Positions 1 to 64,000 of a stretch of DNA of 64,000 nt are shown here, piece after piece; positions within the stretch are counted from its first letter, which is position 1; each line of letters starts with the position of its first letter. A program made the position numbers and the translations under genes. Under the pieces are notes generated by a model. It was given only the letters and a program-made list of their open reading frames with translations. It had not been told where the DNA came from and made no database searches. Source of the stretch: Ecdyonurus torrentis (lineage: Eukaryota > Arthropoda > Insecta > Ephemeroptera > Heptageniidae); assembly GCA_949318235.1 (NCBI GenBank), contig OX439130.1, positions 40,811,260 through 40,875,259 of the forward strand, given 5' to 3'.

Positions 1-2314
1 TGTAAAAATAGATTTAAAATAACTAAATGTTTTTGTTTTTTTGTAAAAGTTACTTAAATTTTTTGCATGTGCATGTACATTTGATATTGATATAAATAAA
101 TATATATTTTGCCACTAATAGCATGTGCATGTGTGTGTGTATATATATACAACTATAGAACTATAGTTCTTATAAAGAGTTTTCATTACTATTGTACTGC
201 ATCAAAAGTGCTGTATTATTTACATCTATATTTCAATTTATTTAAGATGGAATATAATAAAAAAAAAAAAAAAAAATTTAATCACCATCCGTAGTAAAGA
301 CACCAAGATATTATTTTGTTTGTTTTGTTTTCTCGTTTTCATTGTTTTAAGTGTAAACAATGGGTGGCATTATATTGCATTTCATGGTGAAACCATTTAC
401 TGAAATCGTCTGTATTTTAAGTTGTAATTCTTTACTTTGAAAAGCAGAGTAGCTTTTATTTTGATTGCAACGGCAGAAATGTTATGTAATGGAGTTCCTG
501 CGTATGCAAAACATTATCTTGCATGGGTAAGAGCATAATTTTGGTTACTTCTATATAATATGCCCACTTTATAGCATAAGTCGATTCAGTAAGTTTCTAT
601 ATAAGCTCCCCTCTCTCCCTTATTATTGTTATTATATTCAATGTTCATTTCATAAATATTTAAGAACATATACCATATTTCAAAAGAATTTTTAAAAATA
701 TTTTGTGTTATTTAAAAATTTTGGCTATTCAAAAAATCCAGTCTTTATTCTAAAAAAAAAGTTGAAATAAAAAGAGATTATTACGTACAGTTTTCATTTA
801 AAATCTAAACTGCAATTTAACAATTCTGTTTGATGTTTTTTAATTACATAACAACATGCGGTATTTTGATATTTGATGTTATATACCATATCATTATAAA
901 ATTATTGAATATATTGTTCTGTATATTTTTCAAATGCGTCACTATAATAAATATAATAAATGGATGATATAACTGCATCGTATATTAATGATTATTACAA
1001 TATTCTGGTATAATATATTCTTTGTTGTTATTATTATACAAAATATATAAATCATTAAAAACGATAAATATATCATTTTAATGTATTTTTATATAAAAAA
1101 ATGGTAATTTAAAATAGATAAACATGTAGAAAAAAAAATTATAAAATTGTGTTAACATATTACAAAAACTTGATGATATGAAATACAAGTATAATATTAT
1201 TATTTCTTTAATATTAAATAGTTGTGTACTTATAAAAGATTAATAGTTGTTATTATTATTTTGTACATGCAAAGTAAACATTAGAGTATTTTAAAATCAC
1301 ACGAAATTTTTAGAGAGCTAGGGGAATATTATGTCACAAAAGATCGTGATAAATTTGTGACAGTTCATTGAAATTTTCTCTGTTTGTATATAATCAGTCA
1401 CACTGTTTTAATTTTACATTATGTCATCATTAATGAGCTTCAGGTCATAAACTACTAATTACTTTTCTATATGGATGCATGCTTTCTAAGCATGTTACAA
1501 TTTTTTTATTTCCTTTTTAAATCAAAACCGATTGTTTTAAATTCACGTTTAAATTGTATCATCATTTAATGCATAAACAGTAAAGGTTTACTTAAAATAA
1601 TCTCGCAAGATCTTTTAAGTCCCTACCATAGTTTTTTCCAATCGCATGTAATTGCTACACCTACGCGCAGTGGCGGCCATAATGGTGCTGAAATATAGTT
1701 TTCAATTCCCATGCAAGAACGTTCACGTAGCCATGAACTAACATTATTATACTGTACTATACATACAATGCTTGGGTTAGTTTTCAAACTTTTTTTTTTT
1801 TTTTTTTTTTTTTTTAACTAAATCAAAACGTAATTATTGTTACATTATGTCTTTAGGAACCTTAGTCTAAATTAAAAATTTAAAAATAATACTGTTTTAA
1901 AATAAGTGATGTTATTATCAAATGTTTAAGGGTTGTATTCAGATGACTTTTATCACAAAATCTAACAAGAAAACTTCGAAACTTTATGATGCCATTTGAA
2001 AGTTAACAGTAACAGCTACCTATGATAAAATTTTTAGAACTATGACCATCAGAGAAGAGAGAAAATAATTAATGAATTTAGCATGGGCTCTTATGGGACT
2101 AAAATTTCAAAAAAGTCATAGTTTAAAATCTAGCATTGTGACCCCCCAAATTTTTTACATTTCTGAAGAAACCTTATCCTAATGTATCACTGTGCAAATA
2201 TTTAGATTTTTCTTTCTTTACAACTTTTTAGTCAAATCCCGTAGTACATGATTTCTCGCCTTAATATAATTATACGTGTGTACGTATATTAATTTGTAAT
2301 GTTTGTTGTTGCAG
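1..2314. other. non-coding region upstream of the first visible RPUSD2 exon
   Basis: AT-rich sequence with a T tract near 1792-1815 and no supported exon. The first exon(s) of RPUSD2 must lie upstream of 2315. I found no stretch here with coding similarity and a suitable donor, so this is either intron or exon 1 is too divergent to recognise. Confidence 0.5.
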
Positions 2315-2436
2315 GTCTGAGAAAAGTGTATCCTTACTACTTTACGTTCACTACTTTCACCAAGGGGCGATGGGTGGGTGAGAAAATCCTTGACGTATTT
2401 GCAAGAGAATTCCGCGCGCATCCAGCAGAGGAATAT
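2315..2436 (+). CDS. RPUSD2: RPUSD2 exon: LRKVYPYYF and KGRWVGEKILDVF segment
   Basis: Begins after GTTGCAG with two bases of a split codon and ends at TAT before GTAAGT. It encodes LRKVYPYYF and KGRWVGEKILDVFAREF, typical of the N-terminal S4-like region of RPUSD2. Confidence 0.9.
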
Positions 2437-4623
2437 GTAAGTATCAAATACGTCACTTTTCATTCAAATAAAAGACAAGAGGGTACAATTTCCCAGTTAA
2501 TTTCAATTGAACAACAGAGTGCGAGATAATCATTTTATATGAGACAATCTTAACGTTGCTCCTCTACTAAACTATGATTTTTTTTTCTTTGCTCTGCTGT
2601 GAATTTTTTTAACTATAAATTTGTGTAATATTCCTTTTTTTTATATAATGCTACAAATATATATCTAGATATAAATATACCATAATGAAATAATGTTATA
2701 CGTGATATCTATATCAATACACATTCTAAGCATCAATATATAAAGTAGAAGTTAACAAATCACGGCACCACTTTGATACGTTTTGTCACTATAACTAATA
2801 TACCATATCTATCTATATTTACATGTTCTATCTATACATACATATAGATTGCGTTGACTTTTTTTTTAACGTATTTAGCATCTAAAAATAGACTTTACGT
2901 AAGATGTGAAGAATATAGGGTGCTACCTCATCGCTGTCTAAATTGATTGATTACTCCCAGACTATATATACAAATAATAAAATACATTGTCAAACCTTCC
3001 TGATTTACAGCATCACATCGCTATACTAATATCTAGCACTCGACACATAATATCATCTCCATTGTTTTTATGTGCGAGCCGTTCTATTGTTTATGCAATA
3101 CAATGACCTATTATTACACTTATTGGACTGCATGCTGCAAAAAATTATCAATATTTATAAATAATAGTTATAGAATAAATTAAACTAGGAAATAATTATT
3201 ATTTTTAGTATTATTAAAAAGAGAGAATAACAATATTTTTTTTTTTAGCAAAAAAAAAAATCATTATAGTCTTTTTAATTCTTGCATTTCTATCAGTTTT
3301 ACTTGATAACCTAATATGAAATATAATTTTGTGATAACACTTGAACTTTAAAATTCGAACTAGGTATTTAAAATAATTAATTTGAATATGAAGTTAGTTT
3401 TCATAACGTTAATTATTGTATATGAAATGCGTAAATTTTTATTTGTGCACTTCTGACAATCATTGTAAAAATTTCACACATTTTTAAAACGACAGAAACT
3501 CAAACTCAAAACTCTGATAATAAATTGAAATCTGAATGTCATTTTAAAGCAATACGCACTACTGTTGAACCATATATTTCCGGTAATGACGAGCTTCACC
3601 CATTTACTAGAGGTCAAGAGTATACGTGTCTCAAATTACATCTAATATTTCAGAGTTGAGTATACTTCAGTCACTCTACATCAAGTGTATACATGTATTG
3701 TGGTTTGCTTGCTATGTATATATAGTATCTCTATTACTATGTCAAACAGCAAATGTCCCCCCTCCTCTTATGTAAACACCTTGGATGATATATGAATTAA
3801 TGTTTCAGGAGCGGTGTATCAAGGCGGGTACATTAACTGTCAACTATGAGGCTGTGGACACTGACTATCGTCTCAAACACAACGATCTGCTGGCAAACAT
3901 TGTACACAGGTAATTGACCTCTCAAATTATATATATCACTCACTTCACCTCCTCACATGTAACCGTATACCAATATGAAGAGGCTGCTCTTCACCCACAT
4001 GAAGCACAATGTTATACGTACGTTGCTAGGTAGCACATTTTCTTGTCTTGTTTTAAATGTTTGATATCAAATATACATATAAGAGACGTTGTGTTTAATT
4101 AATGTCAGGTGTATTATTTTAAAGACTTTTTGACTCTTTTTAAATTCTCAATGGATATTAAATAATAACAGTAAAAAATATTTCCAAACTTTTGCAGCAT
4201 ACATTAAATAAACTAAAGTCTTTCTATTTTTATTTTTTTAGAGTAACGTATGCTGGAGGGCATGCAATTTTTATTCTTATGTTATAAATTTTAATTTTTA
4301 TAAAATTTAAGTATATAATCTCTTTTTAAATGTGTTTTTATATGTTAATCTTTCACGTACATTTGCAAAACAAGCTTCAATGTATAAATTAAAAATGAGC
4401 ATCCAAAATAAAGCAAAGTATTCAATAGTGTTGCCAAGGCAATTGAATTAAATATTGAGAAATTTCTAGAAAAATACATAATCAACAGAGATTGTACTTT
4501 TATTTATTATTTTTTCACCACAGTTTAAAATTTGTTACCTGGGAAACGGTTAACCATAAAGTTGCATACCTTTAAGGAAACTTGACTAAACCGACCTCTT
4601 TTAGGCAGATTTTATTGTTCGTC

Positions 4624-4674
<51 letters not shown>

Positions 4675-6468
4675 CTCCATTAAAAAATTAATTTTATTAT
4701 TAAATTTGGTCAAAATTGCCAAATTATTATGCCTTGCCATGAAAATTCTCTCTAATTTAAAGCCATGTGTATGTATATCAGTTAAAACAAGATAAGAATT
4801 AATTTGTATAAACATAACATGTTACCACAACGTAAATAATTATAAAGTTTAGTTATATATATAATATATTATACAATTTGGCATGATACAAACTGCACTG
4901 AAAATGCCGTTAGCCAAATCAGATATAGCAGGGCTAACTCTTGATGTGTATATGTGGATCCTGGAGTAGCCTCAAGCAAGAATTGTCATGTCATATGCTA
5001 CCACTGTGTCAACCTTCCCATAACTAAAATGTATTACCCACCCTGCTTGCTTGCTTGCTTGCACAACTCACTACGTCATCTAGGAATCTATTATGACAAC
5101 TGAAAAATATTGTGTGCATATTATATGTATGTACAGTATATTATAGTAATAATGTATAGTCTATTTTCATTATAGTAATTATACTTAGTAAATTGAAATG
5201 AGTGAGAATTGAAATTAGTTATTCGAGAAGTTTTTTTGTCCCTATAGTAGTATAAAAACTTAGTGAATCTTTGCTGAAATCCCTTTGTTTATTGATTTAC
5301 TCATTAATTTCATAACTATGAATTAACCAATAAAAGTTTAGATCAAATATGATGGCTAAAAATCAAGTTTATATTGTATAGTTTTATTGTATATTACGGT
5401 GTACAGACAATTCGATGAACAATGCTTTTTCTATTTTATAACTTTTCTTTTTTATTGAAAGTTTATCCCGTGGCTGTTTTACATTATAGTATTGTGATTT
5501 GTTGGTTTTATAAAATCACAATTAACCAATTTTCTGATAGTTTATTCATTACTTAAGGTAGTTGCGTTATTACAAATCAAACAGAAAATTAAATATTTAT
5601 GTTACCATACAATAATATTGTTAACAAAATATTATGTCATTTCAAATATTTTCCTTTAATTTTGTCACATATCTGCTCTACACTGGTTAATTTTTTAGTT
5701 ACGGTTAGTAGAATAAGTTGATAAAATATTCATGCTATAATATACCACCATAGCAGCCAAACTTTATAGCATAAAATTATAAAATATTAAACAATATTTC
5801 AATCACGATTATAAATTCACACTTTAAAATTTCAATGATATTTTGTAGTTAAACATTTTATTCAAACTCTGCTTTATTACTATATTATATCACATTCAAT
5901 AATAAACAAGTGACAAATCAGGAAATGTATTTTTCAGTTACTCATTTTTTTTTAAATAAAATTTATATTTTACCTTTTTTTTTTTTTTTTTTTGACAAAA
6001 AATATGAAAATATTACTTTTTTTTTAACAAAAGCGAGCAGGATTAATTTTGTATATAAAAGGAAATTCATTAATGTTTACTTTCATTTTCTCCATACATT
6101 ATATTTTCAATATTATTTTAATGATATTTATACAATACATGCCCTTCTCCCCTATCCACCCATTGCCCCCCTGACATTGGTTTATTGTATTTACTTATCG
6201 ATGTGTGATTTATTTACAGGTTTTGTAATTGAATCATGATATATTCTGTTTTGCTTTATTATTATTATTGCACAAACAATGTGAGAAAAAAACTTCTATT
6301 ATAAAATATATTTGTAATGAAATTTCATTGTTCATTATAATAGCGCTTTATAAATGTTTGTTGGAAAAAAAATCACATTGCAGTACAAAATGTACATTTT
6401 TTTACATTAAATTTTTCGTGCGGCTATACTGATATAACGTCACATTTTTTTCCTATCCATTAAAAACG

Positions 6469-6501
<33 letters not shown>

Positions 6502-6825
6502 TAAATTTGGCAGATATTTTACTTCATTAATCAAAAGATTTTGACCTCTGGGTCTAATTATTATATACTATACGTAGAGTATTATGTTTGGTAATAATTG
6601 AACATGTACTATAACAATAAAAAAATATATCCATTAATTACTGAAGTATGTAAATGACGTTTAGCATTATGATTGGTCACTAAAACTTCATTAATAAATC
6701 TGCCAAAATTTGCAATCGTTAATTGAAATTGAAACAGAAGAAGAAGAAAACCATATAGGAAAATAATGTCTCATTTGCATGAAAAAAATATTTATTAGAT
6801 TAAATTTTTTTGTGGGTTTTTATCA

Positions 6826-6858
<33 letters not shown>

Positions 6859-8451
6859 ACGTTACAGAGTTTTACTTTTTTATGATTATTATTATATAAT
6901 ATTGTCACCTGTTGTTGGTCCACACACTGTTACGACACGATTGCGCAAGTCATAAAACTGGCTTTTGCATTTCATCTATTTTTCTCATACACAATTATTA
7001 TTATTATAATCTACAACACTTGTCAAAAATTTCAGACCTATATATAAAATTTTACGTGTCTATTTTTGACAAGTACAGTAGACAGCATACGAGGACTCAA
7101 AATGTTAAAATTGATTACTCATTATACTTATAAAGTGAAATAAAAATGTATTTTCTCTTCAAATTTAGTAGAAAATCTAAAACCGATTTAATAATCTTTT
7201 AAGTCCTCATCTATATATTTAAATTAAATCCAATACTATGTTTATTTCACGCTTTTAATCTCAAGTAATGCTATTTAAAATAGTAAATTAGGCTTGCAAA
7301 TATTTAGAACCCAAAATGCGTACCAAAATATTATTTAGGTATAATCCTTTATTAATAACGATATTTATAGTGCTTTTAATCATCTTATTTCTTAATTATT
7401 GCAAATATTTTATATTTTCATAAAAAAATATGTTTTTATGGAAAGATTGATGAATAATCCGCCACTTACAGTTTTTTTTTTATTCCTCTCCCTCTCTCTC
7501 TTGCAAAAATGGTTCTATAAACTTGAAATCATTTAGCTCGTCTCTTCAATGTATAAACCATAAATCACGTAGAGGATGCTGATGTATAAAAGATAAAGTT
7601 TTTGAATTGAGAGTTCGTTAAATGGTATTTAAACTACAGAGAAGCTCATAAAATTAATGTTTATATTCATAAAGTGTGCGTATAAAATTCTTATTTTACT
7701 ACTTTTTCGCATTATATGTATATAGATTTTTTTTAAGTAATACTTTTATGTTTATTTTTTAATGATGTATTAATGTAATAGTTATTGATTTTTTCAATGC
7801 ATTTCAAGTAGTCAAAATGTCAAAAAAATAGGAAGTGAAAGGAAAATTGCATTGATTTCATAGCTTTTATAATGAATCTCATAATTTACTATTTTAATGG
7901 AAATTTTCAAATTAGTTTTTCATTTGTCGCCTATAAACATTTTTTGTTTCTCTCTGTCTCACTTTTTTCCCCGCTTTATAGGAATTACGAGCATAGTCTG
8001 TCTGTAGTATACTAAATCATAAAAAGCTAAATATAAATTCTATATTTATTTTCTCTACCAATTTAACAAGATATAACTTTCTACGGCTTCTTTATAATGA
8101 AGCAAATCAGAGAATTTGATAATAAATAAAACTCTACAATGAAAATAAGCTATAATATGTAATATAATATTATTATTTAATAATACATTATTATATCTAT
8201 ACTAAAGATATTAAATAAAAAAAATAGATGTTAATTGAAACACTTGTAAGTAGTCAGCATACTCTCATTGTTTAAACTTTCGTCTTTCAATTTCTGCGGT
8301 ATTATTTTATATATAGTAATGTAGAGATGTAAGTTTTGTAAGAGACAGTATAATAATAAGTAATTTTAACATTTGTGTAACTAACAAAGCTAAGTGAAGC
8401 GAGAGACGAAAATGTATTTAGATAGAGAGGTCGTGTAATGTATACGTGTAT

Positions 8452-8511
<60 letters not shown>

Positions 8512-11500
8512 GTTTCTATTGGATTTCATTACATGCTGTAATATAATTTAATATACGTACGAAATATAAGAGTAAAATAAAATATTTCAGTTGACTGAAA
8601 AAATGTGAAACTGAAATTATAAGTTAACGTGATCCTTAAAATTTACATTTTATTTAACTAGAGTCGACAGTCTTTATATGGAAGATAAAATAATACTATA
8701 GAAAAATATACAAATTGAAACAAGAGATCAAAAGAAAAAATTTATTATGCACTTGCTGTTGACTTATTTGTACAGAAGATAGCTGTTCACTTTATTTGTA
8801 GTTTTAAATAGACAAATTTTAGTTTCTGCTTATCTATGTAGCCCTAAAACTTCGTCGTTTACAATTTATTTTATTATTATTAGGTTTTTTTTAAGAAATA
8901 CTAAATTTTATTAGACCTGTTTATTATTATACCTACTTGCCCATTCACGGACATGAATAGAAATGGCAACTTTCAAATTTGAGATATATGTATTACTTTA
9001 TATTTACCCAGGTTGTTACCTTTGTATTTGTTTCATATTATTATTATTTTTTAATTTTATTTCATTATAAAAATCTTAATTACCTACCCTTATCCAATAA
9101 ATTGTTCATTCAACATCATGATTCATGACATATAAGTGCGATATATATATAAAAATATACTAATTGCAATAATTAAGAAATAAAGAGATATAGTTTAGTA
9201 TACATTACGTTTATATTACATAAGCATTATAATAATAAAATTTAATTTTAGGTTGGCTTAATTAATTATATTTTAAGTACATAACTACATGAATATACAT
9301 TTATATACATATACTTTGTTCCTACATTATTACATATTCTACTTGACACTCTCCTTGTTGTATTATAATGTTCTTTATATACCCCAAACTTATATTTTAT
9401 GCGTGCTTTATTTGTGTATGTGTGAGTTTGCAGTGTGTGTGATGTGATAATTAACCATGATTAGCTCTTAAATATTAATATAATATTATTGCATACTCAT
9501 TGATCTATTTATACTAGAGAGTTAATTTTATCAAAATAGCTCTATTTACTGAAATAATGTAGTAATAATATTTTAGTAATATCTTCATTATTATTATAAT
9601 ACCTATATTATTATGTTTAATAAACACTTCATTATTTATACACCTTGCTCTAAAAACTTTAAAACAAAGGTGCTTTCATATCAGATGTATCCAATTTTCT
9701 CAGATTCTATAGTATGAATCAATACAACAATTTGCAAGGAGATTTGTGGTATATTGAAGTTATTATTTATGAAATTTTAAAGCCATAGACAACATAAAAC
9801 GACACGTGCTTTTTAATGAAGAAACATGAAATGGAATCTTCAAAACTATTGATCTTTTTAAAAAGTATTGATAATTTTTACCAAAATGTTAAAGTAGCCC
9901 CACGAGAGAGTGTGAAAATACTGTAAAGTATGCCATTTGCGTGAATATTCATGTTTATGACGTCAGAAACATGCAGAAATTAGTATGAAAATGTTGTGCG
10001 GGTTGCATAAATCGAAATTTTTGATCACTGCTACGGAGCTACAGTTGGGTTTTGAGACAAACTAAAGTTATTTATGTAAGTCCCATTAAGTGTTTTTGTG
10101 ATATAAATGCTTATATGTTTTTCTCTGGTCTATTTCTTTAAACACTTTCCGATATTAGAAGTCAAAATAAAGCAATGCTTCTAGTGTCTTTCTAGTTTTG
10201 AATGATCTGTATTTAATTTTCATTATTCGTTTATTTATACAAACATTAATTTATAAAGCTCTTAGTTAATTTTGATTCCTTTATTCATTTCTATATTTAT
10301 TTTCATTTTTTAAACTTATATCAAGACAAATTAAAGGAAGAAAATTTAATCATATAAGGAAAATTTTATAACATTCTAAACATAGATCAAATTTCTTAAT
10401 TTACACAAGAGTAAGAATTACGTACACAGCACAAATTATATTTCTATCGTATTACATGAATATATATTACATTACACTTAAAGTATGAATATGTTAGCTT
10501 AACATATATTTAATTATTCCATGGTAAAGTGAATGTAGGTGTGTTTATAACTTTGATATATATTATACACGTTAAGAAAACTGCGAGTGAGGTAAACAAT
10601 ATTTTTCAACAAAAACTTTTCAACGATAACTTATTATACTCTTTCAAAAACTTTTCATCTCCATAGAGAGAGATATGTTTGTTAAAAACTTTTAATCTTT
10701 AAATGTGCAATTAATCTCTTGTATGCTATACTACATAATATGCTTTAGGAAAAAATAAATTTAAAAGCGTTAGGATAACACTTTTACTTTGAAACACCTT
10801 GCAGTATTTTTATGATATGTATCTTAAATATACAAAAGAGAGGGGGATTTGTTTAGTTAATTAAATTGCAATTCGTTTATGTAAAAACCGATACTGTTAT
10901 CGTTATAAAAATGTTAAGCATGCATGTAACAGTGAACTTGCTACTTATAATACCTAAGATTGGTTTCTTTTCTATGTAGTAAGATTTGAGTAAACAATCT
11001 GCAAATAAATAAAAATTTAGAGTACTTTTTTTTTTTTTTTTTTTGTATTAAACGTGCATAGGAAATTTCGTTACAAAAATAATTTACGTATAAAGTTTCC
11101 ACGGTCTATGGAGGTTGACATAGCAATTTCCGGGATGAGTATCTTCCTAAGTATTATGCGTGTTATCCATTGCCACAGTAAATACATGCAATTTTGTACC
11201 GGTACTCTTATTTACGGTACGTTTATTTTATATAATATATATATAGCATGAACTTAGTAATTAAATGTTTTATAAATTGTATGTAATTTTTACCGTAAGC
11301 CTATAGAGAGAAAGAAAATAAGAAACTATCCACGCTGATAATGTCAAAAAGTTTATGCTTTTAATTCATAAAGATAATAAACATGTAAATAATGAATGAT
11401 GGATGTATAGGTTCCTTGTACGTATTACATTAGTTTACTGTATATTATTATGTTAATGCAAGAGGGAAAATTTTCACGCTATTAAATCGTTAAACAATTT

Positions 11501-12324
11501 ATTACAAAGTTTGTCTTCTTCCTTATTGTATAGAGATATTTTATATTAGTTATAAATCTGTTGCGATTTATTAGTTTGTTGGGTGCAAGGAGGCAGGATA
11601 TTTTGTGACTTGCAGTGAGTCGTCACGTCCTGGTACAAAGAAGAGGAGAGAGAGAGAGAGAACGATTACCACTCCATCATGTGAGTGACAAATAAACGTT
11701 CAGCAAACACAACAAACATGCTAGATATTTTTCACTTCTCTCCTTATTTATTGACGATGTGATCCAAATCACGATTACATTTTTTTCAATTTATTTATTG
11801 TCAACATTTTTTTATATTTATTTTATTGACAGTAAAGTTTTTTTTTACGTAAATTTATTATTCCCATTGTAGTTATTTTTATTACATTCATCAAAGTATG
11901 TTTGACAAAATGAATGAAATATTGTTTATTTGAAGTTAAATTTTACTTTTGTGAAAATTCACCTGTTTTGTTAACATTTTTAAAACTTTCAACAACATAA
12001 AATGCTCTCTCTCTCTCTCTCTCATTAATACTAAAACTTTCAACCAAGTGAGTACACAAAAAGAATAGATGATTCAATTATAATAAGAGAAAATTATTTA
12101 AATTAAGAATAATAAATTATAAGTTAACAATAATGATAAAAATATATATTTGCTAAAAGTTCAAATTGGTTTTTGATACACTGATCAAAACTAATGTTTA
12201 ACCTTAAAATAAACACAATATTTATCTACAATATTATACTAATTAATATGTCAATAATATTCAAAAACAAAGTGATGAAAATCAAATAGAAAGAAAACGA
12301 GTCTATTTGTGGTAAATATTTTGC

Positions 12325-12355
<31 letters not shown>

Positions 12356-13471
12356 CACGTGTCTACTAACGTAAGTAAACAAAATAAATTTGGCATTCGA
12401 TCAGATCCCGCACCGCCATACACACATGTGTGTTTATTCGTTGGTTTCGCATGTCAAGGATCACGTTTGTTGACTTACACGTGTTTGGTAAGCTCAACAC
12501 GAACAAGAAAAACACCGAGATACTCGAGTGACCCAGCCCGACTTTCTTTATATTGACAACTCTCAATCATCCTAATGGAGAAGGTATATAATACAAAAAT
12601 TTCCAATCTCATTACATCAATTCAATCACGTTTCATCGATCAAATATACTAGGATTACATTTAATTTGCGTCATTATTGATATTACTATATGTATATACA
12701 TAACGTCAATACACTTAGTTATAGCTTATTTATTCATATTAAAATTTTATTTTAGTAGTTTCAATATGTACGCTGTTTAATAATATTTATACAAATATGT
12801 GTTACAAAAATAAAATAAAAATAGTTTTATGGATATAAAAAAGTCGCTGTGCCATTATATAGGGATAAAAGAAAATTAAAGCTTTATCAGTCACTTTAGT
12901 ATAATTTATTAAATGTATAATGCATCAAAAGATTATTTGCCTGAAAACTAAAAACGTTCATTCAATATTCTTTGATGGTAGAAACATCCATGGCCATGGG
13001 TAAAAATTGACTCGTAAACATGCGTTTTTACTGTCTATCTCGAATCTCTCTTTATCTCTCCTTGTGCTCCCTTTTACTCATCAATTTCCAATTTCTATAT
13101 CTACTGTCACCAATCGTATTTTTTTAATTAACTAAAAGTGATTTTCATAAATAAACTATAACAACATTGAAATGATTTAAATTTAATTATTTTGTTTGTC
13201 ATTTAATATTAATTGCTAATTTTGTTGATAAATGTTGAAAAGTTCAATTTATTTTATAATTAGCATTTTATTTACAAACAACAAATCACAAAATGTACTA
13301 CACTATAAAGTTTGTATAATAATAAAAGCAAGTTTTATTTATTTAATTTTAATTTATCGGCCTAATAGAATTAGTTATCAAATTATTATTTTAGTTAATG
13401 ATGAAGTTAACTTTTAATTAAAACATTTATAGTATGTAACGTTGAAATAGTATTGACAGTTTAATTGTTGA

Positions 13472-13551
<80 letters not shown>

Positions 13552-16500
13552 TCATCCATACATGAATTATTGATACAATATAATTATTTTTGTATTTGCT
13601 TTGTGTGGTACTTTTAAAACATTCCAATTGCAGTATAGCCACATAAAACAAATTTTTAGTATTAATATCGTAAAATATAATCATAAGGTTTAACATCCTA
13701 TGTTTTTGTCGTATATTTAAATATTTTTATTAAATATTTTAAATTTATAAATTACATATTACAATAGGGTGCGTTTTATTTTATAACCATTTATCTGCAA
13801 TAGAAATATATAGCCTTAGATTTCTTATTTAGTTTGCACTTATATATTATAATCGCCTCAAAATATAATCAAAATAATATTTTCCATTGAAATGCAACAA
13901 AAATTACTCTCCTTTATTTTTTTAGTAAATGAACTTTTAAATGAAAGCAATTTTATAAATTAAATTTAAATTTTGAGTTCATTTTTTTTTTTTTTTTTTT
14001 TTTTTTTTGTATTAAACTGAAAGTAAATTTGTATACAAGGGGATTTAATATTCATGTGATACAGAGAGAGATCATTTGTAATGTAGCTTGGACGTTGTGG
14101 TTTCTGTAAGGAAAACTGTTCGTGTATACCACAGAAATGTGTTATTCATACATTTTATATAAGAAAGTGAGAGAGAAAGAGCAATTTTTTTACTGCTTCA
14201 TTTCATTCCACTAAAGTTGTTAATCTTACCTTCTAACTAGTTTCATACTCTTTGTATGTACAACATTAAAAAAAAAACTCTGCACTTTATACGAGTAATA
14301 TCCTAATTGCTGTGCATTTTTTTTTTCTACGATACTGTTTACTTTGATTGAATTTTTTCTGTCTTAACGAAAAACGTGTTTTTGTGAAGTTAACATAAAG
14401 TATAGTAGAGTAATAAAGTTTGCTTATTACATTAATTATATAATGTTTAGCAGTGCTGTGATTTATAGTAAATTTCAAAGATTGCTTTCAACGTTAGGTT
14501 TTTAATTTCATTGTTATGTTTGAAATTTATTAAACTTTATGTTATATTTTATACTTTTTATCGTAATGAAACCGTAATGCTTTATTTTATATATAATAAT
14601 CTGTTTTTATTATAAATGTACAAAAGTAAACATTCTTTTGAATTTATAAATAAGCAAAACCAACATTTTATTAAATAAACCAAAGGCATATAATAGTAAA
14701 AGAAAAAAAGTGACAAAGTTTTAAAAACTTTTATTCATTATACGCAATGTATTTAGTTTTTCTTGTCCACATTAAAATTTCCAACCTTTTTTTCTTCTTT
14801 TGTTTTAATATTGTAATTAGTTATTTTTCATATACAGGGCACATATTTTAACAAAATGAAAACCAAAATTATATCTCACGATTCAAACCACATTTTTTTT
14901 TTTTTGTTTAGAGTAACAAAATGTTATAAAATAAATCTAAAAAAAAAAGAGAGAGGGGGGGGGGGGGGGAATTATGTACATTTATTTTTTGCTGTTGTTA
15001 CCGCATCAAAAAGATTTTTAATAAATTTATTCTGTATAAGTAAACAAACAGACAAACAAAAAGCTAAATCTCGCTCTTGCTTTTGTATTCTATTTTTGAT
15101 ACATTGTTGCTGCATTTTCTTTCCCATTGTCTTTATATCGATACCAGTAAGTATTTTTAGCCACAATAGAAACTAAACACACAAAAAATTATCACTGACT
15201 TTTTTTTTCTTCTTCTTCTCTCAAAAGAAAATGTTCAAAGTATTTTCTTTTTCTATTGTATTAAAACATATATAAATTTATATAAAAATGATTTTATTTT
15301 TGCTTTGTTCTATTTCATTTTATTTGTTATTATACTATTCACTTCTGTATTACATAAAAGAAAAATCAATTTGAAAATGTTCTATTTGTCATAAATGTTT
15401 TTCTCCGAACTTTTTGTGCCATAGAATAGGAATTTTTCACTTCGGTGCAGTTAATCAGTTGTGTCTTTGGCAGTAAACTTACGTACGTTTAACGTACTCA
15501 TCGATTCAACATGAAACATCAAACTTGAGTAATATAAAATATATTGGAGTGTCGTGTATTGTACTGTACACATGATTGTGATGGTATATTTATTTTATCT
15601 TTCAAAAGCTTGTCTAAATTTTCAATATTATACTTAAAAGAATAGACCAGAAGAAAACATAAGTATTTATATCACAAAACACTTGATGGGACTTACATAA
15701 ATAACTTTAGTTTGTCTCAAAACCCAACTGATGCTCCGTATCAGTGAACAGAAAATTTCAATTTATGCAACCGGCACCACATTTTTTTTTACTAATTTTT
15801 GCATGTTTCTGATGCCAGGAACATGAATAGTCACGCAAATTGCATATTTTACGGTATTTTCACGCTCTCTTGGGGCTACATTAGCATTCTGGTAAAAATT
15901 GTCATCAGTTTTGAAGATCCCATGTCGTGTTTATTCATTAAAAAGAAAATGTTGTTTTATGTGGTCTATGCCTTTAAGAGAAAAACACGTAGTGAATTAA
16001 AATGATAAAATTTATAACAATCATGTTTACATTGTAGTTCGTTCTGTAAACTACACACAAATATTGAGCCAGCTTCGATATTTTTCCTTTGTTTAAAACA
16101 CCTGATCAAAACTTCATTACCTGTTTACTACGTTTATGTGTATAGTTGATCATTGTTACTTTTTCGTTTAGAACTGTAGAGCTGATAAGAATAAGCAAAA
16201 CTTCACACAAAAAAGTTCCATGCTCAACATGCGACTAACTTTTATCGGCTCAAAAATCAAAATCAACCAATGAATGTGTATTTTTTTTTTCAGCCAATTA
16301 TTGTTAATGAGCCTCACTTTAGTTTACAGAACAAACTTATATAACTCAAAGTATTAATTCGTAACAAAAGAAAAAAAAATGTAATTCTAATCCTATTGCA
16401 TAAAATACTGATAGCCAGAAACAAAAAGTATTGATTCCAAACTTTTTTTTCAAGGGCAATTTCGTGTCTGGTAACAAATAAAAAATGTTAAAATAATAAT

Positions 16501-18957
16501 AAACTCAATTTAATTCGCTATGTATATATTTACACGTATTGTAACTTCTATAATAATACATTCACAATTTCACACATCAAATTCCATTGTATATTATATA
16601 TTATTATACTCACCTCCAAATAAAATTATTATTATTTTAGATCTGATAGTAAAAAATTACGGTTAGTTTTTTTATTATTATTAATGAAATTAATGTATAT
16701 GGAGGTTTATTATTTTACCAATGTTATTTTCTTCCCTGGCGTATTGTTTATTTTTGTGTCATTATTATGGCCCCCCCTCCGACCACCACACACACACATA
16801 TCCAATCACAATAATAGTGGTATCAAACCAATGCTTTATGGCAAACGTTAAACTCAATTATTTATTTTATATTCCACACTAGTGTTCATAATTTTTTATC
16901 ACGTTTAACATTGATTTCTCGGAACAGGAAAAAATGTATCAAAATTTTAAACGGTACAGCATTTTGTAATTTTATATCAAACAATTGTTTTTATATTTTA
17001 TTATTTTTCCTTGTCAATTGTCAATGTTTTCGTTTATTGGCAAAAAAAAAAATGTAAATAAAAATACCTACCTGTTAGCATTATGCACATAGCTATTATT
17101 GTTGGAAAAATTGCTAAAAATAAAACATTTAAAAATTTAATTACACGTTTTTACGTTAATTAGTATACTACACTTATTTTAAAATATAAAAATTAAACAA
17201 TGTTTCTAATTACACATTTCGTCGTCTCTTTGTAGTAATATACAGGTAAAATAAAATATTATTATTAAAATCTTTAAATTAATTTTATAAAAATATTCCA
17301 ACAAAATTTCGTGATATATTAATATCGTGATTTTTATTGTGAATATGAAATAAATTTACACATTTTTGAGGTAAAGCTTATATTGAATTAGCTTACTATA
17401 ATTATTCAAAGTGTCGAGTGTAGGAAAAGCACTTTAACTGTGTGAGATTTACGATTTATTATTCAAATATATTTTAATAACAAAGCGTAATATATATTAT
17501 TTATGCAAAATCAATTATAAAACTTGGTTATATTAAAATTTATATAGCATATAAAACAAGTATGTATAAATATTGTTTTAAATTCAATCCATTTTAAGAT
17601 TTATTATAAAAAATACATATATATGTCATTGTTTATAAAAAAATATATATTTATAATTTTAATAAAAAATAAAATCAATTTTGGAAAGAATCCACAATAT
17701 TCAATTCTGTACGTCAAAATTTGCAATATAATTTATGTATTAGGAGGCTTGTTACGGAAATTGAATTTCTCGTTTTTCACTTCTTTTTTTATTGATTTTT
17801 TTTTCTTTGCATTAAAAAACATTGTGTAAAATATTGTATTATGTTTTGTGTATTATAAAATTAGTATGGAATTGTACATTTAAGGAAATATATTATTCAT
17901 GATATTATTAAATTGTGTGGGATTAAAATTTTAGTGCAACCCCTTTTATATTTTATATAATGTATGAAAGTAAATTAAAATTTAAAAACCTTATTATTAT
18001 TCTAAATGGGGGGAAGTTAATGTTTTGTTTTTTTACTTTTACACTGATAAAAAGTACTTAATAAAAATTTACATATTTAAATAAATACTAATGATACAAA
18101 AAAAAATGTTCTAAAAAATTGTTTTCATAGAATTGTTCTATTTGCACTTGAATGGTTTCTTTATACGATGTATCTTAACAAAAAAATCAAATTGCAAAAG
18201 GTAATATCTTAATCAACGACAGTATACAAAACTTCAAGGAATAGACCAGAAGAAAATATTATTTTCTACATCACAAAACATTTTATAAAACTTACATAAA
18301 TAACATTAGTTTGTTCGAAACCCAACTGTAGCGCCGTAGCAGTGATCAGAAAATTTCAACTTATGCAACCCGCACAACATTTTAATGCAAATTTTTGCAT
18401 GTTTTTGACGTCGGAAACAGGAATAATCACGCAAATAGCATAATTATAATTCATGGCTTTTATTGGGCGAAATCAGGCTACTCAACCTCTCAATTTAACC
18501 CAACTGTTTAGTCAGTTACAATTTTAAATTAGTACAAACACAAATTTCATGATGTTAATGAAATTTTTTTTCACTTATTAAATAATATTTTTAAATAATC
18601 CATATCGATAATTAGCATACGTTACGTAATATTATTTTTACGCTCTCATATGGGACCACGTTTACATTCTGATAAAAATTGGCATCACTTTTGCAAATCC
18701 CATTTTGTGTTTTATCATTAAATAGAATATGACTTGTGGTCTATTGCTTTAAGTTTGTAAACTAAATTTCTTGTAAAAAATGTAATAAAAAAAATCTACT
18801 TGCATGATCCTCAAAATGCAATAAATATTATAAGTACAATACAGACTATTTTTTAAAAAAAACGCACAAAATGTCCAAAATCGTTTTATTATTATTATTA
18901 CTATTTTAATAAATTTATCAATTTTGTGCTAAAAAGTTGTAAAAACAAGCTTTTTTT

Positions 18958-18988
<31 letters not shown>

Positions 18989-19770
18989 CTAGTTTAAATT
19001 TAATAAGTAAGTTTTTAAAACAGTAAAATTTTATAGCAAGGAAGGCAGCAGTATTATAATTATATAGTTTTCACAGTGTTTTTATATAATAATATAATCA
19101 AGTGTTTCTTTAATTATGAAGTAATTTTCCTGCATTATATAAAACACAAAATAATGTTTGCAATAGTAGTTGAAATAAAGTTTATATATTTTCACCTGGT
19201 TGTAATATAGATTAAAAGTTAATCCTTATTTAGTATAGTAATTTAAGTCTGGGTAAAGTTGAATTATTTATGATATATAATATTATTGTTTTTAATCAAG
19301 TTTTGTATTTATAGCAAACAAACTTCTTATTTTCATTAAATTTGTTACCTGCTTGCTAAGCTATTTTTAGATTAATTAATTTGTTAATAAACCTTGATAA
19401 ATAATAATATTAATATTTAGAAATTAATTTTATCTCATAATTTTTAATACTCAAGTTTTCCTTGTTCGTGTTGACCTCTATTATTTTAAATCAGATCAAC
19501 AAATTGTAAACAATAAAATAAATTATTAAATAGAAAGAAATAATATAAAACATTACATTTTGTTTTCTTAAAAACATGTGTGAGAGTTTAAAAATGTTTC
19601 TTATCCGTGCTTATAAAAATTATAATAAAAATAAAAATGTGTGTTGTGTTAAATTATTTTTTTAGTGATGCATTAATTAAAATATGTATTTAGGTATTGA
19701 ATGATGCAAAAAATAATACTGCATACTTTATTAAATTATGTTTCCATAATGAATTTGACGTATGTGTGTG

Positions 19771-19852
<82 letters not shown>

Positions 19853-20188
19853 CATATAATTTATAATTTATGAATTACCAAATATAATGAAGTACACATA
19901 TTGTTATAGCATATATCAAACTCATCATTCACTTCAATTTTATTTCATTTTATTGCCCATGACATTTGATTGAGAGTCATAAATATTTTGTAACTTTTAT
20001 GTTAGATAATTTCATGAAAACAACACAGCATATTAGTTATATCGTAAAATATTTTATGATCAAAATATAATAATAATAATAATATTATAAACAAAAATGA
20101 TTTCGTTAGAATTCTGTTGCGAGTTTATACATATTATACAAAATAATAATATATAACATTTCAAAACACAAAGGAATGATAATGCTAT

Positions 20189-20284
<96 letters not shown>

Positions 20285-22242
20285 TATATTATATATATGT
20301 AGTAATAAAAAGACAAAAGAGAGGATATTTATGAATAATTCTACGAATACTTCTATATTTACATCTTATAAATTTGTAAAATGTCATGTCAAAAATGTTA
20401 ACTCTCTTAGCGATTGTTATTTTCTCCAGTGAGTAGGAAATTGATCATAAAAGGTTGTATTATACTCAATAGTCAAACTTGTTACGAAAACGTACACCAA
20501 TTATTTTAAACCATATAGCATAAAATTTACAATATAGACAATTCTACTAAACATGAACTTGAACATACATAATATTTATTGCTAGTTTTACTTTAAATAT
20601 ACAATAAATTGTGATACAAACATTAGAGAGTGCTATAGCAAAAATCTATTGCAACAATTAATAAAAAGCTATTATAATTTTTATCGTCTCATGACTCATA
20701 ATAACGGATATAAATTATATTTAACAAAGTTATCAAATAAATATGCTATAGAACGAATACCTTAAAGTTTTCAAGGTTAATGTATTTTTAATACAGTAAC
20801 AATAATCGGTATATAGAATATTAAAATTTAACATTATAAATCAATTCTAAAATTTTGGTTGAATTTAAGCAGTAAATCACGTTTATATATTATGTCATTC
20901 ACGTTTGAAGAAATATTTTTAGTTTTTATTTCATCCTGACATTTCCATCTTTCATATTTGAATGAATGAATGGATTTAAAAACTTGGTATCAAACAGAGT
21001 GAGTGAGAGATTCTTTTTTTAAGTGTCATTTCTTTACATTTCGCTACACTTATGCAACATCCATCATTTTCAAAAGACCTAAAAACTTGTCACTTTTCTC
21101 AAGTACTAAATCTTTGAATTAAAACGTAATAATAAAGACAGGCGTAACAAACGAATACTTTGTCGTTGCTAATGATGAACATAATTATATCTCGACAAAC
21201 ACTTGAGAAAATAAAAATAAACAAGAATTTTAAAGATATTATTGAAGTGAGTGCAAAATAAATTTAGTAATGATGATGAAAATATTCTATATTTAAATAT
21301 AGATCATTATGTAGATTCAAATATAAATATATTAATATATTAATGATGTAATGATTAGTAATGTAATCATTACTTTGTGATTTCATCATCTTATAGTTAA
21401 AATGTGATTTTCTCTTCGATATTTAAAATCAGCGATAAAGTTAACAATGATGATCTCTACTTATTGCAGTGTCGTGTTTTACGGACATATTTTGAGAATT
21501 GCATTTATTATTTACAATTATTATTAAAATATACATTTTACTTATCTTATTAACTTAGCAAGGGTTTCAAATAATAATAATACTTAAAGGAATAGACCAG
21601 AAAAAAACATTTATATCACAAAACACTTGATGGGACTTACATAAATAACTTTAGTTTGTCTAAAAACCCAACTGTAGCTCCGTAGCAGTGATCAGAAATT
21701 TCAATTTATGTAACCCGCACAACATTTTCATACTAATTTTTGCATGTTTCTGACGTCATAAACATGAATAGTCACTTAAATTGCATACTTTACAGTATTT
21801 TCACTCTCTCTCGTGGGGCTACATTAACATTCTGGTAAAAATTGTCAACAATTTTGAAGATCCCATTTCGTGTTTACTCATTAAAAAGCACAAAACATGT
21901 TGTTTTATATGGTCTATGGCTTTAAAAGATAAAATAATATCATTATCTTGAAATGCTATAAAAAGCAATGTTTTCTGCACATTTAATTTTAAACACCAAT
22001 GTGGTTGAGCACTTCAATATATTTTATAATAAGCGTATAAAAAAAATCATGAGTATGCATATTAGTTATAAAATAATTTTTAGAATAAAGATAATTGCTG
22101 ATTAAAAATTGTGTACATTTTTTATCATATTAATTATTCTAGTTGGTTTCAAAAATGAAAATGTTAAAACGGTGATATGTATAGTACTTTTACTTTGATT
22201 TTAAGTACTATGGTAATACAAGTATACCTTCTCACAAAACAC

Positions 22243-22288
<46 letters not shown>

Positions 22289-25200
22289 ACCAGCACAGTA
22301 AAACTCTACTAACCTGTTGATTATAATAACCTATTATTTTGATTATTAGAGTATTTTAATATAAAGGTCAAATTCTGACACTTATTTCTAGAAAAAGTTG
22401 CATAATACTACCATGCTAATAAAAATTTTAACAATTAAAAAAAAAAACTTTTTCAATATATTTATCTTAAAATTTTATAATCCAAACTGTATATATTTTT
22501 ACCCTGTGATTATATTTGTGTTTGTTATGTTTATCTATATATATCCTCACTTGAGTGAGTATGTTTTTGTTCTTTTATACCCGGTGCAGTGTGGTTATAT
22601 ACCCTGTGTGTGTTACCCTTGTTTTACAGACATGAGGTGCCTGTGACGGCGCACCCTATCGCAGTGGTACACATGGACCCAGAGATTGTTGTTGTTGACA
22701 AGCCTGCATCCATCCCTGTAAGTGGCTCTGAGACGCCAACTTTTCTTCTTTCTCTCTCATCATCACGTCACTTTTCTAAACATTCACGTCATTATAATAA
22801 TAGTAATAAAAAAATCAAAATAATTATCTGTATTTTTACAAGCACCAATGTTTTTGTACTTGGTTACGTATTATAATATATGAAAAAATGAATGGTGCTG
22901 CCCTTTTTTTTATTTTTCTGAACTCACCGTGTTACACTATGTTTTAATGCGTTAAGATTTCTTGATAAAAACTTAAAAAAGGGGTTTAAAGAAGAAAAAA
23001 AGCACATCAACACTGCTACAGCAGAATAACTTTAAACCTTATTTTTGTATAAGCTGACGTGAATTTTTAGAAAACTGATTTCTTATCCATATTTTTATCC
23101 TGTTTTTTCCACTTTTTTTTGTCTTCTTATTTATTATTATGAACACCAATATCTTCTTCTTGATTTATTCTTGAGTAACAGCAAGACAACCCATTTTCCT
23201 CCCCAACTGTCTGCGGAATCACAGGTAATTCTTCACCTCTATCTTTTTAGTATTTCATATCACCGAGATGCGATCTTACTTATAAAAAAACAAAGCAGGT
23301 AATACAATAGCTATATAATATACATATTTTTATACTAAAATATCAATATAAATTATGCTTTTATATAAATTAAAGAAAGAGATAGTAAAATTAGAAAGAT
23401 TAGTAAATTAAAGTTATAAGATAAACAATACTTTTAATAAAATATTCACCAGATGTTTCTAAACTTTTAGTAACTTATTTAGTTAAAAGTTTCCATGCCA
23501 CTTGCTGATATTTATTAATTTTTTTCTGCTTTTAATTTCACTTTTTGTACTTCCCCCCCCCCCCCCTTTTTGTTAAAAGTTAAAACAAAATGAGTCAATT
23601 AAATTACGTAAGAAATTTACAATGGCGTAACAACAACTTAAATTGTAGAATATAATTATACAATTAAATAGTTAAATTCTATTTCAAATTTAAACACAGT
23701 AAAACTTATTATTAAATTAGTATTAAAAAAAAATCTTCTCTTCTTTCCTTTATGCATGTATCATACGTTTTAGTGACAAATATCCAATGAAAAGGATGAA
23801 CAGCATGAAAAAACTAAACGAATTCCCCCACCCCCTTTTTTTTTGTCAAAACAAATCATACAAAAGTAAAGATCTTTAAATTAAAATCTTAAATTAAATA
23901 AGACAATATTTAAGATCTTTCAATACTTCTTAACCAAATAATTACGTTAAAATATACTTTAAATAAATAAACAAAAACAAAAAAATTAATCTTGAAAATT
24001 GAGTTATATTATACTTGAAAGAATATAATTGTTTTATCTTTAAGATTTAACTTTTGTTGTCTTTCATCCAATTTTTTTATACGTTAATAAATTTAAAATA
24101 AAAAAAAGTTATTTTATATTATAAGCTTAATGAAATTTACTTTTGCTTTTAAAAAAAATTTAATTAGATTTTATAAGACACAATAATTTTCAAATAAATA
24201 AACTTTAAACAATATACAGACAGTTATTTTTTTTACCATACATTAAAAAAAAATAATAATAGTATTAAAAACAATCTTCATGTAAATGCGTTATAAATTT
24301 CAAAATCTGTAACAAAAAACGAGCAAGTAAAAGTAAACAGCACTCTTGTGGGTCTTCTGAAATTTAATGTTCTATATAAAAAGCTATTTTATACATAAAC
24401 TATATACGTGGAGCAAAATGGACGCATCATAAATCGCATTATTTTGATAGCTTTTATATGACACAGTATAATAGTAGCATAAAAAAAGAAAAAACACCAG
24501 CATTATAAGGTCACAAATAATAATAATATGTATAAATTGTAATATATAGAAAGAAAGAAAAAAAAAGTATTACACACACAATATATAATATGATGTAAAA
24601 GGACCTATAGAAAGGTATGTGTTATTTATGTCAAATTTTACAGACATGAAACCCCAATCTTAGCAAAGCGTATTCAGCTAGTTCATGTCGACGACGAACT
24701 AGTAGCGCTCGACAAACCATGTTCTTTACCGGTAAGTGTTTTCTGTATTGTCAATATGTAAAAAAAAACCGATATACTTTCATATAAGTTGCTAAAATAC
24801 TTAAAGTTTGAGTATAATTATATACCATTGGATTACATTAACAATATTTTTTTAAGAGATTGACAAAATGAGAATCGAATAACATTTCATGCACGATGAA
24901 ATTTGTCTTAAATATCATCAATACCCATTATACACTTGATCAATAACTATAATGTGTGTATTCTAATATGTGGTAACATTTTGATATGAATACTGTAAAT
25001 CGTTGAATTCAAGTAATTTTTTTATACCAAATAATGTTTTGACAAAAAAAAATCAACTCAACTCAAAATTTAACTTTTAGCGGTTTTGCAATCTTTTAAA
25101 AATCTTTGTTAAAGTTTTTCCTCCTTTTATGAAAGTCAAGTTTTTAACGCAAACAAAGTAGAAAACTAACAAGAGATCCTCAAATATTGACGGCTATTTT

Positions 25201-28200
25201 TTATATATAAGTGTTCTTGAAAATCCATTTTACATCCTCTCCTATAAAACTGTGTATCTCATCCTTATTGTTTATTTTCTCTCTCTTTCTCTATCTTCTC
25301 CAAAAAAAAAATCGTATCCACACAAAATTGGATGTATTATTATATGGAGTAAAAAAAAAAAATTATATCCCAAAGAAGGAACTCTTAAGGACAAGAGCCT
25401 TTTTAATTTTTAATCACAATTTAATTAGCAATGAAGTAGTATAATATTAAAAAAAACAAAAATCAATCATGGCATGATTAAATTCCTAAATATCGGATAT
25501 ATTTTAGTATTGCACTTATTATTCAACTATAATTGTATTAAATTATAGTCACGCACTAAATATTATACAAAACTGAAGTGGACCATATTATTTAGTATAC
25601 TTTTTTTTTTAACAAAATAATACTTTGAAAATATATATTAGTTAATATACTTTTATGTGTAAAATATATAACAATTAAAAAAGTTTTAGCTTTTGACGTT
25701 GTAAAATTGCTCACTGAGTAGTAAGTTAATTATATATAGACTTTTTTTTGTGACGTAAAAAAATAAAATTAAAAGTGACATTGTCTGTTCTAACCTATAA
25801 TGCTTGACTTATTATAATAAATTTTAAGTTTCATTATAACTGACGTATAACACTTTTTTTTTCTCTCTTTTTTTTTTTTTTTTTTTTTTTTTTTCTTTTC
25901 AAAAGTTGCTTCTCTTTGATAGTAAAATTTCAATAAATTTTGCATTAAAAAAGTCAACTTTTCTTCATTCTTCATACAGAAAATCAGTAAAACAATTTAT
26001 TTATAATACCTTGGTTTTATTACAAATTTATATATTATACCTGCAATCATGTTTTTTTGCTATGTATTCTTTTCTCTAAATATTTGACTTCGTTAATTTG
26101 TTTTTATTTCATTTTCAAATTTTAAAGATCTTATATAATTGTCTAATTTAAATAAAATATTTAACGTATTTCCTTTAGGGCTCTGTGAATAAATAAATAC
26201 ATAAATAAATAATAATAACAAAGTTCAATTCAACATTCGCTCAATTTACATATTTCGTAAAACGTTCTATTTATTTTAAAATAAGAAATAATATATAAAG
26301 CAATGATTTATTTAAAATAAAAAATAAAAATGCTATTTTTTTCCTTCTATAAAAACAATAGAGGGTAACAACCTTAAAGCGTGAAAAATTATTATGATAA
26401 AACATAGCAAAAGTAAGTCAATTTTTTATTATTATCAACTGGCAAAAATAGAGAAAAAAAATGTGGTCACGAAATAATTCAAGTACGTCACGATATGTCA
26501 CATAATAAATTGAAATCAAGTGAAAAATTTTACGACGTTGCCAATTTTTTATTGTTATGACAAAAGACAGCTAGCTATAGACTATAAGCACGATATTTTG
26601 TGTCAAAGAATAAGAGGGAAAAAAACATAAAAAAAGTTGATTATTTTGTTACAAACCAAGCTATATTAAATAAAAATTATAATGATGATAACAAACACTT
26701 ATTTTTTTACACTCTCTCAAAAGCACGAGCCTTTTTTTTTTTTTTTTTTTTTTTAATATAAATTTTTACAATCTAAAGTTGACATTAATACGGTAATAAA
26801 AATAATATTAGTTAAAAAAAAGTAGCTTATTTTAAGCTTGTTATCATGGTGATGTATCTAATATAATAATTTACTCGGCATATAATTGTGTCGGTAATTT
26901 GCATCTAATTTTGTAGACTTGCTTTGTTACATTTTAATTACGTATATACTTTACCTGCATATTTTTTACAACACGATATTTAATTTTAAATTTTATGTTT
27001 TAAACATTTTATTCATACAGCGATATTAAATATGGGTTATTATTAGGGTTGGTAAATTCACGTTATCAGAATAGAGGGGACAAACTTTTTTCTGTCTTAG
27101 CTTGTGGCTTTTTCTAATTTAAAAGCAAAATATTCATAACATATACGTTTTTATTTAATTATATATTTTATTTATTGATTAAACTTTTAAGTTAATTAAT
27201 TTTTTCTATATTCTAAATGATGCAAAAAAAAAAAAAAAAAAAAAAAATGCGCTACTTATAAGAAACTATATTTACATTTAAAAAAAATGTAATCTTTTTA
27301 TAGCTTTTGGGTACAAATATCTGCTGTTACCATCAAAATAATTTGCATGCTCTATAACTGACCTGAATATATTAGTACTTTATATCTTTTTTACCCTCTA
27401 ACTAAAAAGAATAATAAATAAAAAATATATTGTGACGTAACTAAAAAAAAAAAAATAAAAAAAAAATAAAAAAAAAAGTGACTTTGATTAAATTTACTAA
27501 ACCGGACTTGACATTGAAATGACAAAGCCATTTTTCAACAAAGTAAATAACAATAATAAGTAGACGTCAAAGTGAGAAATGTCCACATATTAAATTATTT
27601 CATTGTTGACACTGACATATTTTTCTAGAGTACGAAATGTCCTGCGTCCACTTCGCTTACATTATATTTCTTGGCTATTTTTTATTTTATTTAAATAGCA
27701 AAGAATTCATCTTGTCGACTTTTGCAGTAATATATATTATTAATAAAAAGCACTCACAACTTAAAATACTATCACAGATTTTTTTTTCTTGCCTTAAATG
27801 TAAGTAAAAATAATGTCATGGGTTTTCTTCTAAATTTAAAATGACAAAAATGTACAATGAAAAATATATATAAAATACAGAAACGTCCGTTTTATAAATG
27901 TATGCATTAATATGTGAACAACGGTGCAGTAAAAATTCGATATGAGAATTTTACGATTGGTCCCTTAATCATGTCCCCCTTCCCATTATTAATCTATTTA
28001 TCATTCAGTAGTCTCAACTTCTGTAAAAATAAATGTATCTTTCATTTTTAAACATAAAAGTACATATTATTTAATTTAGATAATGATAGTTATTTACCAT
28101 TTAAATCCAGCGCATAAGAATAAGATTGAAAATTTTGCGCGAGTTTTTGAATGGTAAAATGTAAATTATCAGATCACAATCGTGTGTTACTAATCTTTAA

Positions 28201-31200
28201 AAAAAAAATAATAAAAAAATAATAACAGCAGCTTTCATGTCTATGTCAAATATATGGGGAAATTTTAACACATTCAGTCGGATTTTTTGTCGGGACCAGT
28301 ATAATGATTTAAAAAGAGACTTTACAGAGTGACTGAAACATTTGCATATTTTATTTTTTTAAAGTTCTGTGTATAAGATTGCCTGTGGCGTGAGAACAGA
28401 GAAACGTGTATAGAATGCGTGACTTGAATATTATTATTATTCTGGTTATCCACAACTGAGAGGAGGGGGGAGGGGAAGCATCTTAGTCACAATGACTACT
28501 TGTATTGTCATAATATGATTGATTTTTATTTGTTCTCAATGTTTTCAACATTTTTCTCATGGAGAAAAATAAACTTTTTTTAAGAGTTTCTTCCAAAAAA
28601 AAAAAAAAAGGATTTAATGCTTCTTTTGTTCTTGCATGTAAACAAAAGATTTTTTTTTTTTCGAAAATACATTAAAATAATATTTAATGTACGTTCAATC
28701 AATAAGTCTTATATTGTTTGTATATTTTCAGAGAAATTTGCATAATAGAGAATGGCTTCGTATAAAATCAAAATGATTTTTATTATTATTATTTTTGTAA
28801 TCACATTCAAACTAATGATAAAAAATAGAAGAAGAATATAAAAAAGAGAAGAAGACTGTAATTTTGCAAGAGAGTAGTTACTAGGTTAAAGTTTAGTTAT
28901 TGGCTGGTACAGATTGAGAAATGGGGGAAAAGTCAATTAGATAGTAAATCTAAAATTTGTATATACATGGAAATTTTGCTACAGGCAACAAGCATTTTTT
29001 TTCCCCTCCATTGCTTTTTGAACACAAAATGTAGAGCAATAAATTCATCAGAAATGAATTTGAAATTAAATACCATATTATCATTTGCTTTAGTTAATTT
29101 AATTAAAATAAAAGAGCAGAGATTAAAAACTTGTACAATTTTGAAGAATAAATAAGACGTGTATTATTAATATTAAATGTTTGTTCAAAATATATTCTTC
29201 TTTTTTTTTAATCAATACCATTTAATTCAATAAAATAAATGAAAATTGTACATTTTCACCATTACATTTTTACCGCGTAGTTTATTGTGTTAAAGAAAAG
29301 CACTACATGAGGGAAAAAAAAAAGTTAAGGAAAAAAAATAATAAATTAGATATTTTCCAAAAGAGTAACTTTCTTTTTATAAAACTTTTATTTGTTAAAA
29401 AAAAGGAGGAGGAGGAGGAAGAAAAGAAATAGGTTGGGAATGTATGTGAGTAGTTTTTTAATTCACTTCACTATGGGACGAGTGGAACACAATGCAATAG
29501 AAGTTAGTCTACTTTTTATTTTATTATATATCTGAGACGTATATAGTATGTATATATACACGTTCACAATAAGTAACGTAGTGTACGTTTACGTACTGTA
29601 CACATACACGGGGCCAACGGGACCAGTGTACTTGTATGTGTACACAGAAACCACAATCTATTTATTTTGTTATCTGACCTTCTCTATATCTTGACTTTTA
29701 GTAAACCAATTGAGTCAAAGGATGTGATTTTAGTAAACAATTTAATTACACTTTACGTACCTAACGTTTGACTGGTGTTTACTTTTTTAAAATACAAACA
29801 GTTATTTTATACGTCTTTTTTTACCTTTAATATTGAAAGTAATTACGAAAGTAGATTAATTAGATTTATCGTCTCATGAGGTTACATTTTTAATATCTTT
29901 TATATTTGTACCAAATTTTCAAGGATTTGTAAAAGTTTTTGCTATACAAATTATACTATAAATAGATAATTTTTAATATTAAAGTCATGGTATTTTTTAT
30001 TATTATTATTTAATTATGAAGATTTGATATTGTGGTACATAATAAAATTAAAAATAGCATTAACTCAGTCAATAAAAAAATGGAGGGCGAGGCTTAGACT
30101 TGAAAACATAATGAGATAGCTAGGAGTAAACTGCAGAAAAATATCTATCTCTAATTTTTTTTTCCTCTTGTTGTAAGATATTCATAAACTCGACCAATTA
30201 AAAAAACTCATTTGACTAATCTAAAAGAAAATGAATATTTTACAATTGTTTCTTGCAAAATTACAGTTATAATTCCAATCAATGTAATTATTTATTTGAT
30301 TCATATAAGTCATCTTAAAGAGAAAAATAAAAAAAGCCAAGATCGATTTTCTCAACAATGATAATAGGTCGAAGTGAAATGCATTGCGTCAATGGCAAAG
30401 CGTTGATGATTATTTTGTTTGCTTGTATCAGGTTCACCCATGTGGACGGTACCGTCACAACACCGTGGTGTTCATCCTCGCCAAGGAGTACAACCTGAGG
30501 AATCTGCGCACCATTCACCGACTGGACAGACTCACAAGCGGCCTACTCTTGTTCGGACGTTCCCCAAGAAAGGCACGTCAAATGGAACAACAGATTCGTA
30601 ATCGACAAGTACAGAAAGAGTACGTTTGTCGTGTCGAGGGATGTTTTCCTGAGTAAGTATATAGCCCAACGTGATTCTTTTTTTTTTTCTGATAGGCTGA
30701 TAAGGGTTCAGTGGAGGTGCGTGGTGTCAAAACTATGACAATTTTATTTTTGTTTGGATAATTTTTCTTCGACTTTTTTTGTAGTAGTACACCGAATATA
30801 GCAAACGTGATATATTATAACTGTCATAACCTGTTTTTTTTTTTTTTTTTTTTTTTGTCTGCTTTGATTTTTTTTTTTTTTTTTTTTTACTTTAACCTCT
30901 ACTTCTTATTCTTATTAGTTTTGTCAAGCCATAATCTAATCGAAAGTTGCTACAGAATCATTCTTATTCACTCATAGTTACTAAATTAGTAAAGTATCTG
31001 TATTTTAGACAGACCAAGTATATCTCCACGCGTATGCGTCATTCATTCATTATGGTAGCCTAAAATTATAAAACAAAAAAATGTAATATAGTATTTTGTA
31101 AACAGATTTTTTTTTTTTTTTAATAAGTTTTGAGCACCCTCCCTGCAATCACATTAAAATTTGCGATAAATTGTGTTCTTCCTTTGTGTTCTTTGTCGAG

Positions 31201-33835
31201 AAAGTTACTAACAATTTATCAATAAAATTCATTTGATTAAAACATTCCATCAAATTTAGTCACAGTGAAAAATATCCGATATTCTAGCTCGCACAAAGTA
31301 GACGTCAATTTGGCTTTACAATGGCGTTTTACAACAAATCAAGAATATTTTTTGCAAAGAAAATATATTTAGTTGAGAATAAAAGAAAACGGAATGATGA
31401 ATGAAAGAGATTATTTTAATTTTGAAATTCTCGATTTGTCTTAAACGTAAGTATTAAGTGGATCATATTTGAAATGTATCAGTGAGATATAATTTATTTT
31501 TACATTATAGGCTCGAACATTGATAGTAACACCAATATCACAATACTCACACACTCGATCACATTATTTTAATGTGTAAAATACGTTCAAAAACTTCACT
31601 ATATATGTGAGCAGCTGTTTTATTGTTTATTTTCAAGTACCTTTACCTTTTTATGGAAAAACAAATAATGGAAATATGAGAACAATGTAAATTTTAATAG
31701 ATAAAAAACTGCTTTGTTTAAAATTCAGTTTAGTTAATTTCTCTATTGTTTTTCAATTAGAGTCTTTTGTTTAGTTTTTGTGTAAACATTTTTGCTTACA
31801 TACATCGTAATATATTGAGTTTATATAGTTTAATATTTATACTTTCCCCACCCCACTAAGCAGAAAAAACTAGAAAACAATAAATATTTATTTGAATAAA
31901 TGATAAATATCTTTATAATTTATAAAATAATGCATATCTGAAGTTGCATTTAATATAATCTACGTAATAAATAAATTTATGTTAGAGGATTGTGTACCCA
32001 AGGATGGGCTATTGTAGCCTCTAAATAGAGTAATACATTATATTTTACATGGTTTTTAAAAGCATATCATGTATCTTAAATTTTTTGTTTAATGGTGTTT
32101 ATGCTGCAGTTTGAGGTAATTTTATGATTGTGATGTTTTCAGAGAGGAGGTGAGGTGTACAGAGCCAATCGAGGTGGTGAGTTACAAGATTGGCGTGTGC
32201 AAGGTGTCTCCCAAGGGCAAGGATTGTGCTACCACGTTCCTCAAGCTGAGTTACAATGGACGCACCAGTGTAGTCTTGTGCAAGCCACATACTGGTCGTA
32301 TGCACCAAATCAGAGTACATCTGCAGTACCTGGGTAAGACTTTTTATATAACCTCATTCATTTAAAATAGAACTTAAGAGACAGGAATTGTATAACTTGT
32401 ATTGTGGTCCTGAAATGAAATAAACGGAGAATAAAAATTAATGTGTTTTACAGGCTACCCTGTGGTGAACGATCCTCTGTACAACCACACTGTGTTTGGT
32501 CCTGAAAAAGGCAAGGGCGGCGTGATTGGCAAGAGTGATGAAGATTTGATCCGTGACCTTATCAACATCCACAATGCAGAGAACTGGCTTGGCATGGACG
32601 GTGACTCAGACCTCATGCTTAGCCCTACTCTTGCTCTTCCCCTGCCACCAGCTGACTCCTCAGACTCACAAGGTAAATTAAGAAATTGTGAGCAGTTACA
32701 TCAATGTCAGTATACTAGATTCTTCAGATTACCACTTTGCAGAAAAATGCAAATATCGTATTTTGGGGTCCAGAGGTTAACCAAACCAAAAGACTACTTC
32801 CAAATTTTCACAGAATATGATAGGCATTATGACATATCAGAGTAAAATGACTGTAATGTTAAGAATACAGTCAAATGTCGCTTTCATGTTGAATGACGTG
32901 CACTCAACTTAACTTTCAATTGTTGTAGAGTCCAGCAGTCCTGGTGATTCTCCCTGTGATGAAGCGAGCTCTAGCAAGGTGACTGTGGCCACACAGACAG
33001 GTCATGAATCACCTGATATGCGCTTTGAGCCCGCTAAGATGAGCAGAGACCCTCACTGCTATGAGTGCAAGGTCAGGTATCGTGACCCTAAGCCTAAGGA
33101 CCTTGTCATGTACCTGCACGCATGGAAATACAGGGTATGTTATGCTCTCATTATGTATCTAAACTTTGACATTAGATTTGTTAATGAAATCGAAATATTA
33201 TTATTATTAATTTTTTTTTCTTTGCACAATACAATGAGGAGCAATTACATAATTTATGCTGCATTTATGTCACTATAGCATAAATATTTGTTAATTGGAA
33301 CAGCAGGAAAAATAATTACATATGATGTATCATACATATGCTGTAAAGCATAAATTGTTGATTTGCTGAATGTGGGCGAACATATAATATTTAGTTGTGT
33401 CCAGAAATATTAAAATTCAAGTTGTAATTTGTTTACTGCCGCGCAAACAAAAATCATATTTAATTTTATGTCAGTATTTTGAAAGTAAGATTTATTTGTA
33501 ATATTTCATATCCTCTATTATATGTTGTTCTAAATCTCATGTATTAATATTCATTGCTTTGTTTTCTCTTTCTCTCTGATCATATAGACTTCAATAAACA
33601 ATGTATCATATAGCCAACCAAAATCGCCTGTATCCATGTAGTATAATCAAATAAATAATATCAAATCTTAAAGAAACTAATCTCCAAAGTAATTTAGTGC
33701 TTATGTCGTGAAAACTGCACTGGAACAAAATTTACTCATTTAAATTGTATTTTTGTTTTGCAGGGCCCTGGTTGGGAGTATGAGACGCAATTGCCTGAGT
33801 GGGCAAAAGAAGACTGGGAAGAAGTCTTGGAATGA
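2315..33835 (+). CDS. RPUSD2: RPUSD2, RNA pseudouridine synthase of the RluA family (5' partial, multi-exon)
   Basis: The coding exons are 2315-2436, 3809-3909, then either 22630-22717 or 24644-24731, then 30432-30652, 32143-32333, 32454-32672, 32929-33134 and 33764-33835 (TGA stop). All junctions are GT-AG and the phases join, giving about 405 residues in the window. Order along the protein: an S4-like RNA-binding segment in the first two exons; the DKPxS(I/L)P motif; VHPCGRYRHNT; the catalytic loop IHRLDRLTSG, whose Asp is the nucleophile known for this family; EKEYVCRVEG-like core; GRMHQIRVHLQYLG; and a C-terminal tail with a CxxC pair and GPGWEYE. Family members isomerise uridine to pseudouridine in RNA; human RPUSD2 acts on RNA in the nucleus. 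The first exon(s) are missing. Likely poly(A) signals (AATAAA) begin about 70 bases after the stop. Exons are clearly less AT-rich than the introns. The assignment rests on end-to-end similarity to animal RPUSD2. Confidence 0.93.
3809..3909 (+). CDS. RPUSD2: RPUSD2 exon: end of S4-like segment
   Basis: Lies between TGTTTCAG and GTAATT, in phase 0 in and phase 2 out. It encodes ERCIKAGTLTVNY and YRLKHNDLLANIVHR, matching the 'xxGxVxVN...YxLxxGDxI' pattern of S4 domains in RluA enzymes. Confidence 0.9.
4625..4671. repeat. (TA)n microsatellite
   Basis: Uninterrupted alternating T and A. Short open frames reading YIYIYI across it are artefacts. Confidence 0.97.
8455..8508. repeat. (TA)n microsatellite
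   Basis: Alternating T/A tract in the RPUSD2 long intron. Confidence 0.97.
9777..10141 (-). mobile_element. TTAA-flanked MITE, copy A
   Basis: Bounded by TTAA on both sides. The left end reads AGCCATAGAC and the right end GGTCTATTTCT; these are imperfect inverted repeats of the family AGGAATAGACC / GGTCTATGGCT. It is inverted relative to copies B, C and D and contains a full TGACGTCA at 9958-9965. There is no coding capacity. TTAA targets suggest a piggyBac-type helper (inference). Confidence 0.85.
13473..13550. repeat. (TA)n microsatellite
   Basis: About 78 bases of alternating T/A. Confidence 0.97.
15634..15977 (+). mobile_element. TTAA-flanked MITE, copy B
   Basis: Starts TTAA then AAGAATAGACC and ends GGTCTATGCCT then TTAA. 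The body aligns with copies A, C and D along its whole length, for example ACTTACATAAATAACTTTAG and GGGGCTACATTA. Confidence 0.88.
16036..16337. mobile_element. small MITE with GTTCTGTAAACTA terminal repeats
   Basis: AGTTCGTTCTGTAAACTA at 16036-16053 is mirrored by TAGTTTACAGAACAAACT at 16320-16337. The interior is about 300 bases without coding sequence. It lies 58 bases after MITE copy B. Confidence 0.7.
18233..18752 (+). mobile_element. TTAA-flanked MITE, copy C, interrupted by an insertion
   Basis: The left boundary has decayed to TTCA followed by AGGAATAGACC; the right end is GGTCTATTGCT plus TTAA. About 180-200 bases around 18440-18630 are absent from the other copies. The insertion is flanked by a short AGCATA repeat. 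Confidence 0.82.
19774..19849. repeat. (TA)n microsatellite
   Basis: Long alternating T/A tract inside a wider palindrome (GTATTATA ... TATAATAC). Confidence 0.97.
20203..20280. repeat. (TA)n microsatellite
   Basis: Long alternating T/A tract preceded by (TAT)n. Confidence 0.97.
21584..21926 (+). mobile_element. TTAA-flanked MITE, copy D
   Basis: The best preserved copy: TTAA + AGGAATAGACC at the left and GGTCTATGGCT + TTAA at the right. It carries TGACGTCA at 21751-21758. Confidence 0.9.
22243..22286. repeat. poly(T) tract
   Basis: About 44 consecutive T residues, 340 bases upstream of the first alternative RPUSD2 exon. Confidence 0.95.
22630..22717 (+). CDS. RPUSD2: RPUSD2 alternative exon A (DKPASIP version)
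   Basis: Lies between TTTTACAG and GTAAGT, 88 nt, phase 2 in and 0 out. It encodes RHEVPVTAHPIAVVHMD and VVVDKPASIP, very close to vertebrate RPUSD2. It joins in frame to the VHPCGRYRHNT exon at 30432. Exon B at 24644 occupies the same slot. Confidence 0.93.
23182..23224 (+). other. possible 43-nt cryptic exon between the two alternative exons
   Basis: A 43-nt segment is bounded by AACAG and GTAATT and is less AT-rich than its surroundings. It would shift the frame, so it could only be a poison or cryptic exon. No similarity to any protein is seen. Confidence 0.15.
24644..24731 (+). CDS. RPUSD2: RPUSD2 alternative exon B (DKPCSLP version)
   Basis: Lies between TTTTACAG and GTAAGT, 88 nt, with the same phases as exon A. 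It encodes RHETPILAKRIQLVHVDD and VALDKPCSLP. 15 of 29 whole codons encode the same residue as in exon A. If both exons were included, exon B would be read out of frame and meet TGA at its second codon. That favours mutually exclusive use. It joins in frame to 30432. Confidence 0.88.
24732..30431 (+). other. RPUSD2 intron (5.7 kb)
   Basis: No supported coding exon. It contains T and A tracts (for example around 25868-25894 and 27224-27247), a GA-rich stretch near 29403 and a slightly GC-richer patch near 29540-29650. Confidence 0.75.
30432..30652 (+). CDS. RPUSD2: RPUSD2 catalytic exon (HRLDRLTSG)
   Basis: Follows TATCAG and ends before GTAAGT. It encodes VHPCGRYRHNTVVFILA, the catalytic TIHRLDRLTSGLLLFGRS segment and QKEYVCRVEGCFP. 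The Asp in RLDR is the conserved nucleophile of pseudouridine synthases. Confidence 0.95.
32143..32333 (+). CDS. RPUSD2: RPUSD2 exon (TGRMHQIRVHLQYLG)
   Basis: Lies between TTTTCAG and GTAAGA. It encodes EEVRCTEPIEVVSYKIGVC and KPHTGRMHQIRVHLQYLG, the conserved RNA-binding and core motif of RluA enzymes. Confidence 0.95.
32454..32672 (+). CDS. RPUSD2: RPUSD2 exon (YPVVNDPLYN)
   Basis: Lies between TTTACAG and GTAAAT. It encodes YPVVNDPLYNHTVFGPEKGK, the last core motif, followed by a variable acidic and serine-rich linker. Confidence 0.94.
32929..33134 (+). CDS. RPUSD2: RPUSD2 exon (CxxC tail)
   Basis: Follows TTGTAG and precedes GTATGT. A serine-rich start leads to DPHCYECKVRYRDPKPKDL and VMYLHAWKYR, a tail conserved in RPUSD2 orthologues. 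The two Cys may bind metal (inference). Confidence 0.92.
33764..33835 (+). CDS. RPUSD2: RPUSD2 last exon
   Basis: Follows TTTGCAG and encodes GPGWEYETQLPEWAKEDWEE, ending at TGA 33833-33835. Several AATAAA hexamers follow from 33904 on. Confidence 0.93.
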   Translation, partial: GPGWEYETQLPEWAKEDWEEVLE

Positions 33836-34162
33836 AACAATATAAACTGTGGTCCATGAACAAGTAAACTATGAACAAGTGACTCTACAGTGCGTGCACA
33901 ACAAATAAATAATAAAAATAAATAAATAATAAAGTGGCTATTTTTTCTTCAATATTTACAAGGTGTCGCATATCAAGATCTGGGTGCCTATAATTTAAAC
34001 CCATTTAATAATAATAATAATATAAATAAATAAATAAACACACATAATAATAATAATGATAAGTCAGTGGTCGTGTAATTTTTATATTTTTATTTGTAAT
34101 AAAAAATTATAGATCTTTTAAAAGAGAAAAAAGTCAATCTTTAGACAATTATTTATAAAAAA

Positions 34163-34248
<86 letters not shown>

Positions 34249-36723
34249 ATATTAATAAAATTTAAAAGGCCTATATGAGCTTCCTAGGTAATCCTTTCAT
34301 TATTAAAAAAAAAAATGTGTATTTAAAACACTTTCTTAAATAATATACTTTTTCCTAGATATAATTATATATGATACTAGGAACATTTTGTTAATATATA
34401 TATATAAAAATAATATAATAGTATAGCATTTTTTATTATTAAAAATTAAATGTAGTTATAAAATAATCTTGAAAATCAATGTTGATGAAAAATTTTACAT
34501 TTTATAAAGAAAATTTTTTATTTTATCCAGATTCATATTTTTAATAACATTCAAACTTTATGTTAACAATTTTATATTTCCAAATTTTAAAACATGTTTG
34601 TAAATTAAATTTTGAGTTGATTTTCAAGACGATTTTTTAAAAAATAATTAGATATAAAGAAGACAGTCTGCAAGCAAATGTTTGCAGAGTATTTTGTGAA
34701 AAAATTCAGTGAAAATGATCGTGTGTACTGTGAGATGAAATAATTATGCTAGAATGTAAGTCTTTATAAAAGTATTATTTAAGTGTTGATTTTATTTAAC
34801 AATAAAACAAAAAGTTGTTATGTTATCAGTAGCTTGACTTTGGTAATGTAAATAATACCAAATATTTATGTTCAAGTATGATTCCTAGCAATAATAATGA
34901 GGCTAGGAGTCCATATAAAACTTTTAACAAAAATTATTTTTACAGAATAAAAGCAAACATGCAATGGATGTATTAATATATGGACATCAAATCAGTTCTT
35001 CCAAATATAGATGTCTTAGTATAGTTTTTTTGCCATGAGATTATGAGCTCTATGAAAAGAACAAGTAAGATTCAAGATCGCATCACAAAAAAACTCTACA
35101 ACGACGTTTCTATCCGGAAGACTTGAAATATTATGTATTTTTGAGTTGCACTCTAAAATTCTTTGTTAATTGTTGATCTTAATTTTCTAAATGACAGAAA
35201 TTGAAGATTTTTGTTATATATATAGACCCTATATATAGCCTATATATAAAATTATTTTTACTTGTTGTGTTTATTTTTGTCTGGGCGCGATAACATGAAT
35301 AATTGTGTTAAAATAAGTAGAAACTATGCATTGTTTAATAATAAATAAATAAATAAGTATGAAAGATAAATAAAATATTATTTTCTAATAAATAAAAAAA
35401 ATGAATGCAAGAATTTAGCATATTTCTTGCAAGCCGTGTAAAAAAAATGTAATAATTAAAATGAAGAGCAATTTATACATAGGCTTTTCGCCTTTACTGT
35501 GTTTCAAATGAGATTTTTGTAAAATATTAAAAATTAAGGTAATATTAATAATAATAAATAAAAATGTTGTTAAAAAAAACTACCAACATGATAGAAAAAA
35601 GACAAGAGTGTGCCTTGTTGATTGTTTTCTACATGTTTCTACATGTTTGAGTGTTTTAGGATATAAGACCAGCTTTTGTGTTGTCCAGGGTATTATCAAT
35701 TTATTTCTATGGTTATAATAGACAATCAAGTGATAACAAAAAAATAAAACAAGAATATAAAAAGAAAAAAAAAATGAAGAAATTAATATTGTCTGTTGTG
35801 TTTGGAAGAAAAATAATAATAAAAAAATAAAGGCTCGGTGACAATCTTGATCACTAAAATATTATATAAATAAAGAAAAAAAAATGTAATAAATGAAAAA
35901 TTTTAAAACTTTTTCTCGGTAAATATATTATATATTTAGGCAGATTACAACTCATTTTTTCTTTATTTTAAAAAATATAGAAATAAATACTGTAGTAAAA
36001 TACGGTAATTAAAAATAACATAATAAAATAGTTACACAAAAAAAAAGTAAACAATATTTAAATAATAAAATAATAATGTATAATGCTCTGAAAGTACACT
36101 GGCTTTAGTGTATATAATTATAAATAAAAATAATAAAAAATAAATAAATAAAAAAAAAAAATCTTGTAGTTTAAGTAGATTATATTCTAATAATCATTGC
36201 AGAATATAATAAATAAATTACTTACATTTAAACATATTATTAATATAAAAAAAGTATATTTTTCCCTTAACACAGTGTACCATCAGAGTCCTATATTTCA
36301 AATATATATTTTTTTGTTTGTAGTTAAAATATTATATTTCTCTTTTAATTGCATATTTTGTTCCTTTTTATCTAAGATGAATTATCTTTAAAAAAAAAAA
36401 AAAATGAACCAAATTTATAAATTTTTTTATTTTTTTTTTTTTATTTTAAACGCATGTTTTATTATCTAAATAAAATTTAAACAAAAAATATTATACATTA
36501 AACTAGCATGGGACCTAATTAAAAAAAGGAAAAAAAAAAAAAAAAAAAAAGAAAATAATATATTGAGCCTGCTAACATTTAAAATTATACATTTAAAAAA
36601 AAAAAACTTTATATGAAATGAGCTTAAAATTAAGTTTGTTTTAAAGCTAGAAAATATTGTAATAAATGGTAAACATACATAAATCTTAAAATGTTTTATT
36701 TGTATCCCTTTTTAGTTTTATAA
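33836..36723. other. intergenic region after RPUSD2
   Basis: Extremely AT-rich, with (AATAA)n-like runs, a (TA)n tract and A tracts. No gene or RNA signature seen. Confidence 0.7.
34170..34241. repeat. (TA)n microsatellite
   Basis: About 70 bases of alternating T/A. Confidence 0.97.
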
Positions 36724-36971
36724 TAATGCTGTTCGTAAACCCTGTTCTCTTGCACCAAAAAATGCGCATTCCATTTGATTAACCATAGCTGATTGTCATT
36801 TTAGGGGCAAAGAACCAGGGGGAGCTCATAAGGCTGTTGTGACGTCACGTGAATTGTTTTGCCCATAAGGTTAACATTGCATTTTCCGGAACGCGTGACG
36901 TCACAGCTGCTAGTGAGCCCCCCCCCCCCCCCCCCCCCCCCAGCAAAGAACAGGGTTTACGAACAGCATTA
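36724..36971. mobile_element. MITE with GCTGTTCGTAAACCCTGTTC termini
   Basis: TAATGCTGTTCGTAAACCC at the left mirrors GGGTTTACGAACAGCATTA at the right, with TA at both ends. The interior is unusually GC-rich, has a run of 24 C (36918-36941) and two TGACGTCA sites (36840-36847 and 36896-36903). It ends 152 bases before the start codon of the intronless gene. A lone GTTCGTAAACCCT end also occurs at about 41547. Confidence 0.85.
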
Positions 36972-37123
36972 GTTAACTTCAAATTTAATTTAGGCATTCT
37001 TTACTGGAAATTTAAATTTTTCATTGTTGATAGGTTCATAATGAAACTCTGTTTCTAAGATTTTAAAAGTTTGAAAATTTACAGTGTTTTAAAGGAAATT
37101 ATCGCAATTTTACTATAATAAAA

Positions 37124-38422
37124 ATGGACAGCAAAATTTGTAGATTTAATGAAGTTATTACAAATTCAGTAAAAAAATGTTTAGAGTGTCCTAATATATT
37201 TCAAAATGTAAAGAAGAAACATAAAAATTTTAATATGAATTTGATATATTTTATAAAATCAGATATCAATTTTATACAAGAAATTTTAGATAGGAAAAGA
37301 AGAATAAATGTTGGCAATGATGCACTGAAATATATTTTAAACCCTGAATTAATTGAGCCTGAAAAGGAATTCCATTATGAAAAAACTGAAGATTTAATAC
37401 GCTTGTTTATAAAGCAACAAAATACTGAATACTTAGCTAGACGGCAAGAGTGTGCAAGAAAATTACATCATGAAAATAAGCTACGAATTGAAAAGAGACG
37501 AGAAAAATTTTGGCAGAAAGAAAAAGTTGAGAGAAAAGAAGTATTAACAGCTGCTGGACATAAATTTTTTATTGAACCTTTAAGAATTGAAAGAGAAGAA
37601 AATAGAAAAAGAGTGGAAGCAATTGAAAAAGAAAAATGTGAATGGGATTCACGTATTGCTCTAGTTCAACCTTATTTAATTGAAATTAAAGAATTTGGTG
37701 AACCTAAACATAGAATTAATTCACAATTTTGGGTTGATATACTTGGTGATAAAGTCTACCAAGAAAATATTGACATATTTTGTAAATTAAATGCAGAAAA
37801 TAAAAATCCTGATATAATTGATATATGTCATCATCCAAGTAATAATAGAGAAATAAATATATATCAGGGCAAAAATACTAAAAGTAAAGACATAAAACAT
37901 GTTAATCAATTACAAGTAAAGGCAGCAAAGCAACGAGAGAAAGAACTGCAGCAAATTGAAGAGAGAACAAATAAATTATGGCATCCAACTCCTCCAAATA
38001 TGAAGGAAATTCTACAAGAACGTTTCAATAATCCTCCTCAACGTAAAGTAAAAAAAGTTGTCAAATCTCCACCACCCAAATTGACTGAGCTAGAGAAAAA
38101 ACAACTGCAGGCTAAAATACAACACAACTATGAAATGAAACAAATGAAGGAACACAGACAGAAATTTTATACACCTGGAGAATTCAATGACATGACAAAA
38201 ATCAAAGTTGTTTTGCCTAAAATTGAAAATGATGATGATTGTTCAAATAATGAATTCAAACTATTTTTAAAAAGATTTTTGCAAAAGAGACGTATTGAAA
38301 AGACTGAAAATTATAAATGGAAAAATATTGTTTATCCAAAGACACAACAACTAGGAGGACTAAAAATATTTTCAGGGTTTAATCCACCTGCACTCCACGC
38401 ACAACATGATGAGAACTCCTAG
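37124..38422 (+). CDS. intronless gene for a 432-residue, lysine- and glutamate-rich protein of unknown function
   Basis: A 1.3-kb open frame in very AT-rich DNA, with start context AAAAATGG, so it is very unlikely to be chance. I do not recognise the family. Residues about 95-180 are heptad-like and highly charged (ARKLHHENKLRIEKRREKFW and EKVERKEVL) and probably form a coiled coil or long helix. A Trp-containing block follows (INSQFWVDILGDKVYQE). Residues about 275-325 are basic and proline-rich (WHPTPPNMKEIL and KSPPPKLTE), and a second helical stretch leads to a basic C-terminus. There is no signal peptide or membrane segment. Codons favour A or T at the third position, unlike RPUSD2 and NUP93. 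A possible poly(A) signal AATAAA is at 38473. The lack of introns, in a region where all other genes are split, suggests a retrocopy or a young gene; this is inference. Confidence 0.8.
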   Translation: MDSKICRFNEVITNSVKKCLECPNIFQNVKKKHKNFNMNLIYFIKSDINFIQEILDRKRRINVGNDALKYILNPELIEPEKEFHYEKTEDLIRLFIKQQNTEYLARRQECARKLHHENKLRIEKRREKFWQKEKVERKEVLTAAGHKFFIEPLRIEREENRKRVEAIEKEKCEWDSRIALVQPYLIEIKEFGEPKHRINSQFWVDILGDKVYQENIDIFCKLNAENKNPDIIDICHHPSNNREINIYQGKNTKSKDIKHVNQLQVKAAKQREKELQQIEERTNKLWHPTPPNMKEILQERFNNPPQRKVKKVVKSPPPKLTELEKKQLQAKIQHNYEMKQMKEHRQKFYTPGEFNDMTKIKVVLPKIENDDDCSNNEFKLFLKRFLQKRRIEKTENYKWKNIVYPKTQQLGGLKIFSGFNPPALHAQHDENS

Positions 38423-38646
38423 CTCATCACTTAATTTAATTGTTGGTACAATCACTTGACAAATTCATTTATAATAAATTTAAGTTTGTGGCTTAACTTA
38501 CTGCAGTAAACAATGCAAGGACTCTTTAGCTTTTCATATTTGTAAAGCGTAAATTACATCAATTAGTTTTAAAATTGATCTGAATCTGATAAATCAAACG
38601 TTTTATTTACTTACAAAAATAGCTAGGCCTAGCATTATTTTCAATT

Positions 38647-38693
38647 CCTATAATACTGATTATGACTGTCACAGTCATAATCAGTATTATAGG
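38647..38693. repeat. 47-nt perfect palindrome
   Basis: CCTATAATACTGATTATGAC... is mirrored exactly around a single central C at 38670, with 23-nt arms. It lies 225 bases after the stop of the intronless gene and is immediately followed by CCAGTGTCGGACTGGC, which resembles a DNA-transposon end. Confidence 0.95.
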
Positions 38694-38812
38694 ACCAGTG
38701 TCGGACTGGCTTGAAAAGGCCCACTCAGGAAGAGACTATAGTAAGGGCCCCAAAAAAGGAGGAAAAGGTGGCCAGACTTGAACTTTAACCTCAAAACAAA
38801 ATAGACAATAGA

Positions 38813-38815
<3 letters not shown>

Positions 38816-38846
<31 letters not shown>
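38816..38846. repeat. (TC)n microsatellite
   Basis: About 31 bases of alternating T and C. Confidence 0.95.
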
Positions 38847-38848
<2 letters not shown>

Positions 38849-39113
38849 GTATGATTCACTGATAACTGCAGGTCAAGACAAAAATTATATTTCCTACAAA
38901 AAAAATAATAATAAATAAATCTTTTCAGCCTTATTCCTCTCTAAAAGTATTTAGAGTATTACTTGATCAATCATTTTATGCAAGGTTATAACAAGGTTAT
39001 ATAAAAAGTTATAGAAAATAAATACAACAACTTTGCATGTCAAATTTTAAAATCTGATCAAAATGGGAAGCAAGCATTTGGCCAGCCGTCAACCCAACCC
39101 CCTATGCTTTAAA

Positions 39114-40407
39114 TACGAGGGTGGGATGGAAAGTTCGCGTAGTCGCATATGTAGAAAAAAAATTCGGACCTGCCACTGATCTTAATTATCGACATAGTAT
39201 CCCTTGAGACTATTGCACTTGGTTTTGTCACTCTCCCATCTCGTAATGCATTTATAATGGGGTGGTTGTGGGAGGACCTCAAAATGCCTATTTTTTCCAT
39301 AGTTAGCTTTCTTTGATTACGTTTAACACAGGTAGTTTCCATTGCCATGACTGTTTCTTTGGTTCAGATGTTACATAATAAACCCAGTATTCGTCCCATA
39401 TGATCATTTGGCGTACCAAGTCAAATATTTTTAATTTAGAGCGTTTTTTATTTATTAATGTTTTTACCAAAAATGGTCAAAAAATGGACCAGCTGACCAG
39501 CATCTAGTATGTGACAGGGAAACAGAACAGTGCATGTGAAATTTGTTTAAACATATTGGAAACAATGAGGGACAATGCTTCATCATGTCCTGCAGGTTTC
39601 AAATGGGTACCTTAATTTTAGACTGGTTATACTGACCTTTGAAGTTGACCTCTCAAAAATGGCCAAAATTGGCTCCCACTGAAGATATGATTAAAAAAGT
39701 ATACAACATTTTGGTTCAACACCAACGTATGAGGTATCAGCAGATAGCTAAGACTTTGGGCTATTACATGAAATGAAAAAAAGTTATGCACATACAAAAA
39801 TTAAGGGTGAAAAAAATGTTGGAAAAATAGGTACCACAAGTAGGTTTGTCGTCATAGCCCATTTGCGGCACACTTTTTTCCAATAGTTTTTTTACCCTCA
39901 ATTTTTGTATGTGCGTAACTTTTTGTCATTTCATGTTGTAGCCCTAAGTCTTAGGTATCTGCTGATATCTCATACGTTGGTGTTGAACCAAAATTTTGTA
40001 TACTTTTTTAATCATATCTTCAGTGGGAGCCAATTTTGGCCATTTTTGAGAGGTCAACTTCAAAGGTCAGCATAACTAGTCTAAAATTAAGATACCCATT
40101 TGAAACCTGAAGGACATGATGAAGCATTGTCCCCTATTGTTTCCAATATGTTAAAACGAATTTCACATGCACTGTTCTGTTTCCATGTCACGTACTAGAT
40201 GCTGGTCAGCAACACATTTTTGGCCATTTCTTGGAGCACCCGACGTTGCTTCATATAAGTTACTGCCCTGCACTTAATAAATTTCACAGAGATATGAAAT
40301 TTTGAGGTTTGTCTATTGAAATATCACTAATACACGGATAGTTTTTTGTTTTGTCCTAATATAAATATTTCTATACGACTACGCGAACTTTCCATCCCAC
40401 CCTCGTA
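39114..40407 (-). mobile_element. mariner-like relic with terminal inverted repeats
   Basis: The ends read TACGAGGGTGGGATGGAAAG at 39114 and its mirror CTTTCCATCCCACCCTCGTA at 40388-40407, with TA at both outer edges as in Tc1/mariner insertions. The mirrored match continues through TTCGCGTAGTCG. Read on the minus strand, bases about 39420-39300 encode a degraded DExWV ... KKQSWQWK stretch. That matches the mariner transposase segment around the second catalytic Asp. The rest of the transposase is missing and is replaced by a long palindrome (39468-40239). The element is dead. Confidence 0.85.
39468..40239. repeat. long inverted repeat (about 770-bp palindrome) inside the mariner relic
   Basis: The arms meet near 39853. 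Left-arm landmarks such as GACCAGCATCTAGTA, TGACCTCTCAAAAATGGCCA and ATATGATTAAAAAAGTATAC recur as reverse complements in the right arm at about 40190, 40050 and 40005. There is almost no spacer. Confidence 0.93.
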
Positions 40408-40888
40408 TAGCATTGTGGTAACCAAATTACTTATACCATGTCAGAATGCTTCATTTTCCTTCACTTTGCATTATTTTTTTCACACCAACATTAAACATGA
40501 TTTAAAAAAAAAATGTTAGAAATGTATAGGAAATACATAGAAAATATAATTTAAGTCTTACTTTCAAAAAATTAGATGTATCCAAAAATATTATTTAAAG
40601 CATTTTTTTTTCTTTTTTTTTTTTTTTTTTAATCAACTGATAGTGCATCTTTACAACATACACTTAATACACAACTGGATTTTAAGTTAAATAGTTAAAT
40701 AAAACTAAATATTAAAAATCTTGATATTATTTTAATATTAAACACTATTACTATTACAAAATAAAGAGCAAAAAAATTAAATTACATTTTGATGTTATAG
40801 ATTATGATAAACCAAACAAGTTTGTAATGCAACAATATTAATTATGTACAACATATTATGTAACCTGTGTTTGTTAGTGCGTGAGACT

Positions 40889-41008
40889 TTAGTTCATGTT
40901 CATCATGAGTTGTACGAGCTTGGAGTTGGTGTCACCTGGCATGTTGTATGGTAACGTTGCCGAGAATGCGGTCACTGCCTGGCCGTGCTTACGTAAGTTA
41001 TCCAGGAT
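40889..41008 (-). CDS. NUP93: NUP93 exon 16 (C-terminus)
   Basis: Follows TGTGCAG and encodes ILDNLRKHGQAVTAFSATLP and PGDTNSKLVQLMMNMN, then TAA. It matches the typical NUP93 end PYxxxGDTNxxLVQxxxxMN. Confidence 0.95.
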   Translation of the reverse strand: MLDNLRKHGQAVTAFSATLPYNMPGDTNSKLVQLMMNMN

Positions 41009-42435
41009 CTGCACAAGTCAAACATTTCATTACATACAGTGAATAATTTGTCAATACTGACAATACACATATTAATCAGAGTACAAAATTTGATAGTAAA
41101 ACACAGATAGATTAGGAAAAATTGGGTAATGAGTGATAATAAGAAGCTTACATTGACAGGGATGCCGTGGTAGAGAATAATTTGTAACCCAGGCTCAAAA
41201 GAAACCTGTCTGGATGGGTTAAATAAATTTCACCAATTTTTCCTATTCTATCTATGTGTTTTACTATCAAATCTTCTTATTATTAATCATTGCATAGTCA
41301 ATTTTTCATTAATATTTATTAATCAGAGTGAAAAATATTATTTACGGTATATTGCCATTATTTTAAATTGATTGGTTGGATATGATAAAATAAAAAGGGA
41401 GAAACCAGCATACCATAGTGAAGAGCTGTCTTATAGTTCAGTGAAAATCTTACTAGCATAGAAATAATGAAAACCGTTGGTAGTAATTTCTCTCCAAGTC
41501 TGAAAACTCTTATAAAAAGCTCACACACTCCACACATACTAGTGTTGTTCGTAAACCCTAAAGGCTATGAATGTGTGCATTATTTTCCCGATGGCAAGAT
41601 TTTCACCAAAGTATAGGACATCACTGGAATATAAGACTCTTTCTGGTTTTATCTATTCTTTTAATTTTATTGCTATTAAAATTGATAATATTCTTAATAA
41701 CAATACTTGAAACGAGTTATTTTTATCTTTACTCTCCATTAAAAAGTGACTTCACGTCACAATGAAAACAGTTTATTATAATACTGATAGAACTTGCCTG
41801 ATCTCTGGTGGCTACATCTCTAGCCTTCATAACAGACCTGTAACACAAAAAGAAACAAATTAAAGATACCGGTACTTATGTAGACAAACTCACTCTTCTT
41901 GTATGCAGACATTAAATGTACGATTTTTTTATTTTTAATTTTTATTATTATTAATACCAAGTCTAAAAATTTGCTTATAAAAGTTGAAATAATTCAGCTT
42001 AAAAATAGAACTCTTGTAATGTTGATATCATGAATGTGTATATTGGTTGTGTTTTACAGCAATTATCAATGTCAAAAAGGTTATTTATTATTGATTCAGG
42101 AGAGAATCTAAGCAAGTAGTAGATAATGTAATATAATATATTATACTGTACAATTAGAGTACTCTAGAAGGGGGTACTTCTAGAGTACTCTATGTACAAT
42201 TTAATGTAAGTAAATACTCACTTATGTTTAGTGTATTCATCACACAGCATGTTCATGGTGGCCAGTAGAATATCAGGGAAATTTCTCATGATGCTGTCAT
42301 CTAAATGACGGAATGCCTTTGTGAACTTTTCAACGTCTGCCTCACGGGTTGGCAGCAGGTCAATGTGGGAAATTGTCTGAAACATGACAACCAGTAGGTA
42401 AGTAGGTGCATCACCAGAAGTACTACATAAATATA

Positions 42436-42475
<40 letters not shown>

Positions 42476-45400
42476 CATCTTTATTCAAAAAAAAAGCATA
42501 GAATAAAATACAATTTATGAAAGGGCGAGGTTTAAGCCTGGCTAAATGTCTGGCCCACTCTTACATATAGTTACTGCGAAATTAGCACCTGAAGTTGGAT
42601 GTTGGATTAAGGAAAGTTTAGCTAGGGAACTTAAATTAAAGGCAGCAGTATTACAGGCAGTGTAATGTAGGTTAGGTACTGAAGTATCACATTTGAAACT
42701 ACCCAACTTGAAAGTTGATATCCAAATGCAGAAACCAACGTCAGCTCTGGCCAAAAGTTCCCGAACGATGTGTATAGGCAACCCGCAACCACACTATGTT
42801 ATCTTTGTGAGAAAACGCAGCGGATTTAATTTAGATTCTCTTACCTCCATGGCAGCTGCATAATCTTTAGCATGGTAGAGGTCAAAGAAAAGCAGCAGCT
42901 GACACAGTAGATTGAAGTTATTGGCAGTTGAGGTGGGACAGTTGAGGTGCTTGCCCTGGTAGCGTCGAGACAGAGTGTTGGCAACACCTGCCATTCTGTC
43001 ACGTGGAGATCCAGCTACGCTCTCCAGTGGCAGAACTTGACCCAACATTGAGCTCAGAATACGTAAAGCTCCCTCGTGATCCTACACATCAAAATCAGAT
43101 AATTTACTGTCTTCATAAAACATAACAACTGCATAATGACTGCATAGAAAAGACTAAACATATATTATGTTCAAATTATAATAACACAAATTTGAAAATT
43201 ATTTAAAAATTAAGCACATTAGTACACCAATCATGTATAGTAAATCGTAGCAGCAATGATATGAGTGATGCTCGTTATCGAAAGAAAAATAAAATAAATT
43301 AAGATTATACAAAAATTTAACTGTAACTTACCCCACATAATTCATAAATAGTAATGGCATCCTCCAGTAAACTTTTCTTCTCACATTCCTCTGCAACCAT
43401 TTTGATAATATTGTTGCACTCGTCCTGCAACATTAATATTCAATGACAGAGTTAGTTTTTCATAATACCGATCAATACATAGGTTCCTTGTTACTTTTGT
43501 TACAAAATCAAATTGCTAGATTTTAAAAATAATTTTTCTATAAATTACATGCAATTTAACAATTGTTTCAATTAAAAAAACAACAACTACTTGGCTGGCT
43601 TTCAGTTTCTTGAACACTATAAATTAGGGGGGGGGGGGGGGGGAAACATTGCAGAAATGCAAACAATTTTAATAAATAATTTGTATTATAGCTTTAATAT
43701 TCTAAAGGGTATAACTGAATTCTTGAGAGAGAAACCATGAATTCTCAACAATTAATAACTAGGTTTTAATATTACTTACCACTGAGGGGAAGAAGAGATC
43801 AATAAGACCAGTAAGTCTTGTGCCATCATCTGCTAGACTTCCTAAGATCACGGAGAAAGCGGAGGTTTCCAGTGCCAGATCACAACAGCAAAGTTTGAAC
43901 AAATTGACTCCCTCAGGTCCTGTCATCTCTCTGAAATCATACACTCAATGTGAGCTTGGCACACAAACAAATAAGCTTGAGAGATAAATTTTATGCTGCA
44001 TTCAAACATATACCTCAGGAAGTAGAAGTAGTGAAGAACTTCTCTCAGGTTTGTGTGCTCAAACTTCCTGCAGTAAGTCATGACAAGACGAGCAAGGTTG
44101 AGGCGTCTGCTTGGGGAGGCATCGCTCTCCTCACTAGACACTGAAATCAAAACACATCATGAGAATGTTAAGAAATTGTAAGAATCTCTGTAGCCACGTC
44201 TAAACAAAGGATTGATCCTTTGGATACAGTCTACTGGTCAACAAATATAACATGGAGCCTTATGGGAAAGTTAATCTGCTAGTAGATCAAGTTGTTGTTG
44301 TTGTTTTTAAGGCATTTTTGGCATTTTTACTCTTTATAAATACATTCTAGTTCACGAGATGAAAGCCTCTTTAATGAAAGTACACCTCTGGGCAAAAGTT
44401 TAAGAACGAGGCAGTGGCGGGGGCAGTGGCTTCCCGGGCGTTTTCTCATAAAGATAACTTTGTGTGGTTGCGGGTTGCTTATGCAAATTGTTTGGGAACT
44501 TTTGGCCAGAGATGTACCATAATAATACTAATAATATAAAATAGTAATGTTATACGGTAATAAAAAATAATAATATATGTCTGTAATAAATAACTAAATA
44601 ATAAACTTCATTAACACTTTACGAGGACTTGACAGTCCAATTATACAAAACCTTGACCTTATTATGCTGAAATACCTAATAATATTGTACTTGAAGGGGT
44701 GATTTTAAACATTCTTATTGAAGTTACACTTTTAATTTTTTGTAAACCAGAACAAATATAAATCTACTAAATAGCTTTTTCATAGCTCCTATGTACAAAA
44801 TTACAGCATTTCCTAAAATCATAGCAACATCTGTGTACAATATTTTACATTTTGCCGTCATCACGACAATAATATACTTACACAGTGGGGTTTGCACAGT
44901 ATTTGGTACTCCCAGCAAGCCACCCTCAGCCAGTGCAAGTGCCATGTGGACAGCATGAGGTCGCAGAGTGGAGGTGCGGGAGAGGAACTCAATGGCAGCC
45001 TCAAACTGGCCAGTCAAAACTAACAGTTGAGCGTACAAGTATGGCTGCTCAGAGGCATGGTAATGAGTCTCCCCTGAGAACAAAGATTCACTGTATAACT
45101 TCTCTAATTTGAGTGAAAAGCAAGCACATTAACAACATTAGTGACATTATAACAATTAAGCTTATTGAACTTGATTGAAATGTTTCAGTACTGTACGTTA
45201 TCATGAAACTCACCATATTCTTGCACAATAAGGCTTTGTAGGTGGTTATAGGTGAGCATATCTGCTGGCGTATCCATAGCATCTCCATCTATATCTTTGG
45301 GAATCCTTATCTGACCCAGCTTAAACCAGAGGTAATCCTCCGCAGTCTGAACCACATCAGGGTACTCCTCTCTCACATCACAAGCACCCAGCAGACAGAA

Positions 45401-47151
45401 CACCACACTATCAAAAACAAAACAAACGTTAATCATGCTGTACGCTGTAATCAAACAATTTTATACACACCGTTTGAATAAATCTGTGGAGTTAGCAACG
45501 CCGCGACGATATTGAAAGCGAAGACTATCTACACTTCTCTCAGACAGTTCACCATTAGCTGCTAATTCCTCAAATATTGGGCACAAAGTACTAAGCTGTA
45601 GCCTGAAATCATACATAAAACAAGAAGAAATTTAGTAACACAATAATGTGGTGATTATTTTATTGCACATGTCTCTTATTTATGACTTACCCAACTTGTT
45701 GTGCACAGTAGAGCGCAGCCTTGTTATCTCCGCAGCGCAGGCAGTAGTAGATGAGAGCCCAGACTGGTTGTTGCTCTACAAGACCATCTTCTGTACCCAA
45801 TAAGTTACTAGACTCCTGTACAGCTGTGTAGCTACGCACAAGAGGGAAGGTTCCAGGCACTCCTCCTGGTCTGGCCAGTTGTAGGTTACCAGCCACCACA
45901 CTCTGCATGAACACCTTGTATCTAAAAAAAAAAAAAAAAAAAAAAAAGCATTCTATATAATCATCTCTATACAATAAACATACATATAAGCAAAATAAAA
46001 ACTGTAGCCATACAAAGAAAAAAAATTGATAAAAATTGGCATGGCTGGCAGAGAACTATTCCCCTTCATGAGTGAATTTACAGATATAATAGTGAATTAT
46101 TAATATTGTACAGTAAACATATTTTTTATCAAAAGATAAATCAACTACAAAAAATAATATAACTTTATGTATTATATTGATGCTTCCTCGTCAAAAGCGA
46201 GCATCTACACTTTCCAGTTTTTTGACAAAACAACTATCTACACTTTCTGCCGTCTAGCATTTGCAATGTTAAGTTAATGGCCGGTAGTCCAGGTACAGCG
46301 CTGCTCGTAAAGTATAGATAGCTGTTGTTTTTTTTTTTTTTTTTTTTGGCAAAACTGGAAAGTGTAGATGCTCACTTTTTTGTGTCTCTTTAAATCACTT
46401 AAATGATTGGACTTTGCTTTTGAATAAAAATCCTACAGTTAAAAAAATACATATCTTAACACATAAATTGGTTTGGGTCTTCTAATTACACACAAAGGTA
46501 GCTTCATACCTGTCCTGTAAGAAAGTTCTGGCCTGCTTGACGAGAGCGGCCTGCACAGGAGGGCTGTTACGACACTTGATGACATCACCAGTTACGAGAG
46601 ACAACTGGACTGGCATGTGCATCATGGTAGCCAAACAATCCCACAGATCAGGAATTTTCTAAAACAAAAAAATGAAATATATTGATATAAAGCTATTGTA
46701 CTAGCTTCTTCAGAAACGTTAGTAAGTTCACAGAAATGTAAGAAATTTAGAAAAAATTTATCATCTTGATAATGATTGCTGATTTGAAGTCAATTGACAT
46801 ACAATGGGAATACAAAAATTAACTTTACACAGTAAAAAATGTCAATTTTAGTAAACCACAAGTTAAAGCATCATACTGCTTTAAAATGAGGTTCCAGTCT
46901 CATTCTTTCACTGGTGCAAGATTATATGCATACATAAGAATACACAGAGGATATAGCAAACCAGCAAGGGCATAGTGAAGAAACATCCTACAGTTTGGTG
47001 AAAATCTTGCTAGCACATTCAGCACAGTTTCTCTAGAAGTTTGAACATTCTGTTTATACTGGAGTAATGTGCTAAAAACTAACAATGTATTTCCTCTGTG
47101 CTTGCAATATTTCTACCAAACTAAAGGACTTTTCTTTTCTATTGTAAGGCA

Positions 47152-47235
<84 letters not shown>

Positions 47236-50200
47236 CACCTAACTGCTGTTTTATTTTCCTTAATTTGACTTTTATTGTTAACTGTCAAAATGATTTTTTT
47301 TTCTCTATACTTAAGTTATTCCCGACTAACCTTGTCAGAAAGATGCAGTGAAAGTTCTTTGAAAATGTTCACCAGTGTTTCTTTGGGAGTACCAGCTAGA
47401 CTAGCCTTGTTGTAGTCCATGACTCGAACTGCATATGAAGTCTCCATGCTGCTCATTATGCTGCGTACCGAGGAGGGAGCCTCTGCACTCAAAGTTGTCT
47501 GCATCATTTAAACATGGTAAGTAATTTTATTGTACATACAATATAATCAATCTGCAGGTTGTAATTAAATTTCTCTATCACAAGTTATACTGTTAGACAA
47601 AAAAGCCTTGAATGAGAAATTTTCAGAATCAAATTCCAAATAATTGAGATTACTCTGATACTTTAAACGCCTTTTTTTTCTTGTGTTACGTTAATTATAT
47701 TTCTGAAACCATTCAAGCTTATAATTATAGCCTATTCATTATTGCCATCTGTACCTCCATAGACTCCAGATGATGGATGTGGCCGTCACTTGACTCCTCA
47801 ATCAGCAGGTTAAGACAGTCCTCTTTCTCCTTCAGCCATGCGTCGTCGAGAGCACAGTCTTCCTCCTCCTCCACCTTGCTGAAGTTCTGCAACATAAAAC
47901 CATTTTTATTTAAGTTCTCCTAGTTTCATTACATTTTGTTAGATACAATCCTAAATAAGATCTGGATGAAATAAATACTTCGGGTACTTCACTTCTTTTA
48001 GTTCTTTCTCATACTGTTATACCCCTGCTTGCTCCTTAAAATACTACAATTTAAGAGCTCAGGACATATTGATCTTCTAGCGTCAAAATGAAGCTTCTAC
48101 ACTTTACAGATTTGTGGCATCACACACCTCCTGTTTTATATAACAGGAGCTCCAGGTAGCCGCGACTTTGTTAAGTGTAGATCGTCCATTCTTAGAAAAT
48201 TTGTTAAGAGTAGAAGCTTCATTTTGGAGCAAGAAGATTGATATAATCTGAACCAAAACTGAATTAAAAAGGAGAAGGTGTTAACTAGCTTATACCTATA
48301 AACTGTAAGTCACCTAGTGGTTCAGTTAAAAGAATAGGGGCTAAGTTACAACTTGCAACTTCTACTGATACATTTACAGTACATGCTACAACAAAATCAT
48401 TGTATTTAGTTTCTTGGTGTTAAATAATAATAATAAATTAACTGCGTCACCCCCCCCCCCCCCCTTTTTATTTTATTTATTAAACACAATGCGTGTACAA
48501 CATACATCTAAACATTCAACTCATAAACATTACATATAGTCATATACCTAATATCAAGATCAAATAACAGTATTATACATGCTGATCAGTGCCATCGGCA
48601 TAGTAGGCCATACTTAAATGTCTCCTAGAACATGTGAGGAGATGATACTGATCACATGACATCCCACACAAGGAGCAGATACAATTATTAGTACAAATAT
48701 GATATTCCTTAGTGTTACAAATTTTGTGATGAAAACCGTGTGCCGTGAAGCGGGTGATAATATTACGATTTCTCTGATTTGAGTTTTTCCATGTATCATT
48801 TTTAAAAGCTGGTGTATTATAGAATGATAGATTAATATCATCAGTTTTACTTTCTCTAATCTGGACAAACTTAATATAATTTTCAGTTTCTGGCAAATTG
48901 AATTTTAATCTCAGCTCACTACATAAAACTCCTCTCCTGAAAGTTCATAAACTAGTCTGGATTTTGTATATTTTGAGAGGCACATTGCTCTCTTAAGAAA
49001 ACAAGATTTTACAGACTCTAATAAGTTGAAGTCTGTGATGGTTAGATATGACCAGAAAATCTCTATTCCGTAAGATGCTACAGGTGATATTTTCAGGTGA
49101 AAAAGTTTTATGGCCGTTTTCAGAGATAGCAAGTGTACGTTTGAAATGGATGCTGTGATGGCACTTTTGCTTCTATCTTTAACATGAGCTGCAAATGACT
49201 TGCCTGATTGCTGTAAGGTAATACCTAGATATTTAAATGAGCTTACAAACTCCAATTTAGTTCCATTACAATAGATATTTTCTGGAGGAGGGCTTGTTTT
49301 TGGACGGCCACCACTTGCATATTTAAACTTCATTATTTTTGTTTTATTTGCATTGATTTTTAACCCATTTAGAGAGGCCCATTCAATTAATTTATCCAAA
49401 ATTTTCTGTAATTTTTCTAAGTTTTTACATATAATAGCCAAATCATCAGCATAGATACTGAGAAAAATCTCAGGATCATCTTCTATTAAATTAACAATTT
49501 CCTCGATTATAGTTAGTATATCATAGGTTAAAAGGTTGTACAAAAGAGGACTACTAGGGGCCCCCTGCAAAACTCCCCCCCCCCCCCCCCTTCCTACTTT
49601 TTTTTTCCTTCCCCTTCATTTTCTTTTTTATACTTACATCTACACGACTTTCCTCAATGATATTTAAAAGTGCATTCTGAGTTTCATTCATAATGAAGCT
49701 GTCAATATCAGTGTCTGGTGTAGGTTCAATGGGTGCCAACATGTCTCGGGAACTCAAAGTGTCAAGCTTGTGTGAGAGTTGGGATAGATCAACTCCTTTA
49801 GATCCGAGAAGCAAATTTCTGTAACAAATACACATATCAAATAATTATGCTAACCTGAGATATATGTATTATGAAAATTTAAACAAAGTATAGGGTGTGT
49901 ACGCATGACGTCATTCTGAGTGCTTTTCGATGCTCTTCTTGATCAATGAATAACATTGCTCAGCATAGGACAAACGTAGTTTTGGGCTATTTTCTTTGGA
50001 AAATTAGCTAGGTATTTTTTTGTCATTAATATTTTTCTTGCATACTTGAGGTACTAATTCAACCTGTTAACAGCATCAATGCTTTCAAATAAATTGCGAA
50101 GTATTTTTAAACTGGCAAAATGTGCAATTTTCCTATACCGGCCAATGTTATTTAGTACACATATGATGTCGACTTAAACATGAATGAAATCACCCTATAT

Positions 50201-50561
50201 TAAATGACTATAACTACAATTTAAAATCATTGAAACAAATCTGTTTTTTTTGACACGGTGAATTTTAGGAAGTGTCTCAGGTCCCAGCAGAATGCACCAT
50301 AATAACCCAGGTTTCCCACGTATTCCCACATAAAGTTGTGCTAGGTTATAAAAATTAAATAGACGTGATTTTTTAAATATCTTACGCTTCTGTTCCTTGA
50401 GAGGGAACAGTCTGAGACAGGCGGGTCCATAGATCTCGAGACGCTTCACAAACTTGACGCAAATTTCGGTCCAGCCGAGGAAGTGCTGCTCCCATGCTGG
50501 CAATCTCCGACGATTGCTGCTCTGCATCGAGCATAAGTTGCCTTAAATCCGAGTTCGCCAT
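40889..50561 (-). CDS. NUP93: NUP93, inner-ring nucleoporin (complete, 16 coding exons)
   Basis: Coding exons from start to stop: 50561-50386, 49818-49638, 47886-47755, 47498-47331, 46658-46510, 45921-45691, 45602-45471, 45407-45214, 45073-44882, 44140-44014, 43930-43780, 43424-43332, 43081-42845, 42376-42222, 41837-41798 and 41008-40889. All phases join and give 825 residues; human NUP93 has 819. The N-terminal 60 residues are helical and coiled-coil-like, the part that contacts the NUP62 complex. The rest is the alpha-helical Nic96 domain, with hallmark stretches such as GGVPGTFPLVRSY, PVWALIYYCLRCGD, EDYLWFKLGQIRIP, GQFEAAIEFL and LHYFYFLR. NUP93 anchors NUP205, NUP188, NUP155 and NUP35 in the inner ring of the nuclear pore. 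The intron between exons 15 and 16 has a GC donor. Upstream of the ATG is a TTTCAG acceptor at 50571-50576, so at least one 5' untranslated exon exists. The gene is head to head with SERGEF. Confidence 0.96.
41798..41837 (-). CDS. NUP93: NUP93 exon 15 (40 nt, GC donor)
   Basis: Encodes KSVMKARDVATRDQ and starts after TTACAG. The donor reads CAG/GCAAGT, a GC-AG intron with otherwise perfect consensus. No GT in the neighbourhood keeps the frame. Confidence 0.88.
42222..42376 (-). CDS. NUP93: NUP93 exon 14
   Basis: Encodes TISHIDLLPTREADVEKFTK through ILLATMNMLCDEYTKHK; compare the conserved EVLLATMNILF of vertebrates. TTTCAG acceptor and GTGAGT donor. Confidence 0.95.
42480..42840 (-). mobile_element. 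retroelement tail plus half a MITE in NUP93 intron 13
   Basis: On the minus strand, CTTTCATAAATTGTATTTTA leads to GAATAAAGATGATTATTTA and a (TTTA)n run, the look of a LINE 3' end. Its upstream side abuts CTCTGGCCAAAAGTTCCCGA at about 42745, one end of the MITE found complete at 44381. The MITE sequence reaches within about 25 bases of the exon 13 donor. Confidence 0.55.
42845..43081 (-). CDS. NUP93: NUP93 exon 13
   Basis: Encodes DHEGALRILSSMLGQVLPLE through LLLFFDLYHAKDYAAAME, matching the LxDLxTFFDxYHxG region of other NUP93 proteins. Bounded by TGTAG and GTAAGA. Confidence 0.95.
43332..43424 (-). CDS. NUP93: NUP93 exon 12
   Basis: 31 whole codons, DECNNIIKMVAEECEKKSLL through AITIYELCG, between TTGCAG and GTAAGT. 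Corresponds to the 'VAxxxExKGLFEEAxKLYDLA' helix pair. Confidence 0.94.
43780..43930 (-). CDS. NUP93: NUP93 exon 11
   Basis: Encodes EMTGPEGVNLFKLCCCDLAL through SVILGSLADDGTRLTGLIDL, matching '[21 protein letters not shown]' of vertebrates. Confidence 0.95.
44014..44140 (-). CDS. NUP93: NUP93 exon 10
   Basis: Encodes SSEESDASPSRRLNLARLVM then TYCRKFEHTNLREVLHYFYF; compare [21 protein letters not shown]. Acceptor TTTCAG, donor GTATAT. Confidence 0.95.
44381..44516. mobile_element. 136-bp Tc1/mariner-type MITE in NUP93 intron 9
   Basis: The ends TACACCTCTGGGCAAAAGTT and AACTTTTGGCCAGAGATGTA are inverted repeats, with TA at each edge. Part of the element (TTTCTCATAAAGATAACTTT) recurs inverted at about 42797-42817 in intron 13. 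Confidence 0.8.
44882..45073 (-). CDS. NUP93: NUP93 exon 9
   Basis: Encodes GETHYHASEQPYLYAQLLVL, TGQFEAAIEFLSRTSTLRPH and AVHMALALAEGGLLGVPNTV. Matches '[24 protein letters not shown]'. Acceptor TCTCAG, donor GTAAGT. Confidence 0.96.
45214..45407 (-). CDS. NUP93: NUP93 exon 8
   Basis: Encodes VVFCLLGACDVREEYPDVVQ and TAEDYLWFKLGQIRIPKDID, then a linker to IVQEYG. Matches 'AVYCIIGRCDVTD...KTEDYLWLKLNQV'. Confidence 0.96.
45471..45602 (-). CDS. NUP93: NUP93 exon 7
   Basis: Encodes LQLSTLCPIFEELAANGELS, SLRFQYRRGVANSTDLFK; compare 'LRLHYRRALRNNTDPYK'. Donor GTGTGT. Confidence 0.93.
45691..45921 (-). CDS. NUP93: NUP93 exon 6
   Basis: Encodes YKVFMQSVVAGNLQLARPGG, VPGTFPLVRSYTAVQESSNL and PVWALIYYCLRCGDNKAALY, the most conserved NUP93 block. 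The acceptor follows a T-rich (minus strand) pyrimidine tract. Confidence 0.97.
46190..46380. mobile_element. MITE with GAGCATCTACACTTTCCAG termini (NUP93 intron 5)
   Basis: GAGCATCTACACTTTCCAG at about 46199 is mirrored by CTGGAAAGTGTAGATGCTC at about 46355-46373. No coding sequence. Its ends resemble those of the element at 48069 (CTTCTACACTTTACAG). Confidence 0.8.
46510..46658 (-). CDS. NUP93: NUP93 exon 5
   Basis: Encodes KIPDLWDCLATMMHMPVQLS then a variable loop to ALVKQARTFLQD. Corresponds to the 'SISDMWTMVKQMTDVLL ... FVRQALAYLEQ' region. Confidence 0.93.
47157..47231. repeat. poly(T) tract of about 75 nt
   Basis: The longest uninterrupted homopolymer in the window, in NUP93 intron 4. 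On the NUP93 sense strand it is poly(A). Confidence 0.95.
47331..47498 (-). CDS. NUP93: NUP93 exon 4
   Basis: 56 whole codons, TTLSAEAPSSVRSIMSSMET through YAVRVMDYNKASLA and LSLHLSDK. Matches 'MAYARQIYIYNEKIV'. Acceptor GTCTGCAG-like, donor GTTAGT. Confidence 0.9.
47755..47886 (-). CDS. NUP93: NUP93 exon 3
   Basis: 44 whole codons including EEEEDCALDDAWLKEKEDCL, equivalent to the 'WEQVKQRIL' helix of vertebrates. Acceptor TTGCAG, donor GTACAG. Confidence 0.88.
48069..48243. mobile_element. foldback MITE in NUP93 intron 2
   Basis: TTGATCTTCTAGCGTCAAAA and TGAAGCTTCTAC at the left are mirrored by GTAGAAGCTTCATTTT and AAGAAGATTGAT at the right. No open frame. Confidence 0.78.
48465..49574 (-). 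mobile_element. 5'-truncated, frameshifted LINE (non-LTR retrotransposon) between two C tracts
   Basis: On the minus strand, a frame from 49570 encodes the later part of a reverse transcriptase: the QGAPSSPLLYNL motif, the catalytic YADDLAII box at about residue 40, then KTKIMKF and FKYLGI. It stops at 48911. The C-terminal part resumes in another frame (48896-48573) with a zinc-knuckle-like CSLCGMSCDQYHLLTC. The frame change and the missing 5' half show it is dead. It has the same orientation as NUP93 and is bordered by C15 (48450-48464) and C16 (49575-49590). Clade not determined; the motif set fits the Jockey/I/CR1 range. Confidence 0.88.
49638..49818 (-). CDS. NUP93: NUP93 exon 2
   Basis: Encodes NLLLGSKGVDLSQLSHKLDT, LAPIEPTPDTDIDSFIMNET and QNALLNIIEESRVD. 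Matches '[20 protein letters not shown] ... DTDIQGFLKNE'. Acceptor TTACAG, donor GTAAGT. Confidence 0.96.
49889..50199. mobile_element. MITE with TATAGGGTG ends (NUP93 intron 1)
   Basis: TATAGGGTG at 49889-49897 is mirrored by CACCCTATA at 50191-50199. TGACGTCA lies at 49906-49913. TA edges suggest the Tc1/mariner type (inference). The inverted ends are short, so confidence is moderate. Confidence 0.55.
50386..50561 (-). CDS. NUP93: NUP93 exon 1 of the coding region
   Basis: Starts MANSDLRQLMLDAEQQSSEI and continues ALPRLDRNLRQVCEASRDLW. Matches the start of NUP93 'LLQQAEQLAAET...ELPHVERNLQEI'. The ATG at 50561 is chosen because the acceptor (TTTCAG) ends only 9 bases upstream. Donor GTAAGA. 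Confidence 0.93.
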
Positions 50562-50795
50562 ACTGGATATCTGAAACATAAAGAAAACAAGTAATAACTA
50601 TTGTAAAATTAGTTCATGTTTAGCGAGTATATTTTACTCTCCATATAAGCACTTAAATCATTAAATAAGGTGTAACGAAACAAAAAATCCCATTGACCCA
50701 GAGTGGCAATGTACTGTTTACATCCAAGTTTCCACATTATCTCTGCACTTACATAAGATATTTATGCAAATTTACATAGATGAAATATTGCTTAC

Positions 50796-50889
50796 CTTAA
50801 ATTACAGCTTTGCAAAACAATACTCAAGATATGTGACTTAATATTAATAAATTACACTAATTTTGCAAGCCGGCATGTCACTTTCCGCG
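50796..50889 (-). promoter_or_regulatory. probable NUP93 5' untranslated exon and promoter edge
   Basis: A strong donor AAG/GTAAGC ends at 50796 on the minus strand and could pair with the acceptor at 50571. The sequence above it is GC-richer (GCCGGCATG, CCGCGCAAAGCG) and runs up to the 9-bp duplication at 50890. An alternative donor (ATG/GTAAGT) lies beyond the transposon at about 61304-61309; if used, the whole element would be in intron 1. Confidence 0.4.
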
Positions 50890-50898
50890 CAAAGCGTT
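50890..50898. repeat. left 9-bp target site duplication (CAAAGCGTT)
   Basis: Directly precedes GGAGGTTAC. The same nonamer directly follows GTAACCTCC at 61211-61219. Confidence 0.93.
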
Positions 50899-51060
50899 GG
50901 AGGTTACTTTTTACAAGGACTCCCTACAAAAAAAAATTACAAGGACTTTATTGATGACGTCACCGTTTGCTATCCGTGACGTCACTAATACAAACAATTA
51001 ACCATTTAAAATGTCCTTACAATAAAAATTTACAAGGACATTTTTTTTTTTACCCGCAAA
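50899..51060 (+). repeat. left terminal inverted repeat
   Basis: Mirrors 61210-61030. It contains two TGACGTCA palindromes (50955-50962 and 50977-50984) and two hairpins of the TCCTTxxA...TTxCAAGGA type. Confidence 0.9.
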
Positions 51061-51862
51061 TGCACGAATGAATCAGATTAAATATATGGGCACACCCTAA
51101 AATAATTTTTTATTTGAAATAATTATTTTGAAACGGAAGAAAAAAATAAAAATATAGAGTGAAATATTGAATTTTCATTATATGTTTATGAAACAATAAA
51201 AAAATATATTTTTTTTTAATTCTTTGTGGGGGAAAAATGTTATAATTATACATTATATTTTATAATATAATATTTTTTGTATTTTCTTCAATTGAATTTT
51301 AAAAATTTGCAAATATCTTAAAAATCGCATGATTTTATAATATATATATTATTTTTATTTAATATATTTACGTTATAAAATTATATCTTTTATAAAAAAA
51401 AAAAAAATAATAATCCTTGTATAAAAAATTTCCAAGGACATTTTTTTGTCTTGAATAAATTATAGGTATATATAAAAAATATACACTCTACTGTTATATA
51501 TATAGCAAAAGCATAAACAACTTTCTGTTTTTTTTTTACTTTTTCTATATATTAAAATGATTATATTATATTATTTGATTTAATTTAAAACGAGAAAAAA
51601 AATGTAGAGAATTATATAGTGCGCAAAGGACATTTTTTGAAGAAGAATATATTTTCTATTTTTTTTTCTCCATGGAGAAATGCACGCATGAATAATATAA
51701 TAGCAAAATTGCATATTGTAAAAAAAAAGGCCGCAAGGAAAATGCAGCAAATTTTAAGTCTTAAATTATTTTTATAGTGCAAATAAAAGTATTTTATATG
51801 TTTAACGCCGGATTATTTTGCAACGATACATTTTGTTTTAAAGTATCTTTTCTTCATGTAGA

Positions 51863-51863
<1 letters not shown>

Positions 51864-51910
<47 letters not shown>

Positions 51911-51987
51911 TATAATATATATATATAATATTCAATTTATATATATATATATCATCCTATATATATATATATATATAAATAATACAT

Positions 51988-52047
<60 letters not shown>
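51864..52047. repeat. compound (TA)n microsatellite
   Basis: Several TA blocks with small interruptions inside the left arm. Confidence 0.95.
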
Positions 52048-52051
<4 letters not shown>

Positions 52052-52251
52052 AAACTATAAATATATTTATAGTTTATATATTTCTTTTCTTTAGGTATAG
52101 GTATATATATATAGCTATATATATAAAGCTATATATAGTTGTTAAAAAACAATATGTAAAAAAATATAAATAATAATAATAACTTTATTGAGCAAAAAGT
52201 TTTTTTTTTTTTTTTTTTTTTTTCCCTTCAACATAATTTATTTGCATTTTG

Positions 52252-53096
52252 CAAGGACATTTTTTAACAGCAGCGCAGAAGTATTTTTCTTTTAACTCTG
52301 TTAAGGCTAAAAATTAAGTACTATAAATTATGTGGTTTAATTTGACTAAAATTTTGTTATGCTAGTAACAGCTAGAAAAACTCGAGTATCTTTTACTTTT
52401 TTTCTTTTTTTTTTGAAGTAAAAAAATTGCAAGTACATTTTTTTTAAATAGCGAATTGTACTTTCTTCTTAACTAGATTTTGTTTTAATAAAATCTTATT
52501 TAAAAGCATATAATAATGATACCTTTGTCTTTTAAAAATATATTTTTTACTTTTTATATTAAATTTTTTTTTTCAGTCCTTAAAAAAAAAATTTACAAGG
52601 ACATTTTTTTAACACCGATAACAATTTTTCTTTTAACTACTGTTAAGGCTTAAAATTAAGTACTGTGGTTTATTGACTAAAATTCTGTTATTCTAGTAAC
52701 AGATAGACTCAAGTATGCTTTTCCTTTTTTTTTTTTTTTTTTTTTTTTTTTCTTTTTTTTTTTTGAAGTCCTTGCAAAAAAAATTGCAAGGACATTTTTT
52801 TTAAATAGCAAATTGTACTTTCTTCTTAAAAAGATTTTGTTTTAATAAAATATTATTTAAAAGCATATAATACAGTCATGATACCTTTGTCTTTTAAAAA
52901 TATATTTTTTACTTTTTATATTAAATATAAATTTTTTTCTTTTCAGTCCTTGTAAAAAAAATTTACAAGGACATTTTTTTAACACGTACCGCATAACAAT
53001 TTTTCTTTTAACTGTTAAGGCTTAAAATTAAGTACTGTGGTTTATATTGACTAAAATTCTGTTATTCTAGTAACAGATAGACTCAAGTATGCTTTT

Positions 53097-53142
<46 letters not shown>

Positions 53143-53468
53143 GAAGTCCTTGCAAAAAAAATTGCAAGGACATTTTTTTTTTAAATAGCAAATTGTACTT
53201 TTTTCTTAACAAGATTTTGTTTTAATAAAATATTATTTAAAAGCATATAATATAATACATGATACCTTTGTCTTTTAAAAATATATTTTTTATTTATTTT
53301 TATATTAAATATAATATTTTTTTTCAGTCCTTGTAAAAAAAAATTACAAGGACATTTTTTTAACAACGCATAACAAATTTTCTTTTAACTGTTAAGGCTT
53401 AAAATTAAGTACTGTGGTTTACTGACTAAAATTCTGTTATTCTAGTAACAGAAAAACTCAAGTATGCT

Positions 53469-53506
<38 letters not shown>

Positions 53507-54060
53507 GAAGTCCTTGCAAAAAAAATTGCAAGGACATTTTTTTTTTTAAATAGCAAATTGTACTTTCTTCTTAAATAGATTTTGTTTTAATAAAATATTA
53601 TTTAAAAGCATATAATACATGATATCTTTGTCTTTTAAAAATCTATTTTTTACTTTTTATATTAAATTATTTTTTTCAGTCCTAGCTTGTAAGAAAACTT
53701 TACAAGGATAATTTTTTAAACAGCGCATAACCATTTTTCTTTTAACTGTTAAGGCTTAAAATTAAGTACTTTGGTTTATTGGCTATAAAATTCTGTTATT
53801 CTAATAACAGATAAACTCAAGTATATACTTTTACATTTTTTTTTTAAGTCCATGTAAAAAAATTGCAAGGATATTTTTTTAAAATAGAAAATTGCAATTC
53901 CTTCTTAATTAGATTTTTTTTCTAATAAAATATTATTTAATAGCATATAATACACAATATCTTTATCTTTTTAACAAAAATTACTTTTTATATTAAATAT
54001 TAGATTTTTTTTTTTTTTTTATTAGTCCTTGTGAAAAAAATTTAGAAGGACATTTGTTTT
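52252..54060. repeat. tandem array of about 360-bp units, each with two hairpins
   Basis: Five units start at about 52252, 52596, 52966, 53347 and 53703 (each at CAAGGACATTTTTTTAA); a degraded start follows at 54044. Unit layout: hairpin CAGTCCTTGTA(A)n TTTACAAGGAC; GTTAAGGCTTAAAATTAAGT; ATTCTGTTATTCTAGTAACA; a poly(T) run; hairpin AAGTCCTTGCA(A)n TTGCAAGGAC; AAATTGTACTTTCTTCTTAA; AAAAGCATATAATA; and CCTTTGTCTTTTAAAAATAT. The hairpins are the best conserved parts. Inverted, diverged pieces occur at 58615-59400. Confidence 0.92.
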
Positions 54061-54639
54061 ATTACAGCAACCATGCATATACGCGTAATAATAATTGTGT
54101 TATTTGAGGAAGTAAAATAATAATAATAATATCATTTTTTTAAAATACATGTATAAACTTTAACTTTTTAAATACAATATTATATAATTAATTATATATA
54201 ACAACAAATTTAAATTGTACACAGGCAAAGAATTTTTGTTTCTTTAAAAATTTACAAGGCTTTTTTTTTTTTTTGAGAGCTAGCATAGCAATTTTTCAAT
54301 TATAATTTTTAACGCTAAAAATAAAGTAAGGTGGTTATGTTCATTGATTAAAATTAAGTTGTGTTGTATAAAATAATAATAATTATAATAAAAATTAATA
54401 TGTTTGCACAAAAATAGTGATTATTGTGATCCCGATAAACCAAAAAATAAAGGATGAATGTCAAAAATATAATAATAAAGGAATCAATTATGCAAAATAT
54501 TAAGTCAATAATTTTTTACATTTAAATTCCATAAGCAGGACACAATAATAATGTACTATAAATTATTTAAATTTAAGTTTTATTCTCTATATCTTACAAA
54601 AATATGTTTTTATTAATCATTTAAATTTTCAAAATAAGG

Positions 54640-54850
54640 GAAACAAAATTATTCTCAGGTCTCCGGGGGTTGTCAGAGCCCAGCCCACTTCCTCATCAAT
54701 TTTCGGAAAATGTCAATTAAACCATCCAGGGGACCGGGAACCCAAGTTTTCGTTTATCTACGTTGGAATTTTTTTTAAAACCCCTACAACGGACATGAAG
54801 CAACCCGCACGACAAAGAAGTTCAACGGGTTGCATAGTTTCTAACTCTGC
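54640..54850 (+). repeat. inner left arm, inverted copy of 57785-58010
   Basis: CAGGTCTCCGGGGGTTGTCA, GGGGACCGGGAACCCAAGTT, CATGAAGCAACCCGCA and TTTCTAACTCTGCAGGC all recur as reverse complements at 57785-58010. This block is notably GC-rich. Confidence 0.9.
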
Positions 54851-54879
54851 AGGCAACTTAATTTTATTAATAAGTTTCA

Positions 54880-55080
54880 TGTAATAACTAAATATCTATA
54901 TATGTATTAATATTAGTAAATGGTAAAAATATATATAACGAAATATCTTTTCCCCTTTGGCTGACTTGGTTATAAAGTTGTATTACTTAAACCCAAACAT
55001 ATTGTAATTTATGTAATGTGTTTTATTGCAATAAAGCCTATTTTGAATTGAATTGAATTGAATTGTATTGAATTGTTTAT
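54880..55080 (+). mobile_element. 3' tail of a LINE, ending in (TTGAA)n
   Basis: TGTTTTATTGCAATAAAGCC then TATTTTGAATTGAATTGAAT: a poly(A)-signal-like hexamer followed by a pentanucleotide repeat tail, typical of CR1/L2-like non-LTR retrotransposons. Only the tail is present. Confidence 0.65.
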
Positions 55081-55479
55081 AATATATTTTGGGATTGAGA
55101 CGGCCGAGTGCCTTACCATGTTTGACAGTAAAAACTCTTTAATTGAATTGTTTGTTTATTTAATTATATTTAAACAACTGTGATTTCTCAAATTTCTCTG
55201 CAATGATAATCACATTTTAAAGTTGAACTTGATAAAACTTCACATAATCAGCCCTTGTCACTGGCAAGGTCAGCATTATATAGATTATAGGTCGATCACT
55301 GTAAGGGTCCTCATTAGCTTTACGTTAATTTTGGCCTGCTAGTCGAGCTATATAGGGCTTTACCATATATTAAATTCAGGGTTTTAATTTATGAAAATCT
55401 TGCTTTGGAATTGTTTAAACATGTTAAATAATAAATTATCAGATGATAAAGTAAAAAAAAAAAATATATATACTCAAAA

Positions 55480-55787
55480 AGTATTTAGGACGTAAACACG
55501 AGACACAGTGAAAGGAGCGGGTGGAAAAATGTGTGCTCAAAAGCTGACTTCAAAACGAAGATTTTTGGGTCCCGCTACAAATTTCAGTTTCTCATTGATG
55601 TCGAACATTCAAATCTGGTAACGTGGTAATAAAAAGTCATTTTGATCCACATTTTAAAATTAAGCTTTGAGAAACTAAAATTTCTGGTGGAACCCAGACC
55701 CTTGGAATCAACTTTGAGCACAGTTTTCACTAGTTCCTTTTACTGGGGCTCGGATCGTTTCAACGTTCTATATAAATACACTTCTTC
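55480..55787. mobile_element. foldback hairpin element
   Basis: The arms mirror each other, with TGTGCTCAAAAGCTGACTT / TTGATTCC and TTTCAGTTTCTCA / TGAGAAACTAAAATT around a centre near 55630. Landmarks further out (GTATTTAGGACGT and AACGTTCTATATAAATAC) also pair. An outer pair with CACTGGCAAGG at about 55258 and CCTTGCCAGTG at about 55832 may belong to it. Confidence 0.75.
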
Positions 55788-56261
55788 AGTTATTGTGGCT
55801 TATGTTATTATTCTGATTACGGATAACCCGCCTTGCCAGTGTCGTGTTCCTGATTAGGCTTAAGTGCAGTTTCGTCTATTGGGTTCGAATACTTTTGCTC
55901 GAAATTATGTTATTTATAAATACTTTTTTTTTCTTTTCTTTTGTTATTTTCTGAATTTTAGAAATTTAGATATAATTCTAATTTTGAAATTTAATTCACA
56001 AACAAAGTGTCACAAACAACTAATCATATAATAACACATGTAGGCCAAACGTATACAATGGAAAACGCAATTTTAAAATGCATTTAATGGCAGAGAACTT
56101 CGGAAAAAAATTTTCTTCTTTTTTTCACTATAAATAATTAGATAGATTATATAATAAATGAAATAATAATGATATAGTTTTAATTTATATAATATTTACA
56201 TATTCAATTTCAATCAAAGGGTTTGTATTATGAATATATATGTGCTGTGCAGTGTGACACA

Positions 56262-57729
56262 CAGGGGCGGATCCAGGGGGGGGGGGCTAAGGGGGCTGAA
56301 GCCCCCCCCCCCCCCGAAATTTGTGCCGAGATATAAATTTTATACGCACTAAAAAAAGTTAAAAAATAAAGAAAAAAAAATTAAACTATTTTTAAGAAAC
56401 ATATATATTTTTAATTCAGATTGCTTCATTTTTAAGTCTAAATTTAAAAATTTTCTTTTCCATAGTCCGAGATTATCTTCTATATCATTAATCCAGAAAT
56501 CATAACTTTTTATTAAATTTTCGTACGAGTGCAGTGATCATGCGCATTTATTTTTTAAACTATATACATATACTGTAAGTATACATATCATATGAATAAT
56601 ATGATCATTGATCACTGAAAAACAGTCAAATTTTTTTTTTTGAAGACCTAGCAAAAACGTGGGTAATTTTTGGCCAAGACTCCATAAACTCTTATATGGT
56701 TCAATTTATGTACTATTGCGGAACTGCTATTTTATACTATCAAAAATACCACTCAAATTTCGTACCAAAGAGTCTTACCCCTCCCTTATAAGTTCATATT
56801 TTGTTAAATAATTCTATTGTACCTACAATGTTTAATTTCATCGTGACTTTTTTATTCATAACAGTTTACTATCGAAAATCGAGAAAGCGGCCGGAAAAAA
56901 ATTGACTTTTGTTTTTAATAATTTTTACACTACGCATCAAAGCAAATGAAAAAGTTTACTTTGAAACAAAAATAATATTTTTATTTTTTTATTTTACGTA
57001 GGCATTATATTTAAATGTTTTGAATCTCAGGTTAAAAAAATAATGTAAATCGACTTTAAGATTTTGACAAAATAAATTGCACTTAAATTTTTACTATAAA
57101 AAAATGCTTACTTTTTGAGAAAAATTAACTCGAGTTAATAACTATGTCTAACATAATAAAATATGTTGCAACACTGAAATACATCATATCATATCATAAC
57201 CATTCTTCAACCAAATTTAAAATTTTCGCTGCCTTCCCGAGAGATTAGCTTAGGTATATAATTTTTTTTAATACACAAATTTTTGACGAATTTATAATAT
57301 ATAGAATATAATTTGTTTCTTTTTTATTATAATACCCCACATGTAATATTTTTTTAGTTGTTTTTTTTATTTTAGTGTAAAAAAATTCATTTGTTGAGTG
57401 TAATCATTTCAAGAAAGTAACTAAAATTAATTACTTTAATAAATAAAAAAATACGTAACCCTGTCCTCTACTACAGATATTTTATCGAGCAGTTAAGTCC
57501 TAATTTTTATTTAAAAATTCAACATTTTGGTTAAAAAAAGTCAAAATTTGCTTTTCAGAATTTCCATAGTAAGTTTTGCCAAGTATACTAATTTTGCGTT
57601 TTTTTCAAAAAGGGGCATGGCCCGAAAAAATTTTCGCCTGCGGCGCTATTTATCCCCCCCCCCCGGGGTGAAGTAGCTTCACTATCTCTCTTCAGCCCCC
57701 TCCGAAAATAATTCCTGGATCCGCCCCTG
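56262..57729. mobile_element. hAT-like non-autonomous DNA transposon with 8-bp target duplication
   Basis: The ends are CAGGGGCGGATCCAGG at 56262 and CCTGGATCCGCCCCTG ending at 57729. GTGACACA occurs directly outside both (56254-56261 and 57730-57737). GGGGGCTGAAG/CTTCAGCCCCC sub-terminal repeats and C/G runs follow. An 8-bp duplication with CAG ends is characteristic of hAT; P elements also give 8 bp. The interior of about 1.4 kb has no open frame of note. Confidence 0.88.
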
Positions 57730-57784
57730 GTGACACAGAGACGAAAAAATATCTTTTAACAAATAATTTCAAATTAAAAAAACT

Positions 57785-58010
57785 AAGGCGCCTGCAGAGT
57801 TAGAAGCTATGCATCCCGTTGCACTTTTCTATCATGCGGGTTGCTTCATGTCACTTTTAGGGGTTTTAAAAAAATTCTACCGTAGATAAACGAAACCTCT
57901 TGGGTTCCCGCGGTCCCCTGGAATGGTTTGACATTTTCCAAAAATTGATGATTATTTTTATAAGTGTGCTGGGCTCTGACTACCCCCGGACCGGAGACCT
58001 GATAATTATT
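57785..58010 (-). repeat. inner right arm, inverted copy of 54640-54850
   Basis: Begins GCCTGCAGAGTTAGAAGC and ends CCGGACCGGAGACCTG. With its partner it brackets the core (LINE tail, hairpin, hAT-like element). Confidence 0.9.
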
Positions 58011-58611
58011 TTGTAATTATTTTGATTCCCGCTTATTTTAAAAATTTAAATTATTAAATAAAAACACATTTTCGTAGGCAGATAGAGAAATTTTTAAATA
58101 ATTAATAATATAGTGTGTCCTGCTTATGTAATTTAAATGTAAAAAATTATTGATTTAATATTTTGCATAATTGATTAATAATTATTATTATTATTTTGTC
58201 GTTCATCCTTGAATTTGTTTTATATCAGTTATCTTTATTTGTGCAAAACCTATAAGATTTTTATTATCTTATTGTTTTAACAACACAGCTTAATTTTAGT
58301 CAATATATACATACCACCTTACTTTATTTTTAGCCTTAAAAATTATAATGAAAAAAATATATATTCTCTCAAAAAAAAAAAAGAAAAAAAAAGAAGAAGA
58401 AGAAGAAGAAGGAGAAGACCTTAGCAAGAAAAAAAATCTTTGTCTATATAATGCATACAATTTAAATTTGCTGTTTAATTATATCATATTGTTCTTAAAA
58501 GTTTTAGTTTAAACATTTATTTATTAATAATATAAATATTGTCTTATTTTTTTACTTCCACAAAACACACAATTATTATTATTACTCGTGTATGTATGAT
58601 TTCTATACTTA

Positions 58612-59295
58612 AAAAAAATGTCCTTGTAAAGTTTTTACAGTAATAAAGGACTAAAAAAAAAAAAAAAAAAAAAAAAAAATATTCTCATATAAAAAGTATT
58701 ATTTTTTTAAAGACAAAGATATCATGTATATTATATGCTATATAATATTTTATTTAAAAATATCTATAAAAAGAAATTGCAATTTACAGTTTACTATATA
58801 TTTAAAAAAAAATGCCCACTTTGCAATTTTGTTTACAAGGACTTAAAAAAATCTTCTTTATGTATACAATTTATATTTGTTGTTTAATATATATTATATT
58901 TGTTTTTAAAAGTTACATATACATTTATTTGTTAATAATATTAATATTAACTTAATTTTTACTTCCATGCAAATAACGCACAATTATTATTATTACGCGT
59001 ATACATATATTATAATATATATTATGCATGATTGATATACACTAAAAAAATGTCCTGGTAATTTTTTTTTACAAGGACTAAAATAAAATATACGAGTATA
59101 TATACTATATAATAAAAGTAAAAAAAAAAAAAAAAAAAAAAAGTTATTAAACTCAAAGACATTAATATGTATTATATATGCTCTATTTAATAATATTTTA
59201 TTAAAAAAATATATAGTAAAAGAAGAAAATCAATTACAAAATTTGTCTATTTTAAAAAAAAAATGTCCTTGCAATTTTTTTATAGTGATTTTTAA
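58612..59295. repeat. right-arm hairpin repeats (inverted, diverged)
   Basis: ATGTCCTTGTAAAG...AAAGGACTA at 58618, TTTACAAGGACTTAAA at 58842, ATGTCCTGGTAA...TTACAAGGACTAAA at 59047 and ATGTCCTTGCAATTTTTTTA at 59272. These are decayed relatives of the left-arm units. Confidence 0.82.
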
Positions 59296-59404
59296 AAAAA
59301 TTTAAAAAGAAAATATTCTTTTAAGCATGCATCGAGTTCATCATTATTATCTCTGTTATCAGAATAACAGAATTTTATTTAATAAACTGCAGTATTTTAT
59401 ATAC

Positions 59405-59805
59405 TTTTTTTTTTTTTTTTTTTTTTTTTTGCTTGCCATATTGTGTTATCGTGCTATACACCAATCCCAGTCCCAGTCAAGACATTGTCTTATCGACAGG
59501 TAAGGACTTTCCAATTAATGGAAAAGCACACACGGACCGGCCACGGCCTAAGTACACAGCCCGGCATTCGCCATAACAGCCTAGAGAAACCGTGGAAACA
59601 TCTAGGCAGGCTGGTCGGTGCAATCACATCAATCATGCACCTCCCGAATACTGTGCGTCGTCATGGAATGCATGTAAACATGCATCGTGCAACGTGTTGT
59701 GCTCTCACACTTCACGTACGCACCCAGCAGTGGCTCCAACCTATACTCGGTTAGGAGTACAGAGTTGCGAGTCAGCTGCCTTCACCACTCGGCCATACAA
59801 GCTCG
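59405..59805 (-). mobile_element. tRNA-derived SINE
   Basis: On the minus strand, TGGCCGAGTGG (A box, 59785-59795) and GGTTGGAGCC (B box, 59732-59741) stand about 44 bases apart. The head resembles tRNA-Ser/Leu (GGCAGCTGACTCGCAACTC). A roughly 290-base GC-richer body follows, ending at a poly(A) tail (T run at 59405-59430 on plus). Frames across it on the plus strand are spurious. Confidence 0.88.
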
Positions 59806-61029
59806 GTATTGATTTAATTTTTAGCCTTTCATGATTTTCATTCAAAATTCCTTAATTCATTTCTTTCATCCTATCCTATATACACATAAAAATATACATC
59901 ACTCCAGGCCTCGCCTTATAAAAACAACACAAAAGCAATTAGAAATTTTATAGTCAAATATATAAACAAAAACAATTACACAATTTAAAAATAAACAGTT
60001 GCAATTTACTTTAAATGACTACTTATCTGAGTCGCTAATAAACTCATCGACTAAATAATACTAAAAAATGTTTTTAAGCTTTTTTAAACATAATTTATCT
60101 GGAAAAATTGGTTTGATCTTACTGTGTGCGTGTTGTTAAAAAAAAAATCCTTGCAAATTTATCTATATAAGCAAGAAAAAGAAAATAACACTAATACAAA
60201 AGTATAATAATAATCTTTATTTGCGCAAGTTAAAAATTTTGTGCAAAAAATATATACATTAGATATTGCTTTACGAAAAATGTCCGTGCAACTTATTTCT
60301 TTTACGTTACAATATAAGTATCATTCACATGACGCGTAAATTTGACGCGCGTTGACTGATATATATTTGACGTATTATTTTCTGTATCTATCTGCTTAGG
60401 AAGGAGTCAATTTGATCGAATTCTGGTACTTCCAGAAAGGAAAAAAAAAAAAAAAAAAAATGCGCATAAGTATAATATATATATGTTCTAATGTATATAA
60501 AAATATGCGTCCTGCACATTTATAGGCCTCTACTCTCTCTCTCTCTCTGTCTCTGTTTCATTTTTTATGATTTTTTTTTTTCTGTATGCTTTATTTTTTT
60601 TCCTGATCGTTATACTATATTATATACGTTTAATATAAAAATAAATAATAATATAAGTAATATAACAATTTAATACTAAATATAAAATATAAATAACTTA
60701 TACATTTGTTCCCAATTTTTTTAATATTTATAAATGAAGCACATAAAGGAAAGAAGCATGAAAATAATAATCATACAATTATTATTAATGCGCAACAAAA
60801 CTATATGTATTTTTTATATCTCATAGCGTTCATCTCATCATAAATGAAAATAATATTTTCGCCTTCATATATACGGCGTATGCTGTAAAATTATTAATTA
60901 ATTATTATATAAATATATAATGAAATATAATTTATATCAAAATTAATCAAATTATATAAAAAATCTGCTTAAAAGTTTTTAGTTTAATTTTAATAATATA
61001 TGCCTTACACGTACGGTATTCGTCTGCGC

Positions 61030-61210
61030 GTTCGCGGGTTTAAAAAATTGTCCTTGTAATTTTTTATTGTAAGGACTTTTTGTGTGACGTCATTGATTTG
61101 AAAACAAATGAGCATCAACCAACATGGATGATCAACAACGGTGACGTCATAAATAAAAAAAAGTCCTTGTAATTTTTTTTTGTAGGGAGTCCTTGTAAAA
61201 AGTAACCTCC
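61030..61210 (-). repeat. right terminal inverted repeat
   Basis: Mirrors 50899-51060. Includes TGACGTCA at 61085-61092 and 61142-61149. Confidence 0.9.
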
Positions 61211-61219
61211 CAAAGCGTT
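61211..61219. repeat. right 9-bp target site duplication (CAAAGCGTT)
   Basis: Identical to 50890-50898 and directly adjacent to the element end GTAACCTCC. Confidence 0.93.
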
Positions 61220-61491
61220 ATTGGGATGCGAGTTATGATGCTCACTTTTTGGCAGTGCTTTTGGCGCACTGTTTGAAAATGAAAACAATGTTTGTATGCT
61301 ACTTACCATAGTGTCATATATTTAAAGTTTTTATAATGTTTTAGTTATTAACATTAAATAAGGTTAATCTTAAACGTATTTTAAGTTTAAGGGATAACAT
61401 AAAATGTGCAAATATTATTGAATATTCTTTTTATACTTCACTATATCAATCAAAACTACTGTGTGCCTTGTACAATTCTCACAGCGTTGAC
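61220..61491. promoter_or_regulatory. SERGEF promoter region, right half of a probable bidirectional promoter
   Basis: Starts ATTGGGATGCG right after the duplication; ATTGG is an inverted CCAAT box. Before insertion this joined CCGCGCAAAGCGTT on the NUP93 side. No TATA box at a convincing position. Confidence 0.5.
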
Positions 61492-61509
61492 ATGAAATTA
61501 ATTTCTTGG
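61492..61509 (+). CDS. SERGEF: SERGEF exon 1 (18 nt of coding sequence)
   Basis: ATG AAA TTA ATT TCT TGG, then donor GTATTT. Joined to 61593 it reads MKLISWGANQYSQL, which restores the WGAN start of blade 1 seen in SERGEF. The intron is 83 bp. No ATG lies in exon 2 upstream of GANQ, so a short first exon is needed. Confidence 0.68.
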
Positions 61510-63275
61510 GTATTTTTCTTCTTCTTTTAGCAGTTTTTATTTATAGATAAATTGTAAATTTCTTGAGACTTAATATTTATTTAATATTTCAGGGAGCTAA
61601 TCAGTATAGCCAGCTTGCACATCCTGGCTGGCCAGTGAGTGAACAATGTGAGACTCCTCAGACTTGTGATACAACCGGCCTACCAGAAGACATTGCTGAT
61701 TCCGTTTTGCAGATTACTGGAGGTGGTGGACATACCTTATTGTTGGATACCTCTGGAAGAGTTTGGGCATGTGGATTAAATAATAAAGGGCAGTGTGGAC
61801 AGCTACCGCAGAGCTCAACAGATTCTGGAAACTTATTGCGACCATGGAAACAGGTCATATACTCAAAGAAGTATATATTATATAGATCTACACCAATGCA
61901 CTTTATAATAACTGTTAATTTATTACAAAGAAGCAACTATTTTGAAGCCGACTACAGTATAAGCGATTTCAATCACATCACATCTTTTTCTATGTACGTA
62001 CTACACATTTGCAGTACCTATAGAAACAGAAGCAAAATGTGATCAAAATTGCTTAAAGTTGGCTTCAAAAATGTTACTTCTTTATTAGTCATTATGCAAT
62101 ATTTTTTTTATAAACATTATTATAGAGAAAATGCTTATTCCGAAAAAAAAAATGATAAGGTTCTGAAGTTTATACAGTAAATTAAAAAAAAAGTGTTAGT
62201 TTCCTTTGACATATAAATATTATTTTATTGTTACAATAAATCATTAAAAACATTATTATTGGTCATATTTTATAGAAGAACATTAACACAGTCACATTGA
62301 TAATAAATTTTATATTATAGATCGACACTGGAGGCTGCAATATTAAACACATTGCTGCAGGATGGGAACACACGTTAGCTCTCACAGCAGATGGCATTTT
62401 GCTGGGTTGGGGTAACAACAGCCACGGACAGCTGGGTTTACAGGTAAGGTACCACATAAACATACACAAATTAGTGGGTGATTATTTTTTATTACAACAG
62501 GACGGTGACTCAAAGGGTCAGCCAGTTGAGGTAGCAAGAGGAGTTCTTCATATGGCAGCTGGGCTTCGACATTCAGCTTGGGTCACCGACGAGGGCAGAC
62601 TGAGGATATGTGGTGCTCTGAGAAACATACAAACAGGTGAATATTAGCTTTCAAACAATGAGAAGAAACTAATTAGGTTTTCCATGTTATGTGTAAGAAC
62701 AATTATAAATAGAGAGCAGTGCAAAAATCTTTGTAGATAGCTTATAAAATTATCACGTAGAGATAAGTGTACATTCAGTATTCTTGTTAATTTACAATTT
62801 TTTAATTGAATTTGTATTATTAATAAAAACAAATCCATATATTTATAGCTAAAGTATTTAAAAAAAAACATAAGTGTTATTTTGTTAATTGCTATTAATG
62901 TGATTAATATTGTAACTTTGATGGAGCCTGTAATGCTATGAATTTACATTTCAGATCTACCAGAGTGCCTAAAATGTATCAAAGTAGCTTGCGGACAGCG
63001 TCATGTACTTGCTTTAGTTACTGCAGAGGGGGATGAGGAGGGACAAGTTTGGTCAGTTGGAGATAATCGGCATAAACAATTGGGCATTGATAATGTCACA
63101 TCTGTGCAAAACATGGACGTAGCTCAATGTGTATCTGAACAGAGGTTCAGCCATCTTAGTTCAGGCTGGTCACATGCAGCAGCTATTACAGGTAAAATTT
63201 CAGTATAAGATCACACCTATATTTATAAACCAGAGAACCATTCTCATTTCACAAGACTTGTGTGAATGTGAATAT

Positions 63276-63309
<34 letters not shown>

Positions 63310-64000
63310 TTTTTCCAGTAAAGAAATCTTAGATTCACAACTATCAAAATTCAAAATACATGATGTTTCTAAAATAGTTCAGCTTAAGCTACCATTCTGT
63401 CAATACTTAGAACATAACTTTAAAAAACAACTAAAAACATAAATTACTAGACACATTTCATTTTTTTAAATTTCATTAAATAAAAATATCTATTATGTTT
63501 GCAGGAGACGGGCAAGTTGTATGCTGGGGTAGAAGTATATATGGACAGCTTGGAATTCCTCCCTCCGAACAAATGATTCCTCAGCCAGTTATGTGGCCCC
63601 TCAACTCAACAGATAAGATGAGCAGAGCTGTGCAACTTGCCGTTGGTTCAGAGCATACATTGGTCAGATTTGGTAAGATAAAGCTTGGACCTCAGTCCTC
63701 TGATCAATTATTTTTATTATTCATCTAGTTTCTTTTTTCAATTTTTTTGCCCCCCCCCCCCCCCCTCCTCCCCGATCCTTGTTCTGTTTTGGTTTCATGT
63801 TTTGTTTCCCTCTTAGCTTTGTTTTATATTGTTTATTGCATATCATCCATTATTTTATTTTTTGCATCTGAAAAGCTCTTTAACATTAATCTAACACAAT
63901 TTATTTTGTTTTAGGGTCTGGAAAAGTTGTGTCTTGTGGTTGGAATGAGCATGGCAATTGTGGTGATGGAGATACCAAGGATCTCTACACACCAACACAA
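61492..64000 (+). CDS. SERGEF: SERGEF (DelGEF), RCC1-repeat protein (3' partial)
   Basis: Exons: 61492-61509, 61593-61853, 62321-62443, 62501-62636, 62955-63191, 63505-63672 and 63915 to beyond the window end. All junctions are GT-AG and the phases join, giving 343 codons so far (human SERGEF has 458). It is a seven-bladed propeller of RCC1 repeats. Visible repeat cores are ITGGGGHTLLL, WACGLNNKGQCG, AAGWEHTLALT, GWGNNSHGQLG, AAGLRHSAWVT, ACGQRHVLAL, SVGDNRHKQLG, SSGWSHAAAI, CWGRSIYGQLG, AVGSEHTLV and CGWNEHGNCGDG. The last three closely match SERGEF rather than RCC1 itself or HERC proteins. In mammals the protein binds the exocyst subunit SEC5 and modulates secretion. The gene runs away from NUP93, sharing its upstream region. 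Confidence 0.9.
61593..61853 (+). CDS. SERGEF: SERGEF exon 2
   Basis: 87 whole codons between TTTCAG and GTCATA. Contains GANQYSQLA, ITGGGGHTLLLDTSGRVWAC and GLNNKGQCG. Confidence 0.93.
61938..62072. mobile_element. short MITE in SERGEF intron 2
   Basis: TTTTGAAGCCGACT and TAAGCGATTTCAATCACAT at the left pair with ATGTGATCAAAATTGCTTA and AGTTGGCTTCAAAA at the right. Confidence 0.72.
62321..62443 (+). CDS. SERGEF: SERGEF exon 3
   Basis: 41 codons, IAAGWEHTLALTADGILLGW and GNNSHGQLGLQ. Acceptor TTATAG, donor GTAAGG. Confidence 0.93.
62501..62636 (+). CDS. SERGEF: SERGEF exon 4
   Basis: Encodes GQPVEVARGVLHMAAGLRHS and AWVTDEGRLRICGALRN. The preceding intron is only 57 bp. Confidence 0.92.
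62955..63191 (+). CDS. SERGEF: SERGEF exon 5
   Basis: Encodes IKVACGQRHVLALVTAEG, VWSVGDNRHKQLGIDN and FSHLSSGWSHAAAIT, two RCC1 blades. Acceptor TTTCAG, donor GTAAAA. Confidence 0.94.
63505..63672 (+). CDS. SERGEF: SERGEF exon 6
   Basis: Encodes DGQVVCWGRSIYGQLGIPPS and MSRAVQLAVGSEHTLVRFG. Acceptor TTGCAG, donor GTAAGA. Confidence 0.94.
63915..64000 (+). CDS. SERGEF: SERGEF exon 7 (cut by window end)
   Basis: Encodes SGKVVSCGWNEHGNCGDGDT and continues past 64000. WNEHGxCGDG is the SERGEF signature in the last blade. Confidence 0.93.

What the first reader, a model, noticed from the sequence alone, without database searches (positions are those of the whole stretch)
22630..24731. Mutually exclusive exon pair at the DKPxS motif of RPUSD2
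Two exons of exactly 88 nt, with identical phases and the same TTTTACAG acceptor and GTAAGT donor, encode alternative versions of the same segment (DKPASIP or DKPCSLP). 15 of 29 residues are identical. Including both shifts the frame and hits TGA at once. Both are intact, so both versions appear to be kept by selection. The segment belongs to the conserved core next to VHPCGR, so the switch could alter RNA substrate choice. I do not know of a described case in RPUSD2.
Basis: partly seen in the sequence, partly recalled or inferred. Interest (0 to 1): 0.9.

Follow-up and report, generated by a model that had tools for sequence, protein, structure and literature searches.

The report
Ancient exon switch in RNA-modifying enzyme
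A gene, probably from a mayfly, for an enzyme predicted to modify RNA carries two versions of one exon of its catalytic core, both versions also occur in other insects and in crustaceans, and cells likely splice in one or the other to make two forms of the enzyme.

Summary
Exons A (22630-22717) and B (24644-24731) are 88 nt each, same phase, with TTTTACAG acceptors and GTAAGT donors. They match at 15/29 residues but only 5/30 third codon positions. Either alone keeps the RPUSD2 frame; both together, or neither, brings a premature stop. No other exon of the gene is doubled in the window, and no second RPUSD2 locus was found in the genome.

The main result is comparative. A-type and B-type segments are two sequence classes across Pancrustacea: B occurs in seven insect orders, a springtail, decapods, an isopod and copepods. 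In a mosquito and two beetles the A and B proteins are identical everywhere outside the segment; in two shrimps of one genus the flanking 75 + 150 residues are identical. Six gene models read A then B, the order seen here.

So this is very probably an ancient pair of mutually exclusive exons in a pseudouridine synthase. I found no paper describing it. Exclusivity in transcripts, tissue regulation and any change of RNA target were not tested. No intronic RNA pairing stood out. All 17 listed Drosophila representatives are A-type, which may be why fly work did not meet it.

The parts
22630..22717 (+). Exon A, 88 nt, phase 2 in / 0 out; HEVPVTAHPIAVVHMDPEIVVVDKPASIP
   Evidence: Sequence and splice sites; A-class relatives
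24644..24731 (+). Exon B, 88 nt, same phases; HETPILAKRIQLVHVDDELVALDKPCSLP
   Evidence: Sequence and splice sites; B-class relatives
22718..24643 (+). Intron between A and B, 1,926 nt
   Evidence: no third exon copy found
2315..2436 (+). Coding exon (GLRKVYPYYFTFTTFTKGRWVG...AEEY)
   Evidence: Splice sites and homology
3809..3909 (+). Constitutive exon upstream of the pair (ERCIKAGTLTVNYEAV...NIVH)
30432..30652 (+). Constitutive exon downstream of the pair (VHPCGRYRHNT...HRLDRLTSG...GCFP), with the HRLD motif
32143..32333 (+). Coding exon (EEVRCTEPIEVVSYKIG...VHLQYLG)
32454..32672 (+). Coding exon (YPVVNDPLYNH...DSSDSQ)
32929..33134 (+). Coding exon (ESSSPGDSPCDE...HAWKYR)
33764..33835 (+). 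Last coding exon with stop (GPGWEYETQLPEWAKEDWEEVLE)

Best explanation
The RPUSD2-family gene in this window carries two homologous 88-nt exons, A and B, each of which alone keeps the reading frame, and its pre-mRNA is likely spliced to include one or the other, giving two predicted versions of the enzyme's catalytic core. The pair is old: A-type and B-type segments form separate classes found across insects and crustaceans (shown). Because 88 is not a multiple of three, a transcript with both exons or neither meets a premature stop (shown) and would be degraded or make a truncated protein (inferred), so the reading frame polices the choice. The 1,926-nt intron argues against steric crowding and all sites look like ordinary GT-AG sites, so the choice is likely made by regulatory proteins (inferred). 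Each version exchanges a two-strand segment ending in motif I ([DN]KPxS), while the shared next exon keeps HRLD, so both forms are predicted to be active; the switch likely tunes RNA choice or binding rather than turning the enzyme off (inferred).
For: Frame, phases and sites. Codon-position pattern and neutral simulation. B-class relatives in seven insect orders, a springtail, decapods, an isopod and copepods. Two classes in identity and tree (95/87; all 200 bootstrap trees). A/B proteins identical outside the segment in Anopheles coluzzii (591/591), Tenebrio (614/614) and Rhynchophorus (546/546); Uranotaenia and Penaeus pairs identical over 75 + 150 flanking residues. Six models read A then B. 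15 of 67 B representatives sit on 1.6-5.7 kb contigs with one long frame across both neighbours, as cDNA would (inferred). Both forms pass PF00849 and TIGR00005.
Against: No RNA reads were available, so neither junction use nor exclusivity is shown in this species. Of its two mayfly relatives, only A-type representatives are listed for Cloeon (P0001, P0002) and only B-type for Neocloeon (P0003). Isoform models are automatic. All 15 cDNA-like B contigs look like copepods by sequence, not insects. Daphnia carries an intermediate segment and Eurytemora's A and B look like two genes. Drosophila representatives are all A-type (17 of 17 listed), so the pair is not indispensable. No enforcing RNA structure stood out.
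Confidence: 0.9

Rival explanations
1. Both exons are used, but not strictly one or the other: A+B or skipped transcripts are a regular, regulated product that lowers the amount of enzyme through nonsense-mediated decay.
For: Both faulty forms carry an early stop, the usual make-up of such control; exclusivity was not measured.
Against: A purely regulatory exon need not keep a second functional protein sequence across insects and crustaceans.
Confidence: 0.07
2. Exon B is an unused or decaying duplicate of A.
For: No transcript of this species seen; A is the more frequent class among listed representatives (156 to 67, though clustering hides isoforms).
Against: Codon pattern, neutral simulation, 28/29 identity to Neocloeon B, and B in many taxa.
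Confidence: 0.01
3. B belongs to another gene or to an assembly error.
For: Eurytemora seems to have separate A and B genes.
Against: One contig, one locus, one set of the other exons; same-gene pairs and fused models elsewhere.
Confidence: 0.01
4. On function, within the favoured reading: the pair is real, but the two proteins have the same RNA targets and the difference serves folding, stability or a protein partner.
For: Many A/B differences are conservative (V/L, I/L, M/V); both keep motif I and score alike for the family.
Against: Fixed class differences at positions 3 and 6, and near-fixed ones at 26 and 28 (22-28 entered the class rule), over such a range suggest a specific role; the segment lies in the catalytic core.
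Confidence: 0.4

Closest known systems
Tandem-duplicated mutually exclusive exons of arthropod genes (Dscam1, Mhc, N-cadherin; listings and abstracts)
   Same: Adjacent homologous exons of equal length and phase, exchange of one protein segment, conservation over long spans
   Different: A gene for an RNA-modifying enzyme, not a channel, adhesion or muscle gene; only two variants; no docking/selector pairing found; exclusivity not measured
Drosophila RluA-1 and RluA-2 (PMC7718762, passages and one section; PMC9997552, passages)
   Same: Same enzyme family; two related forms in one animal, one neuronal and one ubiquitous
   Different: Two adjacent genes, not two exons; the two Drosophila segment kinds seen here are both A-type
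E. coli RluA and RluC (structures 2i82, 1xpi)
   Different: Bacterial enzymes without exon choice; other substrates

Membership tests
Mutually exclusive tandem-duplicated exons | Adjacent homologous exons with the same phases | tested here: met
   88 nt each, phase 2/0, 15/29 residues identical
Mutually exclusive tandem-duplicated exons | Each alone keeps the frame; both or neither breaks it | tested here: met
Mutually exclusive tandem-duplicated exons | Both variants held by selection | tested here: met
Mutually exclusive tandem-duplicated exons | Transcripts hold one or the other | tested here: inconclusive
   Isoform pairs in other species and cDNA-like contigs; no RNA reads for this species
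Mutually exclusive tandem-duplicated exons | Never both in one stable mRNA | not testable with these tools
   Needs RNA data; fused A+B models exist but look like annotation errors (inferred)
Exclusion by steric crowding or by mixed U2/U12 introns | Very short intron, or incompatible site types | tested here: not met
   1,926-nt intron; ordinary GT-AG sites, GTAAGT donors
Exclusion by competing intronic RNA pairing | Docking and selector sequences | tested here: inconclusive
   15 pairs of 500-nt flanks, best z -2.0 with 12 shuffles each; the 25 longest of 1,353 inverted repeats lie in the upstream intron; no related DNA for covariation
RluA-family pseudouridine synthase (RPUSD2) | Catalytic domain above curated cut-offs | tested here: met
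   PF00849 115.4 (A) and 111 (B) bits, cut-off 26.8; TIGR00005 238.3 and 228, cut-off 192.7; best hits named RPUSD2-like
RluA-family pseudouridine synthase (RPUSD2) | HRLD motif with the catalytic aspartate (role recalled) and motif I | tested here: met
   HRLDRLTSG in shared exon 30432-30652; DKPAS in A, DKPCS in B
RluA-family pseudouridine synthase (RPUSD2) | Makes pseudouridine | not testable with these tools
   Needs an assay

The most novel reading that the evidence does not exclude
A splice switch older than the split of insects from shrimps and copepods exchanges the motif I segment of a pseudouridine synthase and gives pancrustaceans two RPUSD2 enzymes with different RNA targets, one perhaps specialised for neurons; flies lost exon B and rebuilt a two-enzyme system by duplicating the gene into RluA-1 and RluA-2.
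Probability: 0.25. Interest if true: 0.85.

Novelty: new member of a known kind. Interest (0 to 1): 0.66.

Why it matters
Pseudouridine is one of the commonest RNA modifications, yet how animals direct stand-alone synthases to different RNAs is poorly known. A conserved exon switch that changes some 12-15 residues inside the catalytic core is a natural paired experiment: same gene, same enzyme, one segment exchanged, kept in two forms over a very long time. [quoted passage not shown]

Tried and rejected
Intronic pairing as the enforcing device: of 1,353 inverted-repeat pairs in 3910-30431 the 25 longest, the only ones shown, all lie in the long upstream intron (4625-21858; TA arrays and repeat copies). 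Duplex energies of 15 pairs of 500-nt flanks do not stand out (best z -2.0, A-downstream with B-upstream, 12 shuffles each, uncorrected). Not excluded, since no related DNA was at hand.

A versus B as the difference between Drosophila RluA-1 and RluA-2: not borne out; two Drosophila segment kinds were seen and both are A-type. I did not assign them to RluA-1 or RluA-2.

A second RPUSD2 in this genome: none among the 11 and 14 matches (E up to 10; the tool scores only its best candidates). The weak hits beyond the window belong to a separate RluA-family gene on the minus strand; one search also gave one hit on another contig, E 0.6, to the low-complexity N-terminus.

Structure models of Neocloeon B (P0003) and Cloeon A (P0002), used as stand-ins for the spliced window proteins: mean pLDDT only 60 and 62; in the B model residues 265-278 and 300-310, the edges of the segment, are under 50. 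Used for placement only. RNA contacts of the segment were not examined.

Counting species with A only or B only: not attempted, because clustering at 90% can merge the A and B isoforms of one gene.

Outgroups: no named chelicerate or vertebrate appears in the listed rows (best 120, 56 and 120), so I say nothing tested about the state before Pancrustacea; that vertebrate RPUSD2 is A-like is recalled only.

Alternative first exons: P0002 and P0003 begin differently; the own-genome search with P0003 did not complete.

Full report
What is there. The window lies in a 503-Mb genome, contig C8:40811260-40875259. It holds the 3' part of one RPUSD2-type gene on the plus strand. From splice sites and translation I get a 405-residue core from exons 2315-2436, 3809-3909, A or B, 30432-30652, 32143-32333, 32454-32672, 32929-33134 and 33764-33835 with the stop. 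With Cloeon protein P0002, earlier coding exons are found at C8:40603668-40603919, 40744544-40744681 and 40810950-40811054, so the gene spans about 241 kb from first match to stop. The best protein matches are mayflies, Cloeon dipterum at 93% (898 bits, two rows) and Neocloeon triangulifer at 90% (869), against 767 bits for the next animal, so the source is probably a mayfly (inferred).

The pair. Exon A (22630-22717) and exon B (24644-24731) are as described: 88 nt, phase 2 in and 0 out, acceptors ending TTTTACAG, donors GTAAGT. Either joins its neighbours in frame; A+B gives Thr then TGA; neither gives a stop after 21 further codons. A and B match at 44 of 88 bases: 17/29 first, 22/29 second and 5/30 third codon positions. 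Given 44 matches, five or fewer in the 30 third positions has P = 5.6e-6. Decaying A at random to 44/88 left a stop-free copy in 24% of 20,000 runs, but 0 that also kept 15 residues. So the duplication is old and both copies have been held at protein level. No other exon is doubled in the window, and no second RPUSD2 locus was found in the genome.

Relatives. Three protein searches gave 228 representatives. In 226 the 29 residues before VHPCG can be read; P0169 and P0175 drop out. By the end of the segment 156 are A-type (KP[APS]SIP or KPASMP), 67 are B-type (LDKP[CS]S[LI]P) and 3 are intermediate (P0190 and P0196, Daphnia; P0168, unnamed). Positions outside that motif split the same way: position 3 is V (57) or I (1) in 58 distinct A segments and T in all 36 distinct B; position 6 is T, S, V, A or M in A and L in all B. 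With the window's own two added, mean identities are 22.4/29 within A, 21.5 within B and 14.7 between; 95 of 96 distinct segments are nearest to their own class, and P0214 ties. Window A is nearest to Cloeon A (27/29) and window B to Neocloeon B (28/29). A tree of 98 segments puts A and B on two sides of one branch (95/87; all 200 bootstrap trees), with the intermediates on the B side; 29 columns resolve little else, and the bootstrap had not settled.

Range of B. Named B carriers are a mayfly (P0003), a cricket (P0069), thrips (P0071, P0143), bugs (P0063, P0064, P0122, P0166, P0192), beetles (e.g. P0124-P0127, P0134, P0144, P0176), moths and butterflies (e.g. P0133, P0141, P0145, P0150), mosquitoes (P0090, P0172-P0174), decapods (P0130, P0131, P0138, P0177), an isopod (P0136) and copepods (P0128, P0148, P0152, P0178). 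The springtail model P0175 runs A straight into most of B. Order names are general knowledge; Neocloeon, Eurytemora and Orchesella were looked up and all fall in Altocrustacea. These lists show at most the best 120 rows of a database clustered at 90%, where A and B isoforms of one gene can merge, so they show presence and not absence.

Same gene, two forms. Against this, Eurytemora P0128 and P0214 agree only at 58/75 and 110/150, so they look like two genes; and of the two mayfly relatives only A rows are listed for Cloeon and only a B row for Neocloeon. Six gene models hold A followed by B: P0004, P0068, P0121, P0170, P0171, P0175. They show the order A then B, as here. In Popillia P0004 the reading runs on from A as ...SIPVSG, the same read-through of a GTAAGTGG donor as in this window (inferred). 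Fifteen of the 67 B representatives lie on contigs of 1.6-5.7 kb with one long frame across both neighbours (13 listed, 2), which looks like cDNA (inferred); by sequence they resemble copepods, so they are no evidence for insects.

What the switch changes. The segment holds two strands in both models (284-287 and 291-295 of P0003; 305-309 and 313-318 of P0002) and ends in motif I; HRLD lies in the shared next exon. Fold comparison places the start of the RluC (1xpi_B) and RluA (2i82_B) matches at residues 300 and 296 of P0002, inside the segment. Model confidence is modest (mean pLDDT 60 and 62). Both forms pass PF00849 (115.4 and 111 bits) and TIGR00005 (238.3 and 228). So both are probably enzymes, and the change is probably one of tuning. 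Which RNAs each form modifies is unknown.

How the choice is made. The 1,926-nt intron and ordinary GT-AG sites argue against steric exclusion and mixed intron classes. Intronic pairing was looked for and did not stand out, but cannot be excluded without related DNA. I favour trans-acting regulation, with the frame as the safeguard (inferred).

Literature. Ten searches of a held open-access library. Mutually exclusive exons with RPUSD2, mutually exclusive with RluA-2, and exon duplication with pseudouridine synthase gave 0 papers. Mutually exclusive exons with pseudouridine synthase gave 10 papers (9 listed), and RluA with alternative splicing and insect gave 2; none looks like a description of this from title and start of abstract, which is all I saw of them. 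PMC3303723, PMC5740500 and PMC9741552 have no occurrence of the RluA, RPUSD or pseudouridine terms asked for in their main texts (passages only). Drosophila RluA-1 (sensory neurons) and RluA-2 (ubiquitous) are adjacent paralogues whose loss causes hypersensitive nociception (PMC7718762: passages and section 18; PMC9997552: passages); an exon pair is not mentioned in what I read. All 17 Drosophila representatives listed are A-type, although the query was B-type; D. melanogaster is not among the named ones. So B appears lost in Drosophila, which may be why the pair went unremarked. Automatic annotation already lists both forms as isoforms; the new part is recognising one ancient exon pair.

Verdict. 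A real, ancient and well-conserved pair of alternative exons in an unexpected gene: a new member of a known kind. Exclusivity in transcripts and the functional difference are the open steps.

Noticed in passing
G000:C8:40878139-40880198 (L011, L012; L017:2883-4939), minus strand, just beyond the window: Another RluA-family gene (PF00849 on one exon; HRLDFVTSG), facing the RPUSD2 gene about 33 kb beyond its end; the label RPUSD1-like is recalled.
   Followed up: partly
P0190, P0196 (Daphnia), P0168 (unnamed): Segment intermediate between A and B (KPCSVP with V or I before DKP); the tree puts it on the B side. Possibly a collapsed pair in branchiopods.
   Followed up: partly
P0128 and P0214 (Eurytemora carolleeae): A-type and B-type segments sit in two proteins that differ elsewhere too (58/75 and 110/150), on contigs of different length: a copepod may have split the two forms into two genes.
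   Followed up: partly
P0002 and P0003 N-termini: The mayfly proteins start differently (MQHPVHPPGWLLPAWY... and MFLRLFASIVVQSPLQ...), so alternative first exons may combine with the A/B choice.
   Followed up: no
window 9858-10096 and 21620-21858: Inverted repeat of 239 nt, 93% complementary, in the intron upstream of exon A, probably two copies of a mobile element.
   Followed up: no
window 42794-46055, minus strand: Exons of a Nup93/Nic96 nucleoporin gene (PF04097 in two frames).
   Followed up: partly
window 48914-49615, minus strand: Reverse transcriptase fragment (PF00078, 71.1 bits), a retrotransposon remnant.
   Followed up: partly
window 37067-38419, plus strand: Open frame of 451 residues, charged and coil-like, with no Pfam match at E 0.001.
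   Followed up: partly
window 61551-62644, plus strand: RCC1-repeat exons (PF13540, PF00415).
   Followed up: partly
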